From assembly GCA_002245135.1 (NCBI GenBank), contig NGBS01001165.1, positions 218,049-282,048 of the forward strand: DNA of 64,000 nucleotides. Reading direction: 5' to 3'. Shown here piece after piece: positions 1 to 64,000 of the stretch. Source of the stretch: Proteromonas lacertae. Lineage: Eukaryota > Sar > Bigyra > Opalinata > Proteromonadidae. The notes under the pieces were generated by a model, which did no database searches, was not told the origin of the DNA, and saw only the letters and a list, made by a program, of their open reading frames with translations. Positions within the stretch are counted from its first letter, which is position 1, and each line of letters begins with the position of its first letter. The translations under genes were made by a program, and so were the position numbers.

Positions 1-3000
1 TATTGTTAGCACATCTTTATCATTAACATCATTTTCTATTATATCAACGACATTTGGATCATCGATTATTTTGTCAAATATTTCATAATTATATATTATA
101 TCATCATTCTTATTATCATTTGATTGAAATAGCATAATCGAATCTTCTGAATAATAACAATGCAATAAACTTTGAATCCCTTCAGATGTTAAATAATTAT
201 GCAAATTGCCTCTATTGATAGGATAATTAAAATATCTAAGTCTTTTAGATTTAATTGATATTATATTCTCTCTTGGATCATCTATTTTGCTTTTCTTTTC
301 AGTTGGTTTTTCATTTTTATCAGGCTGTGCAGATGATGCTTTTCTTTTAGATCTTACAGGCTGACTTGATTTGCTTATTGATACAAGAGGTTTATCCCAA
401 CAATAATAATGTTCAATCTCTTCTTTCATTTTTATACTTAATTTTTCTCCATAATGGCCAAATTCTGTTTCACCAATTTCATAAGACAGCTCAACATCTT
501 CTTGATCATATAATATAAAAACTATGTTAAATATTGGGTTACATTTGTTTAATTCATTAATTATATCATTTTTATTTATATCTTTCATATTTAATTCTTT
601 AGATATTTCCTATAATTAATATTGATATATTAATATACACTAATAATTTCATTTTTTATTTTTTCTCTTTCTCTTTTTCTTTCTTTTTCTTTATCTTTAT
701 CTTTATTCAAGCCGTTGTATTTTACATCGATCAAATAGTCTTCTAGATCATGCAATACATCATTATTTAAGTTTTCTTTTACTGTTTCATTTGCTTGTTT
801 AATATTATATAAACTCACTATTTGTAGTTGGTATTGAAGTAATACTAATTGGTAATTCAATAAATGCAATTCTGATTCTGATTTTGTAGTTTCTAAGTCG
901 GATGAGAAGCCTTCATAATAAGAATTCAAATCACTTTTTTTATCATCAGTTAATAATGGTGTGTGTATCAGATTTTCTAATGCTATTAACCTACATGGTT
1001 GGTTATGTAATGTTTCTACTAAGTTTACTAATAATTGTAACGGTTGTCTTTGTAATTCTATTAATGACTCTTGTAAAAATTGTAGTTCGTTAGGTTTATT
1101 TTTAAATTCCTGAAACATATTCACTAATGATGTTAATTGTGAAGGTTGGATTTGCAATATCTCCATTAAATTTAATATATTATCAAACTGTGATGATGAT
1201 TCTTGAAATGCTGCTATTAAGCTCTGTAAATAATGTAGTGGTGCTTGGTTTTGTAATGCTTCTATTAAATCATTTAATTCACTTAGTTGTTTCTGGTTTT
1301 GTGATGCATTTAATAGCCTACAAAAAGCTGTTAATTGATGTGGTTCATTATGAAATTTTTCTACAAAATTATGAAATGTTGTCAAAAGATTTGGTTGATT
1401 TTGAAATGCTTGAATTAATTCTTCTAATGATTTCAAATCTAGATTCTTTTGTAATGTTTCTATTAATTTCTGATTTGATAATGATTCTTTCTGAGCTTTT
1501 AATTTATTTATTAAATCTTGTGTTTCATTAAGATATTGTTCTGCTTCAAATATATTTAACTCTTTTTCTGAACCTGGTGGTAGTTTCAATAGTAATTCTT
1601 TCTCACTTTCTAATTTATTTACTAACTCCTGTAAGTTATCTATTAATTCCTGCAATTCATTTACAAATGATTGGTTTCTGCAATTTTTCTATTAAGTATT
1701 GTAATTGATTTAGATCTTCACGATTTTCAAATATTTTCATTGAATTTTGTAATAATTGCAGTTGTGATTGATTCTGTAATGTTTGAATTAAATTTTGCAA
1801 TTCAATTACATATGATTGATTATATAATTTTCCTATTAACTCCTGTAATGCTTTTAATTGCGATTGTGATTCTTTCTGATCTTGTAATTTTTGTAATACA
1901 TTCAATAATCTTATCAATTGCGGTTGGTTTTGTAAAAATTGTGATAGGTCCAATATTTCTACTTGTGTTTCCTTTAATTCAACTTCTTGTTGGGGCTTTA
2001 ATGAATTCATAAATATTTCTAATTCCGTTGATAGTTCTTCAGGTAGAGTAAACTTTGATGCTATTACTATACTCTTTAACATTTCTAAGTGTGATTTTGG
2101 CTATACTTTGTAAATTTTGTATTGATTGATGAAATAGTTTTAATTCTTTATGTGGTTGTTTTTCTAATAATTTCATAAATTTTAGTAATTCAATAAATAC
2201 TGGTTGATGTATATGATTTTGCATCGTTTGTATATCTATTAAAAATGATTCAAACTGTGATGATGTTAAACTATGTAGTAATTGTAATATTTGTAATTGA
2301 TTATTTGATTGTTTCATTTGCTCCAATAATTCTACTTGTAATTTCTTTATACTCTCTACGATTGTCATTATTCTAGTGATTATTATATTTACTAAACTTT
2401 TTGATGCCTTTGATAGACTATGATATATTATTAGTAATCATGGTAACTCTTCTACAATAATTTTATCTACTATATTTTCTAATGTAAGTAATTCTACTAT
2501 TATTCTATAATCTTCACACTTTATCTTGGGATTTTCTGCAATTATTGATTCTAATCTGTTTTCTATATCATTCAATTGTCTATCTAATACGTTAAACATT
2601 TCATCATCTTTTTTATTATTACCTGCTATACAATTCAATTGTGTTTTCAATTTATTATATTCAATCATATCCCTATCTAGCTTATGAAATTGTATCATTC
2701 TCTTTTCACCATATAAATTAATCAAATCATCTTTAATAGAAATATCGACATCTCTTCTATACTTAACCACATTAATTAAAAACTATAAAAAGAATAAATA
2801 ATACAAATATATACATATGTCTCACATAATGTTCTTATTCTTCCATCCATCTGTAATATGTAGTTTCTTTTTAATTTATTTGGTATATAACCATTTTGGT
2901 AAAGTGATGAGATTAATATCTTTTTATCTTCTTCTTCATTATCAATAGTAAGACTTTTTAAATAGTCCAATTATAGCTGTTTTATGATAGTTATAAAGCA

Positions 3001-4381
3001 TCTATATAATAATAAAATAAATATTTATACCTCTAACAAAGCTATTACATTATGCTTAACAGAGTGTGTTTTATCTTTTGTCATTTGAACAGCAGTTATG
3101 TTGAATTTGTTAATAATACATCCATCAATACAGGGGAAATTAGATCTTTCACTAAAATCTAAATATAATCCATCTACTTCTTCAGTAATTAATGTAAGAT
3201 CTTCTCTTTTCTTTCTTATATACCTTTCATTTGAATCTAAATATTTTAATATATTATCCATTTTCTCTAAATAGCACTTATTTGTTGGAAGATATAGAAA
3301 ATCATAACTATTGAAGTTCAAATCTTTATAATTACAACTACTATTTGACAATATTATATGAATCAACCTCTCAAATATCTTTCCATCATTATCTTTCATA
3401 AACATATCATGTAATTCTTTATAATTCTCTTGAGTTATGAAGTAATTACCTATTATGCAATTCTTTATTTCATCAGATTTAAATACTAATCGATCTGGTA
3501 TATCATTTATTCTTTTTGCATCATAAATATAACAATTTTCATTATATTCTGGTGGTATGTATGACGGCAATCTACCTTTCTTTAGCATCAAACTTTAAAT
3601 ATTTATCTAATTCCTCTATATCACCTGCATGTTGTAAATTATATCCATAATTGACACACTTTGTTAGTAATTTTTTAAATTCTTCTTTTGTTCTATGAAC
3701 TAAATTTTCTTTATCCACATTATAAACAATCTTTACTAACTCAGCATAACTAAAAAGAGGTATGTAAAACTGAATTGGAGCTCTTTTGTTACTCATTACT
3801 TTGTATTTATCTGCTTTGGGAGAACTTATCATAATTACTACATTATCATCACTATAATCATCTTCTTTAATCTCACAATTATCACTTATAATAATACTTT
3901 TTCCTTTTGTCTCTGGTAATTTTTCAGAAGCGTAATATTCTTTACCATTACCTTCTCGAAAATAATACTTTACTTCATTATATACTTCACCAACAATGAT
4001 TACATTGTAGTCTTTAAAATCTTTATCTTTATTAAAGCAATAGGCTAAAACCATGCATAAACTTGTTTTACCTGTGCCTTCATTTCCATAAATTAAAAAA
4101 CACTTCTGAGGTTGAAATTTAATAGTTGCAGAGGTTGTACTACCACTTTTGACAGAGGATTTGTTTTTAAGTGAATGACATATTTGCGATAGCGGGGAAG
4201 ATAATGTATGTATCGGTAATACAGGAACTGCAATGATTCTTTTAATCTCACTATAAATACCAACATAACAATCTCTCACAAGAATGTAAGGGTTCTTTAT
4301 ATAATATTTATTCCGTTTTTCTTTTATCATCTGCATCTCATTTATATCATCATAATCGACATATCTATGATAAAGACTCAT
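1..4381 (-). pseudogene. CR (Crinkler/RHS-like) P-loop NTPase + PD-(D/E)XK nuclease locus, frameshifted, runs off left edge
   Basis: Read from 4381 leftwards. The likely start is the Met at 4381, which aligns with the starts of the copies at 46004 and 51719. NTPase 1 lies at about 3590-4381, with a Walker A loop (GNEGTGKTSL), a Walker B strand (IIISD) and the family's SSPK and SNKRAPIQF stretches. The REase lies at 3025-3591: a Glu in IFERLIH, an Asp in CIDGCII and a Gln in VQMT followed by His. Introns at about 2995-3024 and 2783-2814 sit where the 51719 copy has its introns. Then come a helical repeat region (950-2340), a segment ending near 630, and across a further short intron (about 608-640) a domain at 1-610 matching the pre-NTPase-2 domain of the right copy (GETEFGHYG against GETDFGHYG). 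The frame breaks near 3575-3595, 2966, 2440, 2080 and 1672. The family link to CR effectors is from motifs only. The role of the locus is unknown. Confidence 0.6.
950..2340 (-). repeat. degenerate 16-17-residue helical protein repeats
   Basis: Within the left CR locus the translation consists of amphipathic units of about 16-17 residues with consensus LQNQP-x-x-L-x-x-L-x-x-L-I-x, at least fifteen in number. The similarity is visible in protein but weak in DNA, so the repeats are old or diverging. The corresponding place in the right copy (53502-54005) has only a short charged linker, so the array is specific to this locus. It probably formed a long helical rod or solenoid between the nuclease and the second NTPase. 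Two of the frameshifts fall inside it. Confidence 0.6.
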
Positions 4382-4667
4382 TATTAAAAACAAAAATGAT
4401 TCTTTGATAATCAAACAATGAAGATGTTCAGTAATCAGAATCAATAAACACAAACTATATCAAGCTAATCAAAGAGTATTTTTTTCTTTTATATAATATC
4501 TAATTGAAGATATATATCTTCTTCATAACTCAAAAATAGAATTCAAATCAGGAAAGATTGATTTAAACTATTATCAAACTACATTCACTGGATATGAAGA
4601 AGATTTTAAGATTCTCAATATTTGTAAGCAAACTATAAATATTTAAGAAACAAAACTTAATAAATGA

Positions 4668-6392
4668 TCATCTTTCTTTGGGTTTATATATAATTACTGG
4701 TTGTGTTCTCTTTCTTGGTCTTGGTAGTAAAGGTACAGATCTTCTTGGATCAACATATATATAATTATTAGTAATTACTTTCTTTGTCTGTGTTGAGGGA
4801 GTATTATTGGGTCTTTTAGTTGAACTAACAAGTGAGGATGGATTTCTACCAATAATATGTGGTTTTCTTTGACTTTGAGAAATTCGAATTATATCTTGAT
4901 AAGGGACTAATGGTGGATTATTATCCTGTAGTTCATTCTGCAGTTGTTGTGGTTGTTGTTTCATACTTTGTCTTTGTTTCAAATTCTGTAATTTCGATGT
5001 TGAAACTGATCTTCTTTGAGAATTTTTGATACTTCTTCTATTATTATTGTTGTTTACTTCATTCATACTTACTCTTGGCCTCATCTCTCTCTTTAATAAT
5101 CCCAATAAATGTTTTGCTCCTTGTAGTTCATTTTCAGCTTCATATTCTGATTTTATCATTCTATTATCATATAATTCATTATTGCCTAATGGATATTGTT
5201 CAGGTTGAATTGCCTTTGGATTTGGTATATTATTTGCTTTTTGTGTTACTTTATTATATTCAGCAATATATTCATCTTCAGGAGGAGGTGGAGGTTGTGG
5301 AATTTGCTGTGAATTGAAAGTATATGGAATGAATGAATGATTCTTTGTGTTTCTTATATAATTGAATAATCTATCTTGTTTCACATCAAACTATACTTAT
5401 TACATATAATATTAATTATAAATTTTTATACTTTTTTCATATCATTTAATCCAGTTTCTATTGTTGTTTGAATATCTTCAATTTCTTGAGTGATTTGATC
5501 CATTTCTCGTTTTAATGTGTGAAAATCAGCTGGTTCATTTGTCCAAGGATAAGACATTGGATAAATTATATCATTTTTACTTCTTCCATTTTTATTATTA
5601 TTAGATATATCTAAATCTAATTCTGAGGGTGGATTATATTCTTCTATTTCACCATCTAATTCATTTATATCTTTCACACTTAAATAAGATTTACCACATC
5701 GAGAATCAATTAGAAAATTAAATGGCAACTATTAGACATATAGAATATATATTAATATATACCGTTATTTTGGATGATGAAAATGGAATATCAGATGGAG
5801 GAGGTAAAGGAGAAATTGGTTCATTAACATCTGGTTCAGGTTTAATTATTGATTGAAATACAGAAATTGGTTGTAATTGAGATGTTAATTCCGGTTTTAA
5901 GGGAGGTGATGATGACTCTGGTGGTGGTAAAGGAGGAGGTTGTGGTTGAGAATAGGATATATTAATTGTATTTAATGGAATTAATTGTTTGGATAAATCT
6001 GCTTTTAATAACAATTCATCCTGCATTACAAACACAGATGGTACATGTGATGGTGGTGGTTCTGGTTCTGGAATTGGATTAGGGGATAAGGGAGATTCAC
6101 CTAAATCTATGGAATCGGAATCAGATAAATCTATAGAAGTATCAGGACTAGGATAATTGAATAGTAAACTATTCGTTGGACTTACTATATCTTCAAAATT
6201 ATCTTTATATTTCTTCAGTAAACTAGCTGCTACTTTTGCATCAAAATTTTCTTCACTTTCTAAATCAACACTACTTAATACATTTTTTAATTCTGATAAT
6301 TTTTCATCTAGTCTTTCGTGAGTGTAATAATCTTCAGTATCAGAATAATCGGATAATTCTTTGTCACTTTTGCTTATACTATAATCATTCAT
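4668..6392 (-). CDS. proline-rich low-complexity protein, unknown function
   Basis: I do not recognise this gene. Three exons join in frame: 6392-5763, 5728-5432 and 5390-4668, with GTA..TAG introns of 34 and 41 bp, giving 549 residues. The protein is mostly disordered: an acidic, Ser-rich N-terminus, runs of prolines (PPPLPPP, EPEPPP), an Asn run, and a basic C-terminal third ending in PKER. There is a short possible coiled coil around residues 285-305. No enzyme or membrane motif is visible. It could be a scaffold or SH3/EVH1-binding protein, but that is a guess from proline content alone. It lies on the same strand as CFAP57, about 195 bp downstream of that gene's end. Confidence 0.7.
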
Positions 6393-6587
6393 TACTTTTA
6401 AACTAATTATGTAATAAAACTCTTTCTATTTAATTCATAAAATAAAAAAGAAATAGGTTTGGCTTGATTATCTAAAATGAAAAACAAAACATATCTCATT
6501 AAATACTAAACAATATCTTCTGAAAACACAGAAATATCAAATAAACATTAGAAAAATAACATTTAGGAAGATATATTACTTTTACAG

Positions 6588-7792
6588 CTATCTATTCTTC
6601 AAAACTGGCATACTCTTCGTCTGACCAGGAACTTTAGGAAATTTCGTTGCACTTTTCGTTGTTCCTAACAAAGAAGATTTTCTAGCTTCTTTAGTAGGAG
6701 ATACAACAGGTGAAATAGATCTTTGATCTGCACCTATCTCATTACTATCACCAAACGCTTTCTGTAATAAGTCTTCTATTACTGGATCACCTATTGGAAT
6801 GTGTTTCTTTGGCTTTCGAGGTATATAATCGATTTTCATTTGATCTATTTGTTTTCTTAAAGCAACATTCTCTCTTCTCAAATTATTCAATTCACTTAAT
6901 AAAACCACATTTTGATTCAAACTCGATGTTGTGAAATTCTTGAATTTGATTTTGTTGATTTCTGCTTTATTTCTTGTCACTTTCAATTCTTTTTCTATGT
7001 GTTTTCTCTGTAATGCATATTCATCTAATAATTCATTTGTATCAGGTTTCGCTACATTCTTCTCTTTCAAATGACTCTTATAATCATCATACAACTTTAT
7101 TAAACCATTCTTCCATTTCCCAGGATCTATTGTTGTTACTAATCTTTCTATATCACTGATTAAGTAACATAAAGTATTTGTTAATTCATTTCTTTTATTT
7201 ATACTTTCACTCAAACTTTCACTCAAATTTCGTATCTTAATTTCATAATCAGTTATTGTCTTTTCTCGATCACTAGCTACTTTTATATTTCGATTGAATT
7301 CTCGATCTAATTCACTCATTTGATCTTCTAATAAATCGATTCTTTCTTGTTTATTATTCAATTCTTCTTTCGTTTCTTGTAGTTGATGTTGTAATACTTT
7401 TCTAGTTCGTTCTAATTCACTGATTCCATGTTGAGCTGTTGATAATTCTTCGATCTTTTCATCTCTTAATCTTTTATCACTTTCAATTTCATCTTTTGCA
7501 CTTTGTAATAATCGTTCTAATCGCTTTTTATTATTGATTTCTTGTAGTAATTGTTCGTTCAGTTGTTCACATTTATGTTCACTTCCTAATAATTGTTTTT
7601 GTGTATCTTGTACTGTTTTTCTCATTATTGCTAATTCACCTTTCGCTTTTACTAGAGTATCTCTACTTTTGATTTGTTCATTGGCAATCTTGGCATTTAA
7701 TTCTGTAACTACTTTGTCTTGATGACTTTCTAAATCTGCTAATATACCTTCATATTCACTTTGTAAATTACTTGTAAATTCCTATTTAAAAA

Positions 7793-7843
<51 letters not shown>

Positions 7844-10800
7844 TTCCATTTCTTTCTTTGTTCCTTTATGTGCTTTTGCTCTTTCTGCAAATGCATTTAA
7901 TAACGATTGTTTCTCTAAGTCATGATCTTTTTGTAACTTTGCTATTCTTTCTTCATTCTCAGCTGTTACTGCTATATAAGTTTCATGTAATTGATCATAT
8001 CTTGTTTTTTCTTTTGCTATCTTTTCTTCATATAATCCTTCTAACTCACCAGTTAAATTGTTATATTCTTCGTCTCTTCGATCCATTTCTCTTTGTAATG
8101 TAATTAATTGATTTGCAGAGGTTTGACGAAGCTCGTCTAATTCATTTTGCAACTGACCAATAGCTGCATTTGAAGTTGCTTTTAAATCATTCAACTGTTC
8201 ATAATGATTGGATTCTATTAATTTCAATTTCATTTGATGTTCTTCTTCAATATCATCCATCTGAGTCTTTAACTCATTTAACTGTAATAATTTCGCATTC
8301 AAATCAATTGAATCTATCAATGTTAAGGCTGTTAATGGTTCTAATTCATGCATTGTAACTTTAGCAGTAACATGATGTTGTAATAAATCATTCTTTCCTA
8401 AAGATACAATTTCTGTACTTACTTCATTATTCATAAAGTTCATTTTGGGGGTATAACCTGGTTTTGTATCTTTCGGTTTATTCATATATCCTTCACATAT
8501 TTCAATCATTAAATTACCATCTTGACTTCCACTGAATAGGAATTGAGAATCAGCTGATTTTGTAAAAGCAGTAATTGGTGTATGATGAAATCTAAAACAT
8601 TTTATATTCAACATTGGAATATCTTTAACATTCCTATCATCATCATCATCTTCTTCTTCAGTATTGTCTTTATTCTTATCTTTATTTACTATTGGCCAAT
8701 TCACATAACCAATATAACCATTTTCCATTGTCATAACCAAACAATAATCATCAAAATCTTTACATTTAAAAATACATAAGAATCTACTTCTGGTTGGTAA
8801 AAGATAAGTCTGTTCTGGAGCATCTAAATTTGGATTCCATACTCGTAAATAGGAGTTTTTCATAGCAGCTTGATATTCGGATGATAATTGTTCATCATCT
8901 TTCATTAGATGAGGTTCTAAAGGAAGTGAACTTCCAATAACAGTTGTGTGATCTGGACCATATAAGATTTTTTCATAACAATTTTTCTATTTTCATTATA
9001 ATGATATATATATATACTTTTATTACTGATTCTTTTACTTTATAATCTTCTTTGGTAAAATCTCCCAAACATAATTCATAAACAGCACCATCTAATGAAG
9101 TACTAAGCATATACAAATCATTATAATTAAAACATAAACTATTTACTCTTAAACTATGTCCTTTATAAGTAGCAATTTGTTCCATTCCATTTATACCAAA
9201 TGTTTTATAGAAATAAATTATCTTACCAGCAATAATGGTAAACATTTGACCTCCTTCACTGAAATAAGCTTTTGTTGCACCCTATTCAATATAAATAAAT
9301 AAATAAATAAATAATAATAACATACTCTTGGAGTTAATTCACCCATCAATCTCAATTCATTCATTAATATTGCATATAATCTCACTTTACCATACAATGT
9401 CAATAACATATAACTTCCTGTAGGATGAACACTCACACAATTCAATTCACAAGTAGAGGGAAATGACATATAAAATGTCTGTTCTCTTGTTTTATAATTC
9501 CACATTCTTAAGGATTTATCTACATTACTTATTGTGACAAGCAAAGGTTTGACTAATGATAATGACATGTCTGTTATTGCTCCACTATGACAACCACTAT
9601 TAATAATATTATTAAAAAAATACTGTGGTGGATAATGTTGTAATGTAATATTATCTTGATCTTTCCATGTAGCAATTTCTTCAATTGGAAACTGAGCAAA
9701 ACTGTCATTAAACAACAATGCAAATGTTTTATTATTTGGAGATGAACTAATACCATAAATGTTATTATTGAATTCGGGTGGACGGTTTATCGTGGCTTGA
9801 TGGTAGACTTGAAATAATGATTCAAATCGAAGTTTCTCTTCAGCATTGGCTGGTGTATAAATTGTTATTTTTCCTTTTGTTCCAACGGTGATGAAGGAGT
9901 TATTATCATAACTACAAATACTCTATATAAAATAATAAATAATATTATATTATATACTTTTATTTTTTCTTTTCCATGTGATTTATCTATTTTTTGCTTC
10001 AATTCATTCTCTTGAATTATCAATAAATCACCTTCTTCACTTATTATTACAATTATTTCATTATCTAACCAACAAATATCAATAAAATGAGCTTTATATT
10101 CTCTTGGCAAACCAACAAATGGAGGTAAACTCTTTAATATACATCCACTCATAACTTTCCATAAGCGGAGGTAATTTTCACCACATGTACAAAATATATT
10201 GTTATCTTTTGGATTATATCGAATCATTTCTATTTTACTGGATAAGCTGTATTTACATAGTAATAAATTCCTTTCCCAATTCCATACTTGAGCTGTTGTA
10301 TTTGATAAGGTAATTTCATTCTTTTCTACTTCAACTCCTGTGTTTTTTTTTAATTCACCATTTTCACTACCTGAGGTTGATTCTTTTGTAGTGCTTTGAC
10401 TTTTTAAGTTTACACTATCTCCACTTATTATATCAACAAATTGACTTCCATCACTGCTGAAATTAATAAATTCGATCTTTTGATTCTTTGATGTATTTTC
10501 ACCACTATTTAGTATGTTAAATATATTTATATTTATACATTTCAAACACTCTTATACGAGTTGGAACAGACGACTTAGAAGCATCATATTTCCATAAACT
10601 AATTCGAATTGAACTATTCTCACATTCTGTTTTCTCACCTAAAGCATATAAATTGGCTGCAGCACAAACACTAAAACAAGTAATCTTTAAAGGAACATTT
10701 TCAACATTAAAATTACTAAAAGCAACTTGATCACCACTAAATATATCTTGACTTATTAAATGACGACCACTAGCATAAATTACACTTTTGTTTGAATTAA

Positions 10801-10867
10801 ATTGAAGATGTTCACGTATATCTCTTCGGAACCCAAAACTGTGGAATAAATCAAAACTGTAATTCAT
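6588..10867 (-). CDS. CFAP57: CFAP57 (WDR65-like) cilia and flagella associated protein
   Basis: Axonemal WD-repeat protein; the family is linked to inner-arm dynein g/d docking and beat regulation in motile cilia. Six exons join in frame: 10867-10539, 10504-9956, 9920-9326, 9281-9018, 8986-7844 and 7781-6588, with GTA..TAG introns of 34, 35, 44, 31 and 62 bp; the last is mostly TA repeats. Product 1357 residues, slightly longer than animal CFAP57 (about 1250). Residues 1 to about 780 are WD repeats forming the beta-propellers; the first exon has the family opening (FHSFGFRRDI, then IYASGRHLI). Residues about 800-1290 are continuous coiled coil, and the last 60 are basic and disordered. It ends at TAA/Asn-Arg near 6588. 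The length, order of domains and exact reading frame make this one of the safest calls in the window. Confidence 0.93.
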
Positions 10868-11217
10868 TTATATATGTTATATAAATAGAAAAATTCAATC
10901 AAAAATTTAAAATAACGATATTTTTATAAACCCAATTTATTTTTTTGAATAACCAAATTGATAAAATAGAAACGAACATATTTTTTAAACAAAATTTTTT
11001 AATAATTGATATTATAAACTCAATATCACCATCTGAATTGAAATGTTTATTATACTTTATGAAAGTAAATATTTATAGAATTTAAATGGTGAAAAGAAGA
11101 CTTTGAATGTAATTCAATAGTAAAAGATGTGAATGATTGATGGAATGATGAAATAATAACAATGTGAAAAAGAATGTTAAAAATGAATTGAGTTATAATA
11201 ATAATAATAACGGTTAT
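10868..11217. other. AT-rich intergenic stretch between CFAP57 and LRR pseudogene
   Basis: About 350 bp with no open frame worth reporting. It should contain the promoter of CFAP57 and the 3' side of the dead LRR gene. I see only A/T runs and an AAT trinucleotide run (about 11198-11210), and no recognisable element. Confidence 0.5.
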
Positions 11218-12300
11218 TTAAATCTCAACATTCAATTCTTTGTTTGGATGATTTTCTTTGATTATTCTTTCAATTTCTTCTTCATTTGTTATTTTGTTAT
11301 TCCATAAATATAATTCATTTAATTTTAAACATTTTGGTAAATATTGAGATAATAATCTTCCTCCTTCATCTGATATTTCATTACAACTTAAATACAATTT
11401 CTCTAATTTTGTAATATACTGAATATTATCACATAATACTTTTACACTTTCATCTGTTAAATTATTCCCTATTATAATATAGAATAGAATAAAATACCAC
11501 TAACATCTAAATATTCTAAATTTGGAATATCTTTCAAATAAGAAATGAAGATTTTAAAACCATCATCACCAATTTCACAATCTATTCATTGTAATATTAA
11601 AGTAATAATACAATCAAAACTCTACACAACATAAATTACCATCAAAATATTTATCGAAAATTAGCATTATTAATCAACCTTTTCTATCTCCATCTTCAAT
11701 CTCAATCTTATCTAATAATTCCATTAAATTTACATCTTTATACCAATCACATACTCAGCGATTAAATCCATCGATTATATTATCATATTTCAATGAAATC
11801 TTTATTCACTATTACATCATATCCATCTTATTGATATTCTAACATTATATATCCAATTCCAAGAGTTTTATCTAAAATCACATGTTCTCTAGTTTTCACC
11901 ATCTTTATCACATCATCATACTTCAAATTCACATTTAACACTACATATTATCATCACTAATACATCAGCTTTTACTCTTTTACTTTTTTACCACTTTCTT
12001 TCCTTTTTCAATTCTTTCTTTATCAACTTCACATGTCAAATATAACATATTTACACTCTATCTATTTTTATCAGCAAAAACATCACACACAAATACTAAC
12101 TATTCTTCTTTTACACTTATTTCACCTTCTTACATAGCATCTTTATTTATATCAGCTTAACTTTCGATTACTTCTATTACTACTTCTTTATCTTCATTTT
12201 TCACTCATGGAAAATTAATCTCGGTAGATAATGGTATATCTTCAAAACAATCGCGTTTCTTTATCTTCATTCATCTCCTTTCGTTCGATTTGAACAGAAT
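11218..12300 (-). pseudogene. leucine-rich-repeat protein pseudogene
   Basis: Leftwards from 12300 the strand reads as a protein interrupted by many in-frame stops and frame changes. The 3' part is clear: LRR units around 11218-11570 (LEYLDVSGN; LYLSCNEISDEGG; LYLWNNKITN) ending in ENHPNKELNVEI, which resembles the C-terminus of the intact LRR gene at 19061 (DNHPNPQIKV). A 29-bp GTA..TAG intron survives at about 11471-11499. Upstream, readable pieces such as VDKERIEKGKKVV and VILDKTLGIGYIM are separated by TAA, TAG and TGA. The stops are of the kind single transitions make from CAA, CAG or TGG, but no parent copy is available. Probably a dead member of the local LRR family. I do not recognise the upstream domain. 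Confidence 0.65.
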
Positions 12301-12543
12301 TTTCAAAAAATAATCAAAATTTATCAAACCTCATTCAAATCAAGCAGTTATCAAGCCTAATGAATATTAAAAATGCTTTTACTTCATAATAAGAAAGTAA
12401 TTATGTAGTTGAATGATGAAACTGTAGTGAATTATCAATAAGCATAAAAGAAAATATGGATAAACCAGAATTTGTATTGATAATCAGAAAAAAAGAATGA
12501 ATATAATAATATAATTACATATAAATATCATAATTCAAATGAA

Positions 12544-14633
12544 TTAATCATATTTCTTCATCTTTTTACCATTCTCTATCAAATATAAATACAACCAACT
12601 ATTAATTATAAATTAACAACAATATATATATATATATATATACATTAATAAACTACTAATTGTAACACAAAACAATAAAATCATGGCCACACTGCTTTTA
12701 TTAGAATAACCACCACCATTATTATTACATTTATATTCACTTTTGATTTTCTGACCATAATCATGTAAAAATATATGTATTCCATATTCCAATATTCTTA
12801 TTCTATGAATTAATACATTTCCAGTTTCATAATCATGAAGAGTAATAGAAGAAGTTATAGTCTCAATTTTACTGATAAATGATTTCCATAATTTCAAAAA
12901 TGTTTTATAATCATCTAATGTTAGAATTGAATATAAATCATTTTTATTATATCTTCGAAAATGATCTAATCCTTCAATTAAATCACTTATTATATAATTC
13001 AATTCATTTATTATATTATTGCTCTCTATTATATCTTGTATCATTTCTATTGGATGATTATTGTTTAAGCAGAGTGAATTGTATGGATTTTCACAATAAG
13101 ATAATAAGAACAAATTCTCTAATTCATTTGTGTTTTTATTATAATACTTATAAAATGGTGGAATCGACCAAATTGTTGAAAAAAGATTCGTTACAACTAA
13201 ATCATAACAATTCTTCATGTCATAATATACTCTTTCTTCAATTGTTCTGTTATTCTCATTAAAATCAGTAGAATTGTTAAAGAAATTGATTGGATATTTC
13301 TTTGTATAATTCGTTTCTATTCCTATAACCATATCATCATAACTTACACTTTGATATTGTTTATCAAATAATATTGGATTTGTTGAATTCAATTTAAATA
13401 TAAATATTGGAATTGATCTTTCTTCTTCTCCTTCTTCTGTTGCACTTGTTATATGCCAATATGTATCTTCAAACAAAGTTAACCAACGATGTAATTCTTT
13501 AGAATCAATATATTCATTATAATTATCGCTATTATTATTATTATTATTATTATTATATTTTATTGATTGATCAAATGCAATTGAACATAATTCACATTCA
13601 ATAAAATTAGTTTCATGTGCAAATACTCGAATATGTTGATTGGATGGAATTATATTCTTGATTGTGTTATATATTTCCATCCATTTACTTTCTTCTTTTC
13701 CTGTTGATTCAATATCTTCAGTTATTATTAAAACTTGGAGTGTAATTAGTTTGGAAAATCTTTGTTGTTTGAAATATAATGATGGGCAAAAATAAACTGA
13801 TGTGAATTTATCTATTAATGATATAATCTTAGGAATAAAATAGTATCTTATATTCTTCATATTGATTCTTGGAATTGAAGTATTTTGAACTGAACCATAT
13901 ATTCTGATATTGTCATTATTTGGACCATATACTGAAGGACCAGCTGATAAATCTATCCCTATATATCGATATTTATTTGATAAAAAATAATCTCTTTTAT
14001 TATAAGTATAATATTTCTTTTGATTATTGAAATATGGCAAATTACAATTGATTATAAATATTGAATAGGAAATTGCACTTTTGTTATATATTGAATCAAA
14101 TAATGGAGATAATATATCGGAAGGTAATATATTGTTTTGATATTTTGACATATATTGCTCTATTGTACTTTTCACTGAATTACATAAATTATTTCCTGTA
14201 TGGGATACTTTGTATAAATATTTTCTACTTATCAGCAAATTTTCACTAGATTTTGTTTCTTTCGATGTATCTACTGGAATAAGTATTTCATTTGAATTCT
14301 TTGAAAGATATTTTTCTACTGTGTTTTCATCTAGCTTGATTTTACCATACCCACTACCATCAAATCCAACCAAGTTTATATTTATATGAATTGGAACAAT
14401 GAAACTCTCTAATTCTTCGATTTTTTCAGTTAAGTTATAGTTTGACTTTTGATAATTCACTTCTTTATTGAATAGCACATTCGCATTTTTCTATATAAAT
14501 TATATTTCATTTGTTATACATTAGAACCATCTATCTCTTTCAATGCAGCATCGATCTCTATTTTGTAATCTTTATTACTGTGGCATGATACTTCTACTAG
14601 TAATAATATCAAAAGCAGGAACATATATTCCAT
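12544..14633 (-). CDS. type I membrane protein, SPOT1/DUF7906-like
   Basis: Three exons join in frame: 14633-14520, 14490-12644 and 12598-12544 (introns 29 and 45 bp), giving 671 residues. The start at 14633 gives a clean signal peptide (MEYMFLLLILLLVEVSC). The luminal part carries a strand of the type NLVGFDGSGYG, then a YIGIDLSAGPSVYGP stretch, and a C-terminal membrane helix (about 645-665) with a short basic tail. These two stretches resemble the plant SPOT1 (At5g58100)/DUF7906 family of secretory-pathway membrane proteins; I recall that from memory and could not align it. A paralogue with the same layout is at 41504-44042. Its molecular job is not known to me. It is divergent from the pseudokinase gene at 15181, with about 550 bp between. 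Confidence 0.75.
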
Positions 14634-15180
14634 AATTGAGAAATTTATAAAATTGTAATTGTGTAATTTTGCGTCATAATTACATTAGTAAATAAAAAGC
14701 ATTATAAAATCAATATTTAAGTCAAGATGATTATAGGGATATAATCATCTTTCATTCAGATATTTTTATTCCCAGAAATCTTATATCAGAGTTAAATTAA
14801 TTATCAAAATGTTTAAAAGCTCAAGTAATAATACAATAGTAAATGAGATTTTAGTAATTTGAAGTTATTAAGCATTTTTATTGCTAGGAGTTAACTTATT
14901 AAAGATATCTAATCAAGAATTCTCATAAACATTGGTTAAAGCTTAGTCAAATGGAGTTCTCTATGGTTTAATTTGATTGAAAGATGTTGTTTATGATGAA
15001 TTGATTGGAGAGATTTGTAGAAAAGTATGAATAAATTGAAGAAGTATATGTGTTTGAAGATAATGAGTTAATTTATATCTATAGATGTAAAGATATTTGG
15101 TATTAGTGGATATTGTTGAAATTGTGTAAAAATTCTAAAATAGTGAATGAAACGAATCAATATTTTTAAACTCTCAAAAA
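14634..15180. other. intergenic region between divergent genes
   Basis: About 550 bp between the start of the SPOT1-like gene (minus strand) and the pseudokinase-LRR gene (plus strand). No open frame is convincing. The only structured element I see is a perfect 12-bp hairpin at 14724-14751. Promoters for both genes should lie here. Confidence 0.5.
14724..14751. repeat. perfect 12-bp hairpin with GGGA loop
   Basis: Positions 14724-14735 (AAGATGATTATA) are the exact reverse complement of 14740-14751, with the 4-base loop GGGA. The stem includes G/C pairs and is not a simple TA repeat. It lies in a 550-bp intergenic region between divergent genes. It could be a protein-binding palindrome, part of a small RNA or a terminator. 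Confidence 0.6.
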
Positions 15181-16966
15181 ATGTCTTTCTTAGAATTACT
15201 GTTTGAAGCAATTTTATCCTTACTATTATCATGTTTCACACAGGTATATATTTATATATTGTTATTTAATTTCTGTTTAGAAAAATAAGAGGATTGAGAA
15301 GAAGAATAGTGATATGGATATGATAGAACAAAGAATAAAAGGTAATAAAATAGTGAAAATCCTAAATATTGAAGGGATGAAAGAAAAGAAAGTATTAAAA
15401 TTCCTAGAGAATAACTCAATATTGTCAGAATATTGTTCATCCTTCATTTATCCTTTTTTAAATCATCAGTTGAATAAATGCAATAAACAAATGATATTGG
15501 AGAGATATTATTATTTGCAAGATTTAGAAGAAGTTATTCAAAATATCTCGTTATCAAGAAGTGGTATATATGGTATTATATGTGGTACATGTGATGTTCT
15601 AATGATGTTAAATGAAAATGATATAACATTAAAGAATTTAAAGAGTAGTAACATAATATATGGAAAGGATGGTGAAATAAAGTTATGTGATTTATTGTTG
15701 AATGAGTTGAGAAGAGAAGATGAAATGAGATTGTATGACATCTGCTTCAAAAGCCCAGAAGAATTAAGTGGATTAGAATGTAAAGAGAAAAGTGTGATTT
15801 GGTCAATTGGATGTATATTATATGAAATGATTTGTAAGAAATTGCCATTCAATGAAGATAATGATATTATGAAAACCAAAGAGAATATTCTGAAATGTAA
15901 ATACAGTCTAGATAGGAAATGTGATGATATAATGAAAGAAATGATATTCCGAATGTTAAAAGTAAGAAGTGATGATAGAATGACTTTAAGAGAGTTGAAA
16001 AAAGAGATGATCAAAATGAGTGAAATATTGAAAGATAAAGATAATAATGTAATGATGTATAAAGAAAGAAAAGAGATATTGTATAAAAATGATTATTCAA
16101 TAGAAATATCACCATTTGATGTTTTACATGAATTAGAATATTATAAGGAAGATGATTTAATAGAAATGTACAATAAAAAAGCAGATGATAGAGTATTAGC
16201 ATTTTTGTTGAATAAATATCTTTTCATTAGATTTAATTTATCATATCTATTAAGAGACAAGTTGAAATTTCAAATTTATCATCAATGTGAATATGATGAA
16301 AGTAATGTGTGTTATTTAGATTGGATGTTGTTTAACATGAATAGTTTTAAAAATACTCTATATATTAGTATAAAGAAACAATGTATACATGAAAAACAAT
16401 GGCGTGGAGATTGTTTTTGTTGTTGTAAGGAAGGAATAAGATATTTCTTCAAAATAATTAAGCTAATGTTAAACACAAAAAGTATTAGTAGTATATTATA
16501 ATTTAATTCTGTCTTAATAGTGTATAATATTAAGAATATACCTATTGAAAATCAATCATTATTTGGATCATGTTTCTCACAATTATCTAACTTAGAAGAA
16601 TTAGAATTATTTAGCTGTTGTCATTTAACTTCTGAATTTATAAAATCATTTGTTAAATCAATTCCAAAAATGAAATTGAAATATCTTGATCTTCATGGTA
16701 TTATATTATCTATACTGATTTATTTTTGTATAGGCAATCCAATTGGTTTAAATGGATTTAAAATGCTACTTCCATATTTGCATCTATTAATCAACAAGTA
16801 TGGTATATTGAATCTTTCAGGCATGAATTTAGATGATGAAGCAATGATATTATTATCAAAAGAGTTATATAAATATCCAAATCTTAAGAAAATAAATATT
16901 AGAGAAAATGATGATATTCATTCAAAAGGATTAAAAGCCTTACCTTACAAATTTACATTCACATAA
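15181..16966 (+). CDS. membrane-anchored pseudokinase with C-terminal leucine-rich repeats
   Basis: Four exons join in frame: 15181-15243, 15281-16490, 16521-16697 and 16734-16966 (introns 37, 30 and 36 bp), giving 560 residues. The first exon encodes a hydrophobic segment (LFEAILSLLLSCF), a membrane anchor or signal. Residues about 30-260 keep a protein-kinase outline: an SPEEL stretch in the place of APE and VIWSIGCILYEM in the place of DxWSxG. In the catalytic loop the usual HRDLKPSN is KNLKSSN, so the catalytic Asp is Asn, and the DFG site reads CDLL. No clear glycine loop or VAIK Lys is seen. A Cys-rich stretch follows (around residue 390), then LRR units. Probably a signalling pseudokinase or scaffold. 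A related layout is at 19061-21564. Confidence 0.8.
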
Positions 16967-17192
16967 TATGTTTATTTTCTTTCTATTATGGTATTTTAAA
17001 ATGAAAATAACATAAAATTCTTTCAATACTATATAATAATTCAAAAGAATTTATTTCTCTTTTTAGGATTAAGTTTTATTATTAAAATAGTTACTTAGAA
17101 ATTATAAATTCCAAATATGAAGTTAAAAAGAACAAAAACTGAAATAATACATAATTAGTATATATATCAACACAATTCTAGAATTAAGAATA

Positions 17193-18830
17193 CTATTCAT
17201 CTCTTTCATAGATAATATTACCTTCTTTTATTGTCATTAACACTTTTATATTCTTCAAATCTTCAATATCTATTTCCAACGGATTCTTATCCAACACTAT
17301 TAAATCTGCTAATTTATCAACTTCAATACTTCCTTTTACATTCTCTTCGAAATTTTGATATGCACAATTGATAGTAACAGCTCTAATTGCATCCATTACA
17401 CTTACTCTTTGATTTTTACCTAATAACAAACCATTTCTTGTTTTACGATTAACAGCATTATGAACTGCAAATATTCCATTCACTAATTTAACTGGAGAAT
17501 CTTGATGTAATGTAAATTTCATATTCTTTTCTAACATCCATCCAATTGGACTGATATTTTCACTTCTTTCACTACCAAATACTGAATTATAATGATAATC
17601 TCCCCAATAATAAACATGATCATTAAATACAGTTGCTATAACATTTAACAATTTCAATTCATCAATTTGATCTTTTCTTAATAATTGGCAATGAACTAAC
17701 ACTGGTCTTGTGTTATTATAATTATTTGTTAATTTTATAGCTTCTTTATAACATCTTATAAATTGATCAGCTGAAGCATCACCATTACAATGGCTGTGAA
17801 TCTGCCAATTATTCTCTAAACACATTTTGTAATATTCTATTAAATCTTCATCACTATGTCTTCCATATCCTTTATAATTATTATCCTTTATATCTCGAGG
17901 GATTTTATAATAAGGTTGACTTAACCAAGCTGTTTTTGCTTGAGGTGAACCATCTAGCCAAGTCTTTGCTCCTCCTAATTTATAATGATTTTTATATTCT
18001 TTACTTCCATCTTTTAACATCATTTCCTTTGTAAATGGTTCTACTGCTAATGCATAGATATCGATTCTAAGTTTATTTAATTCACTACATTTTTTCAATA
18101 ACTCGTGATATTCAGGTAATATACTAGCATCAAAAGCTGTTGTAAATCCTTGACTGAAATAATACTCTTCTACTTCTAATATATCCTTTATACTATCTTC
18201 TTCACTCTTTTTTACTTGATTTGTCATACTTCCATCTATATTCATAAAAGCATTTTCTTCCAATAAACCATTTGCTTCACCACTATCTGCAAATCGACAG
18301 ATTTTACCACCATATGGATCTTTAACATCTTTTTTATCATATCCTAATAGCTTCAAACCTAATGAGTTCGTAACTCCAACATGACCTGATATATGACTAA
18401 TCATAATTGGAATTGTTGTACTGACTTTATCTAAATCGTATCTATTTGGTGGAACTTCATCTTCATAAAGAGTATTATCATAGCCAAAGCCTATAAACCA
18501 TTCACCGTCTTTAAAACTCTTTTTCTGGATTTCTATTTTCATTCCTTCTATTAATTCATTAACTGAACAATATAAATCTAAACGAGCTAATGAATGTGTT
18601 TGAGCAACTGCAGTTATATGACTGTGAGGATCAATGAATCCAGGTAACAATGTTTTACCTTTTAAATCGTATAATATAGTATTGTCATTTTTAAACTCAA
18701 ATATTTCCTTTGTACTTCCTCTATATCTTATAATTCCATCACTGATGAATATTGCTTCACATATTGTATTATACTCATCAACAGTAATGATTGTACCATT
18801 ATAGAATATGATATCTTTCATATAGAACAA
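17193..18830 (-). CDS. amidohydrolase family 3 metal-dependent hydrolase (YtcJ-like)
   Basis: A single exon of 545 residues with no intron. It has the amidohydrolase layout: an N-terminal beta-sandwich strand, then GFIDPHSH with the metal-binding HxH near residue 70, HSHCNGDAS near 342, VHCQ near 378 and HQDSPV near 445, and a C-terminal return to the beta-sandwich (DLIVLDKNPLE). These are the marks of the YtcJ/LAF3-type family, whose natural substrates are mostly unknown; cytoplasmic hydrolysis of an amide or imine substrate is likely. The full length matches bacterial and plant relatives (about 530-580). No targeting signal is seen. Lack of introns in an intron-dense region suggests transfer from a prokaryote, or simply intron loss. 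It is convergent with the gene ending at 16966. Confidence 0.9.
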   Translation of the reverse strand: MFYMKDIIFYNGTIITVDEYNTICEAIFISDGIIRYRGSTKEIFEFKNDNTILYDLKGKTLLPGFIDPHSHITAVAQTHSLARLDLYCSVNELIEGMKIEIQKKSFKDGEWFIGFGYDNTLYEDEVPPNRYDLDKVSTTIPIMISHISGHVGVTNSLGLKLLGYDKKDVKDPYGGKICRFADSGEANGLLEENAFMNIDGSMTNQVKKSEEDSIKDILEVEEYYFSQGFTTAFDASILPEYHELLKKCSELNKLRIDIYALAVEPFTKEMMLKDGSKEYKNHYKLGGAKTWLDGSPQAKTAWLSQPYYKIPRDIKDNNYKGYGRHSDEDLIEYYKMCLENNWQIHSHCNGDASADQFIRCYKEAIKLTNNYNNTRPVLVHCQLLRKDQIDELKLLNVIATVFNDHVYYWGDYHYNSVFGSERSENISPIGWMLEKNMKFTLHQDSPVKLVNGIFAVHNAVNRKTRNGLLLGKNQRVSVMDAIRAVTINCAYQNFEENVKGSIEVDKLADLIVLDKNPLEIDIEDLKNIKVLMTIKEGNIIYERDE

Positions 18831-19060
18831 AATATAGAAGAAACAATCTAATAAAGTTTGATTTTGGTTTGCTAAATTATTTTAAAAAATATGAATTTTC
18901 ATTGTGCTGTGAAAGTGAAAATGCCAATATAATTATCAATACACAGTTTATATAGTTTTAAAAGTATAAATAGTATTATATTTGCAGTATATAAGCAACA
19001 TATGAAGATCTTCACATATACAGGTATTAATATAACACATGAACCGTTTAATCAAATATT

Positions 19061-19962
19061 TTAACTGAATTTATCAACAATAAACACTTTTATCTGAGGA
19101 TTTGGATGATTATCTTTAATTCTCTTCTTTATATCTTGATAATCATGTATTAAATTCTGTGCAACATACAGTTCCTTCAATTTTGTACAAACATATATAT
19201 TTTCTATCAACACATTCATTCCAATGTCACTAATCTTGTTATTCCTCATTGATAGTCTTGCTAGATTAGTAATATAACTTAGATTATAACATAAATTAAT
19301 AATTCCATCATCTGTAGTATCAATACATGGAAATAAAAGATCTTGAAGCTTAGGTATATATCTCAATTGTTGACTTAATTTAATTATACTTTCATCTCCA
19401 ATTGGATTTTCACCAAATGATAATTCGAGAAGAGAAGTTAATACACTAATGTGATCAAACAATTTCATCATTCCTCTATCATCAATATTGTTTGAAAATA
19501 AATCAAGACGACTTAAATGCTTTAAATATGTAATTGAATATATAAAAGTATCAACACTTGCATTTGTTAGTGTATTATCTATAACAATTATAGTAAAATT
19601 TAATAATAAATAATACTGCATAGGAATAGAGAATCTAGTTGTAATAAACTGCTACAATAAGAACAAAATGATAAAAAATTATCATCATTTATATTATTCC
19701 TAGTAAAATTCACCTAATATAATATTCGGAATAAAATGCAAATTTCTATTAAATGATTCACATCCTAACATTCCCAACATTATTACCAGAGAAATCGAGA
19801 AATCTTAAATGAGTAGTAAAACTCAAATTATTACATAGTTCCATTATTCCCATTTCTTTTACTTTGTTGTTAGAAATGTTTAATCGTCTTAATTGATTAA
19901 CATAAGAAAGATTTTGACTTAATGCTTTTATACCTTCATCTTCTATCTCATTATCTAACATT

Positions 19963-19993
<31 letters not shown>

Positions 19994-21564
19994 TATACCA
20001 CTTATTGAGAAATCTGTTAAATCAATCATATAACTCAAATTATTACATAACATTACCATTCCTTCATCAGTTATTTTATTCTCTATTAAAAAATAAAAAT
20101 GTAGAAATTGAATATATATAAATTATACTATTCAAATAAAGTGATTGTATTGATGTAATATAATGAATATTATCACAAAAACCAATAATACCTCTGTCAT
20201 CAATACAATTTGCTATTTAAAATATAAAAATAATAAAAAATGTATATATATATATACTACTAAGTATAAGTTCATTTAATAATTGTATTTTACTCAAACT
20301 GTTACTTAACGATATTAAACCTTCACTACTTATATTATTGGCTATTTAAATATAATACAAATAGTATATATATATCATACAGTCAAAATGAAGAGATAAC
20401 ATATTTGTAACAGAACTGAAATGATTAGTTAAAGATATAATTCCATAATCTCCAATATCATTATGTGTTAAGTCTAAATACTTTAACTTTGATACATAAC
20501 ATAGATTTCTACTAAGTTCAGTAATGCTCTTGTCTGTTAATTTATTATCTAAATGTACATAATAATAATAATAACAGATATTGGAGTGAATATATAATAA
20601 TAATATACAACTAAGTGAAAGTATCAGTAATTCTTTTAAATTAGTGATATTTTTCGTAAAGTATTTCATTCCAAAATCATCAATATTATTTCCATTCATT
20701 AGGAATATCTTTTTATCTGATACACTTAAATTCACATCAAATATATATTCTAATCCATAATTCCCCATATTCACTATTAAAATAATAATAATAATAATTA
20801 TTATTATTATTGTTATACAATTACTATAAATACTCACGTATTTGTTATTATCACATCTTTGTATTTCATCACATACATTTACTATATAGCAAATATGAAT
20901 ATTAAATCATACTTATATTTCTATCAACCGGATGATATAATGAATAATAATATTCTTTCATATTTACTGTGAATAACTCTCTTAATAGTTCATTTTTATC
21001 CAATTCATCATTTACCATAATATCTTCACTATTCAATATTAATCTTAATTCCTCAAATAATAAAGTTTCTACATCGATATTATCTAATTTATTAATCATT
21101 TCAGTAGTAGTAGTATGTGGATTGTTTTCTTTGTTATAGATTGACTTTAAAAGTGTCATAAAATAGTGCATTTCATATTCCTTCTTTTCAGAATATTGAT
21201 TTATATTTATAAACATTTCATCGACATAAATATTACTATGCTTGTCTATATACATATCATTCACTTCAATATTGAAATATGATAATCCTATACATTTAAT
21301 TTCAAGAATTAGATTTAGTAACTGTTCAACTATATTCATAACATCGTGTTCACCACATTTTATCTTTGAATGAATGGAAACAACATCCAACTTTTCTTTT
21401 TCTAACATTAACATTCCATTTGTTACAAAATATACAAAATGCTTCCATATTCTCTGAATGCATAGTAAATTTATAATTTCCAAATTTTCTATCATATACA
21501 TCAAATATTTCGGTTTAATTGTCGATAAGTCATAATCTATTGTTTTATTGTATTTATTTTCCAT
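19061..21564 (-). CDS. degenerate kinase-like domain followed by leucine-rich repeats
   Basis: A multi-exon gene. Exons I could join: 21564-20913, 20881-20834, 20773-20609, 20548-20381, 20341-20256, 20212-20129, 20081-19999, 19954 to about 19770, then, after a junction I could not settle (19622-19760), to the stop at 19061. Introns of 31-60 bp, GTA..TAG, tend to fall once per LRR unit. The N-terminal 220 residues faintly follow a kinase C-lobe (LSYFNIEVNDMYIDKHSNIYVDE in the place of the HRD to DFG region) but lack the catalytic residues, so it is a pseudokinase at best. The rest is a series of LRRs (LRRLNISNNKV; LSRLDLFSNNI; LARLSMRNNKI) ending with DNHPNPQIKVFIVDKFS. Same family as 15181-16966 and the dead gene at 11218. 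Probably a protein-interaction role. Confidence 0.7.
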
Positions 21565-21717
21565 TTCCTAATGCAATCAATAAATATTAATATATTTATA
21601 TTGATCTATTTCGAAAATTATATCTAGAAGATAAAATAGAGAAAAAAAAATTCTTTTGGTTAATAAAAAATAATTTTCTTAAACCAAAAAAAATAAAAAG
21701 TAATAAAAATAATCATT

Positions 21718-24700
21718 TTAATCCTCATCTGATACTTCAACATCATCATTAATTACTTTTCCATTCAAATCCTTATTTTTCAAATTTCCAACCCAGAATA
21801 CATCAGGACAATCATTTTCTTGTGTAATTGCTTTGATTTTATAGATAAATAATTCCAAATTCTTCTTTATCTTAGGAGCTATTGAAATCATTGAAGTATT
21901 TCTTGTAGATTTACCGTGACTGCATAATGCCTGAATTTGTCTAGTTCCTTTCTGAAAAGTCTTTAATATATCAGTAATCTCATTAATATAACTCTTAAAA
22001 ATCTTTGAAATAAATGAAATAATCTTTGATAAGAAAATATCTATAAATTTCGATCCATACTTCAATGCTGAAGTTAATATTGGTCTAGTCTGTACATAAG
22101 AAGTAAAATGAATCAAAGTAGTAAATGTAACAACATGTTGACCTATAACCCTTAAGGTATTTATCACATCTTCAGTATCCAATTCAACCAATGAAAATGA
22201 TTGTTGAGTAACTTCAATTAAAGTAGAATAATACAACGGTAATGTTGTTTTATTGAGTGTGGGAAAATTTTCGGAGAAATTAATAGCTTTATTTTCTTCA
22301 TCCATCAATTCTCGAAATGTTGTTCCAACGAAATGCATTGTTAAATCAAATTGAATTGGAGTTTGTAGAAAATAGTACTTCAATAACATTCCTATATTTT
22401 TAGCTTTATAATTTGCTATATTCCAGTTTTTTTGTAAGAATGAAGAGAGTAGCAAATTGTATGATTTTCTTTTCAATTTGTAAAGTTCATCATCTGTTGA
22501 TTCTATTATTTCAACTATCTTCTTTAATAAATCAATATATGTATTGATTATATTGAAATTAGTTATATGTTCTAAGATTGATTGTATATATTCAAATGCC
22601 AATTTCAATATTTCTGTTTTAGTTTTTTTATTATTCTCGTCATTTTCTACTTCACATTTTGCTAATATTCTCAATACTACTTTATAATAATCGTTATAAC
22701 TCTCAACGAATTCAGAATGTAATAAAACTATAAATATCTTTCCAATATAATCGATGATTTCATCATCATAATCACTATTATCATCTTCACTTAAACTTGG
22801 AGTAACATTTTTATCAATAATTCTCAAACTAATTTGATTTCTTAACGATCTTAATACTTCCTTTTGTAGATAACTGAACATTTCTTGAGGTGTATAGTTA
22901 TTGTTGTTATTTGTTGATACTTCATGCATTTGTCTCATCTTTGTAAAGAATCCTCTTGGTGGATCTAAAACTGCTTTTATAGTTGGATAATTCTCAGATA
23001 ATAGTAATAATATTGATTGTGAGTTTAATTGGTATAATTGAATGGTATTATTTTCTAGTGATTGTGATTTGATTGTTTTACATTTTAATAATATCAATGA
23101 ATGAGGATGAAATGTTACTACTTCTGTTTCATATAAAGATGATAATGTATTGGATGATGATAATGATGATGATATATTGATGGATTTTGATTTATTTTGG
23201 CTTTTTCCTTTGCCTTTCTCTCCACTTTCTATTCAATAATATAATAATTATATACTTTCTATTGTTTTGAATTTCTTTCTAATTGTTTCTTCTACTTCAC
23301 TGATATTCTCACATCTTAAATAACACATTCTTATTATCTCATTTCCATCAATATTACTAAATATCGATATTAATAATCTTAACCATTGTAAACTATACAA
23401 ATAACACAACTTTAATATATCAACAGTTTCAGATTTATAGATTGTAATGTCATTCAATGTGTCAACTGACACTAGTAACAAAGGATAACTTAAATAAGGA
23501 ATTAAATTGATTATATTGTTATGTATAATTTCATTACATAAAACCAGTAATTTAAACTCTGGTATAAATAGATTGATGATATATTTATTTTGGTTTAATA
23601 GTAATAATAACACATTTATAACTTTATTATTGTTGTTATTTGCTAGGTTATAAATAGGTTTTGGTATAATATTATCATAGTCTTTTAATTCTTCATATAC
23701 ACCTCCTTCAGGTATATCACTCACAAACAAGTTATCAAATTCTTGAGATACTAAATTGTAGATTATTTCAATGAATTTAATATCATATTTTCCATTTTCA
23801 ATATAACTACTCAGTTCATTATAAAAGAAAGACTTCAATTTCGTATCTCTTTTACAAATAGAATAACATAAGTTGAATATTTCATTACAATTATCAAATG
23901 AAGATTTTCCATTATAAGTTGGTATTTCTGATAATATGTCAATAACTGACAGTGAAAAAATCACTCCAATTTGTTGATATTGTTCCGACGTGTTTGATAA
24001 ATGTTTTTGAATATAAATTAACAATTCATCGAATGAAAATCCAGGATTATCGTTTGATAAACAACATAACTTTGTCAATATTTTTGATATAATTTTATGA
24101 TCTTCTTTATTCAATGTATAGATTATATCTAATAATGAACGAATATATAATCCATAATACTGAAAATTATTAATCAACTCAGGTTCTGTATATTTATATA
24201 ATAACAATAAACATTTGTTTGTCGTATTTGGAGTAAAACCATTAACATGAGAAATGATAGTCAAAATTACTTTCTGTTTATCACTTGGATTATCAAAATA
24301 TTTAAATAATATATAATACAATGTAATACCTCTATCAATGAATATTGGTTCATTTTTATTCACTAAATGAGATGCTAATTGTAAAAGTACTGTAAAATAT
24401 GGTTGAAATAATAATTGATAATTATTCAAAGAATCTTCTATTAATTGTGATGATATTATTTCATTTTCACATAATTTTCTGAATATTGATTCAGCTTTGG
24501 ATGATATTGAAGTGATTGATAAACATATATAAATCAACCATATATCAAATATACTTATACTATCAACTGTTACTTTTTTGATTATTTTAAATATCTTAGT
24601 TGTAATATCAATTTTACATTTTAATAAACTTGAAATGGTATTAAAGAATATATGAAAACTATCGAAATCCTGTTGTATAATATCAGCAGTGATATAATTC

Positions 24701-25608
24701 CTATATTTATTAAATATACCATTCAATTGTTCTATATCTAAATATTGTAATGAAAACTTCAATATAATAGCATTTTGTGTTATTTTCACTTTATCTATTA
24801 ATTGTAATAGTGTAGATCGAATAATTACTATTTGATCAGCGGTTAAATCTAAATCACTAAGTAAATCTATCACATACACTGTCAAATTCGGTTCACCCGT
24901 TATTAAATCCATCAATGATTGGATAGATTGTGACATTGTTTCTTCATTAATGAATTCACTTAAAATTGATAATAATTGTCTTTGTATTATTAATGGTAAT
25001 ATCCCCAAATATTGGAATATTAAATTTATTATATTGGAGATGTTGTTGTGAAAATCTGTCCATCTTAACTGGGAAATTATTAGATTAACTGTGCAATTAT
25101 CAGGAAAATTGTCATTATCATTCTCATCACTGTATACTGGTATTTGCTCAAATAAATACTCCACTAATTTCATCTGTAATAGTTCCACATCGAGTGAAAC
25201 TTTGCATATAGAATCACCAAAATGTCCATTCTCTTGATCAGATGGCTTGTCTGAAATCCAAATTGGTGATAAAAACGTTCTAAAATTTTCTCTATCCTCA
25301 GACAGTAATTTTACACAATTTAAATAAGATGAGCATTTTTCTGGAGTACTTAAACTCTCTTTTATTTTACTTTGAAATATGGATAGATCTTTGGTTTGAA
25401 CTTTCGATAGTTTAGATGCTTCCCACTCATAATTTATCTCACAATCGTTTAATAAAGGAAAAAAGAAACCATCCAATTCACTTGATTGGTCTTCTACCTC
25501 TGGACGTTTTGCTGGAGGTACTTCTGTTGGATTTGACTTTCTTTTTAATCTCATATTCAAAAAACGCGATTTCGCGCCAATTCGATTTATTCTTAAATAG
25601 AAAAACAT
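21718..25608 (-). CDS. FANCD2: FANCD2, Fanconi anaemia DNA crosslink repair protein
   Basis: Two exons, 25608-23256 and 23228-21718, joined across a 27-bp intron (23229-23255) that restores the frame exactly; 1287 residues, or 1269 if the second Met (25554) is used. FANCD2 pairs with FANCI, is monoubiquitinated and clamps DNA at interstrand crosslinks. Recognisable family stretches are LPLIIQRQLLSILSEF near residue 210, the helical VIDLLSDLDLTADQIVIIRSTLLQLIDKV segment and, near the end, LKTFQKGTRQIQALCSHGK with the FWVGNLKNKDLNG motif. A basic RLKRKSNPTEVPPAKRP stretch near the start looks like a nuclear localisation signal and the C-terminus is acidic. It is somewhat shorter than human FANCD2 (about 1450). 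I could not place the ubiquitinated lysine with certainty. Confidence 0.92.
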
Positions 25609-25929
25609 TTGGTATTAATTTTCTTTTTATTATGTTGATGGTTATAAATTACATATATTCTGAAAACTTCTTACAAATTGTAATATTGATGTGTGATTCA
25701 GTTATTTAGCTTGCAAGTTGGTATGATTTCTTGTGTTATATATTATTTAAATAAATTATAGTATATATTTAATGAGTAACTAAAGAAAAGAGTTTTTCTG
25801 TATTTGTTGAATTACAGTGAGTATATTGATCGAGATGTATTTAGTATTATAAATACCATTAAAATAATATAAAGAAAATCAAAATACTTTTAAAAAAAGT
25901 TAAATCACAATTTATAATGTTTAATTTAA

Positions 25930-26899
25930 TTATATATATGCATAATAACCAAGATATGATATAGATTCATCGTCTTCAATATTCTTTATAGTATTCGATT
26001 GATGATATAAAGTAGTTTCACATTTTAGCTTATTATTGAAAGAAGACTGACAAAGGATTCTTAAAATAACATTTATAGATTCCTTTCCACAGATAGTATT
26101 ACCTGTTATATTCAAATATTCGTCAAATTCACCATAATTCAATTTTGATAATACTTTCACACCCTCTTCGTCTAATACTCTTATAAAATCATTGATAGTT
26201 GGATACAATGGATCAAACTTAGTAAATTCCCACTTATCTCCCCAATGACAGAAATTACTACTTATACACCATAAAGTACTTGGATCATTGAAATATGGTA
26301 ATAAACAACTCGCTGCTTTCATACGCATAGCTTCATCCAGATCACCTACCAATAATGGAATTAATTTGAAAGGTCGATTCTTCATTAAAGCTAATATATT
26401 CAAACAAAGTATCTCTACACAGTGTTCTGTTTCATCACTGTGGTGTTTTAATAGCCTAAATGTTTCATTTGATCTTAATAAATCTCTCACTACCTCCTGG
26501 TCTATCTCTACATTGCCTAATGGTGTTTCATATATTGAAGCCTCGCTTAAACCACAAAATCTATTCATATAAATCGACAATTAATAAATACGGTTGATAT
26601 TCATAGTGATTTGGACCTAATACGAAAATTCGTTTTATATTTGTAGGATCGACTTTTGCAAACACTGAAGATATCACATCACCACAATCATTATAACCAT
26701 CGTGTGGAGCTATCAAAAATTTGGTTTGTTTACGATCATCTGTATGGAACTGTGTTAAGTTATCTATTGAATATATAAATGTTCATACTTCTTATCTGTT
26801 TGAGGAGATTTTGAGGATCACTGTCATACCTATACAATATACTCAATAAAATGTATACATATGACCTGCATTATGGGCTGGTCTTATGTAGTTGTTCAT
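25930..26899 (-). CDS. MEMO1: MEMO1 family protein
   Basis: Four exons join in frame: 26899-26859, 26829-26789, 26763-26592 and 26560-25930 (introns 29, 25 and 31 bp), giving 294 residues against about 297 in animals. MEMO1 is a cytoplasmic metal-binding protein related to extradiol dioxygenases, linked to redox, copper/iron handling and motility signalling. The metal-ligand motifs are present: APHDGY with its His, GPNHY with its His, and NTICG with its Cys. Other family stretches are LIPLLVGDLDEA and SSNFCHWGDKWEF. The N-terminus PAHNAGHMY matches the usual HAGSWY region; the Trp is Met here. The tiny first two exons (41 bp each) are easy to miss, but only with them does the protein start at the proper place. 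Confidence 0.92.
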
Positions 26900-27061
26900 T
26901 TGACTTGAAATAGAATAGAATTATGAAGATGAAATGAGAGTTCTTAATAATTCTTCAAAATTCTTTTTAAACATGTGTATTGAATTTTGATTAGAATCTC
27001 AAAAATAATACAAATAAAAACACAAAATATTGAATAGTATTTATTCTTTTGTAATCTAAAT

Positions 27062-29002
27062 CTATTCTGTATAGACTATGTGATGATTTTTAATTCTCTT
27101 ATTACAATTTGGACAAACCTATGGAAAATAGAATTTATAGAATATAATATCATAGCAATTACTGTGTATTTCATATACATATATATATATATATATATAC
27201 CTTTTGAGACATGATTTTTTCACTACATTCTTTACAGTAAAGAAAACACTTACATGGCATAAACAACACATTTTTATGCTGCTTCTTACACATCTATTGA
27301 TTATAATATAATACTTATACATTACATAAATTATTATCTATTACATTATCAACTTCTTCTTTTAATTTATTGATTTTATTCTCCAATTCATTATTCTTAA
27401 TATCAACTAATTTCATTTTTTCTTCTAAAACAGAAGTTTCATTAGGATCTTTCGTTTTATCCTTCATACCCTTCTCATATGTATCAATAGACAATATTTT
27501 ATCACTTGTAACGATTTTCTTTGCAATATTAATGGGTTTATCAAAATCAACAGAAGAATCAGTGAAATTGAGATTATCTATGATATGTTCTAGAATAATA
27601 TTATAGTTAGGTAGCAATAATGGGTTACTTTCATAACACATAAGGACTTTCGAATTCAATCTTAATTTATTAATCTCATCTACATTTATATTCATATTTA
27701 TATAATCTCTATCTAATAAATAAGGTAATGAAGCTAATGAAACTCTATTTTGTCTTAATGTAATATAAGTACTTTCAGATATTCCATATCTATTACAATA
27801 TTGTTTCAGTTCATTTTGTTTTTCATCTTCTATTCCAAGATTAATCAATTTAAATGAATTATAAAAATATTTACCGTCATAACCACCAAAAACATAAATA
27901 CTATTTCCGACTAGCGCAGTGCAATGTTTACGAGTAGGTGGAGGTAATGGAACAACTAATTTCAAATAATAAAAATAAAATAATAATCAATATACATCCA
28001 ATATCAAAAGGAATTGATATTTGTAATACAAAACTAGTAGAAGTTGGAATTCTGCCAGGATAATCAATTAATTCAATACATAATAAAGTATTACAATCTT
28101 TCGCTTCCTCTACATTATCATTATAATTAATCATTCCACTGTATATAAATAATTTATTGTTTATCATATCAGCACTATGTCCCCATCTACCTTTGATATT
28201 ATGAAAGTCATAACCAGTTAATTGTGGCAAAACCCACGTGCCATTGCATATTAGATTAGTTATTCTATAATAGATATAGATCATATTGTTATTTTGATAT
28301 TCTTGACTTGTTCCTCCGAATAGAATAGCTACACCAGTTAAACTATAATATATTAAAAATTATAATATTTCGATATATATACGGATGATATGTTAAAGTA
28401 GCAAATTTCAATGGTGGTACAATGACGGAGTCTTTATGTAATATACTCTTTTCCCATGTGACTATATTTGTATAAAATTGACTGATATCTAAAATATAAA
28501 CTCTATTATCAACTCCTTGTTTAGTTTCACCTCCAAAGAAGATTATTCTACTACAATCGTGAATATAACTGCATGCATGATATCTACGAGGTTCTGGCAT
28601 ATTTTCTGGTTTATATTCCATTATATTTAAGAATGTGTATGTAAAAGTATCAAACCAATAAGTATTATTATAAAATTCTTTATTTTTACTTCCACCATTT
28701 ATCATTAAAATTCTACTAATCTTAGTACCAGTTTTATCAAATACAGAAACTGGAAGTGCTACATGGTTTGATCTTTCGATTGATTGAAATTTTAATCTAG
28801 TCCATTCCATTTCTGAAGGATTAATATAACAAATTTCATCATAAAACCCTGACTTACCCATAGACCTATTTATGTAAAAAGAACAAGCATACCCTCCAAA
28901 TAATATAACTTTATCCCCAACAGCAGTTAAAGTTGCACCCCATCTTTTCTCTGGTGGTATTCCTTTAGTCATAACATTACGACATTCGTAGGTATAATTC
29001 AT
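27062..29002 (-). CDS. kelch-repeat protein with coiled coil and C-terminal RING finger
   Basis: Five exons join in frame: 29002-28383, 28342-27996, 27955-27321, 27293-27201 and 27118-27062 (introns 40, 40, 27 and 82 bp), giving 583 residues. Residues 1 to about 340 hold kelch motifs (VILFGGY, ILMINGG, IIFFGGE, AILFGGT, IYVFGGY), forming a beta-propeller. A coiled coil follows (about 498-531). The last two small exons complete a C3HC4 RING: Cys-x2-Cys, then PCKCFLYCKEC, then CPNC. The RING suggests a ubiquitin E3 ligase with the propeller binding substrate; the substrate is unknown. The RING is only visible after splicing, since the exons are 93 and 57 bp and the penultimate junction splits the domain. 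It is divergent from the BTB gene at 29210 (207 bp apart). Confidence 0.85.
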
Positions 29003-29209
29003 TCTTGTTATGAAAAATCAAGCCAAAGGTTTGAAAAATAAAAATATGTTTTTTACATTCTTTTGATTATTCTTTAATACTTTTATATGTATTATATATG
29101 TAGGATCATCAAACAACAACAGGCCATAACATCAATTAAACTACTCAATAACAAAATTGATGTTTCAAAAATAGATCCGTTTACACAGTTGTTTTTTTAA
29201 ATCAGTTGA

Positions 29210-32208
29210 ATGGAGTCTTCAATAATTCACAAAAATCCACCTCAAGAAGGGTATAAAATGTATTTCATCTGTAGACTGTTTTTAGGAATTAACAGTGTAA
29301 ATCTTGCTGATCTAAAAGTTCAGTGTGATGGTGTGATAATAGAATTACCTCAGAATTTATTAGAGACTCGTAGTGAAAAATTCAGACAGCTTATTAATGG
29401 ACTTAATGGTAAAGATGTTTTAGAATTGTCTCAGAATACTCTTTTCGATGGTTTTGAGAATATGTTGAAATATTATGGTTATGCTACCCTAAAACTATCA
29501 TCTGAAAATGCTATTCCTATTTACTTGGATAGTTTATATTTAGAAGATGTTGAGTTATCTATGAAATGTAAAGCGTATTATTAATTTATCTTATGTATAT
29601 AGTTATATAAAATCCAATGTTGATGTAGAAATAATCAGTGATTTCATCGATTATAGAGATAATTTCCCCAAAATAGTAATAGACGAAATTGAGCCAATTA
29701 TAGCTGAATTTGTACAAAACAATACCATGTACATACTCAGTGACAGTATAATTTAACTATTTATGTTGATTATTAGAAAATCTTCAAAAATTAACGCCAG
29801 GAGCAGTAAAATTCATTCTTTCCTTCTCATCATTAAGTGTACCAAGAGAATTATTCTTAGCCAATCAATTGCTCAAGTTTTATAACTTTACTGAGAATGA
29901 GATTTTACAAATGCAAAATAAGAAAGAAAGATGTGAATTATTGGAAGCTTTTAAAGACTGGTTTTTGGGTGTGAAAGACTCTATTAATTGGTATGAAGCT
30001 AAAAAAAGTATATTAATAAAGAGTAATGCAGTAAAATTCTTAAAGAAGGATGATTTTTGGAATAACAAAGATAATATAAGAAGAAATAATAATATTTCAG
30101 TTCAACCCAAATCATGTATATTAATATTATATTATTATTATTATTAGATTCTACTTACATTAAGTTAACTCCACCGCATGGAGGAATAATCAATGACTTA
30201 GTGAGTAAAGGATATGGAGATATAACATTCAAAGTAGGTCAAACTGAGATAAAAAGTGTGAAGAATATATTATTATACCAACAAAATAACTATATAAATA
30301 CCTTAATAGACAATGCATTTGATAAGAAATCAACTATTTATTTATCAGATGGAATTACAGTGAATGGATTTAAGATGTTAATGGTTTATTATGGATATGG
30401 TGATGTAGAAGTAGATAGTAGTAATATTGGTGATTTGTTGATAACAAGTTATTTAATTAAAGATTATTCATTATTCAAACAATGTAAAGAGTATATATAT
30501 ATATATATATATATTAATAATATGAAAATAGATTTTTTGTGAATAATTTAGATTATAAATCCATTGATGTTTATTTCAATAATAATGACTATCTTGAACA
30601 AAAGAGTAAAAAAGTTTTGGATTTAGAAGTGCAATCTTATATATCATCCAACAATAATTATTTATTTAAAGATGATATCATATTAAATTATTCAATAGAC
30701 TCACTTACAAAGATGGTTAAAACACCTGTTTTATATTTAACAAGTGAAAATACATTTGCTAATCAAATGTTGTTCTATTATAATGAATCAGAAAAGAATG
30801 GAAAAGTGAATATTTACTTTAAGAAACAATTCAGAGAGATTTGTGAATATATAGATTGGAGTAAAGTGGATAAGAAGATGTTGTTAAAATGTGAAGCGTT
30901 AAATGAAATTGATATAAATAAAAAGACATTAAAAGAAGGAATTGTTCACCATTATATTGAAGAAAAAATACCATATCAATTGATGAGATTGTCATTCTTG
31001 AGAGAAGTAGAAGAAATGAAAAGTATAATTTATTTATTTATCCAATTTCAATAGAAGAATATAATGAAGAATTAGTCAAAATAGATTTGAGAGAATATTT
31101 TGAAATTGAATCGTTACAAGATGATATTACAGAATATTGTATATATATATATTATAACATTTATCGCATGTATAGTAATTGATAAAGTGTATGTTTTATT
31201 GGATAAGAAAATGAAAATCAGTAAAGATATCTTAGAGCCAATTCCTGATAATGAGAAGTTATTCAAACATATATATGACGAATTCCCACAAAAGAATGTT
31301 GCTTCTACTTATTTACAGAATGAAAGTTATTTCTTATTGATAAGAGGTTATTTATTAAAACCACAATTGAAAGATAAATATCCATTAAATGAGTTAGTGT
31401 CTGAAATAAAGAGAAAGTTTTATGATGGAATTATTCATAAAAATATAATGGATTTTAGACGTATAATTTTTAATTACTCTTTCTTTTTAAAATAGAATGT
31501 CCACTTACTGGTGATAATATCTTAATATTATCTAAACATTTCTATATGTTAGACACTTTAAGAAACTTAGATCTGCCCAAACCGCAATTAAGAAAGTTAT
31601 TCTCCAAACCATCCAGTGATAATGCTGAGTATTTAGTTAACCTTAAATCATTAACATGTGATGGAAAAAGAATAAAAGATAATGATTGGACATTCATATT
31701 CTTTAACATGACAATTAATTCAGCTGTTAAAGTAAGTAAATATAGTGAATTTTTCTATAATATAATTCATGATCATTATGTAGCGAAGAGTTATAAAGAA
31801 AAGAAAATATTTGAAGAAGAAGTGAAACAGAATAATTTATATGCACATAAAGAAGAAGAGGAAGAAAAGCAGAAGAATTCACATAAGAAAGGAAAGAAGA
31901 GTAAATCAAACTCTGATAATAATAATAATAATAATGAAGAAGTAAAACAAAATGATTTACAATGTGCTAATAAAGAAGAAAAAGAAGAAGAAGAACAACA
32001 ACAACAAGAGAAAGTACCAGAAGAAGAAGAAGAACATGAGGAAGAAGTGGAGGAAGGAGAAGAAGAAGAGGTTGAAGAAGAAGAAGAGGAGGAGGAGGAA
32101 GAAGAAGAAGAAGAAGAAGAAGTTGATTATGATGAACTTGATTTGGGCGATGACGATGAAGTGGTGGATGGAAAAGGAAAGAAGGAAGAAATTATGGTAA
32201 AAGAATAA
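29210..32208 (+). CDS. double BTB/POZ-like protein with acidic low-complexity tail
   Basis: Eight exons join in frame: 29210-29574, 29603-29745, 29777-30115, 30148-30490, 30532-31022, 31055-31138, 31176-31460 and 31496-32208 (introns 28-41 bp), giving 920 residues. Two BTB-like domains are seen, at about residues 30-120 (DLKVQCDGVIIELPQNLLETRSEKF) and 290-395 (DITFKVGQTEIKSVKNILLYQ), each followed by a helical BACK-like region. Residues about 790-920 are Lys/Glu-rich and end in long glutamate runs, encoded by GAA/GAG repeats at about 31990-32130. The arrangement resembles BTB adaptors for cullin-3 ligases or transcription factors; the second is a guess. No DNA-binding motif is visible. Shares an intergenic promoter region with the kelch-RING gene. 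Confidence 0.8.
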
Positions 32209-32309
32209 CAAATCTTTATAAAATGAATTTATATTTTCTTTTCTTTATACTTTTCTTCTTATTTTTTATAAAACCAAAAAGGAACAATAAAATATAAAAA
32301 TTAATCACT

Positions 32310-33125
32310 TTAAATTCTCGCTTTTTGAAATATATTTGTTGGATAAGGAATTAATGTATGTATTTTCAAATGAGTTTTTAATTCACTCATTGTAAAGAAA
32401 CTTCTTGGACATTCAGCTATTAAACATGGATAATCTCTTCTCTTTTCATGCATTCTCTTTTTATGAGCAGCTAAACCACTTGCATACATATATCTCTTGC
32501 CACAGTCTTTTACATCACAAACATGTGGAGATAATTCTTTTGTATGACATCTTTCATGTGGTTCTAACATTCTACGAGTTCTGAAACGTTTATCACATCC
32601 TTCATATCTACAACTAAATGGAAAAGCATTCTATATACATATAAAATAGTATGATTATTATACATTATGAGTTAACATGTGTTGATTCAATATACTTGAA
32701 GTTGTAAAACATTTATTACATATTGAACAAACGTATGGTTTCTCATGTGTATGTGTTCTTTGATGGATTATTCTACCACTGTCATTAGCAAATGTTTTAT
32801 TACAATAATTGCAATGATAAGGTTTATAACCTGTGTGAATACGAATGTGATTCTTTAGCAGACTTTCATGGTGAAATAATTTACCACAACCTTCAAATGA
32901 ACAGATATATGGTTTATCTATTTATATATATATATATATATTATTTTATACATGTTTTATCTATTTTTCCTTTAGGAAATGCATAGGAACAAACACTACA
33001 TACTTTTTTAGAGTTTCCTGAAAGACTTGCACAAATTGGACATCTTTTACCTTTCTTCATAGTAGATGGTGTGTTTTTAATAAACTCTAAATTCCATTGT
33101 GGTTTTATTGTTGTTGTTAATAATG

Positions 33126-33156
<31 letters not shown>

Positions 33157-34563
33157 AGAAGATAACGATGTTTGAGATGAAGCTTGAGATGGTGGAGGTG
33201 GTTGTAATAGTTGTGAATTTGGAGAAGATATTGATGTAGTCAAAGTTGCTGTTGATTGGTTATTGTTATTAATATTTGAAGGTGAAGATGATGATGAAGT
33301 TGAATGTGGTGGTGATGTGATTGATGATGATGATGGTGGAGTTACAGGTTGAATATTCTGTGATAGTAACGGATTAGTATTAGAATCAACTAATAATGAA
33401 GAAGTAGAAGATGAAGCTGTAGATGTAATTGTAGAAGATGATGAAGAATGTGGTGATGTTGGTTGATTTTGTTGTTGTTGTTGTTGTTGAGATGGTTGTG
33501 TAGGAGGCATTATTGAAGATGGTAAAGAAGTTGAAATTCCTTGAGGTAATGGATTACTTACGATTTGTTCAGAATTCATTAAATATAAAGTACCATTGCT
33601 ATTATCATCTGATTTATTATTATTCAACAACATATGATTATTATTATTTGTACTAGTAATGTTATTACACAATATTTGTAATCTATCAGCCATTAATCGA
33701 TGGTATTTCCACGCATTAATCACTTGTTCTTGTGTATATTCATCAATATTTGGAATTACGTTATTATTATTGTTTGATTGTAGTTTTTGCACTAATATAC
33801 AATCTCTTGCAAAGGAACTTTCAACGGCTGAATATAATTGATCATTAAACCGAATGGCTCTATCACAGGAACTTCCATCCTTTGGCTTTGTTCTTATTCT
33901 ATTTCTGATGAGTTTATTAACTCCTTGCATGGTTAAGTAGATAGAAGGTGGATTAAATCCAACATCTCCTATCATTTTCACTGCAACTTTATCTTCCCAG
34001 TAAAATAATAATATATTAAAGTTACTATTTGTATATATATTAAAAGATATATCTTTAAAAGCTCGTAAGTATTGTGATATTCGTGTTTTTGTAGTTGGAT
34101 TTATTGCTTGAATAACTTCTTTTACTCCAAATAGCACTTTGCCAGCTTCATAGATGATTGGAATATTTACTTCATCGAACTGAAACGTACCTGTATTGGA
34201 TAATTCTATTGTTAAACCACCATTGGAAGACTATTTATGAAGAATAATTACCAATTAAACAATACTAATTGCTGCAATAAATTTGTACTTGTAGAGCAAT
34301 AAATAGATTCTGCTTCATGAATTATATCTCCCTCAACTTCATAGCTGTTTTGATCTATAAATCCTTGATGCTATAATTGAATATAATTATGTATAAATTT
34401 TGCTTTATACTTCTTCTAATGTTTGAGATGGTAAATATCCAAAAGAACCCATATTGGGAGAATTGGGTGTAGGCTGATATTTTTGGTATGCATCTGGTAA
34501 ATAATGAACTGTATCTGTAATTCCATTATCATGAATAGATCCCTGATTGTCAGAATTATTCAT
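32310..34563 (-). CDS. six-finger C2H2 zinc-finger protein with poly-Gln/Ser linker
   Basis: Five exons join in frame: 34563-34411, 34370-34266, 34230-32952, 32917-32664 and 32630-32310 (introns 40, 35, 34 and 33 bp), giving 703 residues. The N-terminal 250 residues form an unknown globular region ([40 protein letters not shown]). Residues about 255-470 are Ser/Gln/Pro/Asn low complexity with two Gln runs. A small zinc ribbon (CPIC..CSVC) precedes six C2H2 fingers (about 515-685), whose CxxxxC spacing in fingers 1, 4, 5 and 6 is of the TFIIIA/GLI-ZIC type. Probably a sequence-specific transcription factor in the nucleus. The fingers and the N-terminal region look like two genes until the 34-bp intron (32918-32951) is removed; the frame then runs through. 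Confidence 0.82.
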
Positions 34564-34646
34564 AGAACGAGAAAAGAACAAACAAAAACCTCAAGCAAAA
34601 GTTTGGAATCGAGCTTTATTGATTTGATTTGTGTATCATTTATTAA

Positions 34647-35666
34647 ATGATTAAGTATTTAGGTATAATCTCAATATTTTTATGATTGTTTAGCATTGTT
34701 TTTGGCGAGCTGGCTTTTGTCTTGTATGGTTATTGCTACTATATTGTACTAGCAACCGTTATTGTTGATAGAGAGGCTTTCAGACCTACTGAAAAGAATT
34801 TGGAATTTGATTTTTATCCTCCTAACCCAGATGTCAAGTATCCCTATTTCATTTTTAATATATATAGTAATATAACAGAGATTATGCTACAGAGAGACAA
34901 TTGTGATACAGAATTGAAAATCGAGTATAATGACCAAATAGCCACTATGGACAAGGATGCTAAGAACATGAAAATTTATAATGGTGATAAAGGTTTTTGT
35001 TATGAAAACTGCAAATACCATTTCACTGCAAATAACTCATGTGATGGCTCAATTTTATTAAAGATAAAAGCAGACGAAAAGAACCTTGATTATGGTGAAA
35101 ATCCAACAATTTTAAACATAAATACAACTAACTATTATAACTACACTGACAAAACTGATTTAACAAATATAACATATTTACACTTTGATGTAAGCAATTA
35201 CAATTCAAATAGCGAATTATATGTCTATGTTAGTCACAAACAATTCCCATCCAAGAGTAATTCCGTTATATCTGAATGGACAGTTTCTCCTAATTCTATT
35301 GGCGAATTTAATATACCATCCTATGAAGCTTGGTTCTGTTTGAATTGTAATTATTACATTACCCTTGCTTCCAACAATAAAGATGAAAAACCACTTGATA
35401 ATATTACTATTAATATATATTATAGCTTCGAACCAAATCAACCAGATACACAGACTATAGTTTTATGGTCATTATTAGGAATAAGTGTAACTTTGGCTTT
35501 GACTGTATTATCTGTAGTTTTTGTGAAAGTATGTATGGTTATGATGGATAAAAGAAAGGAAAAGAAGAAGGCTGAAGAACAACAGAAATCTCAAAATCAA
35601 CCATTGTTAGATAATGCTGATACTGCTATAACCACGACCACGACCACAACTACTACTTCTGTTTAA
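34647..35666 (+). CDS. type I membrane protein with signal peptide, unknown function
   Basis: Three exons join in frame: 34647-34662, 34694-34723 and 34753-35666 (introns 31 and 29 bp), giving 319 residues. The two tiny first exons (16 and 30 bp) supply a good signal peptide (MIKYLALFLASWLLSS). The extracellular or luminal part (about 20-250) has several N-glycosylation sequons and six to seven cysteines, including a CYENCKYHF and a CLNCNYYITL repeat-like pair, suggesting two related beta domains. A membrane helix lies at about 252-278, followed by a Lys-rich cytoplasmic tail ending in a Thr run coded by ACN repeats. I do not recognise the family. It faces the zinc-finger gene divergently, with 83 bp between starts. 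Confidence 0.75.
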
Positions 35667-35852
35667 GAATTATCTATAATATAACTTAATATTTTGATCA
35701 ATTACTTCATTTACCATTATTATTAATACTGTTGTGAATTATTTTGTGTGAAATGATGAATTACATAATTTTGAGGGTTAAAGAATGTGTTTAAGACATT
35801 TTTTTAATATCAAGCCTTTATATAAAACTCAAGCTGCATTTTTGTATTTTGG

Positions 35853-37052
<1,200 letters not shown>

Positions 37053-37103
37053 ATATGTAATGTTTTTGGATGTTATTTTTGTTTTTTTAATTGAAATGGG
37101 GTT

Positions 37104-38075
37104 ATGAAAAAAATGTTTCACCAGATTTTTTTTAGAACTTTTAAGAATTCTGCTTTATTGCTAATGAAGAAGGAAGTAGTCTTTGCTGGAGGTTGCTTTT
37201 GGTGTATGGAAAAGACATTTGATAAGATACCTGGTGTTTTAAATACAACTTCAGGATATTGTGGTGGAACTAAAGAAAATCCAACATATAGAGATGTTTG
37301 TGATGGGAATACTGGCCATTATGAAGCACTTAAAGTAGAATATGATGATGAACAAATCGCTTTTAAATCTTTAGTTGATATATACTTTAGAAATATTGAT
37401 CCAACAGATACAGAAGGTCAATTTAATGATAGAGGTAGTAGTTACCAAACAGCTGTATTTTATTTCGATGAAGATCAGAAGAAAGTAGTAGAAGATAAGA
37501 TTCGAGAAATTAAAGATAGTAATCTATTTAAGAAGCCCATTGCAACAAAAATAATCCCACGAAAACCATTTTATCCAGCTGAAGACTATCATCAAAAATA
37601 TTATATCAAAAACTCTGATCATTATAATAGCTATTATGTTGGTAGCGGAAGATATAGTTCATGCAAGTTAAATTGGGATAAAAATCCTGAAAGAGCAAAG
37701 AAATCTAATTTAGATAAGAATTCAATAGAATATAAAGTAACTCAAGAAGATGGAACAGAACCTCCATTTGATAATAAATACAATGATTTCTTTGAAGATG
37801 GAATATATGTTGATATAACAACAAATGAACCATTATTTTCATCAAAAGACAAATTCAAATGCACTTGTGGATGGCCAGCATTTAGTAAACCAATAAATAA
37901 CAATTGTACATATACAAGGATGGATTTAAGTCATAATATGAAGAGAACTGAAGTAAGATCATTATCCAGTAATAATCACCTCGGTCATGTGTTTGATGAT
38001 GGTCCAGAAGAATCAGGAGGTTTAAGATACTGTATAAATTCAGCTTCACTTAAATTTATACCTTCTAATAAATAA
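37104..38075 (+). CDS. msrAB: bifunctional peptide methionine sulfoxide reductase MsrA-MsrB
   Basis: A single intronless exon of 323 residues. The MsrA part (about 21-180) has the GGCFWC catalytic motif with Cys31 and Cys34 and the usual SGYCGG, GHYEAL and YHQKYY stretches; it reduces the S-sulfoxide. The MsrB part (about 200-320) has [31 protein letters not shown] and [11 protein letters not shown] with the catalytic Cys; it reduces the R-sulfoxide. The zinc-binding CxxC pairs of MsrB are absent, as in many bacterial MsrAB enzymes. The first 20 residues are basic and hydrophobic ([20 protein letters not shown]) and could be an organelle-targeting extension; Met21 would be the bacterial-type start. 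The fused order, lack of introns and non-zinc MsrB suggest bacterial origin. Confidence 0.93.
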
Positions 38076-38112
38076 ATAAATAAAACAATTTAAAAAATAA
38101 CAAATAATTAAA

Positions 38113-38833
38113 TTAATGTTTTTTCATAAATAGTATTGGAATTAAAATGATTAATATATTTGATACTACAAGTATTAAAAAAATATTGAACAAACAAAAA
38201 TTGTATTTGCCAATACACTTACCTGTCCAAGGACAATGGTGATCTAACTATGAGAGTTATAAAAATAATTAACAAATAGTATACATCTTCAATACATACA
38301 TCACAATATTCACAATGATATGTATGAGGAGGAATATAAGCGTGACAAATAGTACATTTCCTTAACGGACGATAGTTATAAAACTTTTGAGCAGCTTCAA
38401 ATGTGAGATTTGATGGTGCAATTCCAGGATTCGAAAAGATGAGCATAGTATATACAGTAACTGTAGCTATTCCAAATGTTGGCACTATAAAATTACCTAT
38501 TTTGTAGGTTGGATTTGACATTATTACTAACAATGAAAAAAGAATATTTGCACCAATTATCATTCCATAGGTTATGATTGTGACATACCAATGTGGTCCA
38601 AGAATAAATATCTTTGGCGGAAGATGTTCTTCCAAATTGCCTTTGAATAAATAATTACTTCCTAAATAACCACCTATATAAAATAATAAATGCCTTTTTC
38701 ACATACCAGTCAATGGTTTTTTACAACATTTGAAACAAGACTTTGGTGAATTGGGTGTTTCATATTGTGCTTCTAATTGATCTTCATTGTTGGGTCTACG
38801 CTTTGATGTTAAAAGTTTTGAATTTTCACTCAT
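38113..38833 (-). CDS. DHHC palmitoyltransferase, short form
   Basis: Three exons join in frame: 38833-38707, 38673-38285 and 38247-38113 (introns 33 and 37 bp), giving 216 residues. It S-palmitoylates proteins at membranes. After two membrane helices (about 65-87 and 93-113) comes the Cys-rich domain (CTICHAYIPPHTYHCEYCDVC), then, across the second intron, DHHCPWTGKCIGKYNF with the catalytic DHHC, and one more hydrophobic stretch ending MKKH. The exon/intron joint falls just before the DHHC motif, as it does in the divergent paralogue at 38923. At 216 residues and three membrane segments it is short for the family (usually four or more), and the TTxE motif is missing. The exon 3 frame and splice choice (CATAG) are what restore DHHC. 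Confidence 0.85.
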
Positions 38834-38922
38834 TAGTCAGGAAAACAATGAAGTTTATAATTCAAATTAAAAATAGATTCGTTTAGTTATCAGTTTCTCG
38901 AAAATTGGCTGAATAGAGGAAT

Positions 38923-39912
38923 ATGAGTAATAAAAACGATGATTTAAAAACCCAACTTAGATATACTTACCCATTTGACAAGAGTTATGAGTTAGTTGAC
39001 CACTCTAAAGACTATTTGAACTTGATTCTAGGTAGAAAACTGGAACAAGCTATTGAAGAAGCAGAAAATAAAGAAGAGGAAGAGAATGCACAAAATGAAT
39101 ATAATGATGAGCAGGTTTTGATAGATATTGATGACAGTCAACTCCAATCTGCAGAACCTGTTGAGACTACCAATGTTTTAGCATTTGATGTTGATTCTGA
39201 TGATGAGGATAGATTTGGTGATATGGGTTTCTTATATACACCACCAAAGCCGAAACATACATTATGTTGTCATAAAAGTATATAACTTTTGTTGATTATT
39301 ATTTATTTTTTGTTATTTATTAGGCGATGTATATGGGTATATGACAAAATTATATGGATCAGAAAACAGTCACTATTTCCCATTTGTAATGATAATTGGT
39401 CCAGATATAGCCACAATGGCATGCACAATCTGTTCAAATTTGATTGTGAACTTAGCTTGTTTAATATATACTTATGTTGGCAAAAAATGTTATATTGGAG
39501 GTAGTGTTAATTTGGCAATATTTCTTATACATTTATTTTTCTATTTTATGGCTGCTTTCAGTGACTGTGGTGCAATTCCAAAGAATCTATCATTATTAGA
39601 ATCAAAAGAAAAATATAGCGAGTTTGGAAGAGTTTTAAAATGTCGTATATATATATATATATAATATAAAATATAAAATAGATCAATGCCATATGTATAG
39701 ACCAGCAAGAGCATTTCATTGTGAATATTGTAATGTTTGTGTTGATCAAGTATATATATATTGAATATATTATATTTTAGATTGATCATCACTGTCCTTT
39801 TGTTGGAAAATGTATAGGCAAATATAATTTACCATTTTTCAGAGGTTTTATTGTCTTTTTATTGGTAAATATATTGTCTGTACTTGTATCTATAGTTGCA
39901 TGCAGTTTTTGA
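38923..39912 (+). CDS. DHHC palmitoyltransferase
   Basis: Four exons join in frame: 38923-39277, 39324-39644, 39682-39749 and 39781-39912 (introns 46, 37 and 31 bp), giving 291 residues. The N-terminal 110 residues are acidic and probably cytosolic. Membrane helices follow at about 140-190 (IGPDIATMACTICSNLIVNLACLIYTYVG in two parts by position) and 190-215, then the Cys-rich domain (CHMYRPARAFHCEYCNVCVDQ) and DHHCPFVGKCIGKYN with the catalytic Cys, and a final helix. It is a palmitoyl-acyltransferase of Golgi, ER or plasma membrane. Like its neighbour it ends soon after the last helix and lacks a TTxE motif. The two genes are head to head with 89 bp between start codons, so they probably share a promoter. 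Confidence 0.88.
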
Positions 39913-40051
39913 TAAAAGTTTGTTGTATTTATGTAGAAATTAATAATAATGTATATATATAATATCTTTTGAGTTGAACTGTATAAAAAATATAATTAAA
40001 ACACAAAATATTAATAACTAAATAAACAAAAAACACACATGAAACTAATTT

Positions 40052-41209
40052 CTACTTAATGAGTAATTCATCAACTTGATTCCCATTTGGTTCTGCTAAT
40101 ACATCTTTAAAGAAGTACCAAACATCATACAAGCCAATTGGTGACAAGTCTTTCACTGCATATACATCTGATAAATCTGTAGTTGAAACTAAGCTCTTTA
40201 TATCCACCATTTTACCTTCAATATTATTGAGTTCTACACCTGAATGCTTTGAAAGTATTCCAATATATTCGTCTAATAAATAAATTGGATCAACTTGACT
40301 TAGACTATCAATAAACTATAACATTATAGTCAATAGTGAATTAATAGATATTTATACCTTTTCTAATGACTTTGAAGTGAAGATACAAAAAGATTTATCA
40401 AAATGAGGTGGATATTCTTCATGTGGGTATATATCTGGATATATCATATTTAGCTTATTAGCATCTCTTTCAACCTTCTCATTTTCAATAAGTATTCCCT
40501 TTCCTGTGTATTGCTTCTCTCTTAATTGAGGAATGTCATGATTAATTATATAATGTATATTTACAAATGTCGATGTATCACATTTCATAAAGTAATATAT
40601 TGAATCACAATTATCATTCAGCCATTTCAAAGATAACATAAATGACAGTGTTTCTTGAAATTCTTTATTTTCAAAAGAAAACTGAATTATATCTTTATAC
40701 TTCTCATACTCTTCTTCCAATAACTCTTTGTTATTTAAGGAAACACCCACGAAAAATCCTATTTTTATTGAATATCTGTTGTAATTTCTTATATTAGCTA
40801 TAGTCTTTCTGATTACATATCTCTCGAATAATTTATCCGCTCTAACATAATAGGCAATGAATATTCTCGGAACATCAGAACAAAGATCTACTGGATTGAG
40901 TGTTACTTTGTAATTACCTAATGCTACTGTTAATTCTGAAATGCTATGGATTTTACGTAAGTTAGGTGATGATTTGATATCGCTAATAACACATTCAGGA
41001 TCAGGTTTCATAGAAACACATTTTGACACATATTTACCTTTTGCTTCAATTTTTAAACTAAATTCATTTTCTAGTCTAGTTAATGGTGAGGAAATTTCAT
41101 CTGAGAATCTTAATGAGGTGTCTTCCTTGATGAAAACTCCATATATTATAAATGATGCTGCGCCATATATAAGTAACAAACCTAAGAATATATATTTGAT
41201 TAAAGTCAT
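40052..41209 (-). CDS. GT31-like (beta-1,3-galactosyltransferase-type) membrane glycosyltransferase
   Basis: Two exons, 41209-40358 and 40315-40052, join in frame across a 42-bp intron to give 371 residues. A signal anchor (YIFLGLLLIYGAASFIIYGVF, about 5-26) indicates a type II Golgi protein. The body follows the GT31 order: RIFIAYYVRA, RKTIANIRNYNRYSIKIGFFVG, DIIQFSF, LKWLNDNCDSIYYFMKCDTSTFVNI, then a LLDEYIGIL stretch near the end in the place of the usual ED-V-Y-G. The DxD metal site, normally KTDDDVFVN, reads KCDTSTFVN, so only one of the acidic residues remains. The family assignment is from order and spacing of these motifs. Activity is uncertain because of the altered DxD. Confidence 0.72.
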
Positions 41210-41503
41210 TTATATCACACAAAAATGCAAAATCTTTATTTTCTTCGGTTGGAGGTGTTATTGAGAGAAAATGCTTGTAATTTTTTAATAAGAAAATTAT
41301 TTGAGTTATGGTTAATCATCCAAACTATATGGGATGTTGTAGAATGTATTTGTCACATTTCTTGCACATTTAAAGAAAATTTGGCATAAGTAATTAATCC
41401 ATAATGATTATTGTGATTTGATGTTTTATTTGTTTTTTGTATTGCAATATAGCGAGATAATTGACTTTTAAATATTAAGAAACGAATATATTTTTTGAAT
41501 TAG

Positions 41504-44042
41504 ATGTCTTTTTCTTTTTTTCTTCTGCTAGTTTCACTTATCGTGACTATTAATTGTCATGAACTGACTAATACACTATTTACTAAAGCTGGAGTATATA
41601 TTTGTTTTATTATGAGTAGGATAAAATACTTGTTAAAGAAATACTGCATATTGGACTAATAGGTTTTGATGATATGGTTACTGAAGAGGAATTGTTGGAT
41701 ATGTTAAGTCATACTATGTCAGACTATACACCTACTCTATTCCATTCAAACAAAGAGAATATGAACTTTTTTAACTATAGCATAGAATATGATGTATGTT
41801 AGTAATGCTTATAAAGTATTAGATTCGATTATTTTCAAAGAATGAGGGAGATGAATTGTGGATTTTGAATGAAATCTCTTTTAAATATCATTTTTATAAT
41901 TCAGAAATAGCCAAGATACCTTAATTAGTGTAAATCCCTCCTCTGATTTTAGTGATTATGCATCAATCAATTACAATGATCCAATGTTTGAATCACAATT
42001 AAACATTCTCTACAATAATCGTATTGATAGAAATAAAGCATTTTTAACCAATAGATTTTCAACCAACAGGATCCTATCATAAACAAAATGAAATAGATAT
42101 ACCAACATTTGGAGTATTATTCTTATATATATATATATATTTTAATAGATATTATTTATTAATCCAGATTTGGAACAAATTAAACCAGAATGGTATGAAG
42201 AACAAATAAAGCCGTTTCATTATTTATACAAATCAACAGAAGGATACAATAATACAGGAACATTTGTATAATATATATAATATATATATTATCATACATT
42301 AGACTTGGTTGAGTAAATTAGGTTATATTGTTATTGATATAAAAGCTGGTCCACTTCATTGGGGTAATATGAAAGATAATGATTATATTCATTCAGATTT
42401 ATATACGAAATATAAGCCAGGAATTGATACACATGGAGATCATAGTATATATTAATTTATAATTATTATTTTTATTAGTATTATATAAGAATCCAAGTTT
42501 ATTATCTAAAATATGTGTATTAACAGTAAATTCAATTGAATTTTTATTTGCTTCTGATATTCCATATGATACAATCAATAATAATCATGTATATATTTAT
42601 AATAAATATATTTTAATATATATATAATATAATATAGGTTATAATTCCAATCGTAATATTTTACAATCACAATGATTTCAATCCAATTGGTAATGAAAAA
42701 GAAAATTTAATCGATTTTACATTCATAGAAAATGAAATAAAGAAAATTTTACTACCTCATCAAATACTCCATATAGTACCAATGTTATTGCCAATTCAAT
42801 ATAATACACATATTGCATTAGCATTATCAAACGGTTTGAAAACCAAAATGAGTTATATAAAAATTGGAGAAAATCATTATCATCCTTCTATTAATTATTA
42901 TTTAGAGCCAACTGTATTATATGAATCAATAAAGAATGAAGGGAATGAATTAATTATTGATTATCTCAATTCAATAAATGAATATTCTGAAATTATAAAT
43001 ACAACAAAAATTAGACCAATTGAATCTTCTATTATTCCAGTTTATGTATTTTCATTAAATTCATCATCTTATGATGAAAATATCACTTTTGCTAATAAAT
43101 ATGATAATAATAATCATTTATATTATGAACCATTTTCAGATGGAGTTTTAGTTTTACAAACTATAAATACGAATAAAGAAACTGATTTCTATACAAATAA
43201 AAAACAAATAAAATGTAGTGGATTATTAACTACGAATTATATTATAGCTGGATTACTACAAACAGTTGTATTATTTTTATTATTATTTTTTACTTTATTT
43301 TATTAATTGAATAGGGAAATATTAATGTTCCATTTGTTAGATATTCAGAACCACATCAGAAATATGAGTATAGTTATTTATTTGTGTATGGTTATCATCC
43401 ATTTTCTTTGATTAACAAATGTTCTTCACTTTCTAATGTTTATTACAGTATTTCACAGAGGAATAATATATTGGCTGAAGTTGCTGATGCAATTATTGAA
43501 ATGAGAAATTCTTTAGAAAAGATAAACGATTTTGCATTTGAAAATTTCTTGTATAATTATTATTTCTATTTTTCAAAATAGAATTACACCATTTTATTCA
43601 TCAGCCACTCATGAAGAAGATAACAAGCAAATTTGGATTGATATATTATACCACAATGATCCTAATAACAATGACAATTCTGATATTCATTTATTAACTT
43701 ATACTTCTTTATCAAAATTACATTCAATGATGTTGGAAATTGAAAAAGACTATCAGTATATTTCAAGGGAATTTAATAACGCCAATTTTAGAGTATATAT
43801 ATAACTATCATCTATAGAAAGCATATGATTTTAGTTTGATGTTTTTAGATCATATTCATACATTTACTGTAACTGTAAATGAAGAACTATATCAGATGAG
43901 AGAAAATATGAATTGTTGTTTTGTGAAGCATGAAATTGAGTCTGTTGTCAATAGTAGTGTATTTCTGAAGATATTTGGAGTATTTGTCTTCATTTTTGTA
44001 ATTGGCTTTGTAGTAACTTTAATTGTCAGAAAGCCATTTTAA
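41504..44042 (+). CDS. type I membrane protein, SPOT1/DUF7906-like paralogue
   Basis: About eleven exons. The start at 41504 gives a signal peptide (MSFSFFLLLVSLIVTINC); exons 1 and 2 are 41504-41593 and 41620-41793. Later introns of 25-49 bp were placed at, for example, about 42023-42056, 43258-43312, 43550-43580 and 43797-43821. One junction, around 41794-41925, I could not settle. The protein has the same outline as 12544-14633: IGLIGFDDM near the start, YIVIDIKAGPLHWG in the middle, and a C-terminal membrane helix (IFGVFVFIFVIGFVVTLIV) with a short basic tail. The C-terminal third is a heptad-rich stretch with a CC pair before the membrane. Similar to plant SPOT1-type proteins by memory only. 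Function unknown; it probably acts in the secretory pathway. Confidence 0.7.
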
Positions 44043-44184
44043 TATATATATTATAATCTTTATTATTCCATTCTATTGTTGATTTATAAATGTTATACAA
44101 AAAACAAATGTTAAATGAATTTAATTAATCGAGTCAAGCTTTTCCGTTTTTTATAAAACTGATTTTTAATTTTAAAAAATAAAT

Positions 44185-45694
44185 ATGGATATTAATGACA
44201 TGAAATTTACACCTCAACAACTATATGGAGGAGGTAAATATAGTTTAGGTACAAGAATAGGAAACTGGCAAGAGGATTATGAATTAGCAGCAGTATATTT
44301 GATTAATTATAGTATAATAGCAACGTCAAAAAGAATTTGAAATAAGAAAAATGAATGGACATTCTGCAGTTGCAGCAAGAGCAGAAAAAGTAAGAGCAGC
44401 ATTACAACCAGTTCCATTATCATATTCAGAAGATGGATATTTACATTATGGATATACAGTAATGTTTGTACACAAACTAGGTAGTCTAGCTGTAAATCTT
44501 TGGGAACCAGGTGTTGGAGTGAATGATGTATTGTCTTCTGTAATAGAAAGCAAGCAGCCAATGTCAAGAAACACATTCATATTAACCAAATTACCATTTG
44601 AGAATTACAAAGATGATTTAATTCGTTATGGTGATTGTTTTTGTATACAATCAGTTCCAGCATTACGAGCAGATCCAATAACAAATGTTACTCGTCCACC
44701 ATTCTATTTACACTCTGTATTGAAGAGATCAGATAGATTATCAAAATTAGCAAAAGAGCAGGAAGTATGTATGACTCAAGATGTAGATCAAGATGTAATG
44801 TTTAAAGTAATGCCAAGAAATCCAGTGAAGAGAGGTGTAGATGATGGTAAGCCGGTTGAAGCAAATATTCCAATCGTTTTATATCATGTTCGAAGTTATC
44901 AAGCTTTGGCTTGTAATAAACAGTATGATATGGGATCTGATTTTGGAGGAAAAGAGTATGAAGTATATTGCAAAACAACAACTTCATTTGCAGCAAATGG
45001 ATCATTAGAAAAAGAAATAAAAGGCTTGAGAGTTGCAAGCCAAACTTCCAAAGCAGAATTAATTGATAATGTTTGGACGATTGTAACAGCAGAAAAACCA
45101 ACAGAACATGTAAAAGAATACATTCCAATGGATCCTGAAACCATGTTGAAGATGATAAGAAGATCAGCTTACAGTAGAAGTGATCGAGGTGGTAGAGGCT
45201 TGTGTCGTGCATTAGAAGTAATGGATGAACATCACAGAGACAGATTACAATTGGAAGACTTACAATTCGCATTAAGAGATGTAGGAATGAGATTTGAGAG
45301 ATATGAAGTAGATATATTGATGAATGGATTTAAGCGAGAAGCTGATGGTACAATATCGTTGAATGAATTTATTGAAGCGTTAGTTCCTCCAATGCAAGAA
45401 AATCGATATAATGTAGTAATGGATATATTCCACATGTTAGATAATGAAAAGAACGGCGAACTATGTCTTAAGTTAATTGTGCCATTATATGATGTAAATA
45501 GTCATCCAACAATAAGAGAAGCTAAACTAACACAAGATCAAGCATTAGATCAATTCATTAATCATTTTCGATATACAATAAAACCTGGATTTATAAGTAT
45601 GAATGAATTTTTAGATTATTATTTGCTGTTAAGTTCAATGTATGAAAGTGATGAAGACTTTGAGACTTTAGTAAGAAGTAATTGGAGAATCTGA
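44185..45694 (+). CDS. CFAP161: CFAP161 with calcyphosin-like EF-hand extension
   Basis: Two exons, 44185-44292 and 44321-45694 (28-bp intron), join in frame to 493 residues. CFAP161 is a microtubule inner protein of ciliary doublets. The N-terminus has the family start (YSLGTRIGNWQEDYELAA), then the beta-rich core (LSYSEDGYLHYGYTVMFV; VLYHVRSYQALACNKQYDMGSDFGGKEYEVYCKT) to about residue 310. Residues about 325-493 are an EF-hand array resembling calcyphosin (FINHF, FISMNEFLDYYLLLSS, then a Trp near the end); the calcium loops are poorly conserved. Animal CFAP161 (about 300 residues) lacks this part. Residues from about 250 on are copied nearly unchanged at 50600 and 56740. The 3' flank is cut by a CR cassette at 45743. 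Confidence 0.92.
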
Positions 45695-45742
45695 TTATTT
45701 CAATAATAAATTTTATATATATTATCATTATTTGTTTGTTGG
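44962..45742 (+). repeat. long direct repeat, copy A (in CFAP161 3' end)
   Basis: This 781-bp stretch, from inside CFAP161 codons to 48 bp past its stop, recurs as copy B (50600-51380), also 781 bp with no length change. Its last part recurs as copy C (56740-57390). By eye I found no mismatch to B over most of the span, so the duplication is recent. It is the left direct repeat of CR cassette 1. Confidence 0.93.
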
Positions 45743-45753
45743 GTATTTGCAAT

Positions 45754-45980
45754 ATTCTTGATTTATATAAGAAATGAATTATACTAAACATTTGCAATGC
45801 TTTTGATATATATAAGAAATGAATTATACTGAACATCTGCAATGTTCTTGATTTATATAAGAAATGAATTATACTAAACATTTGCAATGCTTTTGATATA
45901 TATAAGAAATGAATTATACTGAACATCTGCAATGTTCTTGATATATATAAGAAATGAATTATACTGAACATCTGCAATTC
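45754..45980. repeat. five tandem copies of a 45-bp repeat
   Basis: The word GAAATGAATT recurs at 45771, 45816, 45861, 45906 and 45951, an exact 45-bp period. Alternate units differ in the same way (CTAAACATTT against CTGAACATCT), so there is also a 90-bp pattern. The array fills the space between the CFAP161 flank junction and the start of the CR gene at 46004 and is not seen at the other CR loci. Confidence 0.93.
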
Positions 45981-46003
45981 TTCTATTTTCTTATAAAGTT
46001 GAT

Positions 46004-48672
46004 ATGACACAGGAAATTGATATAAATTGTCAGATTATAAATTCAGATAATGAGATTAAAACGTCTGTTGGAGGTATACACTATTACGGGAATGGTTTTT
46101 TGATAAAAAGGGAATGCTATTCAAACATTTACGATAAAATGGATAATTACATCAGTATAGAGAATGGAATTCAAAAAAATTTCCTAGTTTATGGTAATAC
46201 AGGCATTGGTAAAACTAGTTTTTGCTTATATTTGTGTAGAGAACTTAAATGTGAAAGTAATTATCAAATAATATACAGAAGCTCTACCAACACATATTAT
46301 TACAAAAACGTAGGAGAGGATAGATATTCTGAAGTTGGTAGTCTTCCAGAAAGACAGGTAGGAATTAATCAAAAATCGATAATAATATGCGATGATTTAA
46401 TAATTTCAGAAGATGAATATAGTGAAGATGATGTGGTTATACTAGTAAGTGGTATGAAGTTGGAAAACTATAAAGTTATGCGTAGCAAGAGAGCTCCAAT
46501 ACAGTTCTGCCTTTTACCATTTAGTGATAAAGAAATTGAATTATATGTAGAATATATGAATAGTATAGCAATTCCACTTCAACCTAAATATAATAAGTAT
46601 GGTGGAATTCCTGGATTATTTGTTATGAATGTAAAGGAAGAAATTGAAGAAATTGAAAAGATTGATGTTTATGATGGTATTCCTGCCAAATATAATGAAT
46701 ATATCTATATTTATGATGTTGAAAATGAGTTTGAAATTCCTCAGAAATTGAAATTCATTTCAAAATATATTGAAGAAAAAGCATTAGAGAAAGTTGTTAT
46801 TGATAAAAACAATTATAATATTTATCTTACTCTTTTAACAGAAAGAATTGAAGGAGATAATGAGAAAATAGGTAAAGAAGGTGGATTATATTATGAACCG
46901 TTAATATTATATTATAAATCTTGTAATATAAAACACAAAATTAATGAAAAATCACAATTGGATGGATTAGATAGAAGCAAATTACCATTATTCATTAATT
47001 GTTCATTTCAATCTAATTTTGCATGTGTTGATGCGGTAGTGATAAATGAAAAATGTATTAATGGAATACAAGTAACTGTATCTGACCAGCACACTATTAA
47101 AGAATATGTAAGTATTTTATTCAATGTGATCTTTCAAAAAACATATGAAAAAAGAAAAGAACTGATACTTAGAATGTTTGAAAATAGAAAATTAACTAAG
47201 ATTACTGAGACTCTTTATTATTTAGGAGTATATTAATTATCTATAATATCAATATTTATAAATAGTATACACCATCATCGATAATAAATGAAAAATTACA
47301 GGTAGAAGTAATCAAGGATAAAGTAAAGAAATATATAGAAGAAGAATCAGTATTAAGATTTGGATCAAAATTGCTTATTTCATTAGAATTATTAACAAAT
47401 CCTAATGAAATAGAAAAGAATAAAAAAGTTAAAGGTATAATAAAAAAGAATAAAAAAATTGAAGGTATAACAAAAAAGAAAGTAAAGAGATTAATTCTAG
47501 ATGCAAAAGATTATGCTTATGACTGTTATATTCAGAATGAAATAGATAGAGAAATACTTTCAAGGGGAAGGACAAATAAAAAACTAAGATGTATGATAAG
47601 AAACAATATAATGGATGAAAATAAGAAAGTAATTATAAAGGAAATAAAAAAAGAAATGAAAAATGTGATTGGAAGTATGACAAAGGATGATTTCAGTAAA
47701 AAATATCTTAACAGAAATTATAATCCAAGATTTATAATTACAATGGTAAATCATAAAGAGAACGTAAGTATGGATATAGAAGAAGTATTTGACTTCAGCA
47801 GTTATGTTGAAGAATTGAAAATAAAAATGTCAAAATATATAGAACAAATTTATCCATCATATAATTCATTTAAAGACGCTGAAAAAAAGAGAATAATGAC
47901 AAATAAATTCTTAAGAGTGGAACAAGCAAATGAAATCATATCATATATTGATTTGGAGAGAAATAGAATAAACAATCCAGATTTAAATATTGAAAAGATG
48001 TATTATGGAGATGACAAACATGAAATTATGCATTATGATGAAGAAGATTTAAAAATAACAAAATCTCTAATCAGCAAATTAAGAAGTAACGAGAGAATGA
48101 AAAGATTTTTAGATTCAAATTTTATATTTTTAAATCCATCAAATATGATATGTAGCTCCTATAAGGAAGGTTTAGATAAGTTAGATATGATTTTATGTGG
48201 GTATATTTCTCCAACAACGTTTTATACTTCAGATGGACAAAGAAGGAATTATTATGATAGTAGCATGAAATTTCCAGTTGAAATACCATGTGTATTGATT
48301 GAATTAAAATACCAAGGTGAAAAACAAAATGTAATAGTTAAAGGGAAAAGTAGAGATGAACTACATCCTAATTTTTTTACATATGATAATTTGTATAGAT
48401 TAATTTTAAAAGCAAAATGTGTAGGCAATAAAAATGAAGTTTATAATATTACAGAAACTTTAACTTGTCCATATTGTAATAATGAAAAAATAATTCGAAG
48501 AGAATGTGAATATGTAAATGGTTTTAAAAATAGAAAAACATTCTATTGTTATAATTGTAAAATGAAAGTATCATGTATACCTAAATTAGATAATCAAGGT
48601 AATACAGAATTGAAATATGTAGAAGGTGGGATTGATATATATGTATATAATAAACGACAAGAAAAGCTATAA
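46004..48672 (+). CDS. CR-type P-loop NTPase + PD-(D/E)XK nuclease with second nuclease-like/zinc-ribbon domain
   Basis: Two exons, 46004-47227 and 47266-48672, joined in frame across a 38-bp intron; about 876 residues. NTPase 1: Walker A GNTGIGKTSF near 64, Walker B IIICDD, then VSGMK and SKRAPIQF. REase: Glu in YYEPL, Asp in CVDAVVI, Gln in GIQVT followed by His, all present, so this copy could be active. Exon 2 opens with Lys-rich helices, then a possible second nuclease core (LDMILCG, about 30 residues, VLIELKY: an Asp and an ExK) and a zinc ribbon (CPYCNN..CYNCKM). The layout resembles Crinkler/RHS effectors, where an NTPase is fused to a nuclease; that link is by motif. It overlaps the next reading frame, which carries NTPase 2. 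Confidence 0.7.
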
Positions 48673-50486
48673 ATATGGAACGTTTGCTTTTAATAGTGAT
48701 GATATTGAAACGGAATTAGAAGATGATGATTATATTCCTCCAGATAGTGATGAAAATAAAACGGAATTAGAAGATGATGATTATATTCCTCCGGATAGTG
48801 AAACTGCAACTAAAAGAAAAATTAACAGTAATGATAAACAGCATCAGTCTAAGAAGATTAAAAATAATACTTCGCCGAAGAGAAATAGTATATATATATA
48901 TATATATATTTGAGTATAATATAATAGGTTTTAATTATTTGCAATATATATTTAATGAAGATAAGTTCCTTCCTAAGTTTATATATAATGAAACATTGAT
49001 AGAAATTGATGATAGTTTAGATATATTTCAATATCCTATGCATAAAATATTGGTGAGAGATTATTACCCACTATTTTGGAAAAGAATAGAATGTAATATT
49101 ATTCTTAATTGTTTTTATAAGTATAGAGAAGATGAATTTGTTTTAAAGAAACTATTGAAATGCATAAATGTTGATGTTGATCCTTTAATTAATGAAGATG
49201 ATTTACATAAAATCGTTGAAAGAGAGAAAGAAGGATTAAAAAAGACTATTAAATATCAACCTGATAGAAATGGCGTTAAAAGTTACTATTTACTGAGAGG
49301 TCAACCAGGATGTGGAAAATCCACATTTTTAATTTATTTTATTTTAAAATTTATCCAATTGAAGGAAAAAATAGGTATTGATTTAGGTTTAACATATTAT
49401 AAAAGTTCAAAGAAAGAAGTTGAAAGACCAAGTGGTTTTGTTGCATATAATTTGGATGGAAGGTATTTAAAAGAAGAAGCTGCTGATCAAGATATAATAA
49501 TATGTGATTCATATGATATTCATAAAGATATATTTAAAAGAAGTAGTATAATTGTAAATGTCAGTTCTCCAGATAATAAAAACTATTCAAATATTATAGA
49601 TTTTAAACCAGGTAATAAAGTCTATTTCTATTTAGATATTTGCAATAAAAAAGAGATAGATATATGGAAAGCAAATTGTTTACCTAAAGATTTAGGAAAT
49701 GCAATTGATGAAGATCTTATTTCTTTATACAATCGAGTACCAAGACATTTATATTTTGCAGCAATATATAAGACATATTATAAAGATAGAAATTATTGGG
49801 ATGATATTTATACAAATTGTATTAAAACAACTGTGAATAGCCTTGGTTATTTTGGTTTTATAAAGAAATATCTTTATCCATGTGAAAGAGGTAAAACATC
49901 AAACTTGGAAGAGGATAATGGATTAATTGTTAATAGATTAGATACAGATTTGTCCCATTATGCAGTAAAATACAAAGTATTAGATTATGATTCAATTGAT
50001 AAATTTCAATTGGAATACATCTCTAACCAAGTATTTAAATTTCTGTATATATACTCAAGTCACACATGCAATAGAAGAGAATCTAATCTTATTAAGGAGT
50101 TTTTCTTTAATCAAATAGTATGGAAAAACAATCATCCTCTATATAAACTATTATTCAATGAATTATTATGGTATACAATGTTGTATAGTAATAATTGGAT
50201 TACTTTTGTTAATAAGTTTAATAATATTCGGAAGGATATATTTAATATATATTTCAAAAACACTAAAACCTCAATAGGATGTGGAGAAGGTTATTATATT
50301 GGTCAATTTATAATTGGTGATGATATTTGTTACATTTTTAATAATGTTGTTGTATTTCCATTTTCTCATGATATAGATAAAATAATGAATGATAAAGAAT
50401 TTAAACAGTATTTTGAATGTTATTCAAAAGATATTAACTGTATTGTTAATTATAAAGTATTTACAGTTGATGATATAAACTTTTAA
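48641..50486 (+). CDS. second CR-type P-loop NTPase (or C-terminal half of the preceding gene)
   Basis: Exons 48641-48887 and 48928-50486 join in frame across a 40-bp intron. The first exon encodes a tandem acidic repeat (ETELEDDDYIPPDS, twice) and a basic linker. The second encodes an NTPase: a VRDYY motif near the start as in RHS/CR proteins, Walker A GQPGCGKSTF, Walker B IIICDS, SSPD, and a long helical C-terminal region (PRHLYFAAIY; LLFNELLWYTMLY). It overlaps the preceding frame by 32 bp in another phase. Either it is a separate gene starting at the ATG at 48641, or a one-base frameshift near 48,625-48,640 has split one long protein; the right locus, where the same order is in one frame, favours the split. 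No AG/GT pair in this stretch restores the frame. Confidence 0.65.
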
Positions 50487-50599
50487 TTATAAAAATTACT
50501 ATTATTATTATTATTTGAGCTACATCTACTTCATCTGAAATATTAAACTAAAACATCTTTCGATTAAAAGGGTTTAATTTTAAAGTAATGGTTAGGTTT

Positions 50600-51332
50600 A
50601 GTATATTGCAAAACAACAACTTCATTTGCAGCAAATGGATCATTAGAAAAAGAAATAAAAGGCTTGAGAGTTGCAAGCCAAACTTCCAAAGCAGAATTAA
50701 TTGATAATGTTTGGACGATTGTAACAGCAGAAAAACCAACAGAACATGTAAAAGAATACATTCCAATGGATCCTGAAACCATGTTGAAGATGATAAGAAG
50801 ATCAGCTTACAGTAGAAGTGATCGAGGTGGTAGAGGCTTGTGTCGTGCATTAGAAGTAATGGATGAACATCACAGAGACAGATTACAATTGGAAGACTTA
50901 CAATTCGCATTAAGAGATGTAGGAATGAGATTTGAGAGATATGAAGTAGATATATTGATGAATGGATTTAAGCGAGAAGCTGATGGTACAATATCGTTGA
51001 ATGAATTTATTGAAGCGTTAGTTCCTCCAATGCAAGAAAATCGATATAATGTAGTAATGGATATATTCCACATGTTAGATAATGAAAAGAACGGCGAACT
51101 ATGTCTTAAGTTAATTGTGCCATTATATGATGTAAATAGTCATCCAACAATAAGAGAAGCTAAACTAACACAAGATCAAGCATTAGATCAATTCATTAAT
51201 CATTTTCGATATACAATAAAACCTGGATTTATAAGTATGAATGAATTTTTAGATTATTATTTGCTGTTAAGTTCAATGTATGAAAGTGATGAAGACTTTG
51301 AGACTTTAGTAAGAAGTAATTGGAGAATCTGA
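50600..51332 (+). pseudogene. CFAP161 3'-terminal fragment, copy B
   Basis: A fragment of CFAP161 codons lacking the first half of the gene, matching 44962-45694. The frame is open to the original stop at 51332, with the EF-hand region intact. It has no promoter or start of its own that I can see; the first in-frame Met would give a protein with only the EF-hand part. Probably a duplication remnant, though transcription of the EF-hand part is possible. The near-identity to copy A dates it as recent. Confidence 0.9.
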
Positions 51333-51718
51333 TTATTTCAATAATAAATTTTATATATATTATCATTATTTGTTTGTTGGTCATGAAATATTGTATAGTT
51401 AGTTTTCTGTTAATCTTTAATTTTCAAAATTTCCATCATTTTTAAGGCTCATTGTGATTAATATATTTACTCTTTGTATTACCAGTTATACAGAGAGATT
51501 ATTGGTATATACTTTCCAAACATCATGAATCTGTGAATGATGTTAATTTTGTTAAGCAGCACATCAGATGGATGAAATGAAATTGATTACATATAGTTAT
51601 TGATTAATATTTACTTTATGACATGTATATTACATGTAATTGACAAGTTTATAACTATACATTTCATTTGATAATTATAATAATTGAAGAGTATAGTTAT
51701 TGCATTTTATTTAATCTC
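51333..51718. repeat. CFAP161 3' flank (shared with copy C) and start of CR cassette 2
   Basis: No gene. 51333-51572 is the ancestral downstream flank of CFAP161, nearly identical to 57154-57390 apart from a 3-bp difference and a few substitutions. The match stops after CAGATGGA at 51572. 51573-51718 is unique and belongs to cassette 2, upstream of the NTPase start at 51719; it has a small ACATGTA..TACATGT palindrome near 51621-51637. Confidence 0.88.
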
Positions 51719-52849
51719 ATGGATTTCAATTATGTGATAAGGTATTCTGACATTAATAAGCTGGAGTTGATGGTAAAAAGTGAAAACAATAAGAAGGTAT
51801 ATTATTTTATGTATCCATCTTCTATTGAAGATCCACTTATTGTTTACTTCATTTTGATAAGAGATAGTTATGTTAATATTTATAACTCCATCAAAAATTT
51901 AGTAAAAAAGAATGAAGGTGTTGGTAAGAATCGAAGTGAAAGTGAGAATAAAAGAAGTAGGAATAGTCAGAATTGCTTTTTAGTGTATGGCAATCAAGGT
52001 TTAGGAAAATCTACATTATGCTGTTTTTTAGCGTATTTTCTTAATAATGACGATGATTTTGATGAATATAGTATAGTAGTATATGGTGTAAATGATTCAA
52101 AAGAAACTTATCACTATAGATTAGCAAATACTCATGAATTTCATATAAGATATCAAGTTATACCCGAATTAAAAGGCAAAACAATCATTATAAGCGATAA
52201 TGAACAGATTCATGAAGATGATTTCAGTGATGATAATGTAATAATTATGATCAGTTCTCCAAAAGCAGAAAAATATAAGATTATGGCAAATAAGAGATGT
52301 TGTATCCAATTCTACATTCAACAGTTCAATAAAGAAGAATTAAAGATTATAATTAATCAAAAAGAGAAATTAGATGATGATAAGAAAAAGAAAATATTAG
52401 ATAATGCACTTATATATGGAAACTTTACTGCAGGTTATTCATTTGAAGATATGCAAGGATATGTAAAATATTTTAAAGATAAAAAAGAAATGCCATTATT
52501 TATTCCACCCTCTTATGAAGAAGAAATATTTGTGTATGATACAAATCAAATTAATATAATACCTGACACCTTGAGATATTTATCAACAGAAATAGAACAA
52601 TATATATTAAGTCATTGCTTTTTTGATTTTAATGACTATAAATTATTATATGAAGTATTAGAAAGTGAATTATTGGATAAAAAAGATCCATGGATATTCG
52701 AAAGAATGTGTCACATTATATTCGAAGATAATAGTTATACTACTTATAATAAATGTAAAAAAGAATTACCATTTGATTTACCTGAACATACACTAACTTA
52801 TAGAGAAATGGATAAATTCAATGATTATCTTGATAATGGTGAGAAATAT

Positions 52850-53110
52850 AGGATTAGAAACTGTAAAATAAGCAAAGGAACACTTGTAAGTGGTAAAACT
52901 ACTGATCAAAATAGTACAACTGTAATAGAAGATGGAATATTAGCAGACTGTAAAATAACAAATGGATATGTGACAAAGGAATATACTAGAATTAAAGATT
53001 GTATAATTATGGGATTGAAAACAGTGAAAGATAAGAAAGAAGGTGATAAGATTAGTGGTTTAATAGAAGATGGTTTAATATCAGAAGGAGTTATATTTGA
53101 TGGCATTTAT
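52850..53110 (+). repeat. beta-solenoid-like repeats inserted in the REase domain
   Basis: Between the REase Glu and Asp motifs this copy has about 80 extra residues relative to the left locus, made of short units of the type I-x-D/K-G-x-I/L (ISKGTLVSG; IEDGILAD; ITNGYV; IEDGLISEGVIFDG). The period of about 6-9 residues recalls bactofilin- or hexapeptide-type beta-helices. Neither the left nor the middle copy has it. Confidence 0.55.
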
Positions 53111-55581
53111 TTGGATTTTGGAAGAATAATTAATTTTCCAGCAATAGATTCATGTATTATTAACAAGTATAGTATTAACTGGAGTTACAAATGACAATTT
53201 CTAACAATCATCCAACTAAGAATACTGTAATAGCATTTCTAAATGTATATTATTATTATTATTATTATTGTATAGATGTTATATAGCTATCATAAATCAT
53301 ATATAATCGATAATTTGAAAAGACTAAATAAATATATGAGTAATAATGAATACAACAAAGATATTCTTGCAAATGCGTTATATGATAATGGATATATCCC
53401 AAAGAATAAAAAGAGAGAGATAATAAATAGTATGGATAAAGAAAAGAGAATAATGTGTGAGAGTTATGTATGATATTAATATTTATATATTATTTATATA
53501 GTTTTTAATCAATGAACTTCATCATAGGGGATATAAAAACATATATGACGAAAAGTTTATAAAAAGATATTTAAATAAAAGAGATAGTGATGCATTAACT
53601 TATAATACATTATTATTGTATAGATCTATAATAAAGAATGAATCTCTATCAAGTGAAGAATTAACTAGTGAGGATGATTATAATTGTTATAGATCAAAAG
53701 ATATTAATAATTCAACCTTGAAAAGAGGTAGAAGTAGAAGTCAAAGTTTATATTCTATTAAAGTTAAAAAAATAAAACTTAATAATTATATAGACAATGA
53801 AGATAAAAGAAATAATACTGAAAAATTGATAAAAGAAATTGAAGGCATAGATATAGATGAACTAAAAAATAAGAATGATGAAGTTAAAGCTGCTATAAAA
53901 GATAAGCAAATATTACATGACTTAGATGATTATTTGATTGATGTAGTATACCATGATAAGAAAAATAATAAAGAAAAAAAAGAAATGAAGAATGATATTA
54001 TTGCTGTATATATATTATTGTATTATTATTATAGTCAATTAAAGAAGAAATCAATTCAGGTATTGATAATGAAGATATTATTAATCAATTGAATAAATGT
54101 AATCCAATATTTAATATTGTGTTTATTACATACAATCGAAATGAAGTAACATCATCACTTGAAGAAGGTGAAACTGATTTTGGACATTATGGAATATTTA
54201 AAGATAAAATAATAGAAGAAATGAAGAAAACTTACAAATGGGATGAAATGAAATCAACTGGTAAAGAAAATGAAATAACTTCTGCTGTTGGTACAGGAAA
54301 AGAAAATAATAAATCCAAAAAATTAATAATGTCAATAAAATCGAAAAGATTAAGATTTTCAACCTATAATATGAATTCTGATGAATTGAATGATTATTTA
54401 ATACATCAAAAAAATGTGGAAACATTACATTTGTATTTTGATGAAAAGAAAAATTCCATAGATTTAGAAGTCACAGGATATACAAACCCATCAGTAAATA
54501 TTATACATCATGGAATTGAAGAAAAAAAGATAGATTGTGATTATAGAATATGTGAAAAGATTATAAATAAACTAATCGATAATGAAAAGGCGAATGAAAT
54601 CTCAAAAGCTGTTTGTGATGTTGTTATTGATGAAAAAAACACAATCATTGAAGAATGGAAAAAACTAAACGAGAGTTTAATATTTGATGAAAAGAATGTA
54701 GCAATAAAATTATTGAATAACAGTATAGTATCAAATGAAATAAAAATATTAAAAATAATGTTTAATATAATAGAAAAAAATATAGAAAATTATAGTAAAA
54801 ATCGTACAAGTATATATATATATATATTAATTATATCAATAATAGGTACTAACTCTTTATGTAAAGTATTTGGAGATTCAACTCCACAATACAATGAGAA
54901 AGCTGAAACAATAAAAATTAATTGCGATATATACCAATATCCAAATAATCAAGTTTATATTAGAGATGTTTACAAGGTTATATGTGATGAATTAATCAGT
55001 CATATTTTAAGTTTTAAACTAAAGAATATAGAGGAAAATAATGTAGAGAGTCTCAAAAAAATTTGTCATGAATTGGGTTATAAAAATGTTACAGATGAAA
55101 AAGCAAAAGAAATTCGTGACGAGGTGATGAAGAATACCCTTTATGATAGAGATTTAAGAATTTTATTAAGAGGTAATCCAGGTTGTGGTAAAACTTCATT
55201 TGTTATCTATCTTCTATGTAGAATCATAGAATTAAATGAGAATATTGATGTTGGAATCAAAGCAACTGTTCTTAAAGCATCTGTGATTAAATCAATAGAT
55301 AATAAACCAATTTCTGATCAGTACAATTTAAAAGGTAAAAAAATGGATTATGATGTAGATAAAGAAATAACATTTTCTGATATTGTGATATGCGATTCTT
55401 ATGATATTCAAGCTACAGATTGTAAAGGTAATATTTATTTATATGTCACTTCACCAGATTATAAAAATTATGCAAATTTTTCAAAAAGTACTGATGATGA
55501 TCATAGAAAATATTATTTTATGGATGTATTTAGTAAAGATGAAATTGAAAAATGGGAAGAAAATTGTTTACCAGATGATTT

Positions 55582-55588
55582 AAAAAAG
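55582..55588 (+). other. A AAA AAG slippery heptamer immediately before an in-frame TAG
   Basis: In the zero frame the codons are TTA AAA AAG TAG, so A-AAA-AAG is in slippery register and the stop follows directly. A -1 shift here enters exactly the frame in which the rest of NTPase 2 is open (55588-56556). A one-base deletion or an assembly error in the six-A run would look the same. I did not find an obvious strong stimulatory stem just downstream. Confidence 0.5.
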
Positions 55589-56739
55589 TAGCAAAAAGGT
55601 TTAATAGTAGATATGGAAATATTCCAAGACATATCTATTATGCTTCAATATATGATGTTTGTTATGGTGAAGATTATTGGGATAAATTATATTCAAAAGG
55701 TATAAAAAGAATCGTTGGTAAACTTGGTTATATGAAATTTTTAAGGACATATATATATCCCTGTGAATCAAATGAAAAGGAAGATAAAATATCCAATAGA
55801 ACAACAACATTTGATAGTACATTATGTCATTATATAGTGAAGTATTCTATTCCCTATGTAGATGAAGAGAATAAAATCAAATATTATGATAGAATTAATG
55901 AACATGAGATGGAATTCATATCAGATGAAGTATTCGATTATATTTATGATTGTGTTAAACACAAAGCTGTAGAAGATGATGTTAAGAATATGCAGGAACA
56001 ATTTAAAATAGTTTATGAGGAAGGTAATACTTCCCAATTATTTAGGTTATTATTTCAAGAATTAGTTTGGTATAACTGTTTATATCATGGTAATAAGATA
56101 ACTCTTGATGATAGTGTATTAGTTGAAGAGATTGAAAATAATATATTAGAAGTATTTATGAATCTGTTTGATGGTGATATCTATTGTAGTAATGATAATA
56201 AATACTGTTTAGTTCATTTAGCAACATTGAAGAATAGAGAAATGATTTACTTATTGAATAACTGTTTTATTCATGTAATAAATGATCAACGAGAAATATT
56301 GGATTGTGATGATCAAATAAAAGAATGTATATGTGGTTTGCAACAAATGGTGAATTTTAAAAGAATGTATTATATTACAGTATCCAATGATAAATCACCT
56401 GGATCGTCACCTAAAAAATCACCGTGTATATCAAAAGTATTAGTTTCACATTATAAAGGCGATAAAACCAAAAGAGATGCAAAAATTACATATTGTAAAT
56501 CTATATTTGGAGATTCAGTGTATGGAAATAATTTCAATGTACAAACAAACATGTAGAGGCAAATCAACAGAATTAGGTAATAAATGTGGTATGAGTGAAA
56601 ATTTTGAAGAAAAAGATGATGATGAAGAGGAGAATAACAAAATGACAGATATATATTCTTCATCTTTTTCATTGCAACAACAACATTCACAACCATCTAT
56701 TCCTTATACTGCAAGTAATATGAAAGAAGAAGATATGAA

Positions 56740-57153
56740 GTAGGAATGAGATTTGAGAGATATGAAGTAGATATATTGATGAATGGATTTAAGCGAGAAG
56801 CTGATGGTACAATATCGTTGAATGAATTTATTGAAGCGTTAGTTCCTCCAATGCAAGAAAATCGTTATAATGTAGTAATGGATATATTCCACATGTTAGA
56901 TAATGAAAAGAACGGCGAACTATGTCTTAAGTTAATTGTGCCATTATATGATGTAAATAGTCATCCGACAATAAGAGAAGCTAAACTAACACAAGATCAA
57001 GCATTAGATCAATTCATTAATCATTTTCGATATACAATAAAACCTGGATTTATAAGTATGAATGAATTTTTAGATTATTATTTGCTGTTAAGTTCAATGT
57101 ATGAAAGTGATGAAGACTTTGAGACTTTAGTAAGAAGTAATTGGAGAATCTGA
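56740..57153 (+). pseudogene. CFAP161 3'-terminal fragment, copy C
   Basis: Matches 45281-45694 with at least two substitutions (CGATAT to CGTTAT near 56862; CCAACA to CCGACA near 56968). It encodes only the last 135 residues, the second half of the EF-hand region, open to the original stop. It is the right-hand direct repeat of cassette 2, together with its flank to 57390. Confidence 0.9.
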
Positions 57154-57390
57154 TTATTTCAATAATAAATTTTATATATATTATCATTATTTGTTTGTTG
57201 GTCATGAAATATTGTATAGTTAGTTTTCTGTTAATCATTTTTCAAAATTTCCATCATTTTTAAGGCTCATTGTGATTAATATATTTACTCTTTGTATTAC
57301 CAGTTATACAGAGAGATTATTGGTTTATACTTTCCAAACATCATGAATCTGTGAATGATGTTAATTTTGTTAAGCAGCACATCAGATGGA
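57154..57390. repeat. CFAP161 3' flank, copy C, up to Maverick junction
   Basis: The same sequence as 51333-51572, ending in the same CAGATGGA. This is the last host-like sequence before the Maverick. Confidence 0.85.
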
Positions 57391-57427
57391 ATATATGTAT
57401 AACCGTAAGAATATCACTGTAGGTGGG

Positions 57428-57510
57428 TAACCCGTACCAGACTATTCTTAGGTGCCTTCTACAGGTAAGAATAAGCGATTTGAGTGTAAATTAGTTTTTG
57501 GTACGGGTTA
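57428..57510. repeat. nested hairpin in Maverick terminal region
   Basis: 57428-57439 (TAACCCGTACCA) is the exact reverse complement of 57499-57510. Inside it TATTCTTA (57443-57450) pairs with TAAGAATA near 57475. The region starts 38 bp from the element end and is the most GC-rich patch nearby. It is either the terminal inverted repeat's binding region for integrase, or a structured transcript. Confidence 0.7.
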
Positions 57511-57654
57511 TACTGGAGCAAGTGGTGAGTTTAAATTTCTTTATATATTTTAGTGTATGAGTAATTTTATGGGTTAAAATTTTTCTTTTGTTTTTTGTAT
57601 ATAATTTCATTTAACTTTTTCTTATTGTTTTTTATCAATCATAATTTCAAAAGA

Positions 57655-57996
57655 ATGTCAAGAATTTGGATCGAGAATGTTAATATAGAAGATAGAAATA
57701 AGCGTGAAGATGAAGACTTTGAAAGAATCTATGCAATCATTGAAAGTGAAGTAGCTAGAATAGTAGCTGAGCCACCTCCAGTAGTAATGTGGTATACTTC
57801 TGATACAGCTGATGAGGATGACAGAAAGTATGAAGAATGGCGTGCAATTCATAAACCAACCAGAGTAGCACAAGCAACCATACGCCCTAGAAAATGGGTT
57901 GATCCTGAAGAAGAGCGCAGAAAAACAAAGATGTTAAAGCGTTATGGTATTGATGAAAAAAACATCATTGAAGAAAGACTAAGATTTCATAACTAA
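57655..57996 (+). CDS. Maverick small protein 1, unknown
   Basis: A 113-residue intronless frame starting at the Met at 57655 (an earlier start at 57595 would add a hydrophobic stretch of low value). It is charged, with EEER and KTKMLKRYGIDEKN near the end and no cysteine motif, signal or membrane segment. I do not recognise it. Position next to the element end and the same orientation as the following two genes suggest an element-encoded accessory protein. Confidence 0.6.
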   Translation: MSRIWIENVNIEDRNKREDEDFERIYAIIESEVARIVAEPPPVVMWYTSDTADEDDRKYEEWRAIHKPTRVAQATIRPRKWVDPEEERRKTKMLKRYGIDEKNIIEERLRFHN

Positions 57997-58035
57997 TTCT
58001 TAAATCATTGGTTTTAATTGAATTTTTGTTATTTG

Positions 58036-58048
58036 ATTGGCTGAATAG
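58036..58048 (+). promoter_or_regulatory. inverted CCAAT-type motif upstream of Maverick gene 2
   Basis: 58031-58040 is ATTTGATTGG, the reverse complement of the CCAATCAAAT motif found twice at 62732-62761, here 77-85 bp upstream of the start at 58125. It is a candidate shared promoter element of this Maverick, based on three occurrences. Confidence 0.35.
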
Positions 58049-58124
58049 AAATAAACATAATATTACATAATTCTTTTCATTCATAAATTTCTTGCGATTT
58101 TTGAAATAATCTACATAAATTAAA

Positions 58125-58709
58125 ATGAGTGATATACAAAACGAATTAGATGCTAATATTGAAAAACACTTACAAGAAGGTGAAATGTATGAGAATGATA
58201 TGTCTGAAGTAAAATCATTAATTATTAAAGTATTCAAGGATATGTTGGATGGTATGTATTCTGTGATTGAAGAGTATGAAGATGATCCAGAATGGAGTGA
58301 ACAACCAGGTGATGATATTGATATAACAATGGAAGAAGAAGAAGTGAAGGAAGAAAAACAAAGTGAATCTAAATCTAAAAAAAGAAAGGATATAACAAAG
58401 TCAGATTCAGATTCACAAGTGTGTAGTACTTGTGGTAAGAAGAAAGCTAATGATGAATTTGGTTATAAGAGTGAAGGTGTATTCTATAAATCTTGTACAG
58501 AGTGTAGAAATAAGAAGAAGAGAAGATATGAAGAAGTAAAGAAAGGAAGTGATAATAGTGGAGAAGATAAGAAGCGTAAAGTAGAGAATAGTTCCACTGC
58601 CGAGGGTCGACCAAAGGTAGATATTGCTAAAGTAGATTGTTCTACAAGTCCTATCCCGGGGGTAGCTACAGTAGATCTAACTACATCACCTACCTGTATA
58701 ATTAATTAA
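58125..58709 (+). CDS. Maverick protein with C4 zinc motif, unknown
   Basis: A 194-residue frame. The N-terminal 90 residues are acidic. Residues about 102-135 hold CSTCGKKKANDEF, then a basic spacer and SCTECRNKKKRRYEE: a Cys-x2-Cys ... Cys-x2-Cys zinc site followed by a basic stretch. Such a CxxC-F-CxxCR layout is common in virus- and transposon-encoded proteins that bind nucleic acid. The C-terminal part is Ser/Thr-rich. The exact role is unknown. The start codon is in the context AAATTAAAATGAG. Confidence 0.65.
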   Translation: MSDIQNELDANIEKHLQEGEMYENDMSEVKSLIIKVFKDMLDGMYSVIEEYEDDPEWSEQPGDDIDITMEEEEVKEEKQSESKSKKRKDITKSDSDSQVCSTCGKKKANDEFGYKSEGVFYKSCTECRNKKKRRYEEVKKGSDNSGEDKKRKVENSSTAEGRPKVDIAKVDCSTSPIPGVATVDLTTSPTCIIN

Positions 58710-58773
58710 CTTTTGGTTTAAAATTCATTTTTATATTTCTATACGTTTTTATATATAAATAATTTCACATAAT

Positions 58774-59157
58774 ATGCCATATAATTCATCTTTAGTTATG
58801 TTAGGTGATATGAAAGATACTTTAAATGGTTTGAAACAAGAACTGTATATTTTATTAGGTTGTGTAGTTCTATGGGTTCTTTATAAATGCAAGAGAATAT
58901 GTGCATGGTGTTATCATAAAGCCTGTCCTCCAGAATTAAGTGAAATATTAGCTGAGCCAGAACCTGCTGTTCAATTAGCATTAAGAAAATCTACTATTGT
59001 TTCTGCTATTCCATTTACTTTAACACCTGAAAATAGTAGAATAAATTCTAGAAATGCTAGTGATAATGAAGATGAAGAGCAATTAGAAACAGAAATAGAA
59101 ATTATTCCTATTAATAAACCTGAGATTGAAATTCAAAAACCAATCATAAATATTTAA
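58774..59157 (+). CDS. Maverick small membrane protein, unknown
   Basis: A 127-residue frame with one hydrophobic segment (LYILLGCVVLWVLY, about 25-40) followed by a Cys/Lys-rich juxtamembrane part (KCKRICAWCYHKACPPE) and an acidic C-terminus. A single-pass membrane protein is likely. I do not recognise the family; small membrane proteins occur in Polintons and related viruses. Confidence 0.6.
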   Translation: MPYNSSLVMLGDMKDTLNGLKQELYILLGCVVLWVLYKCKRICAWCYHKACPPELSEILAEPEPAVQLALRKSTIVSAIPFTLTPENSRINSRNASDNEDEEQLETEIEIIPINKPEIEIQKPIINI

Positions 59158-59338
59158 TTTTATATATAGTCTTTTTTCGTATTTGATTTTTGAAAGTTAT
59201 TTTTTGTACCCCCTTAAATATTACATAAAGAAAAACCGTTTTATTTTTCATTCACACTTTTCTTACTCATTTTCAGTATTTTATTTTTTTCATTTTTTAC
59301 TTTAATAGAAAATTAATTATTCAATCATTCAATCAAAA

Positions 59339-60511
59339 ATGCCAGCAGACAGAGTCAAACAACCAACCAATTCAGAATTATGCTCCCAGCTTCCATTAAA
59401 GGGACAGGCTTATGAGTTCTATCAGAAAGTGAGTCGTAACATCCAGCATTTAAAGACATTTTGCGACGAAATGTATATTCAAAGTTTGGCTTATGATGAC
59501 AGCAAAAAATCAAAGAAGAAGCAAAGTCCACCACAATTCAACTATATCGAATTAGAGAAGTCAGCTACAGCAGTTTATTATTGCTTTTCATGTAAGTTTG
59601 ATAATCAGAAGTTAATTCCCATTAAACATCTAGAGACATTAGATCAAAATGAGTATATGAATTTATACTTTAGTGACGAAGAGATGAAGAGTATAGTAAA
59701 ACCAGATGTAAAACAGATTAAACCTTTTATTCAACCTCAGTTAAAACAACAACAACAACCACAACAAGAACCACCACCACCAACTGTACCTCAAAAACCT
59801 AAAAGAGTTTATAAAAGAAGAACTGATACTGTAAAGAAACCTAAAACAAAAGCAGTTATTGATAGTGATGATGAATTAATTCATTTAAAGAAAAGAAAGA
59901 TTGTTAAGGATTCTGATTTTGTTGACGAACCAGTGGGTATAATTGTGAAAGATACTGAATCAAGAACATCTGCTGATGATTTATTAAGTAGCCAAAGTCC
60001 TACCTTTACACCTCCAATGTCACCAAGGTCTGATACTACACTTCTTGATGTTACTGATATTGATATACTGGATGCTGAATTGAAATATTTTAATGCTGAA
60101 ATAACTAAAAAAGATGAAGAAAAACAAAAAGAGATAGAAGAGAAAATTAAGCATCAAGATGCAGAGAGAAAGAAACAAGAAGATGAAGAAAAAAAGAAAA
60201 AACAACAAGAAGAAGAAAGAGTTAGAAAAGTACAAGAAGAAGCAGAGAGAAAGAGAAAACAAGAAGAAGCAGAAAAGAAAAGAAAAGAAGAATTAGTGGT
60301 TATTAGAATGCTTCAAGAAGAAGAGAATATGAGACAACAAGAAGAGTTAAGAAAGAAATGGGTATTAGAACAAAAGAGACAAATGGAAGAAAAGATGAAA
60401 AAAGAAAACGATGAATTAGAAAAGAAGATGGAAGAAGAGTTTAAGAAAAGAATTGAAGAAGAGAAAAGAAAGAAAGCTGAAGAGTTTGAGAAGATGATGA
60501 AGAACTTATAA
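59339..60511 (+). CDS. Maverick coiled-coil protein, unknown
   Basis: A 390-residue frame. Residues 1-120 look folded (QAYEFYQKVSRNIQHLKTF; CFSCKFD). Residues 120-235 are Gln/Pro-rich, basic and Ser-rich (KPKRVYKRR). Residues about 255-388 form a highly charged EEERKRKQEEAEKK coiled coil or single alpha-helix. It is the longest plus-strand gene of the element in this window. I do not recognise it; structural or DNA-binding roles are both possible. The upstream region is AT-rich with a doubled CAATCA word just before the start. Confidence 0.6.
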   Translation: MPADRVKQPTNSELCSQLPLKGQAYEFYQKVSRNIQHLKTFCDEMYIQSLAYDDSKKSKKKQSPPQFNYIELEKSATAVYYCFSCKFDNQKLIPIKHLETLDQNEYMNLYFSDEEMKSIVKPDVKQIKPFIQPQLKQQQQPQQEPPPPTVPQKPKRVYKRRTDTVKKPKTKAVIDSDDELIHLKKRKIVKDSDFVDEPVGIIVKDTESRTSADDLLSSQSPTFTPPMSPRSDTTLLDVTDIDILDAELKYFNAEITKKDEEKQKEIEEKIKHQDAERKKQEDEEKKKKQQEEERVRKVQEEAERKRKQEEAEKKRKEELVVIRMLQEEENMRQQEELRKKWVLEQKRQMEEKMKKENDELEKKMEEEFKKRIEEEKRKKAEEFEKMMKNL

Positions 60512-60650
60512 GTATTAATATATACTTTAAATTTGTCTGGTTTATGCTTTAATCCATATACTTGAAAAAAGCACTTTGAATTCATTACTTTGATGAAAAT
60601 TGGTGTTTGTTTTATATGTAAAAAATAACATAAATAAAAAACATAAAAAA

Positions 60651-61812
60651 TTATACGAAATCATTAAATAGCGAATTTTTCTTATATACTCTACCATATC
60701 TACTTTTTCTGCCTTCTGGTACTGGTTGAATATCTGGTTCTATAGGTTGTGCTTCATTATTTATACTATGAATTTGTCTTAATCTAAACTTACCATTTGT
60801 TGTAATACTATTAACTGGTACTCTTTTTATTTCATGAGATTTGAATCTATATGAGCCTATATCTCTAGGATTGAATTCTCTAGGTATTGTTCCATCCAAG
60901 TTCTTAACAGAATATGAAAATGGTCCAACTTTGTGTATTTGGTATACTTTATCAGTATAATAAGTAGTTTTTTGAAGTTTGTTATCTCTACGTTCTTTTA
61001 TTCTGACAAAATCATCAGCTTTAAAATGAGTATCACTTTTACGCTTCTTTAAGTTTCTAGCATGGGATTCTTTTATACAATCTATCTTGGACTTCAAAAT
61101 CATTGAATACTTCATTTGGAGTTAGATTATTGAGTGCAGAATGTGGTTTTGCATTGTAATCATCTACAACAGTATATACTATATTACACAATGATTCAAT
61201 ATTGTTAATTTTATCAAATTCTTCATCAGAAAATGTATTAATTTTTCTATAAAACATATCTTTAATAGTTCTCCACACATCGATCCAATATTTTCATTAT
61301 ATTATGTTCATTACGTTCTTTAAGTATAAATCGTATATGATTTTTGTTAAACAAATCTAAAAATTTCTTACCATAGATAATACCAGACTCTTCATCTGAC
61401 AATATACTTCCTACAAAACGAGCGTTTTCATCCTTAGGTTGCATACCCTGATAAACCATTTTTCAAACACTGGATATACATCATTTTCTGATTTAGATTT
61501 AACATAATATATCCAACACTTACGACTAACAACTTCTATAATTAACAAAAATGGAACTTTTGTATTGTTGAAAAACACCAAATCTATTTGATATGACCCA
61601 GGTAACTTTTCAATTTCATATTTAATTCTATTCCTTTTAGTTGCAGTGATTTGATAATCTGGTTTAGACTCTACAAGTTCACTACTAGCTTTTTTAATGT
61701 CAGATTTTTTAAAGTTATTCTCAAGTTCATTTACAGAGAAATTAATAAAGTCTCGTTTGTTTAAATAACCATATGTTTTGTATAACTCATTTATTTTATC
61801 TTGTAGTGACAT
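60651..61812 (-). pseudogene. Maverick integrase (retroviral-type DDE), frameshifted
   Basis: Reading from 61812: an N-terminal helical part, then the RNase H-like core with the first Asp in YQIDLVFF and an IIEVVSRKCWIYYV strand, the second Asp in ILSDEESG, a Glu about 35 residues further (KERNEHN), and a C-terminal SH3-like domain (DDFVRIKERRDNK; YYTDKVYQI). The frame changes three times, near 61411-61459, 61262-61278 and 61057-61115, each by one base. No splice pair fits the overlaps. The core motifs identify a Polinton-type integrase; the breaks make it inactive unless they are assembly errors. It would carry out element insertion with a 5-6 bp target duplication. Confidence 0.85.
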
Positions 61813-61872
61813 TCAAACAATATATAAAAAAATATGAATGATATATTTTAAAGAATTAATGAATTAAAATAA

Positions 61873-62646
61873 TTAAATCATTTCTTCTACCTCTCCCAAA
61901 TCCTTATCACTTAAAGCGTTACCAAAGTTAATAGACTTAGCAGCACTAATAAAACCATTACTAATTACTTTCTTAGCAGGGAATGGTCTACGAGTACTAA
62001 TTAAATCACTATCTTCTATCTTAGTTCTCTTAATTCTTGGAGGTGAAACAAATTTGTTTTGATTAGCTTGTTCTTTCTTAATTTTCTTCTCATTACTTCT
62101 TCTAATAGTTGTAGCTAAATCAGGATTTTCATCATAACCAACAATATCACTACAAACTCTATGATTAACAAAGTTTTGAGTACCATTACTCTTAATAGAG
62201 ATTTGATTATCAACAACACTTACAGCAATTTTACTACCAACATCAACATCAGATGGAACTCTATAGTTACTATTATCCCATATCATAATAGAATTGAAAT
62301 TGTGGAAGTATTTAATACCATGTTGAGGTTCTCTACATCCTACACTAATCAAATATCCACGAATGATTTTTTCTATAAAGTCATTCTCGTTTCTATCATA
62401 AATTTGTTTCAATACATATTTCACTTCATCAGCTGAATATGTTTCAAAATCTCTTCCATTATTAATTACAACTTTATGATCCAAATCATGAACAAAAGTA
62501 ATCAATACATATTGACTAGTTTTAGTAGGCTTAACTGTAATACTCTCAACAGTTCCTTTAATAATCCACTTGTTACATAACTTTGGATTCTTGTAGTAAT
62601 CACTGAATTCTACATCTGTAGCTTCATAGGGTGTTTCGTTACTCAT
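61873..62646 (-). CDS. Maverick protein, possible OB-fold nucleic-acid-binding, unknown
   Basis: A 257-residue intact frame, unlike the integrase and polymerase beside it. The first half has strand-rich stretches (WIIKGTVESITVKPTKTSQYVLITFVHD; YLISVGCREPQHG) that could be an OB fold. The second half is basic and disordered with KKIKKEQ and PPRIKRTK nuclear-localisation-like motifs and an acidic C-terminal end (DLGEVEEMI), as in single-strand DNA-binding proteins. That reading is an inference from composition. Shares a 160-bp divergent promoter region with the polymerase gene. Confidence 0.6.
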   Translation of the reverse strand: MSNETPYEATDVEFSDYYKNPKLCNKWIIKGTVESITVKPTKTSQYVLITFVHDLDHKVVINNGRDFETYSADEVKYVLKQIYDRNENDFIEKIIRGYLISVGCREPQHGIKYFHNFNSIMIWDNSNYRVPSDVDVGSKIAVSVVDNQISIKSNGTQNFVNHRVCSDIVGYDENPDLATTIRRSNEKKIKKEQANQNKFVSPPRIKRTKIEDSDLISTRRPFPAKKVISNGFISAAKSINFGNALSDKDLGEVEEMI

Positions 62647-62731
62647 TTTATATAAGGGAGAGATGAAAATAAAAAATGATTAAAAAATGTCAAGAAAAAT
62701 GAAAATGAAAATTTCTTTTTATTTTTAAAGT

Positions 62732-62761
62732 CGACCAATCAAATCATCCGACCAATCAAAT
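62732..62761. promoter_or_regulatory. paired 13-bp CCAAT-containing direct repeat between divergent Maverick genes
   Basis: CGACCAATCAAAT occurs at 62732-62744 and again at 62749-62761, centred between starts at 62646 (minus) and 62807 (plus). The same CCAATCAAAT core is at 58031-58040 in the other orientation. Likely a transcription factor site used by several element genes. Confidence 0.5.
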
Positions 62762-62806
62762 TTCATATTTCATTTTTGATTTATTTCGCGAATTCTGTCT
62801 ATATAT

Positions 62807-64000
62807 ATGAGCAAACATAAAAAGCTTTTAAAAGCATTTTTTAAACTTCTAGAACAAACTTTTAATAAAAATAAACATCATAAGCATAAGCATCACCATC
62901 ATCATAAACATAAACATACAGATGAACTACCACCAGAAGAAGCTCCAAAACGAAGATTAGCGCCATTATTTAGTACAGATGCTATTCAAAATAAAAAAGA
63001 TATAATAATGATATACCAATAATCAGTGATACATTCTTTGGTGGATTAATGCCTTCTTCCCTACCAAAACCTAACCAAAATCAAAGATTTAATGATAGAA
63101 TACGTGATGCTAGAGAAGTTGATAAATCATCTCAAGGTGTTACCAGGAAATGGGTTTTCAATTATAACAATAGAAATTACAGTACACCACAACAATGTTA
63201 TCATGATTTTGTTAATAATAGTGATATCAAAGATATATTACATGAACTAGCTGATACTATGAATATGATCAAATTTTTCTTTATTGTACGTTCAATTTAT
63301 ATACCTGATGAGTCTACTGACAGTGATGATGAAGTTTCTATATTTAGTCGTAGTAGACTATGTGAAATAACAAAATGTCTACTGTAGGTGAAATACAAAC
63401 TATACTGGAGAATATATTTACACAAATATCAGAAGATGATTCAAATCATCCTCAAAGTGGTCTTACTTTTGCTAGAGTAAATACTATAGAATTATATGTA
63501 ACAAAATTTAAAGTGATACGTGGAAGTAGTTTTATTGTTTTACCTGCTAAACTTCAAGGTCTTAGATGTTTAACAAATGTAATAAATGAAGATAATGAAT
63601 GCTTTAAGTGGAGTGTACTATGCTCTTTTATATTCTAATAATCTACAATGTAATAAAGATAAACCTGAAAAATACAAAATGTATGAAAAGAAACATGATT
63701 GGAGTATGTTAACATTCCCTGTTGATGCTACAGACAATGAATTATTGATAAGTTTGAAACAAAGAATCGACTAAATGTGAATATATTTTATATTGATATT
63801 GCTAAAGATAAAGAAGAAATATTCTTACCCATTCATTTATCTAAACAAAAGAAATCTAAAAAATATAGTGTTGTAAATCTATTGCTAATAAAAATGAAGA
63901 TGGAAATTCACACTATGTAACAATAAATACCTTACCTGCTCTATTTAGAAAAATGATAGATAAAAAGAATAATACTAATAATATATTTGTGTGTCCATAT
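62807..64000 (+). pseudogene. Maverick B-family DNA polymerase, N-terminal part, frameshifted and cut by window end
   Basis: Starts at 62807 with a His/Lys-rich stretch. A conserved N-terminal polymerase region follows: VLPAKLQGLRCLTNVINEDNECFKWSVL (63540-63625), then a YEKKHDWSMLTFPV block, a V-N-x-F-Y block, VVNLLLI and HYVTINTLPAL, the order found in the N-terminal domain of Maverick polymerases of animals and protists. The exonuclease and polymerase motifs would lie beyond the window. The frame shifts at about 63000-63020, 63375-63387, 63605-63640, 63765-63775 and 63875-63895, five times in 0.9 kb. It is a self-synthesising element's replicase, here dead. Confidence 0.8.

Follow-up and report, generated by a model that had tools for sequence, protein, structure and literature searches.

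The locus studied here lies in a window of 64,000 nucleotides (the whole stretch of DNA analysed) and comprises an intact CFAP161 gene, three copies of its 3' part (A, B and C, the first being the gene's own end), two cassettes of two genes each and a repeated element (Table 1). The name of the gene is right: its product reaches 47.4 bits with PF24569 (cutoff 27) and has CFAP161A as best PDB match. Only one of 33 genome matches, at 44351-45691 of the window, covers the full-length protein, which agrees with the statement of an earlier note on this DNA that the upstream gene is intact. P0001, whose source may be a second isolate or a sister species, has a CFAP161 that is 91% identical. The three copies reported in that note were recovered when the window was compared with itself by BLAST. 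A (44962-45742) and B (50600-51380) are identical, without gaps, over 781/781 bp (100%); B (50916-51572) and C (56737-57390) are 98.8% identical over 657 columns, and A and C 99.4% across 465 bp. Three of the eight self-matches longer than 60 bp in the window correspond to these copies.

Some borders had to be redrawn. Cassette 1 had been extended to 50599, but positions 50558-50599 are a remnant of the tail of an array unit (arrays are described below); the telomere-like motif that closes this remnant overlaps the beginning of B, and a further 20 bp or so match the array tail beyond a gap of about 40 bp. Likewise, 51572/51573 had been taken as the border of cassette 2, but it is simply the place where the match between B and C stops because the repeated element of C begins, at 57391; the cassette family has its own 5' edge at about 51607-51645. 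Interstitial TTAGGG repeats adjoin the cassette 5' edge. On its left, C has apparently lost about 840 bp by deletion, as judged from contig C363. The element at 57391 is probably Polinton-like; an integrase-like ORF at 61411-61812 (minus strand) scores 15.6 bits for the integrase core, where the cutoff is 32.6. The contig of the window seems to end inside this element, and among 24 matches on other contigs none was recognised as the right flank of the repeat inserted at 57390. Repeats similar to the 45-bp tandem repeats at 45748-45978 occur on seven other contigs, in all of which a related gene 1 comes next, in the same orientation.

Table 1. Features of the CFAP161 locus (window positions; "." in the strand column means that no strand is assigned)
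Feature	Position	Strand	Remarks
Intact CFAP161 gene	44351..45694	+	447 aa, one open frame; profile and genome search
Copy A	44962..45742	+	CFAP161 3' part, from about aa 205, and 48 bp beyond the stop
45-bp tandem repeats	45748..45978	+	5.1 copies
Cassette 1 gene 1 pieces	45968..48672	+	stop-to-stop ORFs 45968-47236 and 47266-48672
Cassette 1 gene 2	48771..50486	+	P-loop NTPase-like, GQPGCGKS
Array-unit tail remnant	50558..50599	+	42 bp; ends in telomere-like GGTTAGGTTTAG
Copy B	50600..51572	+	CFAP161 3' fragment (50600-51380) and 3' flank
Conserved 5' edge motif of cassette family	51619..51645	+	TGACATGTATATTACATGTAATTGACA; about 73 bp ahead of the start codon
Cassette 2 gene 1, first stop-to-stop ORF	51644..53194	+	516 aa, Walker A GNQGLGKS
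Cassette 2 gene 2 region	53502..56556	+	ORFs 53502-54092, 54035-55591 (GNPGCGKT) and 55579-56556
Copy C	56737..57390	+	CFAP161 fragment; left limit apparently a deletion, right limit the repeated element
High-copy repeated element, probably Polinton-like	57391..64000	.	first 800 bp searched

The cassette products were then considered. "CR", the name used for them at first, is a label given by the author of the earlier note. No model of Pfam or NCBIfam scored above its cutoff for any of the cassette ORF pieces tested, and with seven of these pieces no Crinkler or RHS model was found in Pfam at E values up to 1. A Walker A motif is legible in all four cassette genes, the P-loop models of Pfam being below cutoff. 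In gene 1 of cassette 1 it reads GNTGIGKT (ORF 45968-47236), and ORF 47266-48672 contains a Cys-pair, zinc-ribbon-like stretch. Together with the Walker A motifs, conserved G-K and acidic motifs in gene 1 speak for a P-loop NTPase core; gene 1 also has a conserved FPxIDG...GxQxT...H stretch, presumably nuclease-like, where the structure model is of low confidence; for gene 1 of cassette 1 the model has a mean pLDDT of 44.8 and is fairly confident only around the NTPase core. The products are probably to be seen as putative conflict proteins of Crinkler-RHS type, combining an NTPase with a nuclease.

Searches of the genome revealed head-to-tail arrays on contigs C363, C364, C365 and C367. Their unit, of about 6.77 kb, consists of the CFAP161 3' fragment fused to the cassette 5' edge, a cassette-2-like gene pair and a tail, with the same junction as at window copy B; the tandem duplication carrying the cassettes, which the earlier note had proposed, is thereby supported. 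On C363 the units start at 9117, 15894, 22671 and 29420, and a self-match of this contig agrees. The fragment has one fixed start in the arrays: the junction at the start of B is present at 12 places in the genome, window counted, and in 12/12 cases (11 besides the window) the array-tail match stops exactly at the fragment's first base. As C363-C367 could represent different haplotypes of a single array, these 12 junctions do not represent 12 independent events. The 42 bp before B, being the tail of an array unit, show that B heads a unit of this kind. The right end of C367 runs into a TTAGGG telomere, and the window contig stops before any telomere; C363-C367 may belong to the same chromosome end as the window, the link being a 98.5% match between the left end of C363 and window positions 54951-56738. 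On C830, C974 and C981 the order is different: the NTPase piece comes first, with the CFAP161 piece downstream of it, and within the stretch fetched the latter stands at the head of no cassette. All evidence comes from a single assembly, and the counts of the cassette family are lower bounds, because the genome searches scored the best 83 of 346, 83 of 290 and 99 of 396 candidates.

Fragments and cassettes do not share the same history. Between B and unit u2 of C363, the two halves of the fragment are 100% and 99.8% identical, and the cassette segments 75-90%. Between window and array, dS is 0.335 for gene 1 and 0 for CFAP161 over 243 codons. In the tree, the array cassettes group with the C986 and C216 loci, for which genome searches and the stretches fetched gave no CFAP161 match, and apart from window cassette 2. 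The AU test argues against one clade of CFAP161-linked cassettes (p = 8e-91), the groups having been named by CFAP161 linkage in the tree's own script after the dS table had hinted at the result. Moreover, the informative sites of B shift within the fragment from array-like to F1-like (F1 being a further fragment): 81 of the first kind are followed, in order, by 18 of the second, and in the soundly aligned part, which starts at 50771, 7 array-like sites precede 18 F1-like ones. F1 is itself of two ages, with degenerate pieces as far as about aa 255 and 98-99% identity thereafter; its left half, in which 151 positions are missing, shows just 92.7% identity to B. This discordance between fragment and cassette histories indicates recombination at or near the fragments. 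As in VSG systems, a homology block is present upstream of the cassettes, probably with conversion or crossover through the block; the fragment evidence is equally compatible with conversion, crossover or recent copying.

We consider it likely that, beside CFAP161, two-gene P-loop NTPase cassettes form a subtelomeric tandem array in which gene fragments act as recombining hinges. The array is probably subtelomeric, and the window would contain its start, adjoining CFAP161, followed by the head-to-tail succession of fragment, cassette and tail. The fragments, and perhaps the intact gene too, would undergo crossing-over, break-induced replication or gene conversion, and such exchange would keep the fragments alike while reshuffling the cassette behind each of them. 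B would head one unit, joined to the unrelated cassette 1, and C would head another, truncated by the putative deletion and the repeat insertion.

Subtelomeric conflict-gene families recombine, and the homology that they use is to our knowledge usually their own sequence or dedicated repeats. The RHS genes of Trypanosoma cruzi form a large multigene family, of which about 30% is subtelomeric and which owes its shape to unequal crossing-over, ectopic recombination and gene conversion (PMC7563717, in the part cited). They resemble the present cassettes as a large, partly subtelomeric family shaped by recombination, but in that part of the source recombination takes place among the RHS genes, whereas here a flagellar-gene fragment provides the shared homology and heads the cassettes. 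For the CRN genes of Phytophthora sojae, tandem and segmental duplication, fragment exchange and a flank of variable length common to duplicates have been described, with Polinton as the most abundant repeat nearby (PMC3726527, in the part cited). The likeness extends to the duplication modes, the fragment exchange, the shared flanks and the nearby Polinton; however, that part of the source does not describe a repeated host-gene fragment as unit head, as present here, and no Crinkler model comes up for the ORF pieces of the window (Pfam, E up to 1). In Trypanosoma brucei, the 70-bp repeats upstream of each VSG cassette provide homology for exchange with subtelomeric cassettes (PMC8612549, in the part cited). 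Here too a repeated sequence usable for exchange is found upstream of cassettes, but the present homology block is a gene fragment, and the expression site, switching and silent archive of the VSG system have no counterpart recognised here. In the present arrays the units start with a piece of an unrelated flagellar gene, and this piece varies far less from unit to unit than the cassettes behind it. Cassette exchange becomes measurable with the fragment as a probably neutral marker, and the intact flagellar gene may be open to conversion by its own fragments.

Helitrons and Pack-type elements capture host-gene pieces, and the cassette could be a mobile element of this sort, which captures such pieces at its 5' edge and carries them along. 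We regard this as unlikely. It would account for the CFAP161, CFAP57 and kinesin fragments near the 5' edge of the cassette homology: CFAP57 or kinesin fragments abut three of six CFAP161-free cassette loci, within about 50 bp of this edge. The earlier note had seen a mechanism in the repetition with the same class of gene; the two cassettes do not record two insertions, but a tendency of cassettes to adjoin CFAP161, CFAP57 and kinesin fragments is seen. The CFAP57 search gave eight matches (the window gene, a full second copy on C757, four on C991 and C776, one at the edge of contig C743 and a weak one), but it was made because a fragment had already been seen by a cassette, so that its result is not an independent test. 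A single control gene gave the window gene and three adjoining matches on C759, covering aa 1-578, which are read as a second, partly frame-shifted copy. Near-identical cassettes on C290 and C808, with different left surroundings, also favour capture. However, an unsystematic look recognised no transposase, terminal repeats or target duplications, the right ends of the shared segments differ from pair to pair, and the CFAP57 fragment is partly common to C776 and C991, so that a single capture may be involved. A combined scheme, which we advance with similar reserve, is that self-spreading NTPase cassettes gain pieces of host genes near them, above all axonemal or microtubule genes (CFAP161, CFAP57, kinesin), at a fixed 5' edge; the piece would become a homology arm, allowing swaps next to the intact host gene or expansion into chromosome-end arrays, possibly via telomere-healed breaks.

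The identity of the fragments might also reflect constraint, if selection kept the fragment to serve the cassette as promoter, insulator or translated EF-hand protein, a reading that we find improbable. The 247-aa fragment frames are indeed open in B, in three C363 units and in C367, and the diverged copies of C830, C974 and C981 retain a 161-aa open frame. But synonymous sites are unchanged as well and the first 77 bp of the 3' flank are 98.7% identical, which disfavours constraint as the cause; in addition, the C916 copy has stops and gaps and yet stands at a cassette head, and for several cassettes the stretch fetched contains no fragment of this sort. Improbable, too, is an assembly artefact in which reads from a repetitive region were collapsed or wrongly joined, giving the three copies. 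The window contig ends soon after the high-copy repeat starts and small gaps are present within the fragment on C365 and C364, but five other contigs also have the junction, in versions that can be told apart (the window is without part of the tail, C848 is at 97%), and window cassette 2 and array unit u2, which are 10-25% apart in each of the cassette segments measured, are therefore not one collapsed repeat.

Finally, cassette 1 is flanked by a perfect 781-bp repeat and cassette 2 by an overlapping 657-bp repeat, but the very long target duplication once suggested, by which a transposition-like or staggered-break insertion of each cassette would have duplicated a target of 650-780 bp, is scarcely credible: array tail precedes B, C terminates at the repeated element, the left junction shared with the arrays already contradicts it, and no direct repeats of at least 100 bp surround the cassette at any of six CFAP161-free cassette-2-like loci (C986, C216, C776, C290, C808 and C991; stretches of up to 10 kb). 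Tandem repeats of 82-87 bp are present within the stretch at three of the six loci. The case calls for caution: an insert may come to lie between long, perfect direct repeats although no target was duplicated. Campbell-type integration of a circle with a CFAP161 tail was considered as a source of the flanking direct repeats and may apply to an early step, but the array accounts for the same repeats by itself.

The window was compared with itself. The 3' end of CFAP161 (copy A, 44962-45742) is identical over its 781 bp to 50600-51380, the larger part of copy B (50600-51572), and B (50916-51572) matches copy C (56737-57390) with 98.8% identity, as the earlier note had described. Its statement that CFAP161 lies intact upstream also holds: the gene is a single open frame, and only one of the 33 matches of its protein in the host genome (50.2 Mb, 1181 contigs) spans the whole protein, the remaining 32 beginning at residue 204 or later. 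Six of the 33 are different EF-hand proteins with 21-27% identity. A control gene of the window matched only itself and what reads as one extra, partly frame-shifted copy on contig C759. The duplications are real, yet they are not target duplications; the copies are heads of the units of a tandem array, which is probably located at a chromosome end.

The genome has nine near-full-length occurrences of the 781-bp stretch. The window accounts for two of them; the other seven are distributed over contigs C363, C364, C365 and C367, recurring there at a spacing of about 6.77 kb. Each full-length fragment is followed, wherever the contig extends far enough, by a gene pair like that of cassette 2 (the pair between B and C). 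These are head-to-tail arrays, and they bear out the suggestion of a tandem duplication carrying the cassettes. The unit is made up of the CFAP161 fragment, the cassette and, last, a tail roughly 0.45 kb long, and its fragment starts at the base equivalent to 44962, with the exception of the first C363 copy (F1). A unit-tail query gave 12 genome matches, all of which end at the first base of the fragment; the 12 junctions were printed against the CFAP161 gene, one C365 copy being displaced by small gaps. The window match covers the last 42 bp only, at 93%, with about 20 bp more past a gap of about 40 bp. Because the window junction is among the 12, B heads an array unit and did not originate with the arrival of cassette 1 (between A and B), so that the reading of the copies as a very long target duplication fails.

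Features of the window and of related contigs (C numbers, contigs of the same assembly; L numbers, stretches taken from control contigs)
Feature	Position	Remarks
CFAP161	window 44351-45694	one continuous open frame; CFAP161 domain and C-terminal EF-hands; best PDB match CFAP161A
45-bp repeats	window 45748-45978	upstream of cassette 1 gene 1
CFAP57	window 6588-10551	decayed fragments beside the C991 and C776 cassettes (L034:2357-3112, L032)
CFAP161 fragments, C363	2466, 9117, 15894, 22671; 29420	29420 truncated
Kinesin motor fragment, C290	L030:3118-3456	antisense; PF00225, E 1.6e-14; frame starts 13 bp from cassette edge
Interstitial (TTAGGG)3	L029:5845-5862 (C986); L031:3517-3534 (C216)	just upstream of cassette edge
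Ubiquitin hydrolase domain, C216	L031:8848-9999	PF00443, E 1.3e-23

Flanking host duplications, which the earlier note proposed to look for at other cassette loci, were not found: no direct repeat of at least 100 bp surrounds the cassette at any of six loci that lack CFAP161 and carry genes like those of cassette 2, on C986, C216, C776, C290, C808 and C991 (stretches of up to 10 kb, C290 being cut by the contig end). Flanking duplication is therefore not the rule. C216, C776 and C991 contain one short tandem repeat each (82-87 bp). Host-gene fragments adjoin three of the six cassettes, namely CFAP57 on C991 and C776 and kinesin on C290. The CFAP57 pieces share 84-92% identity with parts of window 6895-7933 and are separated from the shared cassette segment by roughly 30 and 50 bp; another piece was seen at the end of contig C743. 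The other three loci (C986, C216, C808) have related NTPase genes upstream. The conserved 5' edge common to cassettes is TGACATGTATATTACATGTAATTGACA, varied in part, with a different sequence at this position on C776 and C991. Away from telomere ends, an exact-match scan of 288 kb found two or more TTAGGG repeats, besides those at C986 and C216, only at C981 (at least one such site). The C808 stretch (L033) gave no match to CFAP161. It contains genes resembling those of cassette 1 and of cassette 2, their order and orientation being the same.

Compared with one C363 unit (u2), B is 100% and 99.8% identical in the two parts of the fragment and 98.7% over the following 77 bp; beyond this flank, identity is 87.8% for 115 bp and 96.2% for 78 bp, and the seven cassette segments have 75-90%. 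Compared with F1, B is 100% identical over 193 bp of 3' flank. Identity is 92.7%, with 151 gap positions, over the left portion of the fragment and ranges from 75 to 94% in the cassette. Informative sites along B are first array-like (81) and then F1-like (18). Most of the 81 fall in degenerate F1; restricted to the soundly aligned part from 50771 onward, the counts are 7 and then 18. For gene 1 of the cassette, dS is 0.335 between window and array, 0.263 between array and C986 and 0.249 between array and C216; between CFAP161 and the array fragment there are no synonymous changes in 243 codons. In a tree built from 15 cassettes, 14 of them different, the array forms a group with C986 and C216 (100/100) and the window cassette lies outside; a single grouping of all CFAP161-linked cassettes is rejected, with p-AU 8e-91 when C916 is left out and 5e-72 when it is included. 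Neither genome search matched CFAP161 at C986 or C216, and none was found in the 4.2 and 3.6 kb examined upstream of their cassettes. The identity contrast, dS and the tree thus show that the histories of cassette and fragment are discordant. Any of three processes, conversion, crossover within the fragment or recent copying, would produce this. The CFAP161 fragment probably acts as a recombination hinge between units; the repair pathway, as well as any benefit to the cassette, is inferred.

The match of C to B ends at 57390, and the adjoining base is already part of a repeat that has 41 genome matches, 39 of which contain base 57391, the remaining two starting at base 1 of their own contigs. 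A B query spanning this point matches C up to 57390 only (query bases 1-103), so the right edge of C is the site of a repeated element, presumably inserted there. The element has an integrase-like ORF with a score below cutoff. The cassette end at 54951-56738 is also found on C363 (98.5%), followed there by about 840 bp which are absent from the left side of C. These include degenerate CFAP161 sequence, in three pieces 27-44 bp long at about 88% and in shorter ones, that leads into F1. C differs from B at five sites and equals F1 at two, one of these also being equal to the array. C is best read, from these alignments, as an F1-type fragment carrying a deletion and an insertion. On C363, C364 and C367 the right end of the array stops within the fragment, at the border of another repeat; 35 of 73 match rows, among them those of all three contigs, begin at its first base when a 33-bp match is disregarded. 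On C367 this repeat is left after 221 bp, and TTAGGG repeats follow at the contig end. The window forms the right-hand end of contig C392, which stops 6.6 kb beyond 57390 and may itself be at a chromosome end.

Six contigs carry diverged or short CFAP161 3' pieces no more than about 1 kb away from cassette-type genes: ahead of a gene 1 on C916 and C117, after a gene 2 on C848, and downstream of an NTPase piece on C830, C974 and C981, which look like copies of one locus. These pieces are thus not always unit heads. On a seventh contig with such a piece, C276, no cassette-type gene is present in the 10 kb examined. The chance of six in seven is about 2e-6 on the assumption that sequence up to 5 kb from the cassette matches listed makes up 8% of the genome. 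This is a rough value, since the 8% takes each listed row as separate, the lists cover the best-scoring candidates only, and the contigs are not independent.

Growth by tandem duplication and recombination, as here, is described for the RHS genes of T. cruzi (PMC7563717) and the CRN genes of P. sojae (PMC3726527); Polintons are the commonest repeat near the latter. T. brucei VSG cassettes take upstream homology from 70-bp repeats (PMC8612549). The titles and abstracts of top-ranked literature matches do not describe a host-gene fragment heading such units.

Each cassette contains a pair of genes for P-loop NTPases. With the cassette ORF pieces, no curated family reached its cutoff, Pfam P-loop models being below it. 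In gene 1 the stretch FPxIDG/GxQxT/H is conserved, and we take it to be a putative nuclease-like domain. Crinkler-RHS was reportedly defined in a review by Zhang et al. 2016 (through PMC5289972). Judged from architecture, this label is plausible but tentative for the cassettes. On C216 a ubiquitin hydrolase domain is encoded by the frame adjoining the end of gene 2; none was seen downstream of window cassette 2. By eye, frames 3' of gene 2 on C776 and C991 resemble it. Gene 1 dN/dS is 0.41-0.69 (ten copies, 45 pairs), suggesting that many copies are still somewhat constrained. Similar 45-bp repeats are found on seven other contigs, all with a related gene-1 match that follows at 0.2-0.7 kb and is oriented alike; the nearest gene-1 relatives among the matches listed are not on those seven, though one 75-bp piece matches upstream of the C916 gene. 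At the opposite window end, another related NTPase gene cluster occupies 630-4459 on the minus strand.
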